From Sporopachydermia quercuum (lineage: Eukaryota; Ascomycota; Sporopachydermiomycetes; Sporopachydermiales; Sporopachydermiaceae), in contig BCGN01000002.1 in the NCBI GenBank assembly GCA_001599295.1, positions 1,240,001 to 1,304,000 on the forward strand: DNA of 64,000 nucleotides, in the 5' to 3' direction. Positions within the stretch are counted from its first letter, which is position 1. Every line of letters starts with the position of its first letter. Both the position numbers and the translations under genes were made by a program. The notes beneath the pieces were generated by a model. That model was not told the DNA's origin. It saw nothing but the letters and a program-made list of their open reading frames with translations, and ran no database searches. Of the stretch, positions 1 through 64,000 are shown in pieces.

Positions 1-1242
1 TATAGTACGGTTAAGCCATTTGAGAGTGATAGGAAGTATACGTTTGAGATCATCTCACCTATTAGCAGAAGAGTTTATCAAGCTGCTTCTAGGAAAGAAC
101 GTAACTCATGGATTCAAGTAATAAGTGATNCTATTAGTGCTGCTCTTGAACTGAGCTCTGGAAGTCGGTCAAGAAGTAGTACGTTGGAGGCAGCACCAGC
201 AGCTCAATTACCACCAACGCCTGCTGCTCATATTCAACAGATCTTTAGACCAATAAAAGGAAGAGCGAATATTGAACATGGAATTGATAATATAAGACGA
301 GTTGTATCAGGTAAAAGACCCAAGAGCGATAAATCGAGAACGCAGGCACATATTAGTGGATATAACAGCAATACTTTGACTCCTTTGAACGATCTTCACA
401 ACAAGTATTTTGAGATGGGAACAAAAGATAGTAACAATTCATATGCTTTGGTCAAAGTAGGAGATTCACAGAAATCCGCTGCATCATATCAACTGATAAA
501 TTCTGTAACTGACATTCATCCTTCTAATGCTGTATGTGCAGACTGTGGAAGTATGGAAAAAGTGGAGTGGGTTTCGATCAATTTGTTAGTTAACCTCTGC
601 ATTGATTGCAGCGGTGCTCATAGATCATTAGGGTCACATATTTCAAAAATGAGATCATTGACACTGGATAAAAAATCATTCACCAAAGAAATCATTGAAT
701 TACTTATGAAAATGAATAATGATGATGCTAATAAAATTTATGAAAGTCAATTTTATGGAGAGAATGGAGTAATAACTGAAACCTGTCGCAAATACAAAAT
801 TAATTCTAAGAGTCCACCTGGAAGCAGAATTGCTTTTGCTACAGATAAATACAGCAAGCGAATGTATATTTCGTCAAGTTTTACCAAAAACATCAAAGAA
901 TGCATAGATAACCAAGACTTATATGGAATTATGAATTGTCTGTTCCACAATCAATCTTTAACTGAGAAACTCACTTTTCATGAAATAAAATGCAATATTT
1001 TAGAGTACTCTTTAAGAATTGCTGTTGAAAATGCAGAAAAGAAAATGACTTCGACAAATACGGACAATAGAAGCATGGTGGATATAATTGAGCCAAATTT
1101 TTATGTTAGTGAGTTAATTGCTTTGAACAACTTTGACTTTTCAACTAATCTGTTCAACCCATCGTTACCAAATGTTGCTAAAGAATATTTATCAAGACGA
1201 CTGAAAAAGTCAGCATCTTCAGCTATTTATCTCCGTAACTAA
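1..1242 (+). CDS. AGE1: ArfGAP with PH domain, AGE1/csx2 type (5' partial)
   Basis: This is an Arf GTPase-activating protein that would stimulate GTP hydrolysis on Arf in Golgi and endosome vesicle traffic. The frame is already open at base 1, so the start lies outside the window and 413 residues are visible. The first ~45 residues read like the end of a PH domain (YTFEIISP, then a Trp-containing helix ERNSWIQVI). The ArfGAP zinc finger follows at bases 536-625 with spacing CX2CX17CX2C. It continues into CSGAHRSLGSHISKMRSLTLD, which carries the arginine of the HRSLG catalytic motif. The 17-residue spacing and the SHISKMRSLTLD run are what I recall of S. cerevisiae Age1 rather than Gcs1 or Glo3. 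A helical C-terminal tail of about 200 residues follows. Codon 664-666 is CTG at a family-conserved Leu. An N lies at base 130. The next gene, SPS1, is also its neighbour in S. cerevisiae, which supports the name. Confidence 0.85.
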   Translation, partial: YSTVKPFESDRKYTFEIISPISRRVYQAASRKERNSWIQVISDXISAALELSSGSRSRSSTLEAAPAAQLPPTPAAHIQQIFRPIKGRANIEHGIDNIRRVVSGKRPKSDKSRTQAHISGYNSNTLTPLNDLHNKYFEMGTKDSNNSYALVKVGDSQKSAASYQLINSVTDIHPSNAVCADCGSMEKVEWVSINLLVNLCIDCSGAHRSLGSHISKMRSLTLDKKSFTKEIIELLMKMNNDDANKIYESQFYGENGVITETCRKYKINSKSPPGSRIAFATDKYSKRMYISSSFTKNIKECIDNQDLYGIMNCLFHNQSLTEKLTFHEIKCNILEYSLRIAVENAEKKMTSTNTDNRSMVDIIEPNFYVSELIALNNFDFSTNLFNPSLPNVAKEYLSRRLKKSASSAIYLRN

Positions 1243-1899
1243 TGGATGTTTCAACAAGCTTCATTTATCCTATTTTATGCATTAGTTATCAATTGTAATT
1301 TTAGTAGATAGTTTATTTAATTTAATAATACCTGATTATAAGCAGTATTCTCTCTCAATTGCACACTTTCAAACATTCTTTAATAGCAGTTTCTGGTTTG
1401 CATTTCAGCATTTCCGTCTTTTTTTCAGATATTATTTCCGATATTTTCCTCGCGTCTCATCTTGTGCAGGGGCTCACAAGATTATTACTGTTATCAAATT
1501 TCCCAAACCAGGTTTTTTCTTTGTAATTCGTCCTATTTCTTCTTTTCTGCTTAGTCAACTTTGGATTTCTAGTAATCTGCATTTCTCTAGCTAAGCTAAT
1601 GGTAGAACGCCCAAGTTTAAAAAGAAACTTTGCTGAGATGTTATTATGAAGCCTCAATAGTCTAATAATAAAAGGAAGTAAAATTGGATTGCTTGTTCAT
1701 GTGCTCAATTGCTGTTTATCTGCTGTTTGCTTTGCTGTTGATCAGTTAGCCATTTACTGATACACAAGATACATTGTGTAATGATATTTGAGTAGACTGA
1801 ATAGCTATAGGAAGAATTTACTCTACCAACTGGCTTAATTATTTGTCTAATATATGAAACTTTAACTCTGGGAACCAGGTGAATTAATCGAGATCCAAA
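1243..1899. other. intergenic, AGE1 3' / SPS1 5'
   Basis: AT-rich spacer between two + strand genes. It should hold the AGE1 terminator and the SPS1 promoter. A 66-codon open frame on the minus strand (1457-1657) has no recognisable composition, and I see no RNA gene. Confidence 0.5.
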
Positions 1900-3870
1900 A
1901 TGTCATTAATCAATGGACAATATCAATACCCCATTGAACATTTTGTATTGGAAGATTGCATAGGATGTGGGAACTTTGGTGATGTATTTAAAGCGTAAAT
2001 GTGACATTTTTGATTATCTTTGATTTGAGACCAAATTCTGACTAAGTGAAATTTGAATAGAAGGACCAGAACTGATCACAAGGTGATTGCAGTGAAAGTG
2101 ATTGAATTTGAAGAAAGCGATGAGGATGTTGACGTCTTTCTTCAGGAAGTGAATTTCTTGTCTCAACTTAGACATCCCAATATCGTCGAGTATGACAGTG
2201 ACCTATTACTTTCTCTGATGATTCTCAAGATAATCTACAGTCGATCGAAAATGGCTAACAGGATGTTCGTTTCAGATACTACACAACTTATCTAAAGGGC
2301 CCTACTATGTATATTACTATGGAATACTGTGGAGCTGGCTCCTGTGCCGACTTAGTATTTACACCTTTCTATTTTGCCTTATGTATTGGAATGAGTGATT
2401 ATTCTAACCAGAGAAAAGCTGAAAATATTCAAGAAGCTTACAGAAGAACACGTAGCTTTTATTATTAGGGAAACACTGAAAGGTATAAATTATTTGCACT
2501 GTGAAAATAAGATCCATCGGGATGTTAAAGCAGCTAATATTTTCATCACTTGGAAAGGGAATATAAAATTAGGTGATTTTGGTGTGAGTGGACAAATTAG
2601 TGAAACAATTTGTAAGAAAAGAACTTTGGTTGGAACGCCATTTTGGATGGCCCCTGAGGTTGTGACAAAAAAGTCTGGTTATGATATGAAGATTGACATT
2701 TGGTCGTTGGGCATAACAGCAATTGAACTAATCACAGGGGCTCCTCCTCATTCTAATGTCAAACCAATGGAATACATATTCATGATTCCTTCTAGACCAC
2801 CACCTAATCTTGAGAACGAAAATGTCAGTGACTACATGAAGCTTTTTGTGAGAAGGTGCCTTATAAAGAATCCAGAAGAAAGGCCATCAGCAAGGCAGCT
2901 TCTAGAAAGTAAATTATTGAGGATTCCTAGATATACAAGTTTAGTACCTTTGCTTGTTCAGAAGAACAATTGGGCTCTTAAACATGGTATACCTAAGAAA
3001 CGAAGGAAACACGGGAAAGTCACCAATAAAGGAAACTGTGTTGATATTGATTGGAACTTCACCGAAAGAAAGTGTCTTCAAGATTATCGAGCGATGGAGA
3101 AATATACCAAATATGATATTCTTGATACAATTGAGATGAGAGACTTGAATGATAATGCCGAAACTCAAGAAGAAGAAGAAGAATATGAAATGTGTGTAGA
3201 AGAATCACACAGGTTTTGTAAGGAATTTGAAACTGAAGATGATGTCAAGGTGAATAAGAAGCTAGATACTGGAAGCCCTACTACAAAGATTACAGATTCT
3301 AGTACCGAGAATAACAGGAGTACCGAAACAGATCTGACTTCTCCAGATCTTAATACACCTTCTCACAAAGAAGAAACCAACGATNATTACGGATTGAATC
3401 AGAGGTTCAGTAAATTCTTTGTTGGTAATTCTGGTAACATTTCTGGACACAGATTACACCGGAAGTTCAATTATTTGAAAAACGGGATAAGAAGAAAATC
3501 TCTGGATCAAGATAAACTTACTAAAGATACTCAAGAATCGCAAGAAAAAGAAAACTTGCAGGTTTCGAAATTGTCTTTTGAACTACCAATGATCTATAAT
3601 TATGAGTCCAATGAATTACAATCTTTAAATTGTTTTGAGGATGTCACAAAATATTGTTTAAATAGAGTAAAGAAAAGAGCTTTAACAGAAGACGCAATCA
3701 AGGCTTCGGCAAGTCTAATTGACATGTTGACATGTATGGAACATGCCAATGAGGGCCTGAATCAAGTAATTATTGAGGAAATATGGTTGAGATTGTTAAA
3801 GCTCTACCAGAAACAAAACTCATTATTAGCAGAGGTGGGTAACTTACAAATAATACCAGAGGAGCAATAA
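1900..3870 (+). CDS. SPS1: Ste20/GCK-family protein kinase SPS1 (4 exons)
   Basis: Serine/threonine kinase of the germinal-centre (GCK-III) group. In S. cerevisiae Sps1 is needed for spore wall formation. I assemble exons 1900-1994, 2061-2189, 2276-2354 and 2419-3870, giving 584 residues. The introns start GTAAAT, GTATGA and GTATTT; the clearest branch points are GCTAACA near 2254 and TTCTAACC near 2402. The kinase domain is complete: glycine loop GCGNFGDV (residues 22-29), VAK-type lysine in IAVKVIEF, HRDVKAAN (134-141), DFG (154-156), and VGTPFWMAPE. Runs such as GNFGDVFK, SDEDV, MEYCGAGSC and VKLGDFGVSG-like text match Sps1 better than Kic1. A 300-residue acidic, low-complexity tail ends in a helical segment (from about residue 505). 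Exon 3 joins to CTG at 2419, skipping an AG at 2410-2411 that is too close to the branch point and would break the frame. An N lies at 3385. Confidence 0.9.
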
Positions 3871-4657
3871 CAATCAAATCAAAGCAAAATATCAATTTAG
3901 CCTAAACGGTCTAGTTTATTGATTGTTCCAACTACTTTTATTTTTTATAGCCGCTACTTTAGTTGTCAATTGCCTGCTTCTTGTCAGTTAATATAAGTTA
4001 TTAGCTTTCNAAAGAAACTGCAGACGTACTAAAGTCAACCGGAAATACCATTACGCTACTATCATGAAAACTACTTATATTGTGCCTCTGGTACTCCCAT
4101 TCCTAATGCCGTATCAGCTGCACTTTCAAGGCCTTTATTTGGTTTCCAGTTGCACTTTCCTTATTAATTCCCACCTTTATCTTTGTTCTCAGTTGGTTGC
4201 TTTGCTTGCAGGGTTTGATGTTTGTGATTTGTGGTTGGGTGATTCACTTTTAAACCACAAAACAATGTTTGGGTGCGCAATCAACCGCAGTATAATTTGT
4301 CACACACATATAAAGCTGTTTTCTTCTTTCCTTTTACTAGACACTTGAAGTATCTGGCTGATATGGTTCTATATTACTGTTTTAATGGGATTGATGTTAG
4401 AAAATAAGAAGAAATCTTATATGTTTAAATATAATTAGTTAAAAATTACGAATCTGCTTAATTACTGCTATTTAGGATTAAGAATAACTACTAATAATTC
4501 AATCAAAGCTAAGACTTTACGGAAAGGCTTTCTATCTATTCATTATATTCGCTTCATTTACAGTACTTGAGACAGAACTTACAACTTGATATCTATTAAA
4601 AATCGAAAGTTCGAGCACCTATTAGAATTACCTCCCAACTGCAAAACCAATATAAAA
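3871..4657. other. intergenic, SPS1 3' / SPS2 5'
   Basis: Promoter region of the SPS2-family gene. It holds two MSE-like cores, listed separately. A 94-codon ATG-started frame at 4064-4348 is hydrophobic and Cys-rich but matches nothing I know; I regard it as chance. N at 4010. Confidence 0.4.
4227..4262. promoter_or_regulatory. two middle-sporulation-element-like cores
   Basis: CACAAAT lies on the minus strand at 4227-4233 and CACAAAA on the plus strand at 4256-4262. Both satisfy the CRCAAAW core bound by Ndt80 in S. cerevisiae, although the last flanking position is C in each. They lie about 400 bp upstream of the SPS2-family ATG. In baker's yeast SPS2 is a mid-sporulation gene, so the placement is suggestive. 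The core is short and common, so this is inference only. Confidence 0.3.
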
Positions 4658-6016
4658 ATGTTTGTGACAACTGCTACAACTATCAAACAGTTCTCAAAAC
4701 TGCTGGTTTTATCCCTTCTTCCTGGTTTAGGCAGTAGCTTGAACACCACTTTTGGTTAGTAGAACCTTTGTTAGGAATTTTAGTGTTAAGATCATATAAC
4801 TAACAGACCTAATACTATAGAGCCAGCAAACTGTGAACTAGGAGACGTTCTTATCCAGAAAGCAGTTGATCTCTCCTATATTGAAGGATGTCATAATTTG
4901 AAGGGTAACTTACAAATCCATGAATACAGCGATGGCATTATTGATTTAGGCAGCCTGGTTTCTATTGAGGGAGACGTTGAAATTACTGGATCAACATCGT
5001 TACAAAATTTCCTTGCTAATGAGTTGAGATTAATCAAAGGCAAATTTTTGGCCAAAGAGCTATATTCTTTGAATTCAATTGTTCTCCCAAAACTTGAAGC
5101 AGTACACAGCATAGAGTTGAAAGTAGTTCCTGTACTATCTCATTTAGTGATAGAGCAAGATCTTAAAGACTGTTCCAAAGTGGTTATTTCTGACACTTCT
5201 TTAACTGAATTAAATCAATTCAACCAATACGAAATTGATGTTTTAAATGTCAACAATAATCGTTATTTGAAAGAATTTGGCTCATCAGTCGAACGAATAA
5301 TCGGAAGTTTAGAGATCTCAGGTAACGGAAAAGATTTAGAAGTCCAACTAACAGAATTAGCATCAGTGAAGAATGCAACAATAAAAGGTGTTCAATCATT
5401 AGATATGAGCCAAGTTAAATACGTTAATGCTTCGTTCTTTTTATTAAGTAACAAGTTTAACTCTCTGCAACTTCCTAATCTTAAAGCTATTGCTGGGAGT
5501 TTTGGAGTGAGTAATAATAAAAATATAGACGAATTAAGCTTGCCTAGTTTGGAAAATATCAATGGGGGATTGGTTATTGCCAACAATACAAAGCTGCTAA
5601 AAATGGACAACTTCGATGAATTAAGAGTAATTGGTGGAGGGGTTCAAGTAGAAGGAAGCTTTGATACATTTGACTTACCTCATTTAGAAAGAATCAAAGG
5701 AAGTGCAAAGTTGGTCACAGATTCTCATACATTCAATTGCGACAACTGGATTTTTGCTAAAGAAAATTCTATCATTGAAGGTGATTCATTTCAATGCAAG
5801 AATGGAACCACAGAGAAACTGATAAATGACAAGGACAAGGATAAAGATAAAGGGAACAATGATTTAAGACCATCCAAAGATAACCCTTCATCCAGATCCA
5901 AAACAAACGTGAAGAACAATGCTTCTAATCACAATTTATCACTTGATCACAATTATTATCTCAAATTATGTCTTTGTTCATGGCTTGCAATTCTTAGTAT
6001 ATCAATTATCTTTTAG
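4658..6016 (+). CDS. SPS2: SPS2/ECM33-family GPI-anchored cell-wall protein (2 exons)
   Basis: A secreted, probably GPI-anchored leucine-rich/receptor-L-domain protein of the Ecm33-Pst1-Sps2 family, which acts in cell-wall or spore-wall organisation. Exon 1 is 4658-4754 and encodes a signal peptide (FSKLLVLSLLPGLGSSLN). Exon 2 is 4821-6016, giving 430 residues, close to the 429 I recall for Ecm33. The intron has donor GTTAGT and branch ACTAAC. The AG fused to the branch point (4805-4806) is out of frame, and the AG at 4819-4820 restores frame. After a CELGDV start the body is a series of hydrophobic beta repeats of the type LPSLENINGGLVIANN. A lysine/aspartate-rich linker (KDKDKDKG) replaces the usual Ser/Thr stalk. 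A hydrophobic C-terminus (about 25 residues, ending in ILSISIIF) fits a GPI signal. The name rests on family plus position next to SPS1; sequence alone would allow ECM33. Confidence 0.8.
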
Positions 6017-7037
6017 TGTTCTAGTTGACATTCGATCAAATTGAATAAATTGTTATCACACTTTTACATGAATTGTATGAAAGTTTTACGGAATCAATGA
6101 TTCCAGCGAGTGAGGCAATACGATGCATCAAAAAAATATATCAAGTATTCACCATTTGTCATAAGTTAAACCGATGCTAAACCATATGGTAGTTCTTAAC
6201 TAGAAGACTTCGTGAAATGAAATTACCAACCCATCATCCCATACGACAATAAGGTCAGCGAATGTAGAGAGCCACAGAGAATGACAAAAATGAATAGTAA
6301 AATAGTAGAATAGTAGAATTAACCCTTGACTTGTAAACAAGGATAAGAATAATTAAAACTTCAAGCAGAATGATTTATCCAGTCATTCATTCTATTCTAT
6401 TCTATCAATAATAATCCTTGCTCAATTCATATACAACATTATATCTCTAACATCGTAGAATAATGCTCTACTCAACTAGTTAGGTTTAAGTAGCTACTTT
6501 CATTTCTGAAACTTTTATTGCAGCTATCATACGCCTATTATGAGACAGCTTATCGTAACCTGAAAATAGAAACCCAATTATACGGTAGTATTTTATCTAT
6601 CTTTCAGAATAGTGATTACTGATTCTGAATCTGTTTGCAGACTATATAATGATTCAGAATAAAACGGTGTTGAATTATTTCTTGTTAGTGGAGCATAGAT
6701 TCTAATTGGATTTCTAGACGCTCTTACAGAGAAAAAGACCAAGAGCTATCTAGCGTGAACAAATTCACATATTGTGTTCTACTGTCTGTCTAAGAGGTAA
6801 CAATGATTAAGTTGATTATTGAACGGGTTATTTAACTATAGCGACTATTTAACTTATAGTTATACATTATCTTATGCTATACTAGGCGACAGCTTTATTT
6901 CAAAACCCCCCGAAGTAGGTCTCTGCTTTGAACCTAACCGAGCCTATGAAAATTGAGAAAAGCAATCTGCTCATCATCTTGGGTTGCTGAAACCTTTCTT
7001 TATCAACAGCAAATATATGAACTATAATATCTGAATC
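6017..7037. other. intergenic / promoter of the Zn2Cys6 gene
   Basis: A 1-kb AT-rich spacer. It contains short repeats of AATAGTAGA type at about 6292-6320 and three copies of ATTCT at about 6389-6404. No open frame or RNA gene stands out. Confidence 0.4.
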
Positions 7038-9839
7038 ATGGATTCAAAATATTCTCTGGACAATGCAGAGAAATCTTCGTCTTTCTCCAACAACCTACAC
7101 ATGATTTCAGAGGAAAGAACTCAAATTATGCCTTCAACATCAAGACTCAACTGTCGAGATAGTGACCCTCTCAGTTCGGAAACCGCATCCAGTACTATTC
7201 ATAAAGAAGGTACGACAGCCAGTACAGATAACTCAACATATAATAGAAATACAGACAAAACAAAGGAGAAAATTATGAAACCGAAATCTCATAAGACAAA
7301 ACGTCGTTCCATGTCTTGTGATAACTGTAAACGATTGAAAACAAGGTGTGATATAGATCCAAATTCAGCGAAATGTCATAGATGCGCTGTACTTAGACTT
7401 AATTGTTCTCATGAAAGGACATTTTCTGAAGAAATCTCTACTGGTTCCGCTAACTTGGCATCTCCCACCGGTAGCAATGATAAAACTATCAAAGATTTCC
7501 AAACTCAAACGTTTGAAAGGTTGAATGATCTCACTACTAGGATAACGAATGTTGAATCAACACTTAACACTATACAGCAACAATTAGGATTAATCTTAAA
7601 TCTAGTTCAACAAAACATGAATAATAGCTTGCTTGGAGAATCTAGAGAAAGTATGCCAGTTGACTCGAATGTTAGAGAAAAGTTCTATAAAGCAAGAAAG
7701 AGCTCTTCCAACTTAGTGGCCGATTCAACAACAGATTTGAAACGGAAGAGATCATCTATTTCACTACCTTCTATTACAGGAGCAANTAATAGCAACACTA
7801 ATATTATNNCTAGTACCCCCGCACCGAGTATTAACTTTGCGGATTTCTTGTTTATTGAATCAGGAAAATTTCTTGATTTACACACAGAGAAATCTCCTGT
7901 TATGGTGATACGGAAACTACAGAATAGTCTTTTTAGAACTCATGGGACTTATGACGCTCTTACTATGAGTTGCGACGGTTTCCTTCAATGGTTCGAGCGA
8001 AATGAAGAATTATCTTTAAGTCTTGTTAAATCGTTTCTAGAGATTTCGCATTTATGGATAATTCCGGGAGGTATTAAAGAAGTAGATAGAGAATATGTTC
8101 TTCAACATAGATTTATATCATGTGTGTTTGTTCTACTGGCAATGTGCTTCGATAAGAATTATAAGTACGTAGAAGAACAGAAAACGCTATATTGGATGAC
8201 CAGACAAATTCTTGGCTGTGCTGTTATTACTGCCCCTTTAACTAATCATGATATTGAAGCAATACTCTATCTAGCTATGTATGATTGTTCAAGAAAACCT
8301 TTACAGCAGTATATTGATAATTGGATCCTTAGTGCTATTGGCATAAAACATTTGATGATCTCATTCAATTTCATGGATATATATAATTCTGTTATACTCA
8401 ATAAATCATATGACGTTGATGATTTGTTCATTCTGAGAGTATGGAATTCAATGTGTGCCTGCCATTTATCATATTGTATGGGAATGGGACGTCCAGTGAT
8501 GATTTCTGATGACTATTTAGAAATATGCAAGCTGACAGCTGAATTTCCTAATGCAACAACTGGTGATTCCATTAAATTAGCAGAATTAGACTTTTATACT
8601 ACTTTTTTGAAGATTGTTGAATCAGATGACGAACATTTAAACCGATTATTGAAACAAAATTATTATAGAGCTGAGAGTTATAATCCTTCAAAGTTATTAT
8701 CATATACACAGTTGATTGAATGGCAAAACAAGTGGTCCCATATATTCACAGAGGATAGATCTAATGTTTTGATGTTTGCATATGATTTTGGTCATACAAT
8801 GCTCAGCAGAAGATTGATAAGAGTGATGGAAACAGTAAAAGAAAAAGAACCAGCATATAATGATTTAACTTCAAACTTAGGTAAGGTTTTTTTTAGGAAA
8901 CTACGGCAAGCTGTTGATACTGCTTGTTTTTATTCTTTTTCCCTTATTCAGAGACTTCTTAAAACATCTCCTTCTTTTATCAGAGGAGCACCTAATTTCC
9001 AGCTCTGTCAAATAACATATTCAGCTTTGACCTTATGGGAATATTTAGACTCTTTGAGCGAAAAGAATAAAGAGGCAAGTTTGAATATCATCGTCAGAAC
9101 ATATTGGCACTTGAATTATATTGGAGAAAAGAATAACGATGCTACTGATACTGTGGGACGAATTATCAAGAGTTTATTAGATAAATTGAATACTCAGAAT
9201 ACAACTGTGCCAGTTTCAAGCTTTTTTGATCAAGCATTTATATGGGATAAAGGTAATTCGTCCAATATGATGCAACCAACCTCTAAACTTACAAGTAGTA
9301 CAATGAGGACACGACTGAATAACATCAGTCCAATAACTGGTTTGCCATCATCATCATCAGGATTACCAGCTGTTGCAAACAATACACCCAATGAATCCTC
9401 ATATCAATACAAAGATACTCACACTGATAATCCAATAGAAAGGCCACAGCTCTCTACTAATCAGAGTCATCAGCTGTCACACAGGCATTCACCAAGCTCT
9501 AGCTTTTTACATCATTCAGAATCGTATCCAAGCCAAATATCACCTTCAATGAACGAACAACTCTCTACTGGAAGTGCCCATAGAAGCACTTCTAATAAGT
9601 TACTATACGAACCCCAAACGATAAGCCACTCAAATAGCACGAAGAGCGTCAACATGGACCCAAGAAGTTCAGCCTCTCCGTGGAATGATGTTAATATACC
9701 GCTAGTTCAGCCAGTTAATGAGATCGAACAATTTTCTGAAGATTTATCTTCTATCGACTTACCTGACCCTTCGCAGTTTGATACTTTTGAAGATTTCTTC
9801 GCTGGTATGTTTGCTATGAATGATAAGAAGGATGATTGA
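7038..9839 (+). CDS. URC2: Zn2Cys6 fungal transcription factor, probable URC2
   Basis: A 933-residue binuclear zinc-cluster regulator in one exon. The zinc cluster is C94-X2-C97-X6-C104-X8-C113-X2-C116-X6-C123, preceded by a basic KTKRRS stretch. A heptad-like dimerisation helix follows at about residues 157-190 (RLNDLTTRITNVESTLNTI). The middle 450 residues are hydrophobic-helical, as in the fungal-specific regulatory domain. The last 30 residues are acidic with bulky hydrophobics (DTFEDFFAGMF), like an activation domain. Zinc-cluster genes cannot be assigned by the finger alone. The URC2 name comes from position: in S. cerevisiae URC2 (YDR520C) lies between SPS2 and FPR2 in the same orientation as here. 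URC2 controls uracil catabolism in Lachancea. Three N bases (7786, 7808, 7809) fall in a low-complexity linker. Confidence 0.75.
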   Translation: MDSKYSLDNAEKSSSFSNNLHMISEERTQIMPSTSRLNCRDSDPLSSETASSTIHKEGTTASTDNSTYNRNTDKTKEKIMKPKSHKTKRRSMSCDNCKRLKTRCDIDPNSAKCHRCAVLRLNCSHERTFSEEISTGSANLASPTGSNDKTIKDFQTQTFERLNDLTTRITNVESTLNTIQQQLGLILNLVQQNMNNSLLGESRESMPVDSNVREKFYKARKSSSNLVADSTTDLKRKRSSISLPSITGAXNSNTNIXXSTPAPSINFADFLFIESGKFLDLHTEKSPVMVIRKLQNSLFRTHGTYDALTMSCDGFLQWFERNEELSLSLVKSFLEISHLWIIPGGIKEVDREYVLQHRFISCVFVLLAMCFDKNYKYVEEQKTLYWMTRQILGCAVITAPLTNHDIEAILYLAMYDCSRKPLQQYIDNWILSAIGIKHLMISFNFMDIYNSVILNKSYDVDDLFILRVWNSMCACHLSYCMGMGRPVMISDDYLEICKLTAEFPNATTGDSIKLAELDFYTTFLKIVESDDEHLNRLLKQNYYRAESYNPSKLLSYTQLIEWQNKWSHIFTEDRSNVLMFAYDFGHTMLSRRLIRVMETVKEKEPAYNDLTSNLGKVFFRKLRQAVDTACFYSFSLIQRLLKTSPSFIRGAPNFQLCQITYSALTLWEYLDSLSEKNKEASLNIIVRTYWHLNYIGEKNNDATDTVGRIIKSLLDKLNTQNTTVPVSSFFDQAFIWDKGNSSNMMQPTSKLTSSTMRTRLNNISPITGLPSSSSGLPAVANNTPNESSYQYKDTHTDNPIERPQLSTNQSHQLSHRHSPSSSFLHHSESYPSQISPSMNEQLSTGSAHRSTSNKLLYEPQTISHSNSTKSVNMDPRSSASPWNDVNIPLVQPVNEIEQFSEDLSSIDLPDPSQFDTFEDFFAGMFAMNDKKDD

Positions 9840-10075
9840 ATGATGAAGCAAACCGAGAATAATCATGAAATATGCATGAATATGATAATAGAATGTCATA
9901 GTAATAGCACAGATTATAAATGTGACCATACTGTATTTATATAATGAACAATAAACGTTTCCTAGTATGTTAATACTAGTCTAGATAAAAATTCACGTCC
10001 TAAGTCTTAGAAATCTTTTTCCTTAGCAGATTCATTTGATTTATTTGATTCATTTATCACTGTTACCTAACTCAT

Positions 10076-10930
10076 TTATTCATATAACCTTGATTTCAAA
10101 ATATAATCTTGAACTGATTGAGGTAATTCTGCCTTCCATTGAGCACCATTACCTTGCTTCACAGCTTTTCGAATACTTGATGAGCTTATATCGATACTTG
10201 TTCCGTCTCCTTCATAAAGTTGAATCCTGTTGGCCCACTCCTTTGGTATTCCATCAATTAATCCTTGTCTTATTCTTTCAACATACTTATATTGTTCTTC
10301 CAATGTATTTATCTCATCTCCTCGAGTAAGACATGATAATGAACAACTTTCCATAAATGATTCAAGTGCAACAGATATTGGGGATTCGTAGTACTTTTGA
10401 TTGAATATTCTAATCAGAGTGTCATATCCTACTAGGAAGTCTAACTGAGGAGATTCTACATAGCCATTACTATCATTACTATGTTTAGCTTGCTCAACTG
10501 ACCAAAAATGTAATATAGAATCAGCTTTATCAACAAACTTTGCATGATTAGTTAATCCAACTAGCACATCAACTGTTCCTGTGATTTGGTGTATATAGTC
10601 GGCCGTAAGACACATCATAGCCATTCTATGATCAAATGAAGCTGGCACCGGGTTAATCTTATCAGCATTTTTTACAGACAATAGTAATAACACAATCTGA
10701 GGCACTTTTGAATCATTTTTCAAAGCTTTTGTTACCAAAGAAACATGTCCATTGTGTGGAGGATTAAACGATGAATCCAGTACTTTTATGCTTTTATAGC
10801 GATTGATCGATTGAGTACTTGATTTACCACTAGTTTTCCAGTAGAAGAGATCAAACGATGATTTCTTGCAAAGAAACTCTGATAAGAATCTCTTGCATTC
10901 TGTTCTTGTCAAACAAGTCCTAGAGATCAT
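10076..10930 (-). CDS. POF1: nicotinamide-mononucleotide adenylyltransferase-like protein POF1
   Basis: A 284-residue nucleotidyltransferase of the NMNAT/cytidylyltransferase superfamily, which would join NMN and ATP to make NAD. The T/HxGH signature is present as SSFNPPHNGH near residue 55, and the C-terminal ISSSxxR-type motif as ISSSSIRKA near residue 250. The interior is Pof1-like (DFLVGYDTLIRIF, LTRGDEIN). S. cerevisiae Pof1 is about 258 residues; the extra length here is an N-terminal basic and Cys-containing extension that could be a targeting sequence. The ATG at 10928-10930 is the first in frame. The gene runs towards the Zn2Cys6 gene with 236 bp between the stop codons. In S. cerevisiae it is close to EMC1 and MGR1, as here. 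Confidence 0.87.
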   Translation of the reverse strand: MISRTCLTRTECKRFLSEFLCKKSSFDLFYWKTSGKSSTQSINRYKSIKVLDSSFNPPHNGHVSLVTKALKNDSKVPQIVLLLLSVKNADKINPVPASFDHRMAMMCLTADYIHQITGTVDVLVGLTNHAKFVDKADSILHFWSVEQAKHSNDSNGYVESPQLDFLVGYDTLIRIFNQKYYESPISVALESFMESCSLSCLTRGDEINTLEEQYKYVERIRQGLIDGIPKEWANRIQLYEGDGTSIDISSSSIRKAVKQGNGAQWKAELPQSVQDYILKSRLYE

Positions 10931-11382
10931 ATTTGCCGTTAGTTAGATGCCTTTTATGTAATATGCTTATAATAATCAGAGTCTTTTACCTGGGGTTAGC
11001 AGTAAATGAAAGATTGATAGCAGAAAGGTTGTCAATCGAGAAATCAGGGAGAGTACTGTTATCGTTGTAAATGATTACATGATCATTATTTAAATAAAAG
11101 TGAAGAATATTTCGGAAATTATGTCAAAGAGGATTCCACATCATTTCCTTAATTGATAAGGTGAAGATCGGATGAAGATAAGTCAATTCAAAACAAATGA
11201 TAAACCAGGAGAATAAATGAAGATGGATATTATAGAGATTCGTAGAAGAATATCAAGTAAAAACTTTATTGAAAATGCTTTTTTGTTCACGTTGGAAGAT
11301 AGTAGAGCATACGTGTGCTTTACAGATCATAGAAATCTGAATCAATGGTTAAAAACAGACCGAATCAATTGATATCAAATCA
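10931..11382. other. intergenic, FPR2 3' / POF1 5'
   Basis: Spacer between two minus-strand genes. On the minus strand a GTAAAA donor (near 10990) and CTAACTAAC branch-like text just above the POF1 ATG could form a 5'-UTR intron, but no upstream coding exon can be read. Confidence 0.3.
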
Positions 11383-12288
11383 TTACAAATCAGCTTTACC
11401 GTATTCCTCAGCAGCAATATCTTCTGCATCTTTGACTTCTTCTTTCTCTTCAAACTTGGGTGGTGTATATCCTCGAATTGCTACCAATTCAGTGTCGAAA
11501 ACTATTACTCAATGTTAGTAAGAGTGTGCGGAATATGTCATCGAAAATGAAAAATGAACTTGAAAAATGAACTTGAAAAATGAGCTTAAGCATTATTTTG
11601 ATCATTAAAAGAAATTACTTACTTAAAGTAGCATCAGGTGGGATTACATTTCCAGCACCAGATTTGCCTATAATCAATAGCCGTTAGTATTGTTGACATG
11701 CAATTACCTGAATCTCAAACATATTTTGCACATGTTTGAGTTTATCTAATTCCGTCAATGTTGTTCAAATTATAATAATTCACGCAAACAAACAAATTTG
11801 AAAATCACATACCGTATCCAAGTTCAGGAGGAATCACAAGTTTTCTTTTCTCTCCAATGCACATTCTATTAAATGTTAGACGTTACTACCCAAGCGACCT
11901 ATCTATTATAATGAAACCAAACAAATATTTTAAACCTTACCCCATCAAACCTTGATCCCAGCCTTGAATTACTCTACCAGTTCCAAGAGCAAATTCGATT
12001 GGCGTTCCTCTTTCAACTGATGAGTCAAAAACTGATCCATCTTCAAGTCTACCAGTATAATGAACAGAGATGAAATCNTTTTTCTGACTCTTTCTCAAAC
12101 ATCTTGACTCTGGAATTTTCTTGGTGACGCCTGTTGATAATATTGTTAGTTTCTCACATTTACCAGTGCTAATGAAAACATCATCTTTGCATAATTAATC
12201 AATAGCTCTTACCAATCTGAAGCTTCTCAGATGCCAAACATAGGCCAACCAAGCAAAAGAGAACTGTAACTAAAGTTGAAATCCGCAT
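11383..12288 (-). CDS. FPR2: FKBP-type peptidyl-prolyl isomerase of the ER, FPR2 (5 exons)
   Basis: A secretory-pathway proline isomerase of 160 residues. I assemble exons 12213-12288, 11941-12130, 11813-11865, 11623-11667 and 11383-11501 (minus strand). All splice phases agree, with donors GTAAGA, GTAAGG, GTATGT and GTAAGT. Residues 1-19 form a signal peptide ([19 protein letters not shown]). The FKBP fold is complete: [49 protein letters not shown] and [16 protein letters not shown]. The mature part ends in an acidic tail and the sequence KADL, which resembles but does not match HDEL/KDEL. Four introns in a 483-nt coding sequence is unusual for a yeast. S. cerevisiae Fpr2 is 135 residues and, as far as I know, unspliced. 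The largest intron (11502-11622) carries three copies of a 13-bp repeat. N at 12078 in exon 2. Confidence 0.93.
11550..11587. repeat. 13-bp tandem repeat in FPR2 intron 4
   Basis: Two exact copies and one slightly changed copy of AAAAATGAACTTG lie head to tail inside the fourth intron of FPR2. The repeat is likely replication slippage and accounts for part of the length of that intron. Confidence 0.85.
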
Positions 12289-12878
12289 TTTCGACCCTTA
12301 AGAGAAAAATAAGATCTATTTAATATAAATATTCTGTTAATTAACTTTCAGGAAGGATCTTAAGCTACCCAATTCAACAGAGTTTCGCTCTATCAGAATG
12401 ATGATTTAGTAAGAATAATCAAAAGAGGCTACTCCTAAAGGGCCTTTTCCGTACGTGGCCCAATTGATAGAGGAGGAGATCACGTCTCACCTCCAGGGGT
12501 TAAAATCACGTGATGGAATGATAGTTATTTCCGAAGCAATATATGAGACATAGATAAGAACAAGAAAGATTACTGACGCATCTCAACTTGTGTAATGAAT
12601 TGAGATGCATTTAGACAGATTAATTCAGATAATGATTATAGAATAATGAATGATAATAGATTCTCGTAGTTACCAGACCTGTAAAATCCTGGCTTTTAGT
12701 TATTGAATCATATGATTTGTCTTCTTTGTTTAAGTAACTGGAAACGGAAACTTTACTGCTTCTATAATTTCCGATATTATGCTCTCTTTGAAAACTGAGA
12801 AAAGCTACGAGGTTATCAATATTAATGATACCTTGATTTATTACAGTAATAGTTCTATAGGCCAAAATAAGAAAATAT
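12289..12878. other. intergenic, EMC1 3' / FPR2 5'
   Basis: Spacer between two minus-strand genes. It holds a perfect TCACGTGA palindrome (listed separately) and a GC-richer stretch at about 12430-12520. A minus-strand frame over 12620-12937 overlaps the end of EMC1 in another frame and is not a gene. Confidence 0.4.
12506..12513. promoter_or_regulatory. CACGTG E-box (TCACGTGA) upstream of FPR2
   Basis: A perfect 8-bp palindrome about 220 bp upstream of the FPR2 start codon. It is the classic Cbf1/bHLH site. The site is plain in the sequence, but which factor uses it is inference. Confidence 0.45.
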
Positions 12879-15776
12879 TTAATNCCTATCAATATGCCAT
12901 CTTGAATACAACTTCCTCTTTCTAACCATTGGCTCAACTAGCACAACAGCTATCACCAAAGCAGTAATAGTTATTAATAACTTACCATAACCAAAAGTCT
13001 CTGCTAACATATCAAATTGACCTGATGGTTTGATTCTGGTAAAAAATGCGTCACCAGAACCATAAACAAACACCAGTGAAGTGGATTCAAGATTACTTGG
13101 AGTGACCACCACAGAGGCTTGTCTGAACTCCAAATTTCTATCATGAGATAGTATATCTAATGCTTGAACATTGAATAAAGGTATCATACCTTCAGATCGG
13201 AAGAGATTTTCTTTCTTTTCATCGTTGTTAGGTTCTCTTCCAACAGGTCTACGAGCATCAAGCATTTGTTTCGGTAGCAGTATCACTTGACCTGATTCTA
13301 ACACAGTAATAATACTCCTAGCTGTAACACCGAATCTAGAATAAGTCGGCTTTAAGGAAATGATTTTAGCTTCCTTTGGTACAGAAAATGATTGACTAAC
13401 CACAGATGGTGGTCTAATAACATCGAATTCTGACATTTCCTCAGAACTAAAACGAACATTAGGTGCCAGTGACTCATACAAATCGATCGAAACAAGTTTC
13501 GTAGATCTAAAAGGAAGATCACTGAAGTATGAGTAGAGGACCCAATGTTCACCAAGAACTGCACATATGCTAGAGCTGAAATCAATCTTCTCTCCAGAAT
13601 GTTGGGTGGAGTATAAAATATGTCCATTCACTGCGTCTAGTATAACAATCTTTAACTTATCTTCTTGTTCATTAGCCAAGACAGCAACAATATTATGAGG
13701 ATAGAGATATTTGTAAAGAACCGATCTATCAGCAAGAACTCTACCAATTGATGCAGATTTCTCCTCTAGCTGTTTACTGGTTATTGATATTAGTTTTTCG
13801 TTCTCACCAACAGGAAAATTCCATGTCTTTTTGATTTTATTGTAAACGGACACAAATCCAGTGATTCCATCTTCTGTTTGCGAGTAGAAGTAGATTTTAT
13901 CCGATTCGTTCCGATTATTGATAGTAACCACTTGGTTATCATCTGTTATCACAGATAGATCACTATCAGGTATAGTTACCGTTCTAATAATATCGGACTT
14001 AACATCCATATTACTCTCAGTAATAGTAAGCCCATTAGTGCCGTCATAAGTTAGTACATTTCCATCTGCATATACCAAACTAACAGTTTGACCAATAACT
14101 TTAAGAGCTACAAACTTTGATGTTTGGACGCTTGTGGACCAAAAAATTGTACCGTTGAGAGAATTAAGTCCGTATAATCCACCTGATTGAGTGAGCACAA
14201 CAATTACCTTTTGAAAACCGAACAAGGTACTCAGTCTACTTGATTCAGTCTCATCTGATCGTGAGAAAAAGTCTCCTGACAATACAAAGCTTATCAATTC
14301 AGTTAAATGTCTTGTGAATCTGCTAATATAAGCATCAAATACGTTAGCAGTTTCTTCTTCTAGGATGTATCGCTCTAGTTCATTGACCTCAGCAAGCTCA
14401 AAATCCAAGAATTCTGCAGCTAGAATTNCACTAAATTCTTCATGGTTAACCCAAGTATCACTAATAAATCTACCTCTAACGACAGTTTGAACCAATTGAC
14501 CATTTAGAGATTGGTATAACAGGTTAGTTTTATAGTAGTGATCATTTGATTCTTCGTTTGATATTTTTACGGTTGAAGCCTCAAGTAATTGTTCAGGGTG
14601 ATCAGAGATCCGAGCAACACTAACAGGAGTTAACTCGTTTGATGTTTCTTGACCATCAAGTGAAAAGATAGACAATTCATTTCCTATCAACAGAAGTATA
14701 GCTTTGTCGGTATCATCAATAATCACAACACTGGGCACTAGAATATTTTGGGTAGTAGTAAAACCTTTACCCAGGTTAGTAATTGACGCTTCTGCAATAT
14801 CAATAGTATAGAGAGATAAATGGCTAGTATATTCATTGGTGGATACTAACACCAAAGCAAGTTCTGATTCACCAATCAAGAAAAACTTTGACTCAGTAAT
14901 ATCAAATCCTTCAACTAAATTCTCATTAATTGATTTGACTAATGAACCATCAATGTCGCTGTAAAAACTAATAGTTGATGAACCACTAGACTGTGTGAGA
15001 ACAATATTGGCATAAGAAGCAACAAATGTTNCTTTTATTTCATAACCTGAATCTGAAGGTTCACCATCAAGAGTTTCATAATGGGCATACTTGTCATTAT
15101 TATAAGCAATTATGACATCAGATATACTCGGTTCAACGACATTTGCTGCAAAAACATAAGATACACCATCTAACTGTTGGGACCATAAGGTGGAGCCAGT
15201 TGTGGAATCAATCTTGAGGATCAAACCATCACTGAAAACTGCAATTATGTCGCTATCGGATAAAACTGAAAATTCAGCTAAAATCTTATCATAAACTGCT
15301 TCCCATAATAGGAATCCAGTCTTTGGATTCCAAATTTGTAATAATGATCTGTTTGAGTTCTTATTCACTATGCTTGTAGCAATACCAACACTTGAATTAG
15401 TCAGAGCGGCNTTTTTAGTATCAGCATCAACAACAAAATCAACAGATTTGATTGCAACTACATCATTGACGTGGAACTTCGATTGTGTTGTTAGTTGAGT
15501 TCTCCATTGTATTTGCCCAGAATAAACATCTATCGATGCTAAGTAGTTTTTATTTGTGGCTACAATATAAAAGGACTCTTTGGAAGACTTTTTCCCTGGT
15601 TGAAACTTTAGTTGTTCAGGTGATGAAAAGTCTCTGAAAGCAAGAAAATTGCCAGGAACAACTTGTCCTATAGTTTTATAAGCCCAATCAATAGTATGTG
15701 CATCTTCAGCAAATGCTACTGATACACATACTACTAATAGTAATAAGGACAAAATACCTGAATTGAACCACTTCAT
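12879..15776 (-). CDS. EMC1: ER membrane protein complex subunit 1, EMC1
   Basis: The largest lumenal subunit of the EMC insertase, which inserts tail-anchored and multi-pass proteins into the ER membrane. The protein has 965 residues, near the ~990 of animal EMC1 and longer than the 760 I recall for S. cerevisiae. A signal peptide (residues 1-23, ending VSVAFA) is followed by DWAYKTIGQV and PQQ-type beta-propeller repeats (YSGQIQWRTQL, TGSTLWSQQL, NGTIFWSTS). A single membrane helix at about 930-950 (LLITITALVIAVVLVEP) leads to the family-typical terminus RKRKLYSRWHIDR. The final residue is ambiguous because of the N at 12884, and the stop follows at once. Further N bases lie at 14428, 15031 and 15411. 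It sits between FPR2 and MGR1; EMC1 and MGR1 are also adjacent in S. cerevisiae. Confidence 0.92.
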   Translation of the reverse strand: MKWFNSGILSLLLLVVCVSVAFAEDAHTIDWAYKTIGQVVPGNFLAFRDFSSPEQLKFQPGKKSSKESFYIVATNKNYLASIDVYSGQIQWRTQLTTQSKFHVNDVVAIKSVDFVVDADTKXAALTNSSVGIATSIVNKNSNRSLLQIWNPKTGFLLWEAVYDKILAEFSVLSDSDIIAVFSDGLILKIDSTTGSTLWSQQLDGVSYVFAANVVEPSISDVIIAYNNDKYAHYETLDGEPSDSGYEIKXTFVASYANIVLTQSSGSSTISFYSDIDGSLVKSINENLVEGFDITESKFFLIGESELALVLVSTNEYTSHLSLYTIDIAEASITNLGKGFTTTQNILVPSVVIIDDTDKAILLLIGNELSIFSLDGQETSNELTPVSVARISDHPEQLLEASTVKISNEESNDHYYKTNLLYQSLNGQLVQTVVRGRFISDTWVNHEEFSXILAAEFLDFELAEVNELERYILEEETANVFDAYISRFTRHLTELISFVLSGDFFSRSDETESSRLSTLFGFQKVIVVLTQSGGLYGLNSLNGTIFWSTSVQTSKFVALKVIGQTVSLVYADGNVLTYDGTNGLTITESNMDVKSDIIRTVTIPDSDLSVITDDNQVVTINNRNESDKIYFYSQTEDGITGFVSVYNKIKKTWNFPVGENEKLISITSKQLEEKSASIGRVLADRSVLYKYLYPHNIVAVLANEQEDKLKIVILDAVNGHILYSTQHSGEKIDFSSSICAVLGEHWVLYSYFSDLPFRSTKLVSIDLYESLAPNVRFSSEEMSEFDVIRPPSVVSQSFSVPKEAKIISLKPTYSRFGVTARSIITVLESGQVILLPKQMLDARRPVGREPNNDEKKENLFRSEGMIPLFNVQALDILSHDRNLEFRQASVVVTPSNLESTSLVFVYGSGDAFFTRIKPSGQFDMLAETFGYGKLLITITALVIAVVLVEPMVRKRKLYSRWHIDRX

Positions 15777-16208
15777 TTTTTCAGTCCTTTCCTGGTAATG
15801 ATACGATCAAACTGACATATATCAATATCAGGCTTTGGAATAAAAAAGTTACCAGGTTTGTCTGATCTTCAGAGTGATAATCATTGATATGTTCATAGGC
15901 AAATCAATCAATTGGTAGAGATGCTGTAGTTCTTTCACGATGAATTGTTCAGTTGATAGTCTGAACATGGAGAGTACCAGTTACCTCATATAGGACAAAT
16001 TCCACGTGACCAGGTATCTCATGATCTTCTATTTAATTAGAATAAGAAAAATAGTATACTTACAATGAGATTGAGATCTGGAAGATGATATATGATATTA
16101 CAAATGCTATAGAGAAGGGTTCAAATATATGCAAAAAGTATTCTTAAACAAATTCAATGCCATTGATGAAATACAAAGTCAGCTAGATACATCGATATCA
16201 AATTTTGA
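15777..16208. other. intergenic, MGR1 3' / EMC1 5'
   Basis: AT-rich spacer carrying a CACGTG E-box at 16003-16008, about 230 bp upstream of the EMC1 start. No further gene is seen. Confidence 0.4.
16003..16008. promoter_or_regulatory. CACGTG E-box upstream of EMC1
   Basis: The hexamer sits in the context TCCACGTGAC. It is one of five CACGTG sites found in intergenic DNA of this window. The functional role is inference. Confidence 0.35.
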
Positions 16209-17273
16209 CTATATGTCACGGTCCAGGTTTGACATTAAGTCAATGCGAGACTGTGGAGAGTTGAACTTATTGTTATCATTTTGCTTATTTTCCGGCAAAA
16301 TTATATCAGGATAGTTTATTTCAGAAGCTCTTCTGTAATGAGGAATATATCTTATTTCATAAGGGGATCTATCCATCGAATTCCATGGATTAAATATTTG
16401 CCACACTTTGCTTTGCGTTGAATGCGCCAATGATATGAATTTTGTCCCAGGAAGAACGAAACGATTTTCCTGTAGTATTTTTAAAGCATCTTTCGGAATT
16501 TCTACTTCCATATAATCATCACCAGGAGCAACAATAGATTTGCGTGATTGAATCAATTCTTTGATTTCGTCATAAATACCTTTCAAGGAAGTTAAGAAAG
16601 AAAACCCGTTCCTCCAATCCAATTGGGATGTTGATGGTATATCTGATAGCATTAGTTCATCTGGGTAGTTCTTATCGATAAATTTCTTCATTCTATCTCT
16701 ATTCAACATTACTTGTTCGTTGTATCGTATCTGAAGTAATGTTCCTGCAGTTCCGTTCAAAAAGACCGTTTCTTCTTGCATATTAAGATAAGCTGATAAT
16801 CTCAAAGCTCTTTGAACATCATTCAAAGGTCTATAGTAAGGGCCAAACCATGAAGTGTATAAAAATGCTTCTTTTTCTCTCGCTAAACGTTCTACTTTGG
16901 CCTGCTCAACAAGGGGTTCATAAGGAAACATCAAGAGAACTTGACTAGCAGTGCAAAGAATTCCACCAATAGCACCCAACCTCAAACTGTACTTTTTTAG
17001 CAAGTTTTTCCTTCGCACCCATGCTGACAATAAACTAAACTTTGATGTATCTATATACATAGATCGTCGAAACATATATACAAAAAATGATGCTTGTATT
17101 GAAAATAGCGTCACATTACAAGGAATACAATCCGGTGAAGGACCCAATGGTCCCCATAGTTTGCATATTGTGGGATTCTCGTAAGGCTCAGGTTCTTCGT
17201 CAGACGAATTGTTCCTAACTTGTTTAACAATGTTATCTTCAGGTGGCCTCTGTGGTGGATCAAATAATCCCAT
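16209..17273 (-). CDS. MGR1: MGR1, adaptor subunit of the mitochondrial i-AAA protease
   Basis: A 354-residue mitochondrial inner-membrane protein. In S. cerevisiae Mgr1 joins Mgr3 and the protease Yme1 and helps deliver unfolded substrates. The visible markers are KLWGPLGPSPDCIP (residues 38-51) followed by TLFSIQASF, which parallels what I recall of Mgr1 (KLWGPL-P-PDN-P then ITIQS). WFGPYYRPLN also parallels the WFGPLEYKP region, and FNPW occurs near the C-terminus. Two membrane helices are predicted by eye at about 54-68 and 97-117. The first ATG is at 17271-17273; the frame continues upstream only to a TTG. It lies next to EMC1, as YCL044C lies next to YCL045C in baker's yeast, which raises confidence for an otherwise fast-evolving protein. 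Confidence 0.82.
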   Translation of the reverse strand: MGLFDPPQRPPEDNIVKQVRNNSSDEEPEPYENPTICKLWGPLGPSPDCIPCNVTLFSIQASFFVYMFRRSMYIDTSKFSLLSAWVRRKNLLKKYSLRLGAIGGILCTASQVLLMFPYEPLVEQAKVERLAREKEAFLYTSWFGPYYRPLNDVQRALRLSAYLNMQEETVFLNGTAGTLLQIRYNEQVMLNRDRMKKFIDKNYPDELMLSDIPSTSQLDWRNGFSFLTSLKGIYDEIKELIQSRKSIVAPGDDYMEVEIPKDALKILQENRFVLPGTKFISLAHSTQSKVWQIFNPWNSMDRSPYEIRYIPHYRRASEINYPDIILPENKQNDNNKFNSPQSRIDLMSNLDRDI

Positions 17274-17683
17274 TTTCGCTTGCTTTAATTTAACCAATGA
17301 CTCAATGCCAATTCACTCACTCCTAATCTTCCTAGTATTATATTCTTATTGCCTATCCTGCCTACTTCATAAAAGTAGTAGTTTTGCAATTTATTTCTCT
17401 CCTATGATTTTCTGTTTATTTACAGCTATTGAGTCTCCTTTCAACATATATTCGTCAAACTCAACAGAATGATATGTCAGAAGTAATGCAATGGTAATCG
17501 TACCCAAATGCAAAGAGCTCTCTCCAATGTTCACTATACAATAAGATGGCAATGACCTTTGACCTTTCTTCTCTTTTCTTTCTAATCGGGAAGTCTTTCT
17601 ACATTACCCCCTCGTCTTCATTTCTAACTTGGGGGGATATGCAAGATAATTAATTGTCATGACATAATGCTTTGTATCATTAC

Positions 17684-17690
17684 CGGGTAA
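17684..17690 (-). promoter_or_regulatory. Reb1-like site (TTACCCG)
   Basis: CGGGTAA on the plus strand is TTACCCG on the minus strand, the core of the Reb1 general regulatory factor site in S. cerevisiae. It sits mid-way in a divergent promoter, where such nucleosome-clearing sites are commonly found. A single 7-mer match is weak evidence. Confidence 0.35.
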
Positions 17691-17802
17691 TCATTTTGTC
17701 CTGAATTGAAATGAAAGCAAGTGAAAATTGTCCTAGTAAATGTAAGAAATAAATGAATGTGGTAAAAGACTAAGAGAGAAATCATAAAATTGATTTATTG
17801 AT

Positions 17803-17818
17803 GGTTGGTTGGTTGGTT
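17803..17818 (+). repeat. (GGTT)4 microsatellite
   Basis: Four perfect GGTT units lie about 260 bp upstream of the ATG at 18075. Simple sequence with no evident function. Confidence 0.9.
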
Positions 17819-18074
17819 GTAGTTTAATGTACTATTGGGGTATTTGATGATAATTAATTAGTTGCTTCACTATTCAAGGTGGCAAAGAGGAAGGAGGCTG
17901 TTTGCTAATCTTATAGCGTAATATTGAGGCTGAAATCAACGTTAAGTCCGGATCAATTAGTATATTGTTAGTTGTTTGATATTTGGCTAACATTAGATCA
18001 TACAGCTGGGTTGAGAGAGGGAGAGAGTGTTTTGATAGTGGCTTATTAGAGATAGAAGTACATAGGTCAACAAT

Positions 18075-19916
18075 ATGTTGACATTAAACAAAGGAAATGG
18101 AGCTAGGGCATGCGGGGGATTGAGATCCAGTTTAGCGAAAGCTGTAACCCCAGTAGCAAATAGAAATGAGCATTTTAACAGAGATCACCAAAGGCCAATA
18201 AGTCATTCATCAAAGTCAGGTATAACGCTGGCAAATCATTCAGCTAGCAGAACATCAGGATTTAGTTCAAGATCTTGTTTCAAATTGAAAGATCTTTCCT
18301 CCTATTACAAGCTAAGGCAAAACAATACTGGTGAAGTGCAATCTTGGAGATCGAATTCAACCAATGTTCAGCAAGAGAATTCACAATCAGGAAAAGGAAA
18401 TCTTCGAGATGATATCTATGAAGGTGTGGACAAACAAAAACAAGGAGAAAACGTATCGATCGTCTTATACGATGGTTGGTCATTTACAAATGAAGAATCA
18501 TTCGAGAAAGCAATAGCGAGAGCTAACGAAAATAGATTCTGCAAGTACCCTTTCGACCTACAGACATATCAATTAAGACTGGAAAAAGAGATTTTTTCAA
18601 AGAACCAGAAAGAACAGGATTCAGAGGTAGTTTTGGAAGCGTTACGTGCTGGCAGTTGTTTATATAACATAGTGACAAATTCTGCAACATATAGAGCAAG
18701 GAAACCAGCTACAAGCCAATCAAAAGAAGCAAAAGTTACTTCCGAAGATGCACCAGATCCTGAAGAAGTCATTTTTTCAATAACTAAGAGATTGCTACTT
18801 TTGCCTAATCTTGAATTAAACCACGGTTTCTTAAGACGATATTTCATTACAGAACCTTGTCCACCAGCAGAGTGCGTGTTCATAGCAATGGAAGCTTTCT
18901 ATGTACATAATGATCGAAAATCAGGACACATGAAATCATTCAGAAAATTGAGATCTATGTTTTTGCCATCAAATCCAGTGAAAGCATCAGTGATTCCGAC
19001 TAAATTGGCAATGATTCCTTTAAGAAGGTTTCTATGGCAAACAGATCTTAAAACTTGTTTCCGAATTTTAGATCTATCTGCTGGTCATCATAATACTTTC
19101 GAGTTGATCAAACAAATTTGGTTGAAACGTTTATTTTATTATATTGGATATACGTCAGGCACACTAGCAACAGCTGATTATATATTTTATGCTTTAGTTG
19201 ATCACTATAATGTTGTTGTGACAAGAGGACCAGGAATTCTACTGACATTACTGTTTTTCTATTGTTCACATTTCACATTTATGTTTATCACCAACTCTGA
19301 TGGTATGGCCTCCAACTCAGGTAATGTGTTGAAGTGGAATCAAGGTGTTCCACCTCAATACAAGTATCTTCATGCTGAAGAAATGATGATGCTTCAAAGG
19401 ATATATGAAATGAAAACTATGGTCCAAGATTTTGGGTTAGAATTCAATGAAATACATAATGACTTGAGAGCAAGGATTGGATCTGATATCAAGTATTCTT
19501 TTGATTCTCCAACTGGTGTTCATAAAGATGTGATGAAATTTAATACCACTGGTGATGTTATGTTGAAAGTTCAGGTTGATGATAGAAGAGTTCATCCTGT
19601 TGCTCGTCAATCTGATATATTTTTGCAGCGATGGTGGTATACGAATGGTGGATGGTATGAATGGGTTGAGCCTGATCAAGATCCTGCTGAAATAGAATGG
19701 AAAAGAAGGTTTTTAGCGGTAAAGAAACTAGAACTGCCTGCTGGTGTTGAATATGGTACTGATGATTATGTGATGAAGGATGAGGATTTAGATACTCGTG
19801 AAGTTGACCCAAGATTACACGATCTATTAGATATCAGTGAAAGAAAACGAGCAGGAACATTTGATCCTGACGAGACTGCTGATTATTTTGACCCTACCAA
19901 GAAGATCGTCGGTTAG
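18075..19916 (+). CDS. unrecognised, probably mitochondrial membrane protein
   Basis: A 613-residue single-exon gene that I cannot name. The first ~100 residues are rich in Ser, Arg, Lys and Asn and poor in acidic residues, with basic SLAKAVTPVANR-type text, as in mitochondrial presequences. Residues ~160-330 are helical and charged. Two hydrophobic segments follow at about 355-378 (FYYIGYTSGTLATADYIFYAL) and 385-405 (GPGILLTLLFFYCSHFTFMF). Two Trp-rich stretches, RWWYTNGGWYEWVEPDQDP and TADYFDP, mark a conserved-looking C-terminal domain. Codon use is like that of its neighbours and there is no break. A mitochondrial inner-membrane protein of translation or respiratory assembly is possible but is inference. 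The first ATG of the frame is used. Confidence 0.8.
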   Translation: MLTLNKGNGARACGGLRSSLAKAVTPVANRNEHFNRDHQRPISHSSKSGITLANHSASRTSGFSSRSCFKLKDLSSYYKLRQNNTGEVQSWRSNSTNVQQENSQSGKGNLRDDIYEGVDKQKQGENVSIVLYDGWSFTNEESFEKAIARANENRFCKYPFDLQTYQLRLEKEIFSKNQKEQDSEVVLEALRAGSCLYNIVTNSATYRARKPATSQSKEAKVTSEDAPDPEEVIFSITKRLLLLPNLELNHGFLRRYFITEPCPPAECVFIAMEAFYVHNDRKSGHMKSFRKLRSMFLPSNPVKASVIPTKLAMIPLRRFLWQTDLKTCFRILDLSAGHHNTFELIKQIWLKRLFYYIGYTSGTLATADYIFYALVDHYNVVVTRGPGILLTLLFFYCSHFTFMFITNSDGMASNSGNVLKWNQGVPPQYKYLHAEEMMMLQRIYEMKTMVQDFGLEFNEIHNDLRARIGSDIKYSFDSPTGVHKDVMKFNTTGDVMLKVQVDDRRVHPVARQSDIFLQRWWYTNGGWYEWVEPDQDPAEIEWKRRFLAVKKLELPAGVEYGTDDYVMKDEDLDTREVDPRLHDLLDISERKRAGTFDPDETADYFDPTKKIVG

Positions 19917-20324
19917 TAAAGGATGAAACGTTTGAGGCCATTTATGATCTGTTTATTTATGCACGCATGAATGTTACTACTAACTGCTATTTATAAAGTA
20001 TGAGATGGAAAGCAGCCCACATTAGATATTATAGCCCTGTATATACAATGAATACAATAGAGCATTTTATTATGGTAATTAAATCCAAAAAATATTGTGA
20101 TATTTGTACGCTGAAATCTGGCCACCACTAGGTAATATGCATAAACTTTGTTCATTTAAGAATGGAAAATACTTTTCAAACAAAAGGATTGCATTGTCTG
20201 ATTTCTACTAAATTGTTATTTTATGGCAGATACTTATTCATTCATAAATTTAAATATTATTAAGATTTCATACATATATACAAGCAAATAAGTTCAATGT
20301 TGTTGATTCACATATTGTTCAACT
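19917..20324. other. convergent 3' intergenic region
   Basis: Spacer between two converging genes (18075 gene and HSP78). AT-rich, and must hold both terminators. Nothing else seen. Confidence 0.5.
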
Positions 20325-22814
20325 TCACAAATCTCCAGGTGGTAAAGCAGCTTCTTCAGCATTTGGTTTAACAACCAATTCACCGTCTTCAACAACTATA
20401 TGAACAGTTTCATTCTCTCTAATTTGACCTTTAATCATATATTTTGCCATTGGATTGAGAATTCTCTTTTGGATCAACCTATTCAAAGGTCTCGCACCAT
20501 ATAAAGGATCGTAACCATGATCGACCAACCAAGTAGTTGCTGCCTCCGACAAATCCAAAACGATTCTTCTATCTGCAAGTCTTTCTTGAACTTCTTTAAT
20601 TCTAATAGAAACAATCTTCTTTAGGGATTGTTTAGATAATCTGTTGAAAACCATTATGTCATCCAATCTATTCAAGAACTCAGGTGGATAATAATTCTTC
20701 AAAGTATCTAAGACTTGTTTCTTTGTCTCTTTACTTACAAGACCTGACTCATTCTTAATTTCCTTATCACCTAATAATAATTCTTGACCAATATTAGATG
20801 TCATCACAATTAGAGTATTACGGAAATCAACTTTTCTACCCTGAGAATCTGTTAAAGAACCTTCATCAAGAACTTGCAAAAGAAGTTTAGATACATCAGG
20901 ATGAGCCTTCTCAAATTCATCGAATAAAACAACAGCATATGGTTTCCTTCTAATAGCTTCTGTTAATTCACCGGATTCTTCGTAACCAACATAACCTGGA
21001 GGAGAACCAATTAGACGAGAAATACTATGCTTCTCTTGGAATTCACTCATATCAAATCTGACAACAGCATTCTCATCATCAAACAAGAATTCGGCTACAG
21101 CCTTAGTCAATTCTGTCTTACCAGTACCGGTAGGACCTAGAAACATAAATGATGCAACAGGTCTTCTTTCGCTTGTTAAACCAGCACGTTGAAGTCTAAC
21201 AGCATCAGCTACAGCATGAATTGCTTCGTCTTGACCAATAACCCGCTGACAAATTGAATCTTCCATATGTAGAAGTTTATCCTTTTCACCTTTCATTAAG
21301 GATTGAACAGGAATACCAGTTGATTTTGAGACAACCCTCGCAATATCTTCAGAAGTAACAGAATCATGAAGTAACGATGATCCATTATTACTATCTTTAT
21401 CTGTAGGTACTTTCTTTTCTAATTCAGGAATCCTAGAATATTGCAATTCGGATGCTCTTCCAAAATCACCTCTTCTTCTAGCAATTTCTAATTCCTTTCT
21501 AGCTTCCTCTAAATCTTGTTTGGCATTCTTGATAGATTCAATTTCTTTTCTCTCTTCTTCCCAAACCTGAGTTAATCTATCCATTTCTTCCTTTTTGACT
21601 TGCAACTGCTTTTCTAACAAAGCTTTCCTATCCAAAGATAGAGCATCAGTTTCTTTCTTCAAAGATTCTAATTCAATCTTCAAAGTCATGATTGCACGAT
21701 CTAGTTCCTGAATAGCATCAGGCTTTGACTCATGTTGTAATCTTAAAGCTGAACAAGCTTCATCAACTAAATCAATTGCCTTATCAGGCAAAAATCGGTC
21801 AGTAATGTATCTATTAGAATAAACGGCAGCTGTTACTAAAGCAGAATCTGTAATTCTTACACCGTGATGAACTTCATATCTTTCTTTTAAACCTCTAAGA
21901 ATACTAATAGCATTCTCCACAGAAGGTTCTGATACAAGAACTGATTGGAAACGACGGGCCAATGCAGCATCTTTCTCAATGTACTTTCTATACTCGTCAA
22001 TAGTTGTTGCACCACAACATTGAAGTTGGCCTCTAGCTAAAGCTGGTTTTAATAGATTTGAAGCATCAATACTTCCTTCAGCTTTACCCAATCCTAGTAG
22101 AATATGCAATTCATCAATAAAGAGGATGACATCACCATTGGCTTGTTCGATTTCTTTCAATATGGCTTTCAATCGTTCTTCAAAATCACCACGATACTTT
22201 GCACCGGAAATCAAACTACCCAAATCTAATGAAACAACTCTTTTATGCTTAATGCTTTCAGGAACTTCTCCCCTGACAATTCTTTGAGCCAAGCCTTCCA
22301 TAATTGCTGTTTTACCAGTACCTGCTTGACCAATTAATGCTGGATTGTTTTTAGTTCGTCTTGCGAGAATTTGAATCGTTCTTTTAATTTCTTCGTCTCT
22401 TCCAATGACTGGATCCAATTTACCTTCTTCTGCTAATTTTGTCAAATCAATACCGTATTGTTCCAATGCTGACTGTTGACCACCACCGCCTAAATCCATC
22501 TTAAAATTAGGCCCTGATCCTGGTGCTGACCCACCACTTCCAAAAGATGCATAACCTCTTGCAAAAGCTAAGCTTCGTATATTAGAAATAGGGAAAACTC
22601 CATTGTTTCCTTTGCTCAAAACATTTGAAGTTTGTAAACTATTTGAAAGCTGAATTGCAGGGTTACGATACTGACTTATAAACCTGTTGGATGCCGCTTG
22701 AATAGCACTGAGATGATGGTTTGAACTGCTTAATCCATTGCTGGATAAAGCTTTCAGTTCAGAAGTTTTCAGTCCCAGTGCTTTTGATCTTAGTAATGCA
22801 TTTCTTGATAACAT
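20325..22814 (-). CDS. HSP78: mitochondrial ClpB-type disaggregase HSP78
   Basis: Mitochondrial Hsp100 chaperone of 829 residues that, with mitochondrial Hsp70, threads aggregated proteins through its pore. S. cerevisiae Hsp78 is about 811 residues. The ATG at 22812-22814 begins a basic Ser/Asn-rich presequence of about 90 residues. The frame extends 33 codons further up, but that extension lacks targeting character and I reject it. As in Hsp78, the Clp N-domain is absent. The first AAA module has GQAGTGKT (162-169) and LFIDELH (231-237). A coiled-coil middle domain spans about 365-470. The second AAA module has GPTGTGKT (560-567), [11 protein letters not shown] and the pore loop GYVGYEESG. 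The C-terminus has [12 protein letters not shown]. The gene is preceded by a heat-shock element combined with an AGGGG stress element some 590 bp upstream. Confidence 0.96.
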
Positions 22815-23720
22815 AGCAATTATCTGATTGACTATATAACGCTTCAATACTATTAACGAATAGTAAATTATATCTTGATAGAAAGCTACCCTCTTGATTG
22901 AAGGGTACCACAATATCCTATACGACTTAAACGCTAGTAGTGCTCACTTAAAATAGGTGACAAATGGAAGAAATAGCTCATCAGAAATCTGACGAAGATA
23001 AATATCGACAAACTGTTATGAGGAGGAAGAAAGTAAAGAATGGCAAATCAAGTTTGTTATATATATAAAGAAATTCAGATATAAGCTAATAAAACAGTAG
23101 TTATCAAAGAATATTATGGAACTCATCGGCTAATAAATGATGAGGTAATTAAATAAGATTACACTTTCTAGTCATGGGACATATGACAAATACATAGTTC
23201 TGGAAATGACTACGAGATAGATTAAGGTGAGAAACAAGGGTAGAGCAATAGAAAATGGTTGGTTAATACGAATGAAAACATTAAAAAATCTAGTGTAAGA
23301 TATTACATGGAAATACGCTATTTTTAATTGTTTCCTATATCTTCCTAGTAAAGCCAATGAGTTTTCAAGCTGAATATGGCTATAGCTCCACTAGATGCTG
23401 CGAGAATATTCTAGAAAGGGGAACTAGTAGAGTGGTCTTGTGACATAATATTGTGACACTACTTTGACAAAGTTATTTCGAGGAAGCATTAACATTTAAA
23501 TGATCACGTAATCTGTTTTCTGCCTTGTTATCTACATTTCTTAGTAATAGGGACCGATAAGAGCCAATTATCATCTAATACTTGACAGGAGAGGTAAGCA
23601 TATGTATATACTATAATAAATAATAAAAAAGTTATTCTAACCAATAATATGAAATACCAAACATTATACCTGTACTCCACATATTTGAGATGAAATGACT
23701 CTTATGTTTACTTGTGAGAT
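22815..23720. other. intergenic, HSP78 promoter / DCS1 3'
   Basis: A 906-bp spacer between two minus-strand genes. It holds the heat-shock/STRE element listed separately. A minus-strand frame at 23172-23357 is hydrophobic and has no recognisable features. Confidence 0.5.
23404..23421. promoter_or_regulatory. heat-shock element plus STRE upstream of HSP78
   Basis: GAA-TA-TTC-TA-GAA (23404-23416) is a perfect three-unit Hsf1 binding site, directly followed by AGGGG (23417-23421), the Msn2/4 stress element. HSP78 is heat-induced in S. cerevisiae, so the pairing makes sense. The distance of about 590 bp from the start codon is long for a yeast promoter and leaves some doubt. Confidence 0.6.
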
Positions 23721-24746
23721 CTATGAAAGGTGAACTGATAGTGTAGACGGTGCTAAACCATCGTCTGTTGATTGTTCTCTTTCAAAAAGACCAGTTTCTT
23801 CCAACAGTTTTTCATTTTCCTTACCAAGACCAAGGTCAAATAAAGGGTGCGTACTTTCTATACCATAGTATATATCTGCTCCAGCAAATCCTCGATCATC
23901 TAAAAGCTCTAACTTAGAAATGATATCTTCAAGTAGGATTGCTCTTCCAGCAACTATCGTTTGACCCAATCCTGTATTTGCCATATGAACAACATGAATA
24001 TGGAAATGATAATAGCTTGGCTGATAATGAACGAAAAGTCTTAATTCATCAGGCCGCACTTGATAATTGTATGCTTGTGGTACTGCTTGTCGGATCCTTT
24101 GACCAACTGCCTTTAACCATTCATGATGTCCTTCAGCTTTAGTTAAGTCACGAACAGATGAGATATCAGTTCTATATACTAAGGCAACAAGATATAGTGC
24201 ATCCATTGTAACACCATCCCATTTCATATCAGGAAGCAAAATAAAACCATTCCTTTCATCAAGATCATTATAAACAACTCTTTCTGCTTCTGCTCCTTCA
24301 TACAAAATATTCCTTACCCATTTGATTCGATCCCCTTTCATTGTTTCAATGTACGGCTTCACTATGCGTTCATATTGCTCTGGAGTTTCTTTTATAAAAA
24401 AGTATTTCCTAGGTTGAAACTTCTTCAAATGAACCTCTGTTGCTGGCCAAATTAGATTCAATTTAGCAGAGGGAAATTCATCCAAATCAGATTTGGTAGT
24501 TATCATAGTCCAATGGTAGATATCGTTACAAGCGATTGGCTTCATATCTATGACAAGGTTATTTAACTCTGCCAACATAGTGGGTTCTGTAACAAAGTGT
24601 GATTTTTCCATCGAAACAATTGCAGGTTTATCTTGTATCTTACCCAATAATGCACATGTTTTTGTTTGAGGATCTGAGGCTAGGAGTTGTTCAAATTTGA
24701 ACGATCTCACTAAGGAGACAACATCAACTGGTTCTTCTTCTCCCAT
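23721..24746 (-). CDS. DCS1: scavenger mRNA-decapping enzyme DcpS, DCS1
   Basis: A 341-residue HIT-family hydrolase that cleaves m7GpppN cap remnants left by 3'-5' mRNA decay, giving m7GMP. The histidine triad is visible as HFHIHVVH (residues 247-254), with His249 in the catalytic place. An N-terminal swapped domain of about 130 residues precedes it, and FVHYQPSYY leads into the triad as in DcpS. LLPDMKWDG and the cap-binding EGHHEW region are also present. It lies downstream of SEC22 on the same strand. The two genes are adjacent in the same order in S. cerevisiae (YLR268W, YLR270W). Whether this is ancestral to both Dcs1 and Dcs2 cannot be told here; in baker's yeast they are paralogues. 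Confidence 0.93.
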   Translation of the reverse strand: MGEEEPVDVVSLVRSFKFEQLLASDPQTKTCALLGKIQDKPAIVSMEKSHFVTEPTMLAELNNLVIDMKPIACNDIYHWTMITTKSDLDEFPSAKLNLIWPATEVHLKKFQPRKYFFIKETPEQYERIVKPYIETMKGDRIKWVRNILYEGAEAERVVYNDLDERNGFILLPDMKWDGVTMDALYLVALVYRTDISSVRDLTKAEGHHEWLKAVGQRIRQAVPQAYNYQVRPDELRLFVHYQPSYYHFHIHVVHMANTGLGQTIVAGRAILLEDIISKLELLDDRGFAGADIYYGIESTHPLFDLGLGKENEKLLEETGLFEREQSTDDGLAPSTLSVHLS

Positions 24747-25464
24747 TTCACCGAGTTAGCAATTGAGCAACTTTTCAGCGCTTAAAATTTATTTTCAATA
24801 GAAAGTGAGTAAGGATTATTTTCAGTACAATGCAGTATTAATTGTCCCTCAATTGTGATTTATTCGAATTTAAATGATGGAATTAATGATCATACGTTAA
24901 ATGATAAAGACAAGTAGAACAGAATGAGGTTCTAATTATTTTCGTCATGCAATTTAGCTTGATATAAAGTTAGAGTGTCCTGCAAGATAACATAGTAAGC
25001 ATCAATAGTATGTAAGTGTACATATATAGTGCATAAGAGAGCATAGCACATACATCATCACATGATCTACACAATGAATGCTACCTAAAGTTGCTTATTA
25101 TTTGGTTTATTTATGAATCAAGGATCAAATGTATCTCATTAACTCGTTGAATAAATAGACTCAATAAAGTTTAGGTTGTTCAGCTGAGTGGCTCTTTACT
25201 GACGTGGAATACCTATTGGCAGTGTGCTTGGTTCAGTGTAAACTTATAAACAGATCCTCTGGAATATTCAACTATCACTACATGAACATCCAATTTACAG
25301 ATCATATTATGTATTACAATTAAATTCGTCTCCTCTACCAAGCAAAAATGCTCACAGTAAAATACACACCTTTTGTAAAAATATATTTTACTTAATACCT
25401 AAATTTCTAACTCTTAGCTTTCTGAAAGCCAGAGTCAGAAATATCTAATTATCTTGTTCCACCT
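24747..25464. other. intergenic, SEC22 3' / DCS1 5'
   Basis: A 718-bp AT-rich spacer between co-oriented minus-strand genes. No open frame, repeat or RNA gene stands out. Confidence 0.5.
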
Positions 25465-26433
25465 CTAACGAAGGAAAATCCACCAAACAAGAAAAACAAA
25501 GATCAAACCAAGAAAAATAATAGGAATATATTGTTTGATTAGAGCTTCGAGATTAATTCTCTGAGCAGATTTTCTGTATTTCTTCGACTCAGCCTTCAGG
25601 GACGAAGACAAGTTGGACATTTCTATGTCAAATGTTAGTATTATGCAAATATTTAACAATGAAACAGCTAGTCATCACTATCATTAAAATAAGGAAATAC
25701 AACATACGTTCCAAACTATCTCCGCGATAAAGTAAATCTTCGATATTTTTTGTCATAACTTTGGAAACATCCTGTAAATCAGCATTCAGTTTATCTAAAC
25801 TCTGAGTTGTTCGAACATCTTGATATAAACGTTTAGTCTTTTGCATAAATTTATCTATTATTGTTAGTCAGAAAAGGCTCACTTTGACTTTCAAGCACAA
25901 CAGACTTCTTTTAATAATTGAACATACCAAATTCATTGAAAGCATAAGGTCTTAAGTCTGGACTAAGAGCTCGCTCGCCATAACTGGTCTGGAACTCTTT
26001 GGATAATTCTGCCAAATAAGAGAATCCTAACTTCTTAGGATATGATCTATCACAAATGCAGATATATATTATTCCATTCTCCAATAAATATCTATTGATA
26101 TATTTGTTAGTATGCATATGATCATTAAAGACAACATCAAGTCTTGTGAGGTAATAATACAAAGACCACAAACTTACAATATAGCGTAATCACCAGATTC
26201 AATGGATGCTCTTGGTTCTGAATGAGGCGTAATCTTTCTGACAATCAGTTTTGTTTGTTTTTTCTGTTCAACTAATCCAAGGTCATCTTGATCATCATCG
26301 ACTGAGCTTGCTAAAGGTAATGCTGTTGTTTTGGTTAGAACTCAATGGCTATTCAACAAACAAAATCATAGTTACAATTGAACATACTTTCCCGCTTACC
26401 GTCTGCTCGGTAAATAATAGTGGATAAGACCAT
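25465..26433 (-). CDS. SEC22: R-SNARE SEC22 (5 exons)
   Basis: Longin-domain R-SNARE of ER-Golgi transport, anchored by its C-terminus. I assemble exons 26400-26433, 26178-26322, 25928-26091, 25708-25854 and 25465-25622. They give 215 residues, against 214 in S. cerevisiae, and all phases agree. Donors are GTAAGC, GTAAGT, GTATGT and GTATGT; branch points are ACTAAC in three introns and TCTAACC in the first. The longin domain starts MVLSTIIYRAD and contains SYPKKLGFSYLAEL. The SNARE helix has LQDVSKVMTKNIEDLLYRGD with the zero-layer Arg. SLKAESKKYRKSAQRINLE then leads into a 20-residue membrane anchor ending VWWIFLR. These runs match Sec22 almost word for word. S. cerevisiae SEC22 has no intron as far as I recall, so the four introns are a notable retention or gain. 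Confidence 0.95.
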
Positions 26434-28342
26434 TTTGATTTCTTATATTTATTTGCTATTTGTTGTTTATTATTGTTTATGAATTTAATTGCCTCTGTCG
26501 GTTGGTCTATCTCATCCATTCGGGGTCAATTTGTTTAGGCAGCTACTTTCTTCACAATGTTGAAAAACATCAACAAGTAGAGAATGAAATGGAATACCAA
26601 AGACTAGTTGCCGCTGATGAATATCATGTAGTTTCTGTACTGATTCAAATCGTCAGCACACATATAAACATAAGGAAGCAGAATAAGTGATGATACACCT
26701 TCAAACAGAGGTCTGATTTACGACACTCTATGTCATCCATCCCCATTTCTAACACGTTATACGAATGTTGTCCCATTACTATATGACGTACTTTACTGGG
26801 GTTCCTGGAAAATGCCACTAGTCTTACACAAAACAAAAGATTAGTGATAACGTAATATTAAAATAAAAATCAACTAAAGTTCAGAAGTATACAGGTTTAT
26901 GCATCCAGGTACAGAAATCTACAAGACATATCAATTCATATAAACCCTTCGAAGGGAGTTAAGAGCGATAAAATACGGAAGGTATCAACACCACTTAATT
27001 GTTGACATAAGTCGAGATATCTTGAATTTGAGTTATCAAAGACTGGGAATTTTTTCTTTTTTCAATGTCCCAACGAAAAGATACTACTGAATTCAACCAA
27101 ATATTAGTACTTTTTCTGACGACTTAAGCGATGAGGCCCAGGAAAAGTTAGTGATGAGAGCATGGTGCGATGAGATGTAGAGCATTGGCTGAGATAGGTA
27201 GGATTCATACTCTGAGCATTACTTCATCTCTATTATTTTGAATGACTTGAGTGTCATGTTTCTTTTAATCATGTTTTCTTCTTCAGATAACTTTAGTAAT
27301 TGCTACCGTAACATTATTATCTTTTTGCTATACCTAATCCACGGAAAATGCTAGTATCTTCACAGTGTGATCATTTTTCCAGAAGTACCTTTTAGAATAA
27401 TTAAGCGACAAGGTTTGATTCTTACTATGCTTCGTATTATTGATACTTTCAGACCGCTTTTACAACAAAAAAGGATCAGCATCTTAGTTTATAGGTAAAC
27501 GTGTGACAGTGTTCTTCATTTCATAGAATATATGCTGAAATATATACTATTTAGTAAATATTTGTGCAATATAGCATTAGATCGACTAACAGTCGATCTG
27601 CAGTAGCATGCATATATGATCATTATGCTTTGACTTTAAGCACCCCGGTGCATATCAACAATACATCATAAATAAAAGGCGTTTGATAGCCACAGGATTC
27701 TATTGTTTTATATTCCATTCTGCTCTTTATAAATAAATATGTATCCAGAAAATCATATAGTAAAGATATTTGATATCCAAATGCTTCATTTCTTTCCTCT
27801 CTTCTTTTCTCATTGTTCAAGAAGCTGCAGACTATTATTGTCCATGCTGCTCTATGCCTTTCGCCTGTACCTTCTAAAGAAGTAAGTCTGTGGTATCTCT
27901 AACCAGTAGTATCAGTTGATAATTACCGCATTGGGATTATCAATAGCTATGAAAGAAATCAAAGCATTTAGACCATTGTATCATTATGAAAAAAATATTT
28001 CTATATAGGGCACCCAATATCTGAAAGGTTTCCACTGCTATTTTAGTATTTCTGATATAGAAGCCAATAGTACGGCTTTATGTTGAGTGGTGTTATTAAA
28101 TTAGATTCAATAAGTATAATAATTTAACGATAGGTTTTCGAATCAGAGAAAATCTCTAACTCAAACGGTTAAGAACTTACATAAAGAGAAGCAGTTCTCC
28201 AGGAGTCGCCGAAGGGAGATTTAAGAAAATATAGTGAATAAGGATATCAGAGAAAACCAACTCAGTTTCTTTCGTCTTTCAGCCATTGAATAACCAGATA
28301 ACTACGACAAAGTGTAATTATATCAGGGAACAATATACCAAG
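26434..28342. other. long divergent intergenic region
   Basis: About 1.9 kb between SEC22 (-) and the class II aldolase gene (+). It contains a perfect hairpin at 27579-27599 (listed separately). A minus-strand frame at 27623-27820 lacks any recognisable composition. An intron-like segment near 27883-27915 (GTAAGT, CTCTAACC, AG) has no readable exon after it. Confidence 0.4.
27579..27599. other. perfect 8-bp inverted repeat with 5-nt loop
   Basis: AGATCGAC and GTCGATCT flank TAACA. The stem is perfect and GC-richer than the surroundings. It could be a hairpin in an unannotated transcript or a dimer-protein binding site; no adjacent gene explains it. Confidence 0.5.
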
Positions 28343-29203
28343 ATGGCACCTACCACTACTGTTACTGAGACCATTAAGCCAGTTCATCCCCTTGGTGAAC
28401 AAGGTGCAAAGAATATTGCTATGGGAGCTGACATTCCATACCCTATTCCAACATTTGAAGATCTATATGAGAAAAGAAAATGGATCTTAGAACACATGGC
28501 CGGAGCATTCAGAGTTTTTGGAAGAAAAGGGTTCACTGAAGGAACAGCAGGTCATATTTCAGTCAGAGACCCTGTTGATCCACATACATTTTGGATCAAT
28601 CCTTTGGGTAAACATTTCAGTTTGTTAAAAGCAAGTGACATGGTTCATGTGGATGAAAATGGCAAGGTTATCGGCGGGAACAAGGTCGCAGTAAACAGCG
28701 CTGGATTTAAGATCCATTCTCAATTACATAAAGCCAGACCTGATGTTAATGCTGCATGCCATACACATTCAACTTATGGAAAAGCCTATTCCGCGTTCGG
28801 TACTCCTTTGGAGATGATTAACCAAGATGTTTGTATATTCTACAAAGCTCACTCAGTCTATGAAGACTTTGGTGGTGTTGTACTTGAAGAGGAAGAAGGA
28901 AAAAGAGTTGCTGCTGCGATTGGTAATGGTAAAGGTGTTATCTTACAAAATCATGGTATTTTGACTGTTGGTGAAACTGTTGATGAAGCTGCTTATCTTT
29001 TTACTTTATTAGAACAGAGTTGTAAAATTCAACTTCTTGTTGATCAAGTTCCTTCTAAAAAGCCGAAGATTATCTCCGATGAAGTAGCAGCTTATACATA
29101 TCACATGACATCAGACCCCGAGACCTTATATGCAGAATTCCAACCAGACTACGAAGTTGAACTCTCAATCGACGACAATTTCCTTTTCCCTAAAGAAGAA
29201 TAA
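28343..29203 (+). CDS. class II aldolase/adducin-domain protein
   Basis: A 286-residue zinc enzyme-like protein of the class II aldolase/adducin family (fuculose-phosphate and ribulose-phosphate aldolase fold), akin to fungal proteins such as S. pombe Mug14. The zinc ligands are visible as the HTH of CHTHSTYGKAYS and the His of QNHGILTVG, and the catalytic-type Glu lies in FTEGTAGHIS. NPLGKHFSLLKASDM and AGFKIHSQLHKARPDV are typical of the fungal subgroup. The first in-frame ATG is at 28343 (MAPTTTV). The substrate is unknown; sugar phosphates are usual for the fold, but fungal members are mostly uncharacterised. S. cerevisiae has no clear counterpart that I recall. Its codon use does not differ from the neighbours by eye. 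Confidence 0.87.
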   Translation: MAPTTTVTETIKPVHPLGEQGAKNIAMGADIPYPIPTFEDLYEKRKWILEHMAGAFRVFGRKGFTEGTAGHISVRDPVDPHTFWINPLGKHFSLLKASDMVHVDENGKVIGGNKVAVNSAGFKIHSQLHKARPDVNAACHTHSTYGKAYSAFGTPLEMINQDVCIFYKAHSVYEDFGGVVLEEEEGKRVAAAIGNGKGVILQNHGILTVGETVDEAAYLFTLLEQSCKIQLLVDQVPSKKPKIISDEVAAYTYHMTSDPETLYAEFQPDYEVELSIDDNFLFPKEE

Positions 29204-29661
29204 TCGGTCGATATAATGTAAAGATAGTGAATGAATAACTCTATATTATTATACGTTCAATAAAAAATCTCCAATATGAGTTGTCAATAGAGCGAGAGTA
29301 AGCCGTTCGACTTATAAAAAGCTGCAAGAATATGCAGTTTATGTACTAATATGCATATAGTGTAATTTATGCATTAATGACTATATTCATTTACTAGTGT
29401 GCAAACAAATCACATGTACACGATAACAATTTGTAATGTTTGCTTAATAATTCGTGACATTACTCTCTTCTCGTTCTCCTCCTTTGGTAGAACAGTCATG
29501 TAATATACTTGACTTCTTATTGATCAAAAGTTCTGCTGATGGGAGTAGATATATTGTATGTGAACCATAAACATACTTGCTGTTTCTGATTCGTATTGAA
29601 GTATTAACAATTATACATAACATTGAAACAAGTTTATTCTGCTACAACTATCTTGTCAACC
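29204..29661. other. intergenic, aldolase 3' / COX17 5'
   Basis: A 458-bp AT-rich spacer between two plus-strand genes. Nothing further seen. Confidence 0.5.
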
Positions 29662-29994
29662 ATGTCTTTTGCTATCAATACAAATGAAGGTGAAGCATGT
29701 CATCTCGACAGCAAGGTTATCAATAAATCAGACAAACAAGAATGTAAGTAAGAATATAATGGTTCTTGCCTTAGCGATTCCAAAGGTTGCGCTTCGAGGA
29801 GCTGTGATCCGTTAAAGCACTTATTTTGAGATACTAACCATATGTCAGCTCGTCCTAAGCCATGTTGCGTATGCAAGCCTGAAAAATCAGCTCGGGATGA
29901 ATGTCTTCTTTTCAATGGTCAGGAGAGCGGAAAATGCGATACCTTGATTTCTTCTTACAAGGCTTGCATGAAAGGATATGGATTTGAAATCTAA
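29662..29994 (+). CDS. COX17: copper metallochaperone COX17 (2 exons)
   Basis: A 75-residue twin-CX9C copper chaperone of the mitochondrial intermembrane space that supplies copper to Sco1 and Cox11 for cytochrome c oxidase. Exon 1 is 29662-29743 and exon 2 is 29849-29994. The intron has donor GTAAGT, branch TACTAAC (29832-29838) and acceptor TCAG. Exon 2 holds the whole functional core: KPCCVCKPEKSARDECLLF and KCDTLISSYKACMKGYGFE. The copper-binding CC and CX9C pairs are all present and nearly identical to yeast Cox17 (69 residues). Because each exon is short, the gene does not appear as a long open frame and is easily missed. Exon 1 encodes a non-conserved, charged N-terminus with one extra Cys. 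Confidence 0.95.
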
Positions 29995-31236
29995 GATTGC
30001 TTGCTGTCTAATCAGAGATTTTTATTCATTGGCTGCTACTTTGATAACCTATTACTATGAACGAATCATCCTTGTATATAATCATTCGATTCGCTAGTAG
30101 TTTTTCAGGTTGAAAAATGAAGTCTTTTGTGGAAAACAGTATATAACGTGCAATGGAACCGTCTTGAGTCATTAATCTTTTTGTGATGTTGGGTTGTTTA
30201 GACAGAAAAAGGTATTAGTTGACTGATTTTGTCATTAAGTTTTTCAAAGATAGATATTTGTTTTATGGTTATAATAAAAGTTTGTTTTTTGAGTGTCATA
30301 TCTAACCTTTCACTAACCAGTATTAAACGTATTTTTTTCTTATCGTAAAGGAGGTTCAATGGCGATACTTTATTATTTGGGCTCCACCTTGGAATCTGAA
30401 GTTCAAAGAAAGAAAACATTAATTCTAGTCTGGTAACCTTGAGACACCCTAGTGATCCTATGAACAATTAACTATGCAGTTCGTCATTTGTTCTACGCTT
30501 TATAGTGACTCTAGCCGAAGAATTAACTCGTGTTATCAATTGAATTACTTAACTATTACAAGTCGAATCCTTGTTTTACCCATTGCCATAATTTGAACGA
30601 TTATTTGATTCTTAATATCATCTAAGTAATATTAGCCTTTATCATTCCTGTTGTGCAGCTTCATGCATGTTCCTGTACAATCTAACTGCACAGTTGCAAC
30701 TTGATACATTCATAGGCATTATTGACTTAACACATATGAGTTAATAATACATCAAAGCTAATTCATTGTGATATGCCATCATATTTATTTAAAACTAATA
30801 ATATCTTCACGGTTCATATATTCGAAAACTGTTTAAGAGATCCATTAATTCACTTACGTATCAACATGATATGATATTACTTCGTAAAATATAAGAAGTA
30901 TGCACTATTGACGCAATTGTACGTTAGTTCAAAAACATACCCGCGGCTTAAGAGATATTAACTTAGTCTTACCTCATAGTTTACGGTGATATAACACGGG
31001 CTATATAAATAATACAATTCCATAAAAATTCCATCTTCAATTGAGTTACCGTTCTGAAAAGACATGAGTAGTATGTTTTGTGTGTATAGCAAATTTGGTG
31101 TCGAATAATAATAGTTGAAAAGTCTTACTTGATAGCAGAAGTGTCCATCCTGATTGAGACGAGATCTATCTAATATCTCAGTAAATATCGAACTGTGTTC
31201 TCACTTTAAAAGCGGTAGTCGAAGTAATCAACCATA
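29995..31236. other. intergenic, COX17 3' / XYL1 5'
   Basis: About 1.24 kb, strongly AT-rich. A minus-strand frame at 30198-30467 begins at a non-ATG codon and looks random. Presumably it includes the XYL1 promoter; I identify no defined element. Confidence 0.45.
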
Positions 31237-32193
31237 ATGTCCATTTTGTTGAATTCAGGAGCTAAGATGCCAATTATTGGTTTCGGTGCTTGGAAAGTCA
31301 ATAAATCAACCTCTGCTGATACCATTTATAATGCTATCAAAACTGGCTATCGAATGATCGATGGTGCTGCTGATTATGGCAACGAAAAGGAGTGCGGAGA
31401 AGGAGTGAATAAAGCTATCAAAGAAGGTATTGTTAAGAGAGAAGATTTGTTCATTACTTCAAAACTTTGGAATAGTTTTCACTCCAAAGAACATGTTTTT
31501 CAAGGATTTAAGAAATCATTAGACGACTGGAACTTGAAATATTTTGATCTATACTTAATTCATTTCCCAATTGCACAGACTTTTGTTGATTTTAATGAGA
31601 AGTACCCTCCAGGCTTTTACTGTGGTGATGGAGACAAGATGACATTTGAAAATGTTCCAATAGCTGAAACCTGGGCTGAAATGGAAAAGATTCATGAAAA
31701 AGGTCTTGCAAAGAGTATTGGTATTTCAAATTTCAATGGCGGTTTGATTGTTGACTTGCTGAGATATGCTAAAGTGAAACCTGCTGTTTTACAAATTGAA
31801 CATCATCCTTATCTTACTCAAGAAAATCTTGTTGAGTACATACATGACAATGGTATTGCTCTTATTGCATACTCTTCTTTTGGACCTCAATCATTTATTG
31901 AGTTAGATGTTCCAGCTGCTAAGAATGCAGTATCCTTATTATCACACAATACTATTAAGTCAATTGCCGAAGAAACCGGTAAAACTACAGCTCAAGTTCT
32001 TCTCAGATGGTCAACTCAAAGAAACATTGCAGTTATCCCTAAATCCAACCACCAAAGTAGATTAGAAGAAAATCTCAACTGTAATGACTTTGATCTTACT
32101 GAAGAGCAGATCAAGAAGATTTCCTCCTTGAACTTGAATTTGAGATTCAACAATCCTTACACTTGGCCTGGGAAGATTCCTATTTTCGAGTAA
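31237..32193 (+). CDS. XYL1: NAD(P)H-dependent D-xylose reductase, aldo-keto reductase XYL1
   Basis: A 318-residue AKR2-type reductase that converts D-xylose to xylitol as the first step of pentose use; such enzymes also reduce other aldoses. The catalytic tetrad is present as Asp42, Tyr47, Lys76 and His109. The cofactor-site segment is IPKSN (267-271) followed by Arg275. In xylose reductases this Lys-Ser-Asn...Arg set goes with NADPH use or dual specificity, whereas NADH-preferring forms have Arg in place of the Lys. LQIEHHPYL, and LRFNNPYTW near the C-terminus (ending IPIFE), are hallmark segments of yeast xylose reductase rather than general Gre3-unlike AKRs. The CTG codon at 31759-31761 falls at a conserved Leu. 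It lies between COX17 and the YPL162C-type gene. Confidence 0.9.
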
Positions 32194-32889
32194 TTCACTT
32201 CTAAATAACCATTTATCTTTGTATTTGAGACTTATGTACTATTTTATTTCAGTAACCGTTAAATGTTGCTATAATGATTAGTTCATTAAAATCTTTTTTA
32301 CTATATCATATCGCATCGTATCATATCGTCTGTCTTATCACAATTGTTCCTTGAATATTGTAGGTGTCTATTTGTTTTTTTACTATTACGTCATAAGTAA
32401 TTATAATGCTCATCATTTATCTATTACCTCATCAAAGAGAGCCAGTAGGTCCCAGGGGCAATCCTCGAGATGGAAATACCTCATGCTCCCGCCATAGAAA
32501 AGAGATAAAATAACTGCTTCTCAGAAAGTATTTATTCCTTTCCAACTTCTGATGTTGACATTTATGGCAAATATCGTTTACAGGAAGTTAATACTTTGTT
32601 TACACGGGTAGTTGATAAACTTTTGTTATTTTACTGTATATATTATTAATAGGCGTTTTTTGGGAACAAGTTTTAAAAGAATCAGAAAAGCGGTACTAGA
32701 AGTACGGAAAACTGTGTAATAGATAACAGTGTCAACAGGAGATAAGAACTGTACACAAGGCTTGTTGATTGTTTGGGATATGCAGGTGGAAGGAAATCAA
32801 TAGTTAGTTGATTTGTATAATTAGTGGACATTGAATAAGCTCAAGAATACGATTGGTATGATTTGGTGAAAGGCTTAGAGGGAAGGAAA
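32194..32889. other. intergenic, XYL1 3' / YPL162C-type 5'
   Basis: A 696-bp spacer with a short GC-richer patch at about 32440-32500. No gene or repeat of note. Confidence 0.45.
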
Positions 32890-33790
32890 ATGTCTGATAA
32901 AGGTGGAATGACCGATGAGCAATGCAGGCTATTAGGCCCATTTGCATTGATCGTTCAAGGAGGGATGGGGATACTTGCATTATTATCGTTAGTGTGGAAA
33001 AGATACAGAGAATATCCTAATAGGAGGCCGTGGCTGGTATGGTTTTTTGATGTGTCAAAGCAAGTTCTAGGATCGTTTGGAATACATGTGCTGAATATCT
33101 TCTTTTCGGTGTTTCATCAAGACACTCCATGGATGGGTGATGATAATAATACTTTCAAGTCAGAAAGTGCTGCAGGTTCAACTAAACATATAACCCAGAA
33201 TTATTATAATCCTTTAAGTGCAAGTGAGAGGAAAGGCTTTCGAGTGTTTGGGTCAGCTGACGACAATCCTTGTAATTGGTACTTCCTAAACATTTTGTTT
33301 GATACAACATTAGGTATTCCTATACTATGGTTTTTCCTTTATGTGATATACAATTTTGCTTTAAAAGCTAAGATTCAAGGTACAATTTCTGGACAATATG
33401 GCCATCCTCCAAAGTGGTCGTACTACTGGAGGCAGCTTGTATTATACTTCGTTGGATTAGTTTGTATGAAGCTGGTGATCTACATAATACTTCAGTTGGT
33501 TCCGGGTCTAGTAGAGTTTGCAGGATTTCTGCTGAGTTGGTCCAACAATTATCCTAGATTTCAGATTGCGTTTGTTGTGCTGATATTCCCGTTATTGTGA
33601 GTATTTTCTGGTTTGAGTTTTCTAACCTTTTATTTATTAATTCTCTTCTCTAACATTTTCTAGCATGAACGCATTGCAGTACTATATCATTGACAGTATT
33701 ATTCAATCACCTGAATATAAAAATGACCATAGTCACCATCAGAGTGGTGCTTTAGGTCAGCCAGACGAAGTGGAGCATTGGTTTTACTAA
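32890..33790 (+). CDS. STIMATE/TMEM110-family membrane protein, YPL162C type (2 exons)
   Basis: A 277-residue multi-pass membrane protein. The S. cerevisiae counterpart YPL162C is a vacuolar membrane protein of unknown role; the animal relative STIMATE regulates ER-plasma-membrane junctions. Exon 1 is 32890-33596 and exon 2 is 33664-33790; the donor is GTGAGT and the acceptor TCTAG. The start is the ATG at 32890 (MSDKGGMTDE). About five hydrophobic segments are visible. The family blocks are FDVSKQVLGSFGIHVLN, CNWYFLNILFDTTLGIP and FQIAFVVLIFPL, continuing across the intron into MNALQYYIIDSIIQSPEYK. The tail is His-rich and hydrophilic and ends EVEHWFY. The exon 2 match to the family makes the splice call firm. 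Confidence 0.9.
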
Positions 33791-34551
33791 CCTGTATTTT
33801 GTACTACGATCTAATGATACATATTTACCTTTGTTTAATGCATGAGTTTCTAGCAAGATATTGAACTAACGTAAGGACCAGTTTTGACATCAGCAACCAA
33901 AAGATTAAATCAGAGCCCGCGTTATGACACACTGAAAACTGCTATTTACTGATTCCTCACTCACTGATCTGCATACTCCTCATTCTATTTCTTCATTACT
34001 TACTTTCTTTTTTGAAATCCACACGTGGGTGATCATGTGATTGATGATAATATATGACTACACGTTGTTATGGTGTCTAATTGCATCATCCATGCATGTA
34101 ACTGCATATTGATTGAATTTCTATGATACTTATAGGAACATAGAATCATCTACTTATTATCTTTTATATAACCAAAAAAGCAAGATAATAGTAGTTTTCC
34201 TCCCGAAGATAACTAAGGATGTATTCGAGACTCTTGAACCCTTTATTACTGAACTTTATACCTACTATTCTCTTCTGATCCTATATTCTGTTCCCCAACC
34301 TTATTTTTATTTTGCAGCACATTACTTTGCTTTGCATACCCGTGCAGGAGAATTTTTCAGTCAATAATTTTCAAAAGTGGTTGGAGCATTCAAAGGCAAA
34401 CACAATATCTACAACCTTTACTTTAGATTTTATCAAAAGAAAAGAGAAATCTTTGATTGAATACCAATTAGCTGACCACTAGACTTCTTGGATTACTGTG
34501 AAGCTTTTGTAATACATAGACTAGCAGTATTTGCAAATATTCCTGAGAAAA
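33791..34551. other. intergenic, MEU1 promoter
   Basis: A 761-bp spacer before MEU1 that contains a CACGTG site at 34022-34027. An 84-codon frame at 34113-34367 starts at a non-ATG codon and is hydrophobic by chance. Confidence 0.45.
34022..34027. promoter_or_regulatory. CACGTG site upstream of MEU1
   Basis: CACGTG in the context ACACGTGGGTGATC, about 525 bp upstream of the MEU1 ATG. In S. cerevisiae CACGTG is the Cbf1 site used with Met4 and Met28 on sulphur-amino-acid genes. MEU1 belongs to methionine salvage, so control by this circuit is reasonable but inferred. Confidence 0.4.
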
Positions 34552-35496
34552 ATGTCTGAATTACCCACTACCTTTGATGAACCAGTGACTCTTGGGGTTA
34601 TTGGCGGAACAGGTTTATATCACTTGGATTCGTTGACTCCAGTTGCAAAATTGACTATCTCAACACCTTGGGGATATCCTTCATCACCCATCACTATTTC
34701 TAGGACTAAAACTGGGTTCCCAATTGCTTTTCTAGCTCGTCACGGTGTGCATCATGACTTGACTCCTACTGAAGTCAACTCTAGAGCTAATATTGCTGCT
34801 TTGAAGCATTTAGGAGTTGAAGCAATTGTTGCCTTTTCAGCAGTTGGATCTCTCAGACAAGAAATCAAGCCAAGAGATTTTGTTATTCCTAATCAAATTA
34901 TTGATAGAACCAAAGGATTGAGACCATCTTCTTTCTTTGAAGGTGGTTTTGTTGCTCATGTTGGGTTTGGTGAACCTTTTGATGAGGATTTGGGAAGAAT
35001 CATTTCCGAGTTTGAACATGTATTAGAAGGTGATAGTATCAAACTCCACTATAAGAAGGATAAATCTGATGAAGATAAGGTCGTTATCTGTATGGAAGGA
35101 CCTGCTTTCAGTACTAGAGCTGAATCTAGATTATATCAAAGCTGGGGTGGAAGTGTTATAAACATGAGTGTTCTCCCTGAATCGAAGCTTGCTAAGGAAG
35201 CTGAAATTAGTTATCAGATGATCTGTATGAGCACTGATTATGATGCTTGGAATGATGAAGAAGAACCAGTTACCGTTGAAACTGTTGTCGGTAATTTGAG
35301 AGCTAACAGTGCCAATGCAAATACATTAGCCGAAGCTGTTCTTGAAAGATTGGAAACAGAATTGAAAGCAAAGAATATCGGACAGAAGCTAAAAGGCACA
35401 ATGAAAATGTCTGTCTCAACAAATCCGGCTGGTGTGAAGAAGGAAATGCTGCAAAAGATGCATTTCATATTCCCTGGTTATTGGCCACTTAATTGA
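34552..35496 (+). CDS. MEU1: methylthioadenosine phosphorylase MEU1
   Basis: A 314-residue purine nucleoside phosphorylase-family enzyme that splits 5'-methylthioadenosine into adenine and methylthioribose-1-phosphate, the entry to methionine salvage. The MTAP markers are GVIGGTGLY at the N-terminus (phosphate site), FLARHGVHHDLTP, NSRANIAALKHLGV, SAVGSLRQEIKPRDFVIP, CMEGPAFSTRAESRLY and INMSVLPESKLAKEAEI. MCMSTDYD-like text (MICMSTDYDAW) carries the base-binding Asp. The first ATG in frame is at 34552. The gene converges with POM34, as in S. cerevisiae (YLR017W, YLR018C). A CACGTG site lies upstream. Confidence 0.95.
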   Translation: MSELPTTFDEPVTLGVIGGTGLYHLDSLTPVAKLTISTPWGYPSSPITISRTKTGFPIAFLARHGVHHDLTPTEVNSRANIAALKHLGVEAIVAFSAVGSLRQEIKPRDFVIPNQIIDRTKGLRPSSFFEGGFVAHVGFGEPFDEDLGRIISEFEHVLEGDSIKLHYKKDKSDEDKVVICMEGPAFSTRAESRLYQSWGGSVINMSVLPESKLAKEAEISYQMICMSTDYDAWNDEEEPVTVETVVGNLRANSANANTLAEAVLERLETELKAKNIGQKLKGTMKMSVSTNPAGVKKEMLQKMHFIFPGYWPLN

Positions 35497-35742
35497 ACAG
35501 TATAAGAATGCCAGTAAGGGAGGGTAAATGAATAGTCAAATGTTTTTTTTTTTCTGGATGAAGTATTGATTTAAAGATAAATCCTTTTCAAATGAATATA
35601 GACTAGAAACTAGAATAGAGATAAGAATGATCAATTGATCCTCAGGTTCGGTATTAAGTTTATATATTTAGACTATATATTCGTTATGCTGTATGAATCA
35701 ATGCTAACCATTGATTGTATGAAAGATCAAAACATAGTTAGC

Positions 35743-37077
35743 TCAATAATATCTATTACTTCTGGTAGCATATGCTGGTTCTTTATTTGAGAGAATAGTT
35801 TCGTTATTTTGAATTGATCGAGAAGTAGTACTACGAGTAACCCTTCTTCTTGCCTCAGTAACACTGCCAGTTAAAGGTTTCGTTTTGCTAGCAAGTCTGG
35901 AAGCATTGCTTGAAGTTTTGATAGCACCCCTTGGTTTTGGAGCAGCCGACGGAGTTCGAGAAGGTGAGTGAAGAAAAGATTCACTTTGCTTTTGAATTGA
36001 TGACAACAAATCAGCTGTCGATGGAATATTACTAGGGGTCGATAAACCAGCTTTGGGTGTTCCTGGTAATTTATCAGATTCGATTTGGTTAGGTAATGGT
36101 GGTAACCCTAAAAGCTTTCGCTGAACAGCTGTAAGTTCCTGGTTGGGTTCTGATGATCCTTTACTACTAGTTTTCTTATTATTCGAACTCTCCTTGTTGC
36201 CATTGCTATCAGCTAATGTCACAATATTGATAACAATATTAATAGTAAGAACAATATAAGTAAACCATTTAGTTTTGATAAGTATGCTGTATAGAGATAG
36301 ATTACTCCATAACCATTTCAATAATGAAATATACCCTGAAGTTTGCGATGAGTCATCATTTCCTTGATTGCCAAGAGGAATGTAGGTATTGCTGGTTAAA
36401 TAATCACTATCATCAAAGTCAAACCCATTATGATAGAAGATGTTATTGTAAAAAAAATCTGAATATGAAAGAATGCTGTATACAAAGTCCGACTCTTGTA
36501 GAATAGAGATTACCAGTTTAAACAAGAAAAGAAACAAAACGCTTGTAAGAAGTGATTTGATAGCAAAAGCCTTTGATTTCTCTTTGCTGTTGAACAGAAC
36601 CTTAGCAACTACAGGATTAATCCACCCGCTTGATTTCACAGTCTTTCCAGCATTTGGATTAACAAATAAAGGATTCTGCTTCCCTTGGGACTTAGCAGAG
36701 TTGTTTGAGGATTGAGCGTTCTCTTTATTAGAAGTATGAGCGTCAGAAGTAGAATTTTTGTATGGATCTGAGGTATTCAAATGATCATAGGTATCACCTT
36801 CACTTAAACCAAACGATGGATATGGTGAAGAATATCTATTTGGGGTTGAAACAGAGGCCAATGGAGAATCCTTTTGAAAAATATTGATAGCTGCTGTCGG
36901 TTGAGATCCAGATTGGTCATCTAGTTCATTTTTTGATTTTTCAGCAGAAAAACTGTTAGGAGTTGAACTTCTATTTGGTGCCGAGATAGTTGAGAATCTC
37001 AAAGGGGTACGTGTTGAAACATTTGACGTTGTAGGGAAGTATGGCGTGAATTTTGGTGGTTCTGCTGGTCTTGCCAT
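35743..37077 (-). CDS. POM34: nuclear-pore membrane protein POM34
   Basis: A 444-residue protein of low complexity with two hydrophobic helices at about 170-190 (LLTSVLFLFLFKLVISIL) and 270-287 (YIVLTINIVINIVTL). This is the layout of the pore-membrane nucleoporin Pom34, which anchors the nuclear pore ring with Pom152 and Ndc1. The strongest sequence clue is LTAVQRKLLGLPP after the second helix, matching the LTDRQKKLLG box I recall in S. cerevisiae Pom34. The N- and C-terminal regions are Ser/Pro/Thr-rich with TP sites (TPLRF, TPKAGL, SRTPSA) and the end is basic. At 444 residues it is longer than the 299 of baker's yeast. The convergent position next to MEU1 is the same as in S. cerevisiae. 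Confidence 0.83.
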   Translation of the reverse strand: MARPAEPPKFTPYFPTTSNVSTRTPLRFSTISAPNRSSTPNSFSAEKSKNELDDQSGSQPTAAINIFQKDSPLASVSTPNRYSSPYPSFGLSEGDTYDHLNTSDPYKNSTSDAHTSNKENAQSSNNSAKSQGKQNPLFVNPNAGKTVKSSGWINPVVAKVLFNSKEKSKAFAIKSLLTSVLFLFLFKLVISILQESDFVYSILSYSDFFYNNIFYHNGFDFDDSDYLTSNTYIPLGNQGNDDSSQTSGYISLLKWLWSNLSLYSILIKTKWFTYIVLTINIVINIVTLADSNGNKESSNNKKTSSKGSSEPNQELTAVQRKLLGLPPLPNQIESDKLPGTPKAGLSTPSNIPSTADLLSSIQKQSESFLHSPSRTPSAAPKPRGAIKTSSNASRLASKTKPLTGSVTEARRRVTRSTTSRSIQNNETILSNKEPAYATRSNRYY

Positions 37078-38075
37078 TGGGATTATTATTTGTTATAATA
37101 GTGATGACGCTTATAGTTTGGTGGTACTAATTGAAATAGACACTACCAAGCTATAAATGAATTTGATACAGCTCTCAGGAAGTTCAAAGTAAAATGCAAA
37201 TTCAAGCAACGTTCGAATCAAAAGTGCGTAATCGCTGATTGTTTCCTGCTGATCTGATCTAGATGATAGATTGCAATAATTTGTTTCGCCTGAATAACAG
37301 TTTTGCTTAAACTTATCATGTAATCATAAAAAGATGGCCTGTGTGTTGAATGATTATGTAATATTAGATCAATACTTCCTATTGATTATGTCATCAAATA
37401 CAAATTATTAGTAAACTATTCATAGTTCTATGTATCATTTAGCATTTACTTTAACTTAATTGAAATAATGTTGTGATAGAGCATAAGCAATGTTGGTATC
37501 AGCATCAATTTGTTCTTATTTAGTTGATTGCCCTTTCGGCAAACCAACATCAAGTTTAAATCTATTTATATATTTAGTTCATTCTTGCAAATATAGTTTA
37601 ATTGTCTTCTATGACGTCTGAATTCTTCACACAACCAACTGCCATACAAAATTTAAACGGAGCAAGGAAAAGCATCATGTGACAATGATTTCTTTATACA
37701 TCATATAGGTACGAAACACTAAAGCCCATCACATAGCCCGGCTTGAGTATTGTAAGGCATTTTATTTTGTTCATTTGATGTAATAATATATTATTGGGTT
37801 CTCTATTCTTTTTGTCTATCAATTAGCTATAATAGTTCTTGCTGTTAAGTAACTATTGAGAATATAGCACTGGTTGTTTTTGCTGAATTCCAGGAGTAAT
37901 AGAAGATCGGTTGGATGGATTGAATGAATATAGCCAATTGCAGTATGCTTTTCATTACTTTCATTTCTACTTTGTTTCCTACTGTCTATTGTTTCCTCTG
38001 AAGCTCTCAGATCAACCAATTGTTGTTTTCAATAATTGCTGAATTATTTCACTGATTATAGCTCATCTTGTCAAT
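37078..38075. other. divergent promoter region
   Basis: A 1-kb divergent spacer between POM34 (-) and the metzincin gene (+). AT-rich, with no gene-like frame or recognised site. Confidence 0.45.
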
Positions 38076-40106
38076 ATGTCATCTTTCAAGCTATTCAACC
38101 TCTCGNATAATGCTACAGTTCATACCCCAGTGATAACCATTCAAGGCCAATATGGGGCATCATCATCATCAAATGGGTTCGTCACTATTTTCCATCATAT
38201 GAATTTATTTCCACCTCAAACTTTTCCTGTGAATCAATCCTACTTCAAATCTTTAGTTCATCTTGNTCCCGGTCACAATAGGCTTATATTCACATTCGGA
38301 ACAACATGGGAATCTTCCTATTATTATGACACTTCTTCCAAAGACAAAAGCTCGGTAATTGATGTGACATATATTCCCTTATTACAGAATCCTCCAATTC
38401 ATCTTTGTTTGATCCTTGGAAAAGATTCGCCAGGAACGTTCGATAGTCCTTCATGGAAAAAGGCAAAAGAACCCAATGATTTGTTTACTGCTGTCAAGAA
38501 ACTACGAATGGCTGGATATTTAATGCAAGCATTCACGAATGAGCAAATGCTCCGTAATGGCATGGGCCATAGAACTTTTAGATTTCTTGAAGAATATACA
38601 AGAGATACTATTTCTAATAGAGATATCCCAAATACTAGAAGAAGTACTATCAAGGTCCATGTTATAAGATCATCTGAAGAAACAGTAGCATCAATAAGAA
38701 ATCCTGATTATGCCCAACAGAACAAATCAGCTAAGAATCCTGGGAAACTATTCGATATTGCAATTAAAGAAGTGAGAAAATATTTTGGTCCTAGTAATTT
38801 ACCTATTCAAACTGCTTGTATTTTCTTAGATGGCCACTGGGATGCGAAAGCTAAGCTAATTACTGGTCATGCTGCTTTAGGAGGTGGTACCAATGAGGTG
38901 AAAATGGCAATATTTGGTTCTCATGGATTATATTCCTGGCCTACTTGCTTTGAAGACGTTCTAACTTGTTTCTCAGACACTACTCCTACTGATACAAGAG
39001 AAGTTGCAAATGATTGTAATGAATGTGGATCTGCATGGGAAACATTGACCGTTACCTTAGGAGCCTTCATGCATGAGATTGGTCATTTGTTAGGTTGTCC
39101 TCACCAACCAAGCGGTGTTATGCTAAGAGATTATGTAAGACTCAATAGATCTTTTTTAGTTTCTGAAGCTTACTGTACAAGAGAAAGACGTCAGGGTAAG
39201 CCTTTAACACTTAGTGAAGATGAATGCTCGTGGCACAGATTAGACATCTTAAGATTTCTTGCTCATGAGTCATTTGCTTTGCCTGATGATGATCCAAATT
39301 TGAGATTACTGCATGATAAACAAATCAGTGCAAAACCTACAGCCTTCCCTTTAAGTGGTCAAAAAGAACCAACCATAGTGTTTAAGTCAGAAACTGGAAT
39401 TTTTTTGATTGAAATAAAAGTGAATGGTACCTGCAGAGGTCATTTGGAGTTTCTACCTACTGCTTTAAAAGGACAAGGTTATCAAAAAGAAGTTATTGTT
39501 TCTGAATCAATTATTCGTAATGCTTTGAGTAAGGAGTACGCTACTACTTCTTCTACTATCTCTTTGCAAGTATTAGCATTAGGATATGAAAGCTATAATG
39601 TCCATGATTTAAGAGCATTTTTATACTCTCTAACCAAAACGGCATTTACTGATACTTTTGGTTATATTGATAATGGTAAATCATTACAAGGGCTACGAAG
39701 TTCACTTGCTGGTGGGAATAATAAATTTGAAGGCTCAGCTACAATCACTTTTAATCCTTTCATGGTGAAAGCTGTTGTTATCTATGCTGGAGCAGCTGTC
39801 GATGGTGTTGAGTTTATTCTAACAACAGGAGAAAAGACTCTATTTGGCAAACGCGGTGGACGTCCTACAACATTTGAATTGAAAGATGGTGAAATCATTG
39901 ATCAGCTCGAGATTCGTAGTGGAGCATGGCTAGATGCAGTGAGAGTCAGAACAAGTTTTGGGAGATATAGCAAGTGGTGTGGTGGTAACGGAGGAGGTGT
40001 GTGTTCGTTTACTCCGCCTGAAGGATATTTGATTGGTGGATTATATGGGCATGTTGATAGATGGTGTATTTCTATTGGAATTGTTTACTTTCAATTAAGC
40101 CAATAG
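38076..40106 (+). CDS. metzincin-like zinc metalloprotease with jacalin-like domain (YIL108W type)
   Basis: A 676-residue putative metalloendopeptidase of the fungal family that includes S. cerevisiae YIL108W; its role is not known. The zinc motif HEIGHLLGCPH (residues 333-343) has all three His ligands and the catalytic Glu334 of the metzincin form HExxHxxGxxH. Upstream, TACIFLDGHWDAKAKLITGH and GGGTNEVKMAIFGSHGLYSW are typical of the family. From about residue 535 a beta-rich domain with GAAVDGVEFI, IDQLEIRSGAWLDAVRV and GGLYGHVDRW looks like a jacalin-type lectin fold. There is no signal peptide, so the protein is probably cytosolic. Two N bases (38106, 38266) each blur one residue. It converges with PFK26, as in baker's yeast. 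Confidence 0.9.
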   Translation: MSSFKLFNLSXNATVHTPVITIQGQYGASSSSNGFVTIFHHMNLFPPQTFPVNQSYFKSLVHLXPGHNRLIFTFGTTWESSYYYDTSSKDKSSVIDVTYIPLLQNPPIHLCLILGKDSPGTFDSPSWKKAKEPNDLFTAVKKLRMAGYLMQAFTNEQMLRNGMGHRTFRFLEEYTRDTISNRDIPNTRRSTIKVHVIRSSEETVASIRNPDYAQQNKSAKNPGKLFDIAIKEVRKYFGPSNLPIQTACIFLDGHWDAKAKLITGHAALGGGTNEVKMAIFGSHGLYSWPTCFEDVLTCFSDTTPTDTREVANDCNECGSAWETLTVTLGAFMHEIGHLLGCPHQPSGVMLRDYVRLNRSFLVSEAYCTRERRQGKPLTLSEDECSWHRLDILRFLAHESFALPDDDPNLRLLHDKQISAKPTAFPLSGQKEPTIVFKSETGIFLIEIKVNGTCRGHLEFLPTALKGQGYQKEVIVSESIIRNALSKEYATTSSTISLQVLALGYESYNVHDLRAFLYSLTKTAFTDTFGYIDNGKSLQGLRSSLAGGNNKFEGSATITFNPFMVKAVVIYAGAAVDGVEFILTTGEKTLFGKRGGRPTTFELKDGEIIDQLEIRSGAWLDAVRVRTSFGRYSKWCGGNGGGVCSFTPPEGYLIGGLYGHVDRWCISIGIVYFQLSQ

Positions 40107-40597
40107 GGAAGTTAGCCATGGCATGGGAATTTGGGAGGATGAGGCATTATAACAATGGGCTTTTAAGAAGTATATGATAAACTGTATTGATTCGATTGTT
40201 TGTTAGAATGCATTTAATCTGCATGTTAGCTGCATAAAGCAACGAATTGCCTGATCTCTTGAAGTCTAAGATATTCGATAGCATAAACAATAACAGTAAA
40301 TTGTTTGAATCCGAGGTAATTGGCCATCAACAATGTAAATCCTTAGTTTCCACTTCTATCATCCCCTCATTATGAAAACGGCTTAAGCCTCTTTAAACTG
40401 TGTACATTATGATACTATTTCTAACAGCAACTACAAAATACAATGAAAGTGAATTCCTATAACATTATCTTAGTCATTATTCATCTATTTGCCATTCTCT
40501 CAATTAGCTATGTCCCTCTTCACTATTTCGAGACCATAATTAATCATTATCAGCTATAAATCCATCGAATTTCGTAGTTCTCCAGCCACTATTCATC
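40107..40597. other. convergent 3' intergenic region
   Basis: A 491-bp spacer between two converging genes. It should hold both terminators. Nothing else seen. Confidence 0.5.
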
Positions 40598-43168
40598 CTA
40601 TTTTCCTAGCCTTGAGAACTTATCTGCCAGAGAATCAACTCCAGGAAAATGATCTCCATGCAAATGATCTCTTACAGTATGAATATTGCTTGTAGGGATA
40701 GCACCAGGAGGCGCTCTTTGAGGTACAGGTAATGGATTCTGCTGCTGCTGTTTCTGCCGTCTCATTATTATGTGATTCATAGCACTACTACTAGGAGATT
40801 TCTTGATCAACGAAGAGTTCGGTGGAGCAGTGGGAATGATAGAATACTGCCTTTCTCTAAAGCTAGTTTCAACCATTTCAACTTTCTTTGAATTCTTCAT
40901 CTTATCAGGATCAACTTTATGGAACCAATCATCTTTCTCATTATATTCATAGATTGTCCAGTCCACACCATACGGTTTTGGCTCCAAAACATAAACTGCA
41001 TGTAAAGGAACATCTAACTCACCAATTGCAGCTCTATTCAAGTTCATGAAATAAGATAGAACAATTCTGGCAACAACTCTATGAGTAATAAGCATTACAT
41101 GATCAGTAGTTCTTTCAATTTCAACGATAACAGGTCTCAATCTGTTGATAACATCCAAGTAAGATTCACCCCCAACTCCAGGATATCTATAGGCGATTTT
41201 ATTATTAATCCGAGCCATGAACTCTTCAGGATGTTGATCTTGGATTTCTTCATAAGTCATGCCTTCATAGCTACCTGCTGACAGTTCATTCAACATACGC
41301 ATTTCTTTAATAAAGTATTTATCTTCATCAAAGTAAGCAGCGGTATCAATTGACCGTTCAAGCATACTTGTCCATATGCAAAAGTTAGGCTCTTGAGGTT
41401 CATTTACTGGTGTACTACTTACTGCGCCTGTCTTTTCATCTCTTCTTCTTAAAATCTTTGTCCTTTCCGTAAATCTTTCTAGTTGACGTTTACGGAATTC
41501 ATGCTTTTCATGATCAACAAATCTAGCTAACGCTTTAGCAAATTTCCTACCGTGTTCAGTTAAAGGTGCATCACCACCAATTCTTCCCATCACGTTATCT
41601 TCACTTTCACCATGTCTCGTTACCCAAATCTGTCTTTCAGCTAAGTTGAAGTTGAATAAGAAGAAAACAGTTTGACCAGACAAGAATCCTTGAATGTTAT
41701 AAGCAACAACTTTCTTGCCTACATCAATCATTTTAACGTACTGGAAGCTTTCTAATTGTTCTTCTTCATCAGCAATCGTTTCATAGACTTTTTCATAGTT
41801 TTTAAGTCGACCACGGAAATCTTTCAATGCCAATTCTGGATCCAATTCTCTATAATCAGGACCACTTAACTTTAAGCGGATATTTTCATCAAGAATTGCT
41901 TTATTTTCACATATTGTTTCTAAAAACAAGACTTTTAACTGTCCTTTACTTCTTTTTTGAATATGTTCATAAACCCAACGTCTTCTTGCCTTTGTTGTAT
42001 TGGTAGCATCAAATATACCAACTGATCCAGATCCATCAAGAACATAGTCNAATAACAAGTCTAATGTTTCTTTAGCCCATTGTTCACGCAAAGTCTTTGA
42101 TTCCGGGTTATTTGGTGAGAAGAAACTTGCTCTATGAGTATTAGATGCCTGAGGTTTAACGTCAACAACAGTTTCTGATTCATGTGCATTAGCTTTTGAT
42201 AATTCTTCATCTTGAAAGGCAATTGGCTTACTAGCAGGACCTAAATTACGTTTCGATGATCTTCTTGTATTCCCCACGTTGAATATTTTACACTCGTGTT
42301 GCAACCAATTGAGATATCGGCATAGTTTGTTGGTAATATATGATTTACCTCTTGCCGGTAAACCAACCATAACGATGACTAATTTACTTCCAACATCATT
42401 TGAAGAGATTGCACCATCAGGGGAAGTTTTGCTCCTTGTTAGACCAGGAACGTCTAAAGTGGTAGCTCTTCGTTTAGCTCTATGAGGTCGTGAAGCATCA
42501 TGTTCTACTACTGTGCTAGCTTTATTGATAGGACTGTTATTTGGTGAATCACTGGATGCGTCTGACTCTTCAATAACAGCTTCTTCGCTTAAAGCACTGT
42601 GTAAGTAAGACTTATCAAGGAAGCCATCATGAGGTTCCATGCTAGGAGAAGGTGCATTTGATGTGATAGGAGTATCCGTAAGAGGTCTGTTATTGAAAGA
42701 AGGAATTTTGGACATAGATGGTGCTTCAATAGTACTTGAAGGATCTTCTTGATTGGACGAAGAAGATGGAGACAGATTATGGAAGTGATCTTGTAAATGA
42801 GGTTGAGGTTGGAATGTTGATCCTTTATCTGACTCAGTGTGGTTAGTATCAGAAGGGGGATCAGTGTTGGATGGAGACCGATTATCGCTGTTAGAACTAG
42901 AAGCGCTGGTATTCTTTCTATTATTATTACTAATAGTCGTAGTAGCGTATGGTCTTGATCTAGCAGCTTGTTGAATAGTGAAATTGGCTTTAAATGTTGG
43001 TTTCTCTGTATTCGGGGCGTTATTTTGATTCTCTGATTCATCTGCTGGTTGCGAGTGAGATTGATCGTTTTGACTGCTTGTGTCGATTGATTGTGAGGGA
43101 GATATCAATGATGAGGCTGTAGATTCCACCTCAGCTAATGACAGTGATTCGTCGTCTGAGGCTGACAT
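40598..43168 (-). CDS. PFK26: 6-phosphofructo-2-kinase, PFK26 type, with intact bisphosphatase His
   Basis: An 856-residue enzyme that makes fructose-2,6-bisphosphate, the activator of glycolysis and inhibitor of gluconeogenesis. Residues 1-260 are Ser/Asn/Pro-rich with many possible phosphosites ([17 protein letters not shown]). The kinase domain starts with Walker A GLPARGKS (269-276) and includes [23 protein letters not shown] and the ICEN loop. The C-terminal phosphatase-like domain has [21 protein letters not shown] with His519, then YEGMTYEEI and [10 protein letters not shown]. cerevisiae Pfk26 is known to carry Ser where this catalytic His should be and lacks phosphatase activity. Here RHGE is intact, so the enzyme may be bifunctional. 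A Q-rich tail follows. N at 42050. It lies between the YIL108W-type gene and MOB1, as in S. cerevisiae but with a carrier gene added. Confidence 0.93.
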
Positions 43169-44778
43169 CTTGAATAAAATGCTTGGTACAAATAATTTAG
43201 ATTAAAAAACTCAGAAAAAATAACAACTTCGCTTTTGTTCTGCTTTGGTTGGTTCTGGTTTCCTTTGTGAATAAGAAACTGGTACCAGCTGCCTGCCTAC
43301 CTTGTCGCCTATACTATAAAGCAGTAATAGGCAATTTAAACGGAAAACTAACTATTTTCGGAGATTCTGAAACTGGTAGTTATATCAAAGTTCACGTTCT
43401 TCGTTTATGCTGAGCTGATTAGACCTGATTGGATTGCAAACTAAGGTTACTTATCAACGCTTCCTAGTTAGGTCACCAATCGGTTAAATAAGCAAGAAGA
43501 AGGAATTGATTATGTACGTTTATGTGATGTTAAAGAAAGAGTGCACTTCAACGAATGAAAAGTAGAAATAATCAATAAGGACAATTCTACTAACCATGAT
43601 ATATTGGTAGATACACTTGCTAATCTAGAAGTTGTATTAACAAAATCAACTGATGCTTCGCCTTTTCTCACTAGTAAGTAAAGTAGAAGACCTGATTACT
43701 ATGAGAGATAAGAATAAATAAACAGCGAACAAAGGAAGCCGTCGAGAAGGGAGATTGTGTTTATGCGGGAATATGCCGAATTAATGTATATAAGCATGAG
43801 ATTTGTTATAGTGAGAATAAGTTGGAAGTTTAATAAGTGACATGTTAAATCATTCTCCAACATTCCGTCAGAATTCGGGGGTCTTGTATAGGGAGAAAAG
43901 GAGAGCATTAAGGAATTTATTATGAATTGAAAAGGATTATTCACTGGAATATTTTTGCATTATATAAGGCACGTATTTGCGGGTTGTTCTATTGATTGTA
44001 GATGGAAATAAGACTGAATGTGTTGGGTAGACAAAATTAGGAAGGAAAATATGCAGAGATATGCGGAAATATGCAGGGTTGGACGTAAAGTTTATATTGT
44101 AATAAACTTTAGTTGGTTATGCCAAGCATTAAACATGGCTGATACCACGTAGAAAGACTGGTTAATCGATCGTCTAATAATAGTGAAAGCTTTGTAACGA
44201 AGAGTAGAAGGTTAAATAGTCAAAATTGAGTAACCGAAGAACTTAAAATTTATAGGGATCAATGAGGTAAAGATACAAGCATAATATAAAAATTTCATCT
44301 GTTCTTCTTTGACATTACACAGTGGGCATTAGCATCTTTATAAGTGAATAAAGAGGATCATCTCTTTGCCTCCTGGCAGCTATTAAGTTCCAACAAATGA
44401 AACTAAATTGATCTTCCCATTAAGAAGTAAATATTACTGTATATTATTCGTTTACAAATTGTTTCAATATTATTTTAACACCGCCATATTCAACCATTTA
44501 TCTCCGATGCTCACCTGAAAAGGAAAGGAACATCCCTTCATTTAAGGTTCGGACCGAGTTCGGGAAATACGTACCTGCATATACTTACAGTACGATACAT
44601 GAGTGATTTCTTTGTTATATCGTATCACATTATCTTGGCTAATGGTCGTAAGTTACGATAAACAACCTAGATATAAGGGAAAAAAAAGTTAAATTAAATT
44701 GAAATCAGATCTAAATATATCACTCTATGTTACACACAAAATTTGCTCGTCTAAGCTGAACAACCAATGATTGTTACT
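43169..44778. other. intergenic, PFK26 promoter / YMC1 3'
   Basis: About 1.6 kb. The part near 43930-44130 (minus strand) has repeated CATATTTCCGCATAT-like text and a TATATAATG stretch, possibly PFK26 promoter. A patch at 44490-44600 is GC-richer with small inverted repeats (TTCGGACCGAGTTCGG); it could be a small RNA, but I could not match it to any known class. Confidence 0.35.
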
Positions 44779-45776
44779 CTATTGTAGTAGTCTCATAGTT
44801 AATTCCACAGTAGCAAAAGTACCGGCACTACAGGGAAGTGCTCGAAGTAATGTTGGAACGATTCCTCTCCAGAAACCAATTAAACCATCCGTTTTCCAAG
44901 TTTTAATCATGGCATCTGTTGCGTTCTTATATTTCTTACCAGCACCATCGAATCCATCAGATTGGTACTTGCTCTTTATCACATCCAATGGATAACTACT
45001 CAGCCATAGCGTTTCTCCGGCTAATGCACCAAACAGCATTAATTTCCATGTAGGAACCTCATGTCTCTGTCCTGTTGATTCAAAGTGTGCCAAATTCAAT
45101 TTCATCAAGTATTCATAAGTTAAAAACCATACGCCATAGGCTTGTGCTTCCCTTAAAGCTGTAACAACTGAGCCTCTGAAGAGTCCGCTGAGGCCATGCC
45201 TCTGGTAAATTTTTTTGACGGCATCAGTTGGACCATTGTACAATTTATCCTTTCCTGAAGGCTGTGTCTGTAATAGGATTCTGAGCTGTTCAACTGGTGA
45301 AGATACAACAGTATTAGCCAAACCAGCTATTGCTCCTGCAGCGTATAGTTGAGGGAATGTCAGTTCAGATGACTTGTTATGATCCATGAATCTTCTTTTC
45401 GCTTCATGGAAAGCGGACATTTGAATTGAAACACATGCTCCAACTCCTACTAGTGGTGCAAGTGTTCCTTTATAAAACGCTAATGGACCTTCTCTTGTTA
45501 ATGTGACCCGAAATGCTGTTAACGGTGAATTGAACTGACCTGTTTGCATTCGCACTTTCACCAGGTCAAATGGTTGGCCAACCAACACCTGAACTGCCCC
45601 ACCAACGAAGCCTGCAACCTATTCGATATACACGGTTAGTAACTGACATTAACAGCCATATGTCTCGTGCTCATGTAGAAATGTAACCTTTGTTCTTTTC
45701 ACCAAACTAAACTGAACATGACTTAACATACAGTGTCTTTCACTTTGCGTGAAACGGAATGATCAACGTCCGACAT
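44779..45776 (-). CDS. YMC1: mitochondrial carrier, YMC1/YMC2 type (2 exons)
   Basis: A 294-residue mitochondrial carrier-family protein. Exon 1 is 45732-45776 (MSDVDHSVSRKVKDT) and exon 2 is 44779-45618; the intron has donor GTATGT and branch TACTAAC. Three repeats carry the carrier signature: GQPFDLVKVRMQTG, SPVEQLRILLQT and SYPLDVIKSKYQ. VGGAVQVLVGQPFD and LAFYKGTLAPLVGVGACVSIQ closely follow Ymc1 and Ymc2 as I recall them, and distinguish it from Crc1 and Ort1. In S. cerevisiae these carriers are linked to glycine/glutamate and mitochondrial amino-acid supply, with the exact substrate uncertain. The gene sits between PFK26 and MOB1, which are direct neighbours in baker's yeast. Confidence 0.88.
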
Positions 45777-46237
45777 TTTGAGCAATATTGTTGCAAATGA
45801 ATATGAATTTCCGGTGACATTATTTTCTGCTAATTTATTCCTTTTAATTGTTTATCTAGCACTTCTGTTAGTTTGCAAAGAAGAACGTCTTTAACGATTG
45901 AATCGTTTCTCAGAGTCTCACATGCAATTTCTGTCAAATTTTCAGATTGCGACAAGTCACTTGATGAGTAACTACATGTGAAATGATGTGGTAATAATCT
46001 GCACTGTCTACCTAGCCATGCATTAAATGTGAAAGAGGGAGAGCAAGTTGTTCTTTGTTACAGTTCATCAGAAAAATACGCAATACATGCAGATATAAAT
46101 ATCTCATTTGTTATAGTCAATTATTACTGTTATTATTTGTAAAGTCAATTTATTTAGCAAGATTACTCGATATTCCAGAATGCGAGCCTCCTGCAACTTC
46201 CTGCATTTGCATTTTATCCGACAAAGTTCATGCACAT

Positions 46238-46243
46238 CACGTG
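46238..46243. promoter_or_regulatory. CACGTG E-box between YMC1 and MOB1
   Basis: Context CATCACGTGTAAAA, about 460 bp upstream of YMC1 and 475 bp upstream of MOB1. Function inferred only from the motif. Confidence 0.35.
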
Positions 46244-46488
46244 TAAAATGACATATAATCGTAACATCATGTCTCCCTTCATTGTATGCACCCTTATGTA
46301 TAAGTAAGCACACTTTAGACTTTATTTATAAATAGTCAGCCATTTCGATTTGTACCTTGAACGGGCGAAAAGTAAACATTTACGGTTTCAAGTTCAGTTT
46401 TCTTATTAAATGTTCTACTCATCACAGGGAATGCATTTCGTTGCTGATACTTATGATCCTATTCATACTATTAAGCAAGGGAAAAGTA

Positions 46489-46662
46489 TTAGTTGAAGTA
46501 GAGAATTTTAAGTGTTTCTGTTGGATGACCAAGGGTACTGATAGTGGTCAGATACTTTTTTAATTGCTGCAGAGCATAGGTGACGAGAACAGAAGCGATT
46601 TCCCTACTGTCGATATCATTGATCATTTGTTCTAACGTCTCGAAGCGAATAAACAGATTCAT
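46489..46662 (-). CDS. doubtful small open frame, 57 residues
   Basis: Begins at an ATG 55 bp from the MOB1 start codon on the opposite strand. The protein is rich in Leu, Ile, Glu and Lys (RFETLEQMINDIDSREIASV), more protein-like than most chance frames here. I recognise no family, and the space for two promoters is very small. Probably not a gene. Confidence 0.15.
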   Translation of the reverse strand: MNLFIRFETLEQMINDIDSREIASVLVTYALQQLKKYLTTISTLGHPTETLKILYFN

Positions 46663-46716
46663 TTTTTTTCTTTTATACAATCTTTTTAACAATCTAAGTC
46701 ATAAAACACCTTCAAA

Positions 46717-47538
46717 ATGTCATTTCTACAAAGCTTGTGAGTAATCAATGATGAATATATACAGTGGATGTAAACAGCAAGTTATGACTGTGATGATTAT
46801 CATTACTAACAGCAATACAGAAGCAATACCTACAGAACAACTAAGACCACCAGGTCTTTCAAAAGAAGTAGCACAAGTGACATCAAGCCAACTAGTGCTA
46901 ATGGATATGATGATAACGCTGGAACATCATCAGGCACTGGGAGTAATTCTGGTTTGATTGGTACATCACATAAGGATATCAGAAATTATGCTGAAGCTAT
47001 TTTAGGGTCGAGCTCTTTAGCAGCAGCAGTCAAACTTCCTGAAGGTGAAGATGAATTAGAATGGCAAGCATTACATATTGTTACATTTTATAATCATATT
47101 AATATGTTGTATTCATCGATAACAGAATTCTGCTCACCGGCAACTTGCCCAAGAATGATTGCAACTACAGAATATGAGTATTTATGGCAAGAGGCAAATT
47201 CAAGACCAGTTTCATTATCAGCACCAGAGTACTTTGAACATCTAATGAACTGGGTCCAAAATGTGATTGATGATGAGAATATTTTCCCTCAAAAGAGTGG
47301 AGTTCCTTTCCCCTATACATTCCCAACACTAGCTAAAACAATAATGAAAAGAATGTTCCGTATATATGCTCACATATACTGTCATCATTTTGATCAAATT
47401 ACAGCACTAGGGTTGCAGAAAGATCTGAATACTAGTTTGAAGCACTTCGTTTTATTTTGTAATGAATTCCAGATGATCAATCCAGTTGATTATGGTCCTT
47501 TACAAGATTTGATTCAAGTGTTATTGCAAGAACAATAA
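46717..47538 (+). CDS. MOB1: MOB1, co-activator of NDR/Dbf2-family kinases (2 exons)
   Basis: A 245-residue Mob-family protein that binds and activates Dbf2/Dbf20-type kinase in the mitotic exit network. Exon 1 is 46717-46736 (MSFLQS) and exon 2 is 46821-47538. The donor is GTGAGT and the branch TACTAAC at 46804-46810. The AG directly after the branch point (46811-46812) gives the wrong frame, and the AG at 46819-46820 keeps it. S. cerevisiae MOB1 is also spliced near its start. The Mob fold shows VKLPEGEDELEWQALH, NMLYSSITEFCSPATCP, RIYAHIYCHHFDQI and LNTSLKHFVLFCNEF. The zinc ligands are the CX4C pair and the HX4H pair. An N-terminal Ser/Thr/Asn-rich segment precedes the fold. CTG at 47425-47427 is at the conserved Leu of LNTS. 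Confidence 0.95.
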
Positions 47539-48651
47539 GGGTAATGTTAGGTTTGGTATGAAATTAATTATATTATGATAAATCAAGTGATTGTAAGAAT
47601 TGCTATGTTAGACTGTAGATAATGTAGTAATTGGCATTCAGGTATTGTAAAAAGTAAACAGGGGGAATGTTATACAGTATAGAAGGCGATTATATACATT
47701 ATCATCGCACACATATTCATTCAATGCCGATAAGGCTCATTCTCATCTCTAATGACGCGAACTAGAAATAAATATAGTTTTTTCTTGGGTTGTGTATAAA
47801 CTGATATCGATTTCTTCCATGTAGAATTGGAATACCATAGGGCACATGTATTTATAGGGAGTTGCATTCTACATTTCCTTTATTTTATGTTAAATGCGAA
47901 CAAGTGCTGATTAAGTGGGGAAATTTTTCTTTATCTGCTATCACCTTACTAACAACAATATTTAATCAATTCAATTCTTACACGAACCAACTCAATAATG
48001 AGTTACTCCATGTAAGCGTACCATCGACCACGTTCTTTGCCGATCTATTATCAGCACTTAGAACTGCCTGTTGTCCTCTTTAGCTGATTCCCTGTGATCT
48101 TTCGGCAAAAATAGGAGTCATTAAACCGTTTTTCGCACTAATTTCTCTATCTTCAGACGCTTTTATAATTTTGCTCTTTAATGCCTCTTGTTTCTCGCTG
48201 TAATCATTATTTTCCGTAAGGCTTGATTCAACACTTACAAACCGATATTAACAAACTGGTAAAAGTTTTTCCTGGGTGTTTCCCAATTAAGGGTTTAGTT
48301 TGCATTTAAGTTAAGGTGTTGATGGGCTAGAGCCTCTAGTGAAACTCAAAAGTATTCTCAAGCCCCTCGTGATGATTCATTGCGAGGAAAAATATTTACG
48401 AGCGAAACGTCATTTGAATAGAATATGATATGAGAGAAGAGCTAATAGATTTATTATTGCCTTTACAAATTTTTGGCAGAAAAGGATAGAGATAATTCAC
48501 TTGTGAGGAGAGTTCGATCTTAAGTTTGTTAGTTTGTTTGAAAGTGTGTTGAGATGATTGCCCTAAATGATTTCACTGACAGCTAAGGAGTGTTCCCCTA
48601 TTTCTCTGGTTATAACAAGCCGATTTCGAGCAATCAAAAAGTAGTATTATA

Positions 48652-48786
48652 ATGGTTCGTGCTTGTAGTGAGATACTAGCTGATGGTATTCACAATGATC
48701 TCATTGATAACAATATATATCTATCGGATCAAATGGTTAGTGAGATTGTCCACGGAATTCTACCAAGAATTCTTGAAACTAAATAG
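48652..48786 (+). CDS. doubtful small open frame, 44 residues
   Basis: An isolated ATG frame in the 2.4-kb gap encoding a charged, balanced peptide (SEILADGIHNDLIDNNIYL). Composition is protein-like, but there is no family match and no conserved neighbour. It could equally be an exon of something I cannot assemble, or chance. Confidence 0.15.
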   Translation: MVRACSEILADGIHNDLIDNNIYLSDQMVSEIVHGILPRILETK

Positions 48787-49367
48787 TTCAACATTGGGTA
48801 GATTGGATAACATAGATTTTTTAGGTTGATGATGCATAGCCAAGATATGGTAAGGATTGTTTTTCATTGACTCATACAGCTTTCTATGTAGTACTACTTA
48901 TTGTTGTAAAATATTATACCTAGTTATTTAGGTTAAATGTCAATTTATTGCGATTATACCTTCTGTTGCAAAGCTATTGCATGCTGGTTACTCGAAGAAA
49001 ATTACCTGTATGATATAAAATTGATACAAATCAAAGATTTATTTATCCTATTTTACCTCATTAGTAGCTGATTGACTCATTTTGAAGGTTACTTACTGTC
49101 TCTGCTCTTTAACCGAGTTTTCTGAAAATAGTTAGACCTGGTTAGATATAGCGTATGAATCAAACATTAAATATTTTAATTACTACCGGATGATTAAGAA
49201 AGTGTTAGAATAGAAAGCTAGAGCGAGATCCTGTTAGCTTAAATTGCATTACTATCAAAACAACAATCTCGAAAAGTATTCTATATCCAAAATCTCACAA
49301 TGCAACCACATGGATGTTCTACTAATTGAACTCAAATGTCCATATATTTATCTCAATGAAATATAAA

Positions 49368-49394
49368 AATAGTTCTCCTTTAATAGTTCTCCTT
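49368..49394 (+). repeat. 13-bp direct repeat
   Basis: Two exact copies of AATAGTTCTCCTT separated by one T. Likely slippage; no function evident. Confidence 0.85.
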
Positions 49395-49781
49395 ATATTA
49401 CGTACGTGTTGTTGTCAATAACTCCTAACAAATTCATTCATTGCCTTTTTTGCTTTCATTACTATTTATTCTCTTCACTTTTACTCCTCCTTAGTAGTGG
49501 AGATTTATTCATCCATACTGCGCCAAAGGGTCTGAGGGGATTTTAACCTTTTGCAAAACCATCCCAACCCGCTCTTAGATGTTCAAACCCTAAAGTTTGT
49601 TCAAGTTTAGCTTATAACTTTAAATAAAATTCGCATCAAGTACCAAAACTTAGCTGGCAATGCAACAGCAAAAGGTTATTCCCCTCCATCGTTCTCATAT
49701 AAAACTGTTCCATTGCCGCTACTTCAAACTAAAAATTGCTGAAACGCAAGGAAGAAAGGAAAGTTTTTCATCCTGTTGGAT

Positions 49782-49787
49782 CACGTG
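49782..49787. promoter_or_regulatory. CACGTG E-box upstream of PTC7
   Basis: Context GATCACGTGTATTGG, about 180 bp upstream of the PTC7 ATG, a normal distance for a yeast activator site. Factor identity is inferred. Confidence 0.4.
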
Positions 49788-49963
49788 TATTGGTATTGAA
49801 ATTATGGTTTATAAGAAAAGCATTCAACTATGAAGAAATAATCATTCATTTCTCTTACTCTTCGTTCGTTTCTATCATTGTATTATTGCGCGTAGAGTCA
49901 TAAAGAATTCGCATTTTTAGATTTGTTGGAAAAATAGCATCGAAGATTGGATTGTTGATCGTA

Positions 49964-51280
49964 ATGTTATCAAGAATGATAGGGAGATCAAGTGGGAAAC
50001 ACCTACGGAGTATATTGTATTTGCATCAACAACATCAATGCTATTCAACAGCTAATATTTATGCATTATTTTCATCTCAACTTCCGCAGGTGTTTAATTT
50101 TCGATCTTCAAGTGTTCAACGTGAACAAGAAAAGTTAGCTAAGAAGAAAGAGGCGAATGAACTTCGTAAAGCTGAACGAGCATCAGCAATAGCAACTGCT
50201 GCTGCTTCAAATCTACCATTTCCTTATCCTGATTCCAATATCTGGAAATGGATTCCTAATAAGGGCAAGCATGAATCATTGAAATCTGTAGATAGTAGAG
50301 CGGAACTTCATTTCACTTGTGCTACTGCTGTGCATTGTTATCATTATAACAAGAAGCAACAAGGAGAGCTTGATTTAGAGGAGTCAGGTGTAGTCCCTAC
50401 TTCGGGATCGAATTCTTGTTCTTTGATATCAAATGGCGATGATGCCATCTATACATCAAGTAATCTAATAGGAATTGCTGATGGAGTTACTGCTTGGATT
50501 AATAAAAAAAATGGTAATGCTGCTCATTGGGCGAGACTGTTCCTGAGTAGAGCTGCTGCATATATCAATAACGATCGCGATGTGCATCCAATGAATGCTT
50601 CAAGCGATTTACAAGGACTCATGCTGTCCTTCGACCTTGCATCTAAAGATTCAATCACTGAAATGGAGAAGAAACAATTGCAAGGATCTTCCACTGCCGT
50701 TTTCGCTAATTTGGTGAAGAATAATTATCTCCAAATCGGAAGTATAGGCGATTCTAGGTTATTTATATTCAGGAAGAAAAAGGAAATAGAGTTTCCATAT
50801 GATTTGGGTGAAACGGAAGAGAGAATTGATTTGCATGATAGCTCCGAGATTGCGGATGCGCTCTCAACATCTTCTGGTAGTGCGTCGTATGAGCTGATTT
50901 ACCATAATATCGAGCAATACTCCGATGCTAATCAAACATGTCCTGTACAAATTGGCACCAACTTGACTGATTCTCCTTCGAACATTGGTAATTTCTCGCT
51001 ATTCAAAGTTGAGAAGAATGATGTTTTGTTGTTGTGTTCCGATGGATTATCGGACAATTTATGGCCTGTTGAAATCACAGAGATCATAAATTCGTACATT
51101 GAAAAAGGTGTCCAAGCTGTAGCAAAGAAGCTTTTGTATGAGACAGAACAAGTAATATATGATGAGTTTGCTTATACCCCCTATTATTATAAGATGGATA
51201 ATCTTGAGAAGCAGAAAGGCCGTATGATGACAGGTGGAAAGGTTGATGATGTTAGTATATGTGTTGCTCAGTTGGTGTGA
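49964..51280 (+). CDS. PTC7: mitochondrial PP2C-type phosphatase PTC7
   Basis: A 438-residue metal-dependent Ser/Thr phosphatase of the Ptc7/azr1 subgroup. In S. cerevisiae Ptc7 dephosphorylates the coenzyme Q protein Coq7. The start is the ATG at 49964; the frame upstream only offers a TTG. The first ~35 residues are basic and free of acidic residues (MLSRMIGRSSGKHLRSILYL), a good mitochondrial presequence. PP2C motifs follow: GIADGVTAWINKK with the metal-binding Asp, GSSTAVFANL, LQIGSIGDSRLFIF, LLCSDGLSDNLW and GGKVDDVSICVAQL with the late Asp pair. S. cerevisiae PTC7 is alternatively spliced; no intron is needed here, and no second membrane segment is seen. Confidence 0.9.
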   Translation: MLSRMIGRSSGKHLRSILYLHQQHQCYSTANIYALFSSQLPQVFNFRSSSVQREQEKLAKKKEANELRKAERASAIATAAASNLPFPYPDSNIWKWIPNKGKHESLKSVDSRAELHFTCATAVHCYHYNKKQQGELDLEESGVVPTSGSNSCSLISNGDDAIYTSSNLIGIADGVTAWINKKNGNAAHWARLFLSRAAAYINNDRDVHPMNASSDLQGLMLSFDLASKDSITEMEKKQLQGSSTAVFANLVKNNYLQIGSIGDSRLFIFRKKKEIEFPYDLGETEERIDLHDSSEIADALSTSSGSASYELIYHNIEQYSDANQTCPVQIGTNLTDSPSNIGNFSLFKVEKNDVLLLCSDGLSDNLWPVEITEIINSYIEKGVQAVAKKLLYETEQVIYDEFAYTPYYYKMDNLEKQKGRMMTGGKVDDVSICVAQLV

Positions 51281-52637
51281 TGGAGCGGGACAAGATGCAT
51301 TAATAAACATTGGGAAAAATCGGAGAGCATTGGTGTGTTTGAGTATATTCTGCTTGAGATAAGATAAGAAAGTTGTTTCAGCGGGGAATTTGATAGTGGA
51401 TATCGTGAAGAATGTGACATGTTTAAATTGCTCCATGAATAACCAGTTAATGACAAGTTGATAGATTGTACTATCGGCAAATGAACAGGTGGTACACATC
51501 GTTTTGTCTATATATGTACTGATCGTCCTCAGTTGACATGTTAACTCAGCAATAACATTTCCTCGTCGCGTTTCTACTTTTATAGAAAAACAATATTTGC
51601 AATGGATGCTGGCTGGTGGATCTTGGTTCGGAGTAAACTATTTGGCGAAGGTAGGTTTAATATAGATAATAAAGGTTTAATATGGTAAGGAGTATGCAAT
51701 GTAGTAGTGTAAAGCAATATGCCCCGCAACCGACTTAGACTTCAAGGTTATCCCAAGACTGCTTGAAACATTCCAGAATGATGTTAGGATTTCATCTTGT
51801 GCTTGCTTCTCTCTAACTGGTTCCTTTTACATAATTGACTGAAGTATTAAGTTGATTTAAATACTATTTCCATCGTTCTTTGAGGCTGTTAGTGCCATGA
51901 TGATTCTTCTCAAATTAGCACAACTCTATCCTATTGTACATAGACTGATATCTTTCGCGAGTGAATTTCTCGTGGATCACTAACTCCCGTGCGCTATATA
52001 TCTGTCACTTGAGCCAATATATTATAAGAATTTACAGATGAACCATCAATAATAGAGGTTTGGTGAGTAACCAATACTACTATAGTGTTTACTTCCAGTT
52101 GAAACATAAAGGATCTCTGTGTACATAGTAGATATGTTGTACAATTACATTAGAATCACAGTTGCAATAAGAGTAGTTGCTTAAAATTGCCCGAACTCAA
52201 TACAATCAATCAAATTTTTACAATTAAATTTATAACTGTCCAGAACTAGTTGCCATTTTTTTTTTCGACATAGAAAACTACGCAAATCAATATATTCAAG
52301 TGTAACTACTAGTTATTTGACATTAGTACTTCCTACTATTAGTACCATTTGTATAATCAAATGATTAAAGTACTAGATATTTTCCAATGTTTCTTTGAAA
52401 GCCAAAATACTTAAAAATCTGTGCAAGTCTTTTTATCTTGTCTGTCTATCTATCCCTGAAATGGCTTACTTTTCCTAGCCTATTTGATCGCTCGTTGATT
52501 ATATGTTTGAAGAGTAGTAATTGTTGTATTATTATCATAACACAACTTATGCAGGCAAAGGATTTTGGATTCAATAAGCATTGCTGAACTTTCATAGTAC
52601 TTTCTTTTCTCTTGTTTGCTTCATTCCTTCATTCAGT

Positions 52638-52665
52638 CTTTCTTTCTTTCTTTCTTTCTTTCTTT
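52638..52665 (+). repeat. (CTTT)7 microsatellite
   Basis: Seven CTTT units in a pyrimidine-rich stretch about 280 bp downstream of the MDN1 stop. Simple sequence. Confidence 0.9.
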
Positions 52666-52819
52666 TTAAGATTCATTTTATCATAAAGCTTCTTATGTCA
52701 GGCTCAGTGATTAAACATCCTACAACAAACCGTGTAAACTCTAATATAAACAATTCATCATTATATACATTAGAGAAGTACGAAAAATTACCAATAATAT
52801 ATGCAAGGTATAAAAGAAA

Positions 52820-52849
52820 ATATGCAAAGTATGCAAAGTATGCAAATGC
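52820..52849 (+). repeat. TATGCAAAG tandem repeat
   Basis: Two exact nine-base TATGCAAAG units plus a partial third lie about 100 bp past the MDN1 stop codon. TATGCAAG occurs once more just upstream at about 52799. Confidence 0.8.
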
Positions 52850-52945
52850 TTAACTAAAACAAAAACAACATCAAAGCATCGGAAACAGAATATTCGCAGA
52901 TAAACGCAATAATGTATTCGGATACTTTCTTACCACTCACTAGCC

Positions 52946-55900
52946 TTAAACAGCAGCAGTCTCTGTAAAAAACTGTCGTAAGACCAATGATAAAACGTTA
53001 GGCAATTCACCAACATCCTTAACGATAACATAGAAATCAAAGGGAAAGGTATCCAAATACTTATCAATCTTTAGGGCTTGACTACCGTCGTCTCTAGTCA
53101 AATAGCGAACTTGTGACATTTCGGTGATTGATTCTCTAGATCCAATTCCGTCAATGATTATAAATATCACCATTATCTTCTCCTCTCTTGCTTTTCTCAC
53201 TAACCGCAAAAGCTGTTCGTGGTCTTCACAAAAGCCGTCGGAAAGAATTATTTGCAATTGCCACAATTCAGTACCCGAGGAAGACATATTATTCTTGGCA
53301 TCGGAAAACAAAGACACGGTTTTTTCCATGAGGTTGTTAAGATTTGTTTCCGGTTGAGTGAATGTCAGATTTCGAAGGATATTAGCTCCGTTTTCGGCAT
53401 TAACTGCTTCGGAGAACGGAATGAGTTGGTTTACATCTTTTCCAAACTTCACCACACTAATCAAACCTGCTTCTAATTGTTTCAAAGCATTAGCCACTAG
53501 CGCAACACTATCATAGGTCAAAGCCACATTTCTGGCCTCAGCCATGGATTTCGAATCGTCAATAGCAAGCATAATTTGATACTCTCGCTTACTAGGTCTA
53601 GTTCGGCGAAGCCAAATCTTATCCTTTCTATATTGAGAAGCAATATAAGGGATAATTCGCTTGAGATTGAGACGTTTACCTGTTTTATAATCACCCCTGA
53701 GTTTATTAGTTAAGGTTGGTTCTAAGATGAGACGCAGTTGCTCACAAAGTTGAGTGGAGAGTTCATTCGTTCGCCAGGAGCATTTTTGCCATAATTGATG
53801 GCTTTTCTCTACTGATTCAATTTGCATTTTGAGCTTCAAAGCTGCGTCTTCAGCACTTTCCTCACCCGAATTAGCCAGCTCAGAGTTCTCCTCTGCTTCC
53901 GAATCAGAATCAATATTAGGCTCGTCAAGTTCGACATCAGANTCCTCATTTTCAGATTTGATTTTCACTTCGACATCTGTATCAATGTCAGCATTAGGAT
54001 TTGCCGTTTCGGCTTCCTTTTCGACAGAATCGAGGTCTTTTTCATTGAGGCGAGGTCCGATTATTCCTCCTTGATCTTGTCCATCTTCGCTTACATCTTC
54101 TTCTTTGTTTTCTTTTGCTGCAGCTTCCAATTCCATTTCGGCATCTATGTCAATTTCTGTTTGTTTTAATGCTTCTAAATCGTCCATCAAACTGTCTTCT
54201 CCCGCTTCATTTTCTGTCTCGGGTTTGTCTTCCATTATTTCCTTAGACTCATCCATTTCTTGATGGAAATCTTTCTCAGCATCACCTAAAGCCTGAGTCT
54301 CTGCATCTTCTGTTCCGTCTACATGCTCAAACGCATCGGGCTTAACTCCAGCATCCTCCATTTCTTGGTCATCTTCACCATTACTTGGCTCCATAATTTC
54401 CTGTTGTCGATTGTAAAACTCTTTCAAGGCATCTCCTAACTGTCGTAACGATTTCTCTACTTCCTCTCTAGCAGGATCTTGCATAGTTTCCGGCTTCTCA
54501 GAAGCCTGTTCGGAGGCATCCGGAACGGACCCAGTNTTGGATTCATCTGATCTTTCTTCATTAGCGCTATGTTGAGTCCCGGTGCCTTCTACTCCACTTT
54601 CTTGATCTTTAGCTTTTGCTTTCGATGTCTCCTCGGAATTTTCCTCGGAATCCTCATGAGAATTCTCATCAATTCCAGTTGAAGCATCCGCTGCAGCAGG
54701 TACTGCTTCCGTTTCCTCTTCATCTTGTTCCATAGGATCCTCGTTTGTTTCTGTATCTTCTGGTACCATTTCCGTATTTTCTGCATTTTCTGGGTTTTCT
54801 TCCGGTCCATCATTTACATCTTCTTTCTCATTGCTTTCGTCATTCTCTCCAGTTTGTTCTTCTTCTTTTTCCGCTTCTGTTTTAGCATCGTCTTCTTCCT
54901 TATCTTGATCATCAACCGTTTCACCTTCTTCTTTTTCTTCCGATATATCCTCCGCTTTTCCTTCATTCTCTTCATCTTCGTCCATCATGTCCGCATCTTT
55001 CATTCCCGGTATTTCTTCCGGTTCTTCTATGTCTTCTCCTTCGTCATCTCCTTCTTTTTCTTCCGCATCACCATCTAAATTCAGATCTTCTGGTAAATCT
55101 AATTTCTCACTTTCGGGAACATTCTGTTCCATCTCCTCCTTCTCTTCATTTTGTACTTTATCTTCTTGTACACCAACATCTTCCTCTTCTTCAGCTTCCG
55201 CATCAGATATTTCTTCTTGTTTATCTTCACTCTTATCATCATCTCCGTTTTCCTTCTTTTTATCATCCTCTCCGTTTTCGCCTTCATCCTCTTCGTCTGG
55301 TCTAGCCTCTAAGTCATCTTGCATTCTATCGTTTTTCATGTCATCTCCACTTTTTTCCTTCAAATTATCTTCAGCTTCTTCGTCCCAAAGCTTCTCATCT
55401 ACTGCATTAGGATCCAAATCGTTCAAATCATCAATCTCTTCATCTAAATCTTCCGCGTCTTTCTCTTCATCTTCTCTGTCTTTATCCTCATCTTCTTTAT
55501 TTTCAGCATCTGACATGTTTTCCGTTTTACCTGCCATGTCACCTTCAATTTCAACAGCATCATCCTCCTCTTCTTCATTTTGATCTTTATCTTTCTCTTC
55601 CTTATTAGTTTCTTCCGCATATTCACTAAGATCTTCATCATCTCCGACATCTTTACTATTATTAGTTTCTCCATCTCCATCTCCGAGTCCAGTACCTTCG
55701 GTAGCATTTTCGGCTTCTTTCTCATCGGCGGGTGGTTCTGGTGAGCAGAAGCCCTTTTCAGCAAGGTTTAATAAACATCTTCCTAGTAGATATGCCGATT
55801 TACTAGTACTCTTATACTGCAAACATCTTTTGCGGAAAACAACGGAAACTAATTTCCGATATTTGGCTAAAAGCGGAGCAACAAATTTGAATAATAACGC

Positions 55901-58900
55901 CGCAGCCTGACAACTTCCTGGGTCACCTGACAACTTCTTAATAACGCCGATACTGTCTTCGATTAGCATATTGATTTGTTCATTATGCAAACATTTCTCT
56001 AATGAGAATAAGTGTTGTTCAGAAATGATGACCCAAGAATCAATTTCGGAAGAGATATCGGTTTTAATAGCATCTCGGATTTGTTGGAATACAACTAAAA
56101 TAGAGTTTGACAGCTTAGTTAAGGTTTCGTTCAATATTTCCGGTATTTCGGCTTCTCGTTCTGATCTGGATTGTTCTGAGATCAGACTAAATCCTAACCG
56201 GAGTTTTTCGGAAGCTAGAACCGGGTTTTGTTCCAATTCTGGTAACACCTTATTAATCCAAGCAATAATAGAGTTCCCAATGTATCCGGAAACCAACGCT
56301 GATCTCATTTTAGAAATAAATCCTATCACACTACGGAAATAATCAATATCTTCGTCGGTGATAATTTCAGATTGCAGTAGAATATTGGCTGATTTCAACT
56401 TAATTAAGTAGTCATTCGCCTGGTGTTTAAACTGACTGATTGACGATTTCAATTCCGAGTTTACTTTACCGAAATTACCACTTTCAGCTATTGTATCTTC
56501 CGCTAACTGTAACACATTCGGTAACCAAACAATCACATGCTTCAGTCTTGAAACTAAATCTAAATCGGGAACTCTGCCGAACCCTTGTTCGGAGTTCTCG
56601 CTTAGTTTTCCAATTTGAGCTAAATTGCTATCAAGCCGAGAAATCCCATGATAGATACCGCAAACCGAAATTCGGCTTTTAATCAACAAATGCACTAAAT
56701 GTTCGGCACTAGCCATACCTCTTTGTACATCGGTTGTAGGGACATCTTCGGAAGAGTTTATAACTGAGGAACGCAATCTCGGAATAAACTCCAATAGGCG
56801 TAAGAAGTAGCTATCAATATCCGAACTTAAATTCTGAGGGAAAGCCTTCATTATTCCGAGAATTTCCGAAACAGAGCTTTGTTCAGCCATTATTTCAGAG
56901 ACGAGTCGAGATTTCAGCCCAATTCGGTACAGTTCTTTCAAAGTTTCGCTTAAAAACAATCGTTTTTGCGTCTTCAAATTAGCTATAACTTTCTTCTCTT
57001 CCTTTTTGTACACTTTCGGAGTCTCATTCCGAAGCATTTCCATTTGTGTAATCACGTCGGAAGTTAAATCCATCAAATTCGGGAGTTCTTGGAGTTCTAG
57101 TTCACTAATAAACTTATTCATATTAATAATAATAATCTTAGGGTTCCGAAGTCTTCCTGGTTTTTCCGACCATGATTTAACACATTGAGACAAAATAGGC
57201 TCAATCTCCGAAACCTCACGAATGGTTTCCACTTCATCGGAATAATTCTCTAATGCGGAGCTAGCAATATCCCCCGAGACAGCCTCCATTATATCTCCGT
57301 CTTCTGAATTAAAAACCTTATCCAAAGTGGCTTCCGAAAGTCCTGCTTCGATAATACCTGTTACGGAAGCGGTAAGGACAGCTCGGTATTTCCGGGCAAC
57401 TTTAAATAATTTGTGATGTGATCTCCGAGCGCTTTCTTTTAAAGCTTCCATATTGACGTCTTTCCAACTTGCCAATAGCACGACTTCCCGAACATCATTT
57501 TCCAATTTCCGTTTATTCCGTAAAATCTCAGCGTCAATTTTAGGTTCAAATTGCCGGTAGAAGTGTATAACGTTATTTAAAGTTTGCGTCAATGGAAACG
57601 CCGATCCGGCTTCCTCCGCAATTAAGGCCAAATGGCGGGAAAAGGCAGATAGCAGTTGTAATCGGGGACCAAATTCTCCCACTGTGCTCTCGGAAAGAAA
57701 CACCGTTAATGCTTTGACTACCGAGGTTTTGATATCCATTCCTATATCTTCTCCGGCGTCGTTGCCACCATTATCTCCACAGTTTTCCTTATCAATTCCA
57801 TTGGCAACTAAAACTTCAAACAAATGGAAGAACCATTGTCCCGATTTCTTCCTGCACTCTTCCTCCTCGGATGAGAAAAGGTTCGGCCAAACTGACAGTT
57901 CGAGCTTCCGCCATCTGATAATCAAATCACTTAATCCGGCAAATACTCCCGCTAAGGAAACGGTTTTACTAGCGTATTTTTGCCATTCCCCAACAAAGGT
58001 ATATATCTGCTGAACCTTATGTAAAAGCCGAGCAACTGGATGTTCCGCTTGAAGGGTCAAAAACTCCCGGCAAGCTAATTCAATGTTCTGCAACGTAGCA
58101 TGTTCCGGCCATTGTTCTCGAAGAGGGATAATAGCTACTAAAGTTTGCTCTATAATTTCGATAGAGTAATTAAGTTCAGCGGGGTTAGAATCTCGGTAAA
58201 AATTAAGAGTAGGATGTTCGGAGGAAGAATTAAGTTCCGAACTATCAGCGAATATGCTAATATATTTCCCAATAGTGTTAGTAATACCAACAATGATGGA
58301 AGAGGAGACCTCTTGTAAGTAATTCTTCCCGAACAGCGATCCCGAAACCTTGTTTCTAGAATTATATTCATTCCATTCCACAGCTAAATCGGAGCCTTGT
58401 TTAACAATATCGGAAAGTTTAGGAACGGAATAAGAATCATTAAGCATTCCATAAATATATGCTTTGGCAATCTGAAAGTTGATTTCCATTTCTTCTGATT
58501 CTTTTCCTTTACCATGAGTAATTATATTTCCATTGTTCTCTCCGGTTTCTTCCTCTTCAAAGTCAGGGAACATCCTCCGTAGTTCTGCCTCTTCTTCCGA
58601 TTGCTCCGAAAACGAGAATTTGTACATTTCACCTTCAAGTCGAGCAACTTCATCCTTCCGAGCTTTTCGGATACTCCATCTTGAATATAGTAACCTTAAA
58701 CAGTGTAATAAATCATTGGAATCCGAATAACTAGGATCTTTATTCGATCTCAATAGTAGAACACTAAGGCCGAAGATTCCGAGCTTTTCCGGTAATAATG
58801 ACTCAACAGAAATTTTCCGACAGGATCGGAAGATTTCGTTGCAAAGCTCCGATGTTTCGGGATAATGAATAACTTTGTGGAAATCAGATAAATGAATTGG

Positions 58901-61900
58901 TGAGAAAGCAATAGCAGTTTCCGATAATTCTGAGTTTCGGGACCTCTCTGAAAGAAGTAATAAATCTAAACCGAATTTAACAGAAGAGATGTAAACAGTT
59001 ATCAAGTCGATAACATCCGATAGTCTCCGGAATTTGGTGTTTACCCTGTTCAAGAAACTTGAAGCATTAATCTGAATTGTTTCCGTTCTCTCGATTATGT
59101 CCGATTTGTGTGACTCTGCTAATTCTACTATCTCCGAAATGTTTGATACGGAAATCGTTGAATGAAGAACTGCCGACAACTCTCGGAACATATCGGAGTA
59201 TGAGCTATTAGCACTGCTGGTATCATTTCCGAAACTTCCTCTGAACACAGCTTCACTATTACCTAATTTCAATGATCTCCGGTCTGAAACAAAATTATTG
59301 GCTATTAATTCTTCCGCTGGAATCATTCTAGAGCCAAATTTAACTTTGCGGATCTCCCGCCATGCTCTTTCGATATCTTCCGTCAATTGCTTTTGTCCAT
59401 TATAGAAATCAATCAGCACGTGATCAAACACAGCGGGGTCGGAACATGTTTTCGGTACGAAAAGCTTTAATAAACCTAATCCGTATAACACAAACGCTTT
59501 ACCTACATTTCCTAATCTTTCCCATCTGTTTGAATCAATCCTGTCCTTCCGTTTAACTAGTAATAAAGCCGGGATTAATAGCTCTTTGCAAACATCAATG
59601 AATTCATCATCTTCTCCGTTATTGGTGATGATCTGAATTAACTCTTCCGCCTTATTTCCATCCATTGTTTCCGCTACTCTCCTCATTGTCTCCGCTAGAT
59701 CAGCATCATCTTTTCCGGTTGCTGAATTAACTACAAATATATCAATAAGCTTTTCAACAATAATATCGGAAAACTTATCAATCATATTTGCCGAGATGTT
59801 TTCTGAACTCTCGGATATACTAAAACCTAATTGCCGAATGTCTTGAACACTTTGAGCCACAAACTCTCCAGGCATTGCTGACATTGATTGCAGACTTCGG
59901 AACAAATCCATCACGGCTTTTCCTGTGAATAACTCTTCAGTATAGGAAGAATAAGATTCGTCGGATAATTTCCACATTGAGGCAAAAGTTCCAAAGTCAC
60001 CCGTGGCGAATATACCCTTTTCGGTTGCATCTTCCGCGTACAGTTTCAGTACTTCCGTATTATTGCCGATATTCCCAGTTAATTCTGACATTCTAAGCAC
60101 AAATTGAAAACTGCCTACAAATCTGTTCATTCGGGGAATGAGAAACTTGTTTGTGGCATTTTCTAATGGAATTAACGCTTCGGAAATTCCCGTGATTATC
60201 GGAACGATCTCCGAAATAGTCTTGTCATTTCCGTTTTCCTTCACAGCTAAACCACATCCAATAAGGGTTGAACGAATTGTTAGTAATGTCGGAAACGATG
60301 CCGGGAATTGCCTCCTAGATAGGTCATCTAGGCGGGCCGAAAGCGTAACTATAGTTTCTAAAGTTTCCCAACCCGATAAGGTTTTCGGATAGTTTCCTTT
60401 ATAGGCATTCCAGATTCTCATCATTGAATTAGCCGAGGTCAAACCTAGATCTTTACTGAAGGAAGAATATATAGCGGAGATATTTTGAGCGAATTGAGTA
60501 ATTTCCAATGAATTCTCGGATGTACTTCCCTTTGTAGTAAACCCTCGGCAAAATTCAGATATCAACGCATCATATACATGTAACCCAGGAACAGCCGTTC
60601 CGAGCTTTCCCTCACAATGTGATAATAAACTTTCCCATATTGATAGTAGGCTGTATAGACATCGTATGATTAGTTCATTTTGGAGAATCGAACCTTCTTT
60701 TAAGGTTGTCCGGAAAAACTCGGTTGCTGTGGTCAATAATTTGCCTAATAATTCAAACACGGGAATTCTCGGAGCATTTTTCAGTGGTCTTAGTGAATAA
60801 ACTGCGGCTGACAATTGAATTAGATTCATTGTTTCCGGTTTCAAATCCTGACATTGCGATAAAATCTCTGCTAAGTTTTCCGAACCTCGGATTAATTGAT
60901 ACACTACATGTATCAATACATGTAATACACCGGACCCAAATAACGGAAACGATGATCCATTTAATTCTGAGGATAATCCGGAAATGATGTATTCATTGAT
61001 AAGAGGGTTAATACACTCGTTATTAACATCTATTCCCGTTTTCTCGACGACTGTTCCGATATTTGAAATTAAATTTTGGCTTAATTCTACCCAAAGCGGA
61101 TTTTTGCTCAATTGGTAAATTTCTTTAACCCGAGTTGCCTCCTTTGGTAATAACGCCAAGCTTGAAATTACCCAATCCAACCGATTCATAACCTTACTTG
61201 GTAGATTCTCTAATAACACATGTCCTCCAACTTCCGATAGTTCCCGTAAATCCGCATCGGAAATAACGGAGCCAGCACTTGCCTCCGATTCCGAAACATC
61301 GATAAAACTTGCCGAACATCGGTTATTCAATACTATTGAGTCAAACTCGGAAACCCTTCCGGGTAGCTCCGAAATGAATATTTCCACTCCTCTGTTTCTC
61401 ATTGCGCGGGATAATTCGCCGTATTTGGCATCGACGGTTAAGAACAACCTAAAATCCGGATGAGGAATCACCTCCCGAGGAGATCCGTCTGAGTTACTGC
61501 ATTCGTTCACCATTAAGGTTCCGTTTGGTTCTAAAAGGGAATTTAGCCGATCTAATACGGAAGCACTGCATAGATTAGCGTTTTCCAACACAAGCCAGTT
61601 CCCGGTTTCTACAGCTTTCAGCAAGATTCCATCAAACCATTCGAACTTAATTTCTGGTTTAGTGGATCTCGGCTCAGTGAAATTTCCTAGTTCGGTTAGA
61701 AGATCTCCTAAATGAGGAAACTTGTCGCTTAAACTAGCATATTTAGTAATAAACTCGGCAACTTGAACTCTATCCACACTAGCCACCGAGCGCACAAACT
61801 TAATCGCCCGGAGTAAATCCAAATTAGACTCAATCAGTCCCATTTTTGTGTAATTCTCAGTAAATGTTTCCCGTAGTTTCTCCCATAATTCATGCATTAA

Positions 61901-64000
61901 TTCCGACATTTTCCGGACCTCATCCACTTGTTCAAATCCACCGAGCATATCCATAGAATCGACTTCGGAATTCATAGGAAACTCTATTAATTCTTTTCCA
62001 ACAACGGAAGCTAAATACCGGACGATTCCGGTTTTGCCCGAATTGCTCGGTCCGACTAAAATCACGGGCCAATTAGCATTTATGCATGTGATTGTAGTTT
62101 CTAGCACGTGATTATTACACTGAAGATACCGAAACTTTCCAGAAAACCAGCTATCAGAAAATCTACTAGATCGGGTGATTATTTCTCTCCCTATTTGCAC
62201 TTGGGTTTGGGTAATTGAATAATAATAACTATCGGCTGGAATTTCCACATTAGGTATCACTTCCTGGAAGATCCGCTTAGCGTAAAGTCTATCCTGGTTA
62301 CTTCGGAACCTTAATTTGATAACCAGGCCGAAAAATTCCCCTAATAATCCTGATCTATTTCGACTGCGCCTCAAAGTGGCTCCGCTATATAGCTTCAGCC
62401 ATCTTAAAATATCTCTTAAATTAACTTCCCAGGGTCCACCTAACGATCCGAATTTACCCTTACCGAGTTCTTCGGATATTTTGGACACAAACCTAATCAA
62501 TCCCGAAATTTCCTCTTCGGGTATTTCTGGGAACACATATTTCCCAATTAGGTCCAAATCTTCCTGTTTAAGTGTCTCTACAAACACAACACTGAACCGA
62601 TTAACAAACGATTTTGGTAACCCTTTCCGACTTCCTCCTTGAGCTTGAGGATTCTGGGCGGCAAACACTCGGAACTTCGGATCACATCGGAATGTTCGAT
62701 CAAGTTCGGGTATATAAGCTTCCGCTCGATGATCCAAACACGCATTTAAACCTTCCAAAACCGGTTGAGACGCTAAATTCATCTCATCTAGTAAAACCCA
62801 TTGCCCAGATTGCATAGCTCGAAGAAACGGAGCGTCTTTCCAGACAAATTCTCCGGCAGATCCGTTTGGAGCGGGAGAGTCGGAACCAAAAAGGTCAATT
62901 AGATCGGTTTGTTCCGAAAGGTTAATTCGAATAAGGTTTTGGCCGGCCGCAGACGCTAAAGCCGAGATCAACGTTGTTTTACCCACTCCCGGGCTTCCTT
63001 CTAATAAGATCGGTTTCCGGGATTGCATGGCTCGGATGACTCGGAAGGCGTTCTGGGCAGTTGTCGGGGCATTAAGGTTGAAGTTTTGTTCTAGAGAACC
63101 ATCCGAAGTCAAGCGGGGAATACAGAAATAGCCGGTCCGGACATATTCAGAGGTTATTTCTACAGGGAAAACCTTCTGAATCTCCGATCGGAAATCAGTG
63201 ACGGCTAATTCTCCGAGTTTTCCAACACAAATTCTTTTTTCGGACATCAACCGAGGAGAATTCTCGGCTAAATAACCCGTTTGGTTCGTCCCTAAAGCGT
63301 CAATGAAAACCATAAGTGCTCCATGTAATAAAGATACTTTGGGCTCAATCGTTTCCGTTTCAGCTTCCGTTTCTTCTTCCGACACGGAGTTAATAAAATT
63401 CACCCAAGCTAAAATATCTCGCAACGAAACTACCCCGCTTCCTAAATTACCCCCGCCGTACCGGAAACCAAACCATTCGGAAAATTTAACTATGGGATCT
63501 GTCAAACAAATCACAGGCGGTTTCAACCGAGCGGACACAATCTCTGCAACATCCGAGCTATCCTCCATGCTCGGAACCCAAATCTCGGTAAATCTGTTCC
63601 GTAATGCTGGAGATAGTTCCTTTTTACCGTAATCTCCTCCGGGATTCATAGTAGCTAAGAACTGGAATTTAGGTTCCGAGGTTACAAATGCATCGACCGA
63701 TCCTTTTTCGGCTAATAATAAAGTTCGCTCTGGTTCCAGTACCGAATTCAACCTTTCAAGCACGGAATCCTCGGCTAAGGAGATCTCATCAAATAGGAAA
63801 TAGTCCCCGCTTTTCATGGCTTGTACTAATGGTCCGTCCGTCCATTGGAATAATTGGGTCAACTTCTTTCTGTTTTGGGAAATTCTTTCCGCTATGGGAA
63901 TAATTTCGGGATTAGTAAATAAGTTTCCATGGTCAGCCCGGAGTTGATCGTATTGGGCATTAAGGTTCTCCTGTGTATTATCAATCAGAAACTCTAATTC
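52946..64000 (-). CDS. MDN1: midasin MDN1/Rea1, giant ribosome-assembly AAA ATPase (5' partial)
   Basis: C-terminal 3684 residues of the dynein-like ATPase that strips assembly factors (Rsa4, Ytm1) from pre-60S ribosomes. The family is about 4900 residues, so roughly a quarter is outside the window; the frame is open at base 64000. Visible parts, N to C: the second half of one AAA module with Walker B FLFDEISLAEDSVLERLNS; a module with P-loop GSPGVGKT (62975-62998); a module with P-loop GPSNSGKT (62030-62053), consistent with AAA3, AAA4 and AAA5; a helical linker of about 1700 residues; an Asp/Glu-rich segment encoded at about 53860-55730; and a C-terminal MIDAS/VWA domain with DDSKS (53546-53560) and IILSDGFCEDHEQLL. 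No intron. N bases lie at 53942 and 54536. Synonymous codon choice is unlike the rest of the window, with many TCG-GA, ACG-GA and TCC-GA joins (see findings). Confidence 0.96.
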   Translation of the reverse strand, partial: ELEFLIDNTQENLNAQYDQLRADHGNLFTNPEIIPIAERISQNRKKLTQLFQWTDGPLVQAMKSGDYFLFDEISLAEDSVLERLNSVLEPERTLLLAEKGSVDAFVTSEPKFQFLATMNPGGDYGKKELSPALRNRFTEIWVPSMEDSSDVAEIVSARLKPPVICLTDPIVKFSEWFGFRYGGGNLGSGVVSLRDILAWVNFINSVSEEETEAETETIEPKVSLLHGALMVFIDALGTNQTGYLAENSPRLMSEKRICVGKLGELAVTDFRSEIQKVFPVEITSEYVRTGYFCIPRLTSDGSLEQNFNLNAPTTAQNAFRVIRAMQSRKPILLEGSPGVGKTTLISALASAAGQNLIRINLSEQTDLIDLFGSDSPAPNGSAGEFVWKDAPFLRAMQSGQWVLLDEMNLASQPVLEGLNACLDHRAEAYIPELDRTFRCDPKFRVFAAQNPQAQGGSRKGLPKSFVNRFSVVFVETLKQEDLDLIGKYVFPEIPEEEISGLIRFVSKISEELGKGKFGSLGGPWEVNLRDILRWLKLYSGATLRRSRNRSGLLGEFFGLVIKLRFRSNQDRLYAKRIFQEVIPNVEIPADSYYYSITQTQVQIGREIITRSSRFSDSWFSGKFRYLQCNNHVLETTITCINANWPVILVGPSNSGKTGIVRYLASVVGKELIEFPMNSEVDSMDMLGGFEQVDEVRKMSELMHELWEKLRETFTENYTKMGLIESNLDLLRAIKFVRSVASVDRVQVAEFITKYASLSDKFPHLGDLLTELGNFTEPRSTKPEIKFEWFDGILLKAVETGNWLVLENANLCSASVLDRLNSLLEPNGTLMVNECSNSDGSPREVIPHPDFRLFLTVDAKYGELSRAMRNRGVEIFISELPGRVSEFDSIVLNNRCSASFIDVSESEASAGSVISDADLRELSEVGGHVLLENLPSKVMNRLDWVISSLALLPKEATRVKEIYQLSKNPLWVELSQNLISNIGTVVEKTGIDVNNECINPLINEYIISGLSSELNGSSFPLFGSGVLHVLIHVVYQLIRGSENLAEILSQCQDLKPETMNLIQLSAAVYSLRPLKNAPRIPVFELLGKLLTTATEFFRTTLKEGSILQNELIIRCLYSLLSIWESLLSHCEGKLGTAVPGLHVYDALISEFCRGFTTKGSTSENSLEITQFAQNISAIYSSFSKDLGLTSANSMMRIWNAYKGNYPKTLSGWETLETIVTLSARLDDLSRRQFPASFPTLLTIRSTLIGCGLAVKENGNDKTISEIVPIITGISEALIPLENATNKFLIPRMNRFVGSFQFVLRMSELTGNIGNNTEVLKLYAEDATEKGIFATGDFGTFASMWKLSDESYSSYTEELFTGKAVMDLFRSLQSMSAMPGEFVAQSVQDIRQLGFSISESSENISANMIDKFSDIIVEKLIDIFVVNSATGKDDADLAETMRRVAETMDGNKAEELIQIITNNGEDDEFIDVCKELLIPALLLVKRKDRIDSNRWERLGNVGKAFVLYGLGLLKLFVPKTCSDPAVFDHVLIDFYNGQKQLTEDIERAWREIRKVKFGSRMIPAEELIANNFVSDRRSLKLGNSEAVFRGSFGNDTSSANSSYSDMFRELSAVLHSTISVSNISEIVELAESHKSDIIERTETIQINASSFLNRVNTKFRRLSDVIDLITVYISSVKFGLDLLLLSERSRNSELSETAIAFSPIHLSDFHKVIHYPETSELCNEIFRSCRKISVESLLPEKLGIFGLSVLLLRSNKDPSYSDSNDLLHCLRLLYSRWSIRKARKDEVARLEGEMYKFSFSEQSEEEAELRRMFPDFEEEETGENNGNIITHGKGKESEEMEINFQIAKAYIYGMLNDSYSVPKLSDIVKQGSDLAVEWNEYNSRNKVSGSLFGKNYLQEVSSSIIVGITNTIGKYISIFADSSELNSSSEHPTLNFYRDSNPAELNYSIEIIEQTLVAIIPLREQWPEHATLQNIELACREFLTLQAEHPVARLLHKVQQIYTFVGEWQKYASKTVSLAGVFAGLSDLIIRWRKLELSVWPNLFSSEEEECRKKSGQWFFHLFEVLVANGIDKENCGDNGGNDAGEDIGMDIKTSVVKALTVFLSESTVGEFGPRLQLLSAFSRHLALIAEEAGSAFPLTQTLNNVIHFYRQFEPKIDAEILRNKRKLENDVREVVLLASWKDVNMEALKESARRSHHKLFKVARKYRAVLTASVTGIIEAGLSEATLDKVFNSEDGDIMEAVSGDIASSALENYSDEVETIREVSEIEPILSQCVKSWSEKPGRLRNPKIIIINMNKFISELELQELPNLMDLTSDVITQMEMLRNETPKVYKKEEKKVIANLKTQKRLFLSETLKELYRIGLKSRLVSEIMAEQSSVSEILGIMKAFPQNLSSDIDSYFLRLLEFIPRLRSSVINSSEDVPTTDVQRGMASAEHLVHLLIKSRISVCGIYHGISRLDSNLAQIGKLSENSEQGFGRVPDLDLVSRLKHVIVWLPNVLQLAEDTIAESGNFGKVNSELKSSISQFKHQANDYLIKLKSANILLQSEIITDEDIDYFRSVIGFISKMRSALVSGYIGNSIIAWINKVLPELEQNPVLASEKLRLGFSLISEQSRSEREAEIPEILNETLTKLSNSILVVFQQIRDAIKTDISSEIDSWVIISEQHLFSLEKCLHNEQINMLIEDSIGVIKKLSGDPGSCQAAALLFKFVAPLLAKYRKLVSVVFRKRCLQYKSTSKSAYLLGRCLLNLAEKGFCSPEPPADEKEAENATEGTGLGDGDGETNNSKDVGDDEDLSEYAEETNKEEKDKDQNEEEEDDAVEIEGDMAGKTENMSDAENKEDEDKDREDEEKDAEDLDEEIDDLNDLDPNAVDEKLWDEEAEDNLKEKSGDDMKNDRMQDDLEARPDEEDEGENGEDDKKKENGDDDKSEDKQEEISDAEAEEEEDVGVQEDKVQNEEKEEMEQNVPESEKLDLPEDLNLDGDAEEKEGDDEGEDIEEPEEIPGMKDADMMDEDEENEGKAEDISEEKEEGETVDDQDKEEDDAKTEAEKEEEQTGENDESNEKEDVNDGPEENPENAENTEMVPEDTETNEDPMEQDEEETEAVPAAADASTGIDENSHEDSEENSEETSKAKAKDQESGVEGTGTQHSANEERSDESXTGSVPDASEQASEKPETMQDPAREEVEKSLRQLGDALKEFYNRQQEIMEPSNGEDDQEMEDAGVKPDAFEHVDGTEDAETQALGDAEKDFHQEMDESKEIMEDKPETENEAGEDSLMDDLEALKQTEIDIDAEMELEAAAKENKEEDVSEDGQDQGGIIGPRLNEKDLDSVEKEAETANPNADIDTDVEVKIKSENEXSDVELDEPNIDSDSEAEENSELANSGEESAEDAALKLKMQIESVEKSHQLWQKCSWRTNELSTQLCEQLRLILEPTLTNKLRGDYKTGKRLNLKRIIPYIASQYRKDKIWLRRTRPSKREYQIMLAIDDSKSMAEARNVALTYDSVALVANALKQLEAGLISVVKFGKDVNQLIPFSEAVNAENGANILRNLTFTQPETNLNNLMEKTVSLFSDAKNNMSSSGTELWQLQIILSDGFCEDHEQLLRLVRKAREEKIMVIFIIIDGIGSRESITEMSQVRYLTRDDGSQALKIDKYLDTFPFDFYVIVKDVGELPNVLSLVLRQFFTETAAV

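Follow-up and report, generated by a model that had tools for sequence, protein, structure and literature searches.

The gene order that preceded the genome duplication in the S. cerevisiae lineage was reconstructed in 2009 by Gordon, Byrne and Wolfe from 11 yeast species, with two sister regions of S. cerevisiae mapping 2:1 onto one unduplicated order (PMC2675101). Given such published reconstructions, a locus like the one described here, onto which two sister regions likewise map, is to be expected, and we regard it as a useful extra outgroup and not as a new kind of thing. The 11 species are reportedly all Saccharomycetaceae, whereas the yeast analysed here is intron-rich and probably lies outside that family. 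Pre-duplication order is also partly kept outside the Saccharomycetales, over about 138-208 million years, in the Saccharomycodales and Phaffomycetales, although that study concerns centromere regions, with no mention of the AGE1-MGR1 segment in the parts consulted (PMC12711049). For the same two baker's-yeast regions that match our locus, YDR524C-B and YCL048W-A are described as an ohnolog pair on the basis of gene order shared with three Lachancea species (PMC3161974), although the pair concerns a small gene whose expected place is just beyond the left edge of the window. Among the matches listed in our literature search, no subphylum-wide synteny study names the AGE1-MGR1 segment in its title or the opening of its abstract.

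An eight-gene block and its baker's-yeast counterparts

Positions 1-17273 of the window (the whole 64,000-nucleotide stretch of DNA that was analysed) hold AGE1, SPS1, SPS2 and a URC2-like Zn2Cys6 regulator, all on the forward strand, followed by POF1, FPR2, EMC1 and MGR1, all on the reverse strand. The eight genes are present in the order and on the strands claimed for them in an earlier note, as judged by frames, exon models and family profiles; their extents needed revision, with AGE1 truncated and SPS1, SPS2 and FPR2 being split genes. Between the eight there are no ATG frames of 100 or more codons and no recognised gene.

1..1242, +: AGE1 homologue, 3' part, cut by the left edge of the window; S. 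cerevisiae YDR524C, chromosome IV
1900-1994, 2061-2189, 2276-2354, 2419-3870, +: SPS1 homologue, STE20/GCK-III kinase, 4 exons; YDR523C, chromosome IV
4658-4754, 4821-6016, +: SPS2/SPS22 homologue, 2 exons; YDR522C (chromosome IV) and YCL048W (chromosome III)
7038..9839, +: Zn2Cys6 transcription regulator, URC2-like; YDR520C, chromosome IV, the name leaning on position
10076..10930, -: POF1 homologue, nicotinamide-nucleotide adenylyltransferase-like; YCL047C, chromosome III
12288-12213, 12130-11941, 11865-11813, 11667-11623, 11501-11383, -: FPR2 homologue, FKBP, 5 exons; YDR519W, chromosome IV
12879..15776, -: EMC1 homologue; YCL045C, chromosome III
16209..17273, -: MGR1 homologue, i-AAA protease adaptor, final gene of the block; YCL044C, chromosome III

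AGE1 matches Pfam ArfGap (E 5.7e-27), with an upstream PH remnant (E 1.1e-3) under the Pfam cut-off. The SPS1 gene model comprises 585 codons including the stop, has no internal stops, and uses an unusual acceptor, AAG, in its last intron; its product matches Pkinase (E 1.2e-66), and the top PDB matches, STK24 and STK25, identify it as a STE20-type kinase. FPR2 matches FKBP_C (E 1.7e-37), entries named FKBP2 rank third and fourth among 141 PDB sequences (best 60 of the 141), and its hydrophobic N-terminus looks like a signal peptide. For EMC1 we found Pfam EMC1_C (E 6.7e-62) and, as top solved structure, 6wb9 (E 6.5e-64), which we take to be from S. cerevisiae, and for MGR1 the Pfam family Mgr1 (PF08602; E 4.6e-08). 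POF1 matches CTP_transf_like (E 8.8e-07) and TIGR00482 (E 1.3e-14, with 54.7 bits falling under the NCBIfam cut-off of 112), and reaches only E 0.63-0.8 against NMNAT entries, presumably human. SPS2 has Receptor L domains (Recep_L, E 6.6e-11), a match that fits the entire ECM33/PST1/SPS2/SPS22 family, together with a hydrophobic tail, and the URC2-like regulator matches Zn_clus at E 4.8e-4 (20.6 bits against a cut-off of 21). Judged from sequence, all eight genes can be assigned at family level; URC2 and SPS2 appear to be the least secure names, and both lean on position.

The order and strands of the block are compatible at once with two regions of S. cerevisiae, AGE1-SPS1-SPS2-URC2-FPR2 on chromosome IV and SPS22-POF1-EMC1-MGR1 on chromosome III. 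The relative orientations agree with both blocks, as had been proposed, and the interleaving is real: with the gene content given and the presumed S. cerevisiae strands, 20 of 10,321,920 signed orders are collinear with both. Baker's-yeast order and sister status come in part from the literature; the strands of both regions and part of the chromosome IV order are presumed. Inside the block, the anchor common to both regions and the best tie between them is SPS2/SPS22, a pair that we take to be duplicates, with SPS2 presumably YDR522C. This anchor had been overlooked in the earlier note.

The order of SPS22, POF1, EMC1 and MGR1 on chromosome III is printed in a table of PMC7075250, and locus names are available for AGE1 and SPS1 (YDR524C and YDR523C; PMC5086634), URC2 (YDR520C; PMC4766638) and FPR2 (YDR519w; PMC2639373). 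Our literature searches gave the chromosome IV block nowhere as one list; its locus names were found singly, and YDR522C is placed near YDR528W. An estimate of chance from gene content, ranging from 6e-16 to 3e-20 by region size, was set aside because the model is crude.

Sister status of the two regions and origin of the block

The chromosome III and IV regions are sister blocks according to the literature, their common genes having been doubled at the genome duplication, and this part of the earlier proposal holds. The ohnologs YDR524C-B and YCL048W-A (PMC3161974) adjoin AGE1 and SPS22, judged by locus name, and EUG1 (YDR518W) and PDI1 (YCL043C) are both given as PDI-type (PMC4824858).

Since its order and direction match two separate baker's-yeast regions, the locus appears to show the pre-doubling arrangement. 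We consider it very probable that the locus represents, in single copy, a chromosome segment also present in the S. cerevisiae ancestor prior to doubling and reciprocal loss. In that ancestor the whole segment would have been doubled, with different genes then lost from each copy, such that chromosome IV would have retained AGE1, SPS1, URC2 and FPR2, and chromosome III POF1, EMC1 and MGR1. Both copies would have retained SPS2 (as SPS2 and SPS22) as well as the genes at the ends, a small gene and a PDI-type gene; we take PDI1 and EUG1 to be a genome-duplication pair. The branch leading to the window yeast would have split off before the doubling, probably outside the Saccharomycetaceae, and would have kept AGE1 through MGR1 in one undivided run, with a rearrangement directly past MGR1. 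To speak of the unduplicated ancestor, as the earlier note did, is too strong; the locus belongs to a present-day relative, apparently without the duplication, in which the eight genes are kept and the order breaks past MGR1.

It is very unlikely that the match is partly accidental, with URC2-, SPS2- or POF1-like genes being misnamed paralogues and the true core being shorter. The family-level identification of SPS2 and URC2 and the sub-threshold NCBIfam score of POF1 leave some room for this, but EMC1, MGR1, AGE1, FPR2 and SPS1 by themselves mix both regions with the right order and strands, and the three weaker genes sit at the places that both blocks demand.

If the locus is a single undivided copy, it settles how genes that are scattered in baker's yeast stand relative to one another, namely URC2-POF1-FPR2-EMC1, an order invisible from either chromosome alone. 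An outgroup locus of this kind would independently support ancestral reconstructions made within one family, and fast-evolving genes, MGR1 and the URC2-like regulator among them, can be named with the help of their position.

Intron content, genetic code and placement of the yeast

At least 8 of the 24 genes in the window are split, with up to four introns per gene, whereas in the Saccharomycetaceae 3-5% of coding sequences are split by introns (PMC5499181). The yeast therefore probably lies outside that family, an earlier claim that the intron content supports while falling short of proof by a tree. The probability of at least 8 split genes among 24 is 1.4e-5 at a rate of 5%, 1.5e-4 at 7%, 0.02 at 15% and 0.64 at 35%. 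We give very little credence to the idea that the unduplicated order is the same but comes from an ordinary Saccharomycetaceae yeast without the duplication (of the Lachancea/Kluyveromyces type), which would offer nothing beyond the published ancestor. The presumed S. cerevisiae DCS1 and MOB1 are 54-57% identical to the window proteins, a level compatible with such a placement. Double-conserved synteny between S. cerevisiae and yeasts of this type is also published (PMC2675101), but the share of split genes and their number of introns argue against placing the yeast there.

There are 88 CTG codons, of which seven could be placed by eye on printed alignments. Five fall at leucine (MDN1 88, DCS1 314, EMC1 770, one in SPS1 and one in MOB1), one at tyrosine and one at isoleucine (EMC1 833 and 901), and none at serine; CTG reads as leucine, and not as serine in the manner of CUG-Ser yeasts. 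Rfam at gathering thresholds and a tRNA scan returned no matches in the window. Searches for relatives with EMC1 and a 900-aa piece of MDN1, among genome contigs and viral contigs, yielded 20, 58, 2 and 6 stretches that matched by pattern only, and tblastn confirmed none of them.

Returning to the single-copy origin of the block, we think it possible, but rather unlikely, that the yeast represents an early-branching, intron-rich order of the Saccharomycotina in which AGE1-MGR1 and several other segments of the window have kept the order shared with S. cerevisiae since long before the Saccharomycetaceae. Its genome would then be an unusually slow-rearranging one, fit for rooting ancestral gene order.

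The break past MGR1 and other conserved neighbours

Conserved order stops directly past MGR1.

17274..18074, no strand: synteny break, expected site of PDI1/EUG1; longest frame 65 codons on + and 70 on -

Beyond MGR1 lie a 613-aa ORF at 18075, for which protein searches gave no name, and then HSP78. The homologue of PDI1/EUG1 expected beside MGR1 was not found within the window; there was no PDI-type protein among those scanned, and the CxxC motif has two matches in the whole window (31854, +; 24924, -), neither in frame with a gene.

We take the letter in a Yarrowia locus tag to denote the chromosome. The Yarrowia counterparts of SPS1 and URC2 carry the tags YALI0D19470g and YALI0E18656g (PMC4766638), and since these differ, the block is not universal among yeasts. 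That these two genes lie apart, going by the tags, and that S. cerevisiae tolerates having the genes split between two chromosomes, both speak against a functional constraint (for instance on ER genes such as FPR2 and EMC1) holding the genes together beyond slow rearrangement. We place this idea last among the alternatives and find it scarcely credible: FPR2, EMC1 and PDI1, the neighbour that is absent, share the ER as their place of action, but the remaining block genes are presumably of unrelated function.

Neighbour conservation in distant yeasts is cited as below 20%. The window holds other groups of genes that are neighbours in baker's yeast.

26433-25465, -: SEC22, 5 exons, Longin and Synaptobrevin
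24746-23721, -: DCS1, following SEC22, DcpS families (SEC22-DCS1 span 23721..26433)
29662-29994, +: COX17 (COX17, E 3.1e-23)
34552-35496, +: MEU1-like (PNP_UDP_1, E 1.3e-35)
37077-35743, -: POM34-like (NPCC, E 3e-4, 21.3 bits against a cut-off of 33.9)
38076..47538: YIL108W-like metallopeptidase (+), PFK26-like (-), inserted YMC-type carrier (-) and MOB1 (+)
46717-47538, +: MOB1

SEC22 and DCS1 presumably correspond to the S. cerevisiae neighbours YLR268W and YLR270W, with strands as in the window, and the top PDB match of DCS1, 5bv3, shows 54.1% identity across 255 columns of its second stretch. Two other genes lie between COX17 and the MEU1-like gene (group span 29662..37077), and because its NPCC score is under the cut-off, the name of the POM34-like gene leans on position. 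We take MEU1-POM34 to be YLR017W-YLR018C, COX17 to be YLL009C beside PSR1, and the PSR1 duplicate PSR2 to lie beside POM34; on these positions the COX17 and MEU1-POM34 group is possibly a second interleaved pair. YIL108W-YIL107C-YIL106W presumably have the same strands in S. cerevisiae as their counterparts in the window, where the YIL108W-like gene matches Metallopep (E 1.8e-165) and the PFK26-like gene 6PF2K (E 8.2e-75). The carrier inserted between the latter and MOB1 matches Mito_carr (E 1.2e-60), its YMC-type name being our presumption, and MOB1 has 2hjn as top PDB match (237.8 bits, against 157.3 for the Mob2 entry 5ncm). With the presumed S. cerevisiae positions, 10 of the 23 neighbour pairs in the window are kept when interleaved pairs are counted, and 7 of the 23 are adjacent on one S. 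cerevisiae chromosome.

Gene content and order of the AGE1–MGR1 block

The 64-kb window consists of nuclear DNA of yeast type, with a G+C content mostly of 33–44% (2-kb steps). Eight genes at its left end (1–17273) form the block compared with S. cerevisiae chromosomes III and IV.

Genes of the block, in window order
AGE1, + strand, cut by the window edge
SPS1, + strand, spliced model with 3 introns
SPS2, + strand, spliced model with 1 intron
URC2-like, + strand
POF1, − strand
FPR2, − strand, spliced model with 4 introns
EMC1, − strand
MGR1, − strand

The spliced models of SPS1, SPS2 and FPR2 yield proteins without internal stops, and the other block genes are single frames. No ATG frames of 100 or more codons were found between the eight genes; shorter stop-to-stop stretches are present, and the longest seen (118 codons, 3992–4348), the one intergenic stretch scanned, has no Pfam match. 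Sixteen unresolved bases (N) lie in the window, at 130, 3385, 4010 and 13 further positions, and the concentration of 11 of them within the first 15.5 kb suggests assembly ambiguity there.

MGR1 and EMC1 are matched by gene-specific Pfam families, and the best solved structure for EMC1 is 6wb9, presumably that of S. cerevisiae. AGE1 is named from an ArfGAP domain with a PH remnant ahead of it, and FPR2 from an FKBP domain and a signal-like start. The SPS1 product is a kinase of the STK24/STK25 type, a group to which KIC1 presumably also belongs; length and place favour SPS1. The POF1 product is an adenylyltransferase with very weak likeness to NMNAT entries, presumably human. The SPS2 and URC2-like names are at family level plus position.

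We take SPS2 to be YDR522C on chromosome IV, and the S. cerevisiae strands are assumed from the W/C endings of the locus names. Published excerpts identify AGE1 as YDR524C and SPS1 as YDR523C (PMC5086634), URC2 as YDR520C (PMC4766638), FPR2 as YDR519w (PMC2639373), and PDI1 and EUG1 as YCL043C and YDR518W (PMC4824858). The chromosome III list, as excerpted from PMC7075250, runs APA1, YCL049C, YCL048W-A, SPS22, POF1, EMC1, MGR1, YCL042W, GLK1, GID7, ATG22, SRO9, GFD2, GRX1, with PDI1 in an out-of-order tail. As far as these excerpts go, and with the SPS2 locus and the strands assumed as above, the window order agrees with both chromosomes, as do 20 of the 10,321,920 signed orders of the eight genes. 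This bears out the earlier note's claim that order and orientation are compatible with III and IV together.

PDI1/EUG1 is presumably a duplicate pair bounding the other end of the two regions. SPS2/SPS22, which we also take to be duplicates, is an anchor inside the block, absent from the earlier account. Between SPS2 and the absent PDI1, chromosome IV has the counterparts of two genes, URC2 and FPR2, and chromosome III those of the other three, POF1, EMC1 and MGR1; loss of alternate copies would leave this pattern. YDR524C-B/YCL048W-A is reported as an ohnolog pair (PMC3161974), both members being syntenic with, and weakly similar to, one gene in three Lachancea species. Judged by names and the excerpted list, they adjoin AGE1 and SPS22, and the proposal that the regions are sister blocks is supported by this pair.

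Excerpts indicate that the merged order in unduplicated yeasts is already established (PMC2675101) and that order is conserved beyond the Saccharomycetaceae, shown there around centromeres (PMC12711049). Among the matches listed in the open-licence literature, none was seen to name the AGE1–MGR1 segment for an outgroup species.

Where conservation stops

The 0.8 kb beyond MGR1 contain no frame of more than 70 codons. The next gene encodes a 613-aa protein without a name, and HSP78 follows it. The window proteins scanned showed no thioredoxin-type family (for HSP78, among the best 25 of 39 matches), and the two CxxC motif matches are both out of frame with genes. With no PDI-type gene found after MGR1, support for the ancestral order in this window is limited to the AGE1–MGR1 stretch; the earlier observation stands, as does most of its interpretation. 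Inspection by eye suggests a mitochondrial-type N-terminus and hydrophobic segments in the 613-aa protein (18075–19916); searches of Pfam, NCBIfam and PDB gave it no match at the cut-offs applied.

The block appears not to have been kept in the Yarrowia lineage, since the tags of two counterparts differ. According to PMC4766638, the SPS1 counterpart has a D tag (YALI0D19470g) and that of URC2 an E tag (YALI0E18656g).

Other conserved neighbours

Further gene groups, identified by gene families
23721–26433, − strand, SEC22 (5 exons) and DCS1
29662–37077, COX17, MEU1-like and POM34-like (weakly supported), close together
38076–47538, YIL108W-like, PFK26-like, YMC-type mitochondrial carrier (inserted), MOB1

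We take SEC22 (YLR268W) and DCS1 (YLR270W) to be S. cerevisiae neighbours, MEU1–POM34 to adjoin, and YIL108W–PFK26–MOB1 to be the S. cerevisiae order, all on the same strands. COX17 and MEU1–POM34 presumably belong to two S. cerevisiae regions tied by PSR1/PSR2, and their proximity here may represent a second interleaved sister pair. A class II aldolase/adducin-type enzyme gene lies at 28343–29203; we know of no S. cerevisiae counterpart.

The window holds 24 genes and 23 neighbour pairs. By the presumed S. cerevisiae positions, and skipping dubious small ORFs, 10 pairs are kept, including all seven within the block, and 7 of the 23 are side by side on one S. cerevisiae chromosome (AGE1–SPS1, SPS1–SPS2, SPS2–URC2, EMC1–MGR1, DCS1–SEC22, MEU1–POM34, YIL108W–PFK26). 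Adjacency values cited in the excerpt of PMC5499181 are ∼70% and ∼50% within Saccharomycetaceae groups and <20% for other yeasts; at 23 pairs the excess over <20% is a modest contrast.

Introns and genetic code

At least 8 of the 24 genes are split (SPS1, SPS2, FPR2, SEC22, COX17, YPL162C-like, YMC-like, MOB1), a lower bound in that introns were modelled where homology required them and two genes, AGE1 and MDN1, run off the window ends. The 16 introns are 64–145 bases long; by eye, 15 have CTAAC shortly upstream of the acceptor. Several donor sequences occur, among them GTAAGT, GTATGT, GTAAAT, GTTAGT and GTGAGT. Rates of split genes in the excerpt of PMC5499181 are 3–5% in Saccharomycetaceae, 6–7% in the CTG clade, 10–15% in methylotrophs, 14% in Yarrowia and 35% in Geotrichum; no published rate was found for Phaffomycetales. 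The probability of 8 or more split genes in 24 is 1.4e-5 at a 5% rate and 0.02 at 15%, figures that may mislead in so small a window. Among 88 CTG codons, 7 are comparable, with 5 at leucine and none at serine; CTG is read as leucine.
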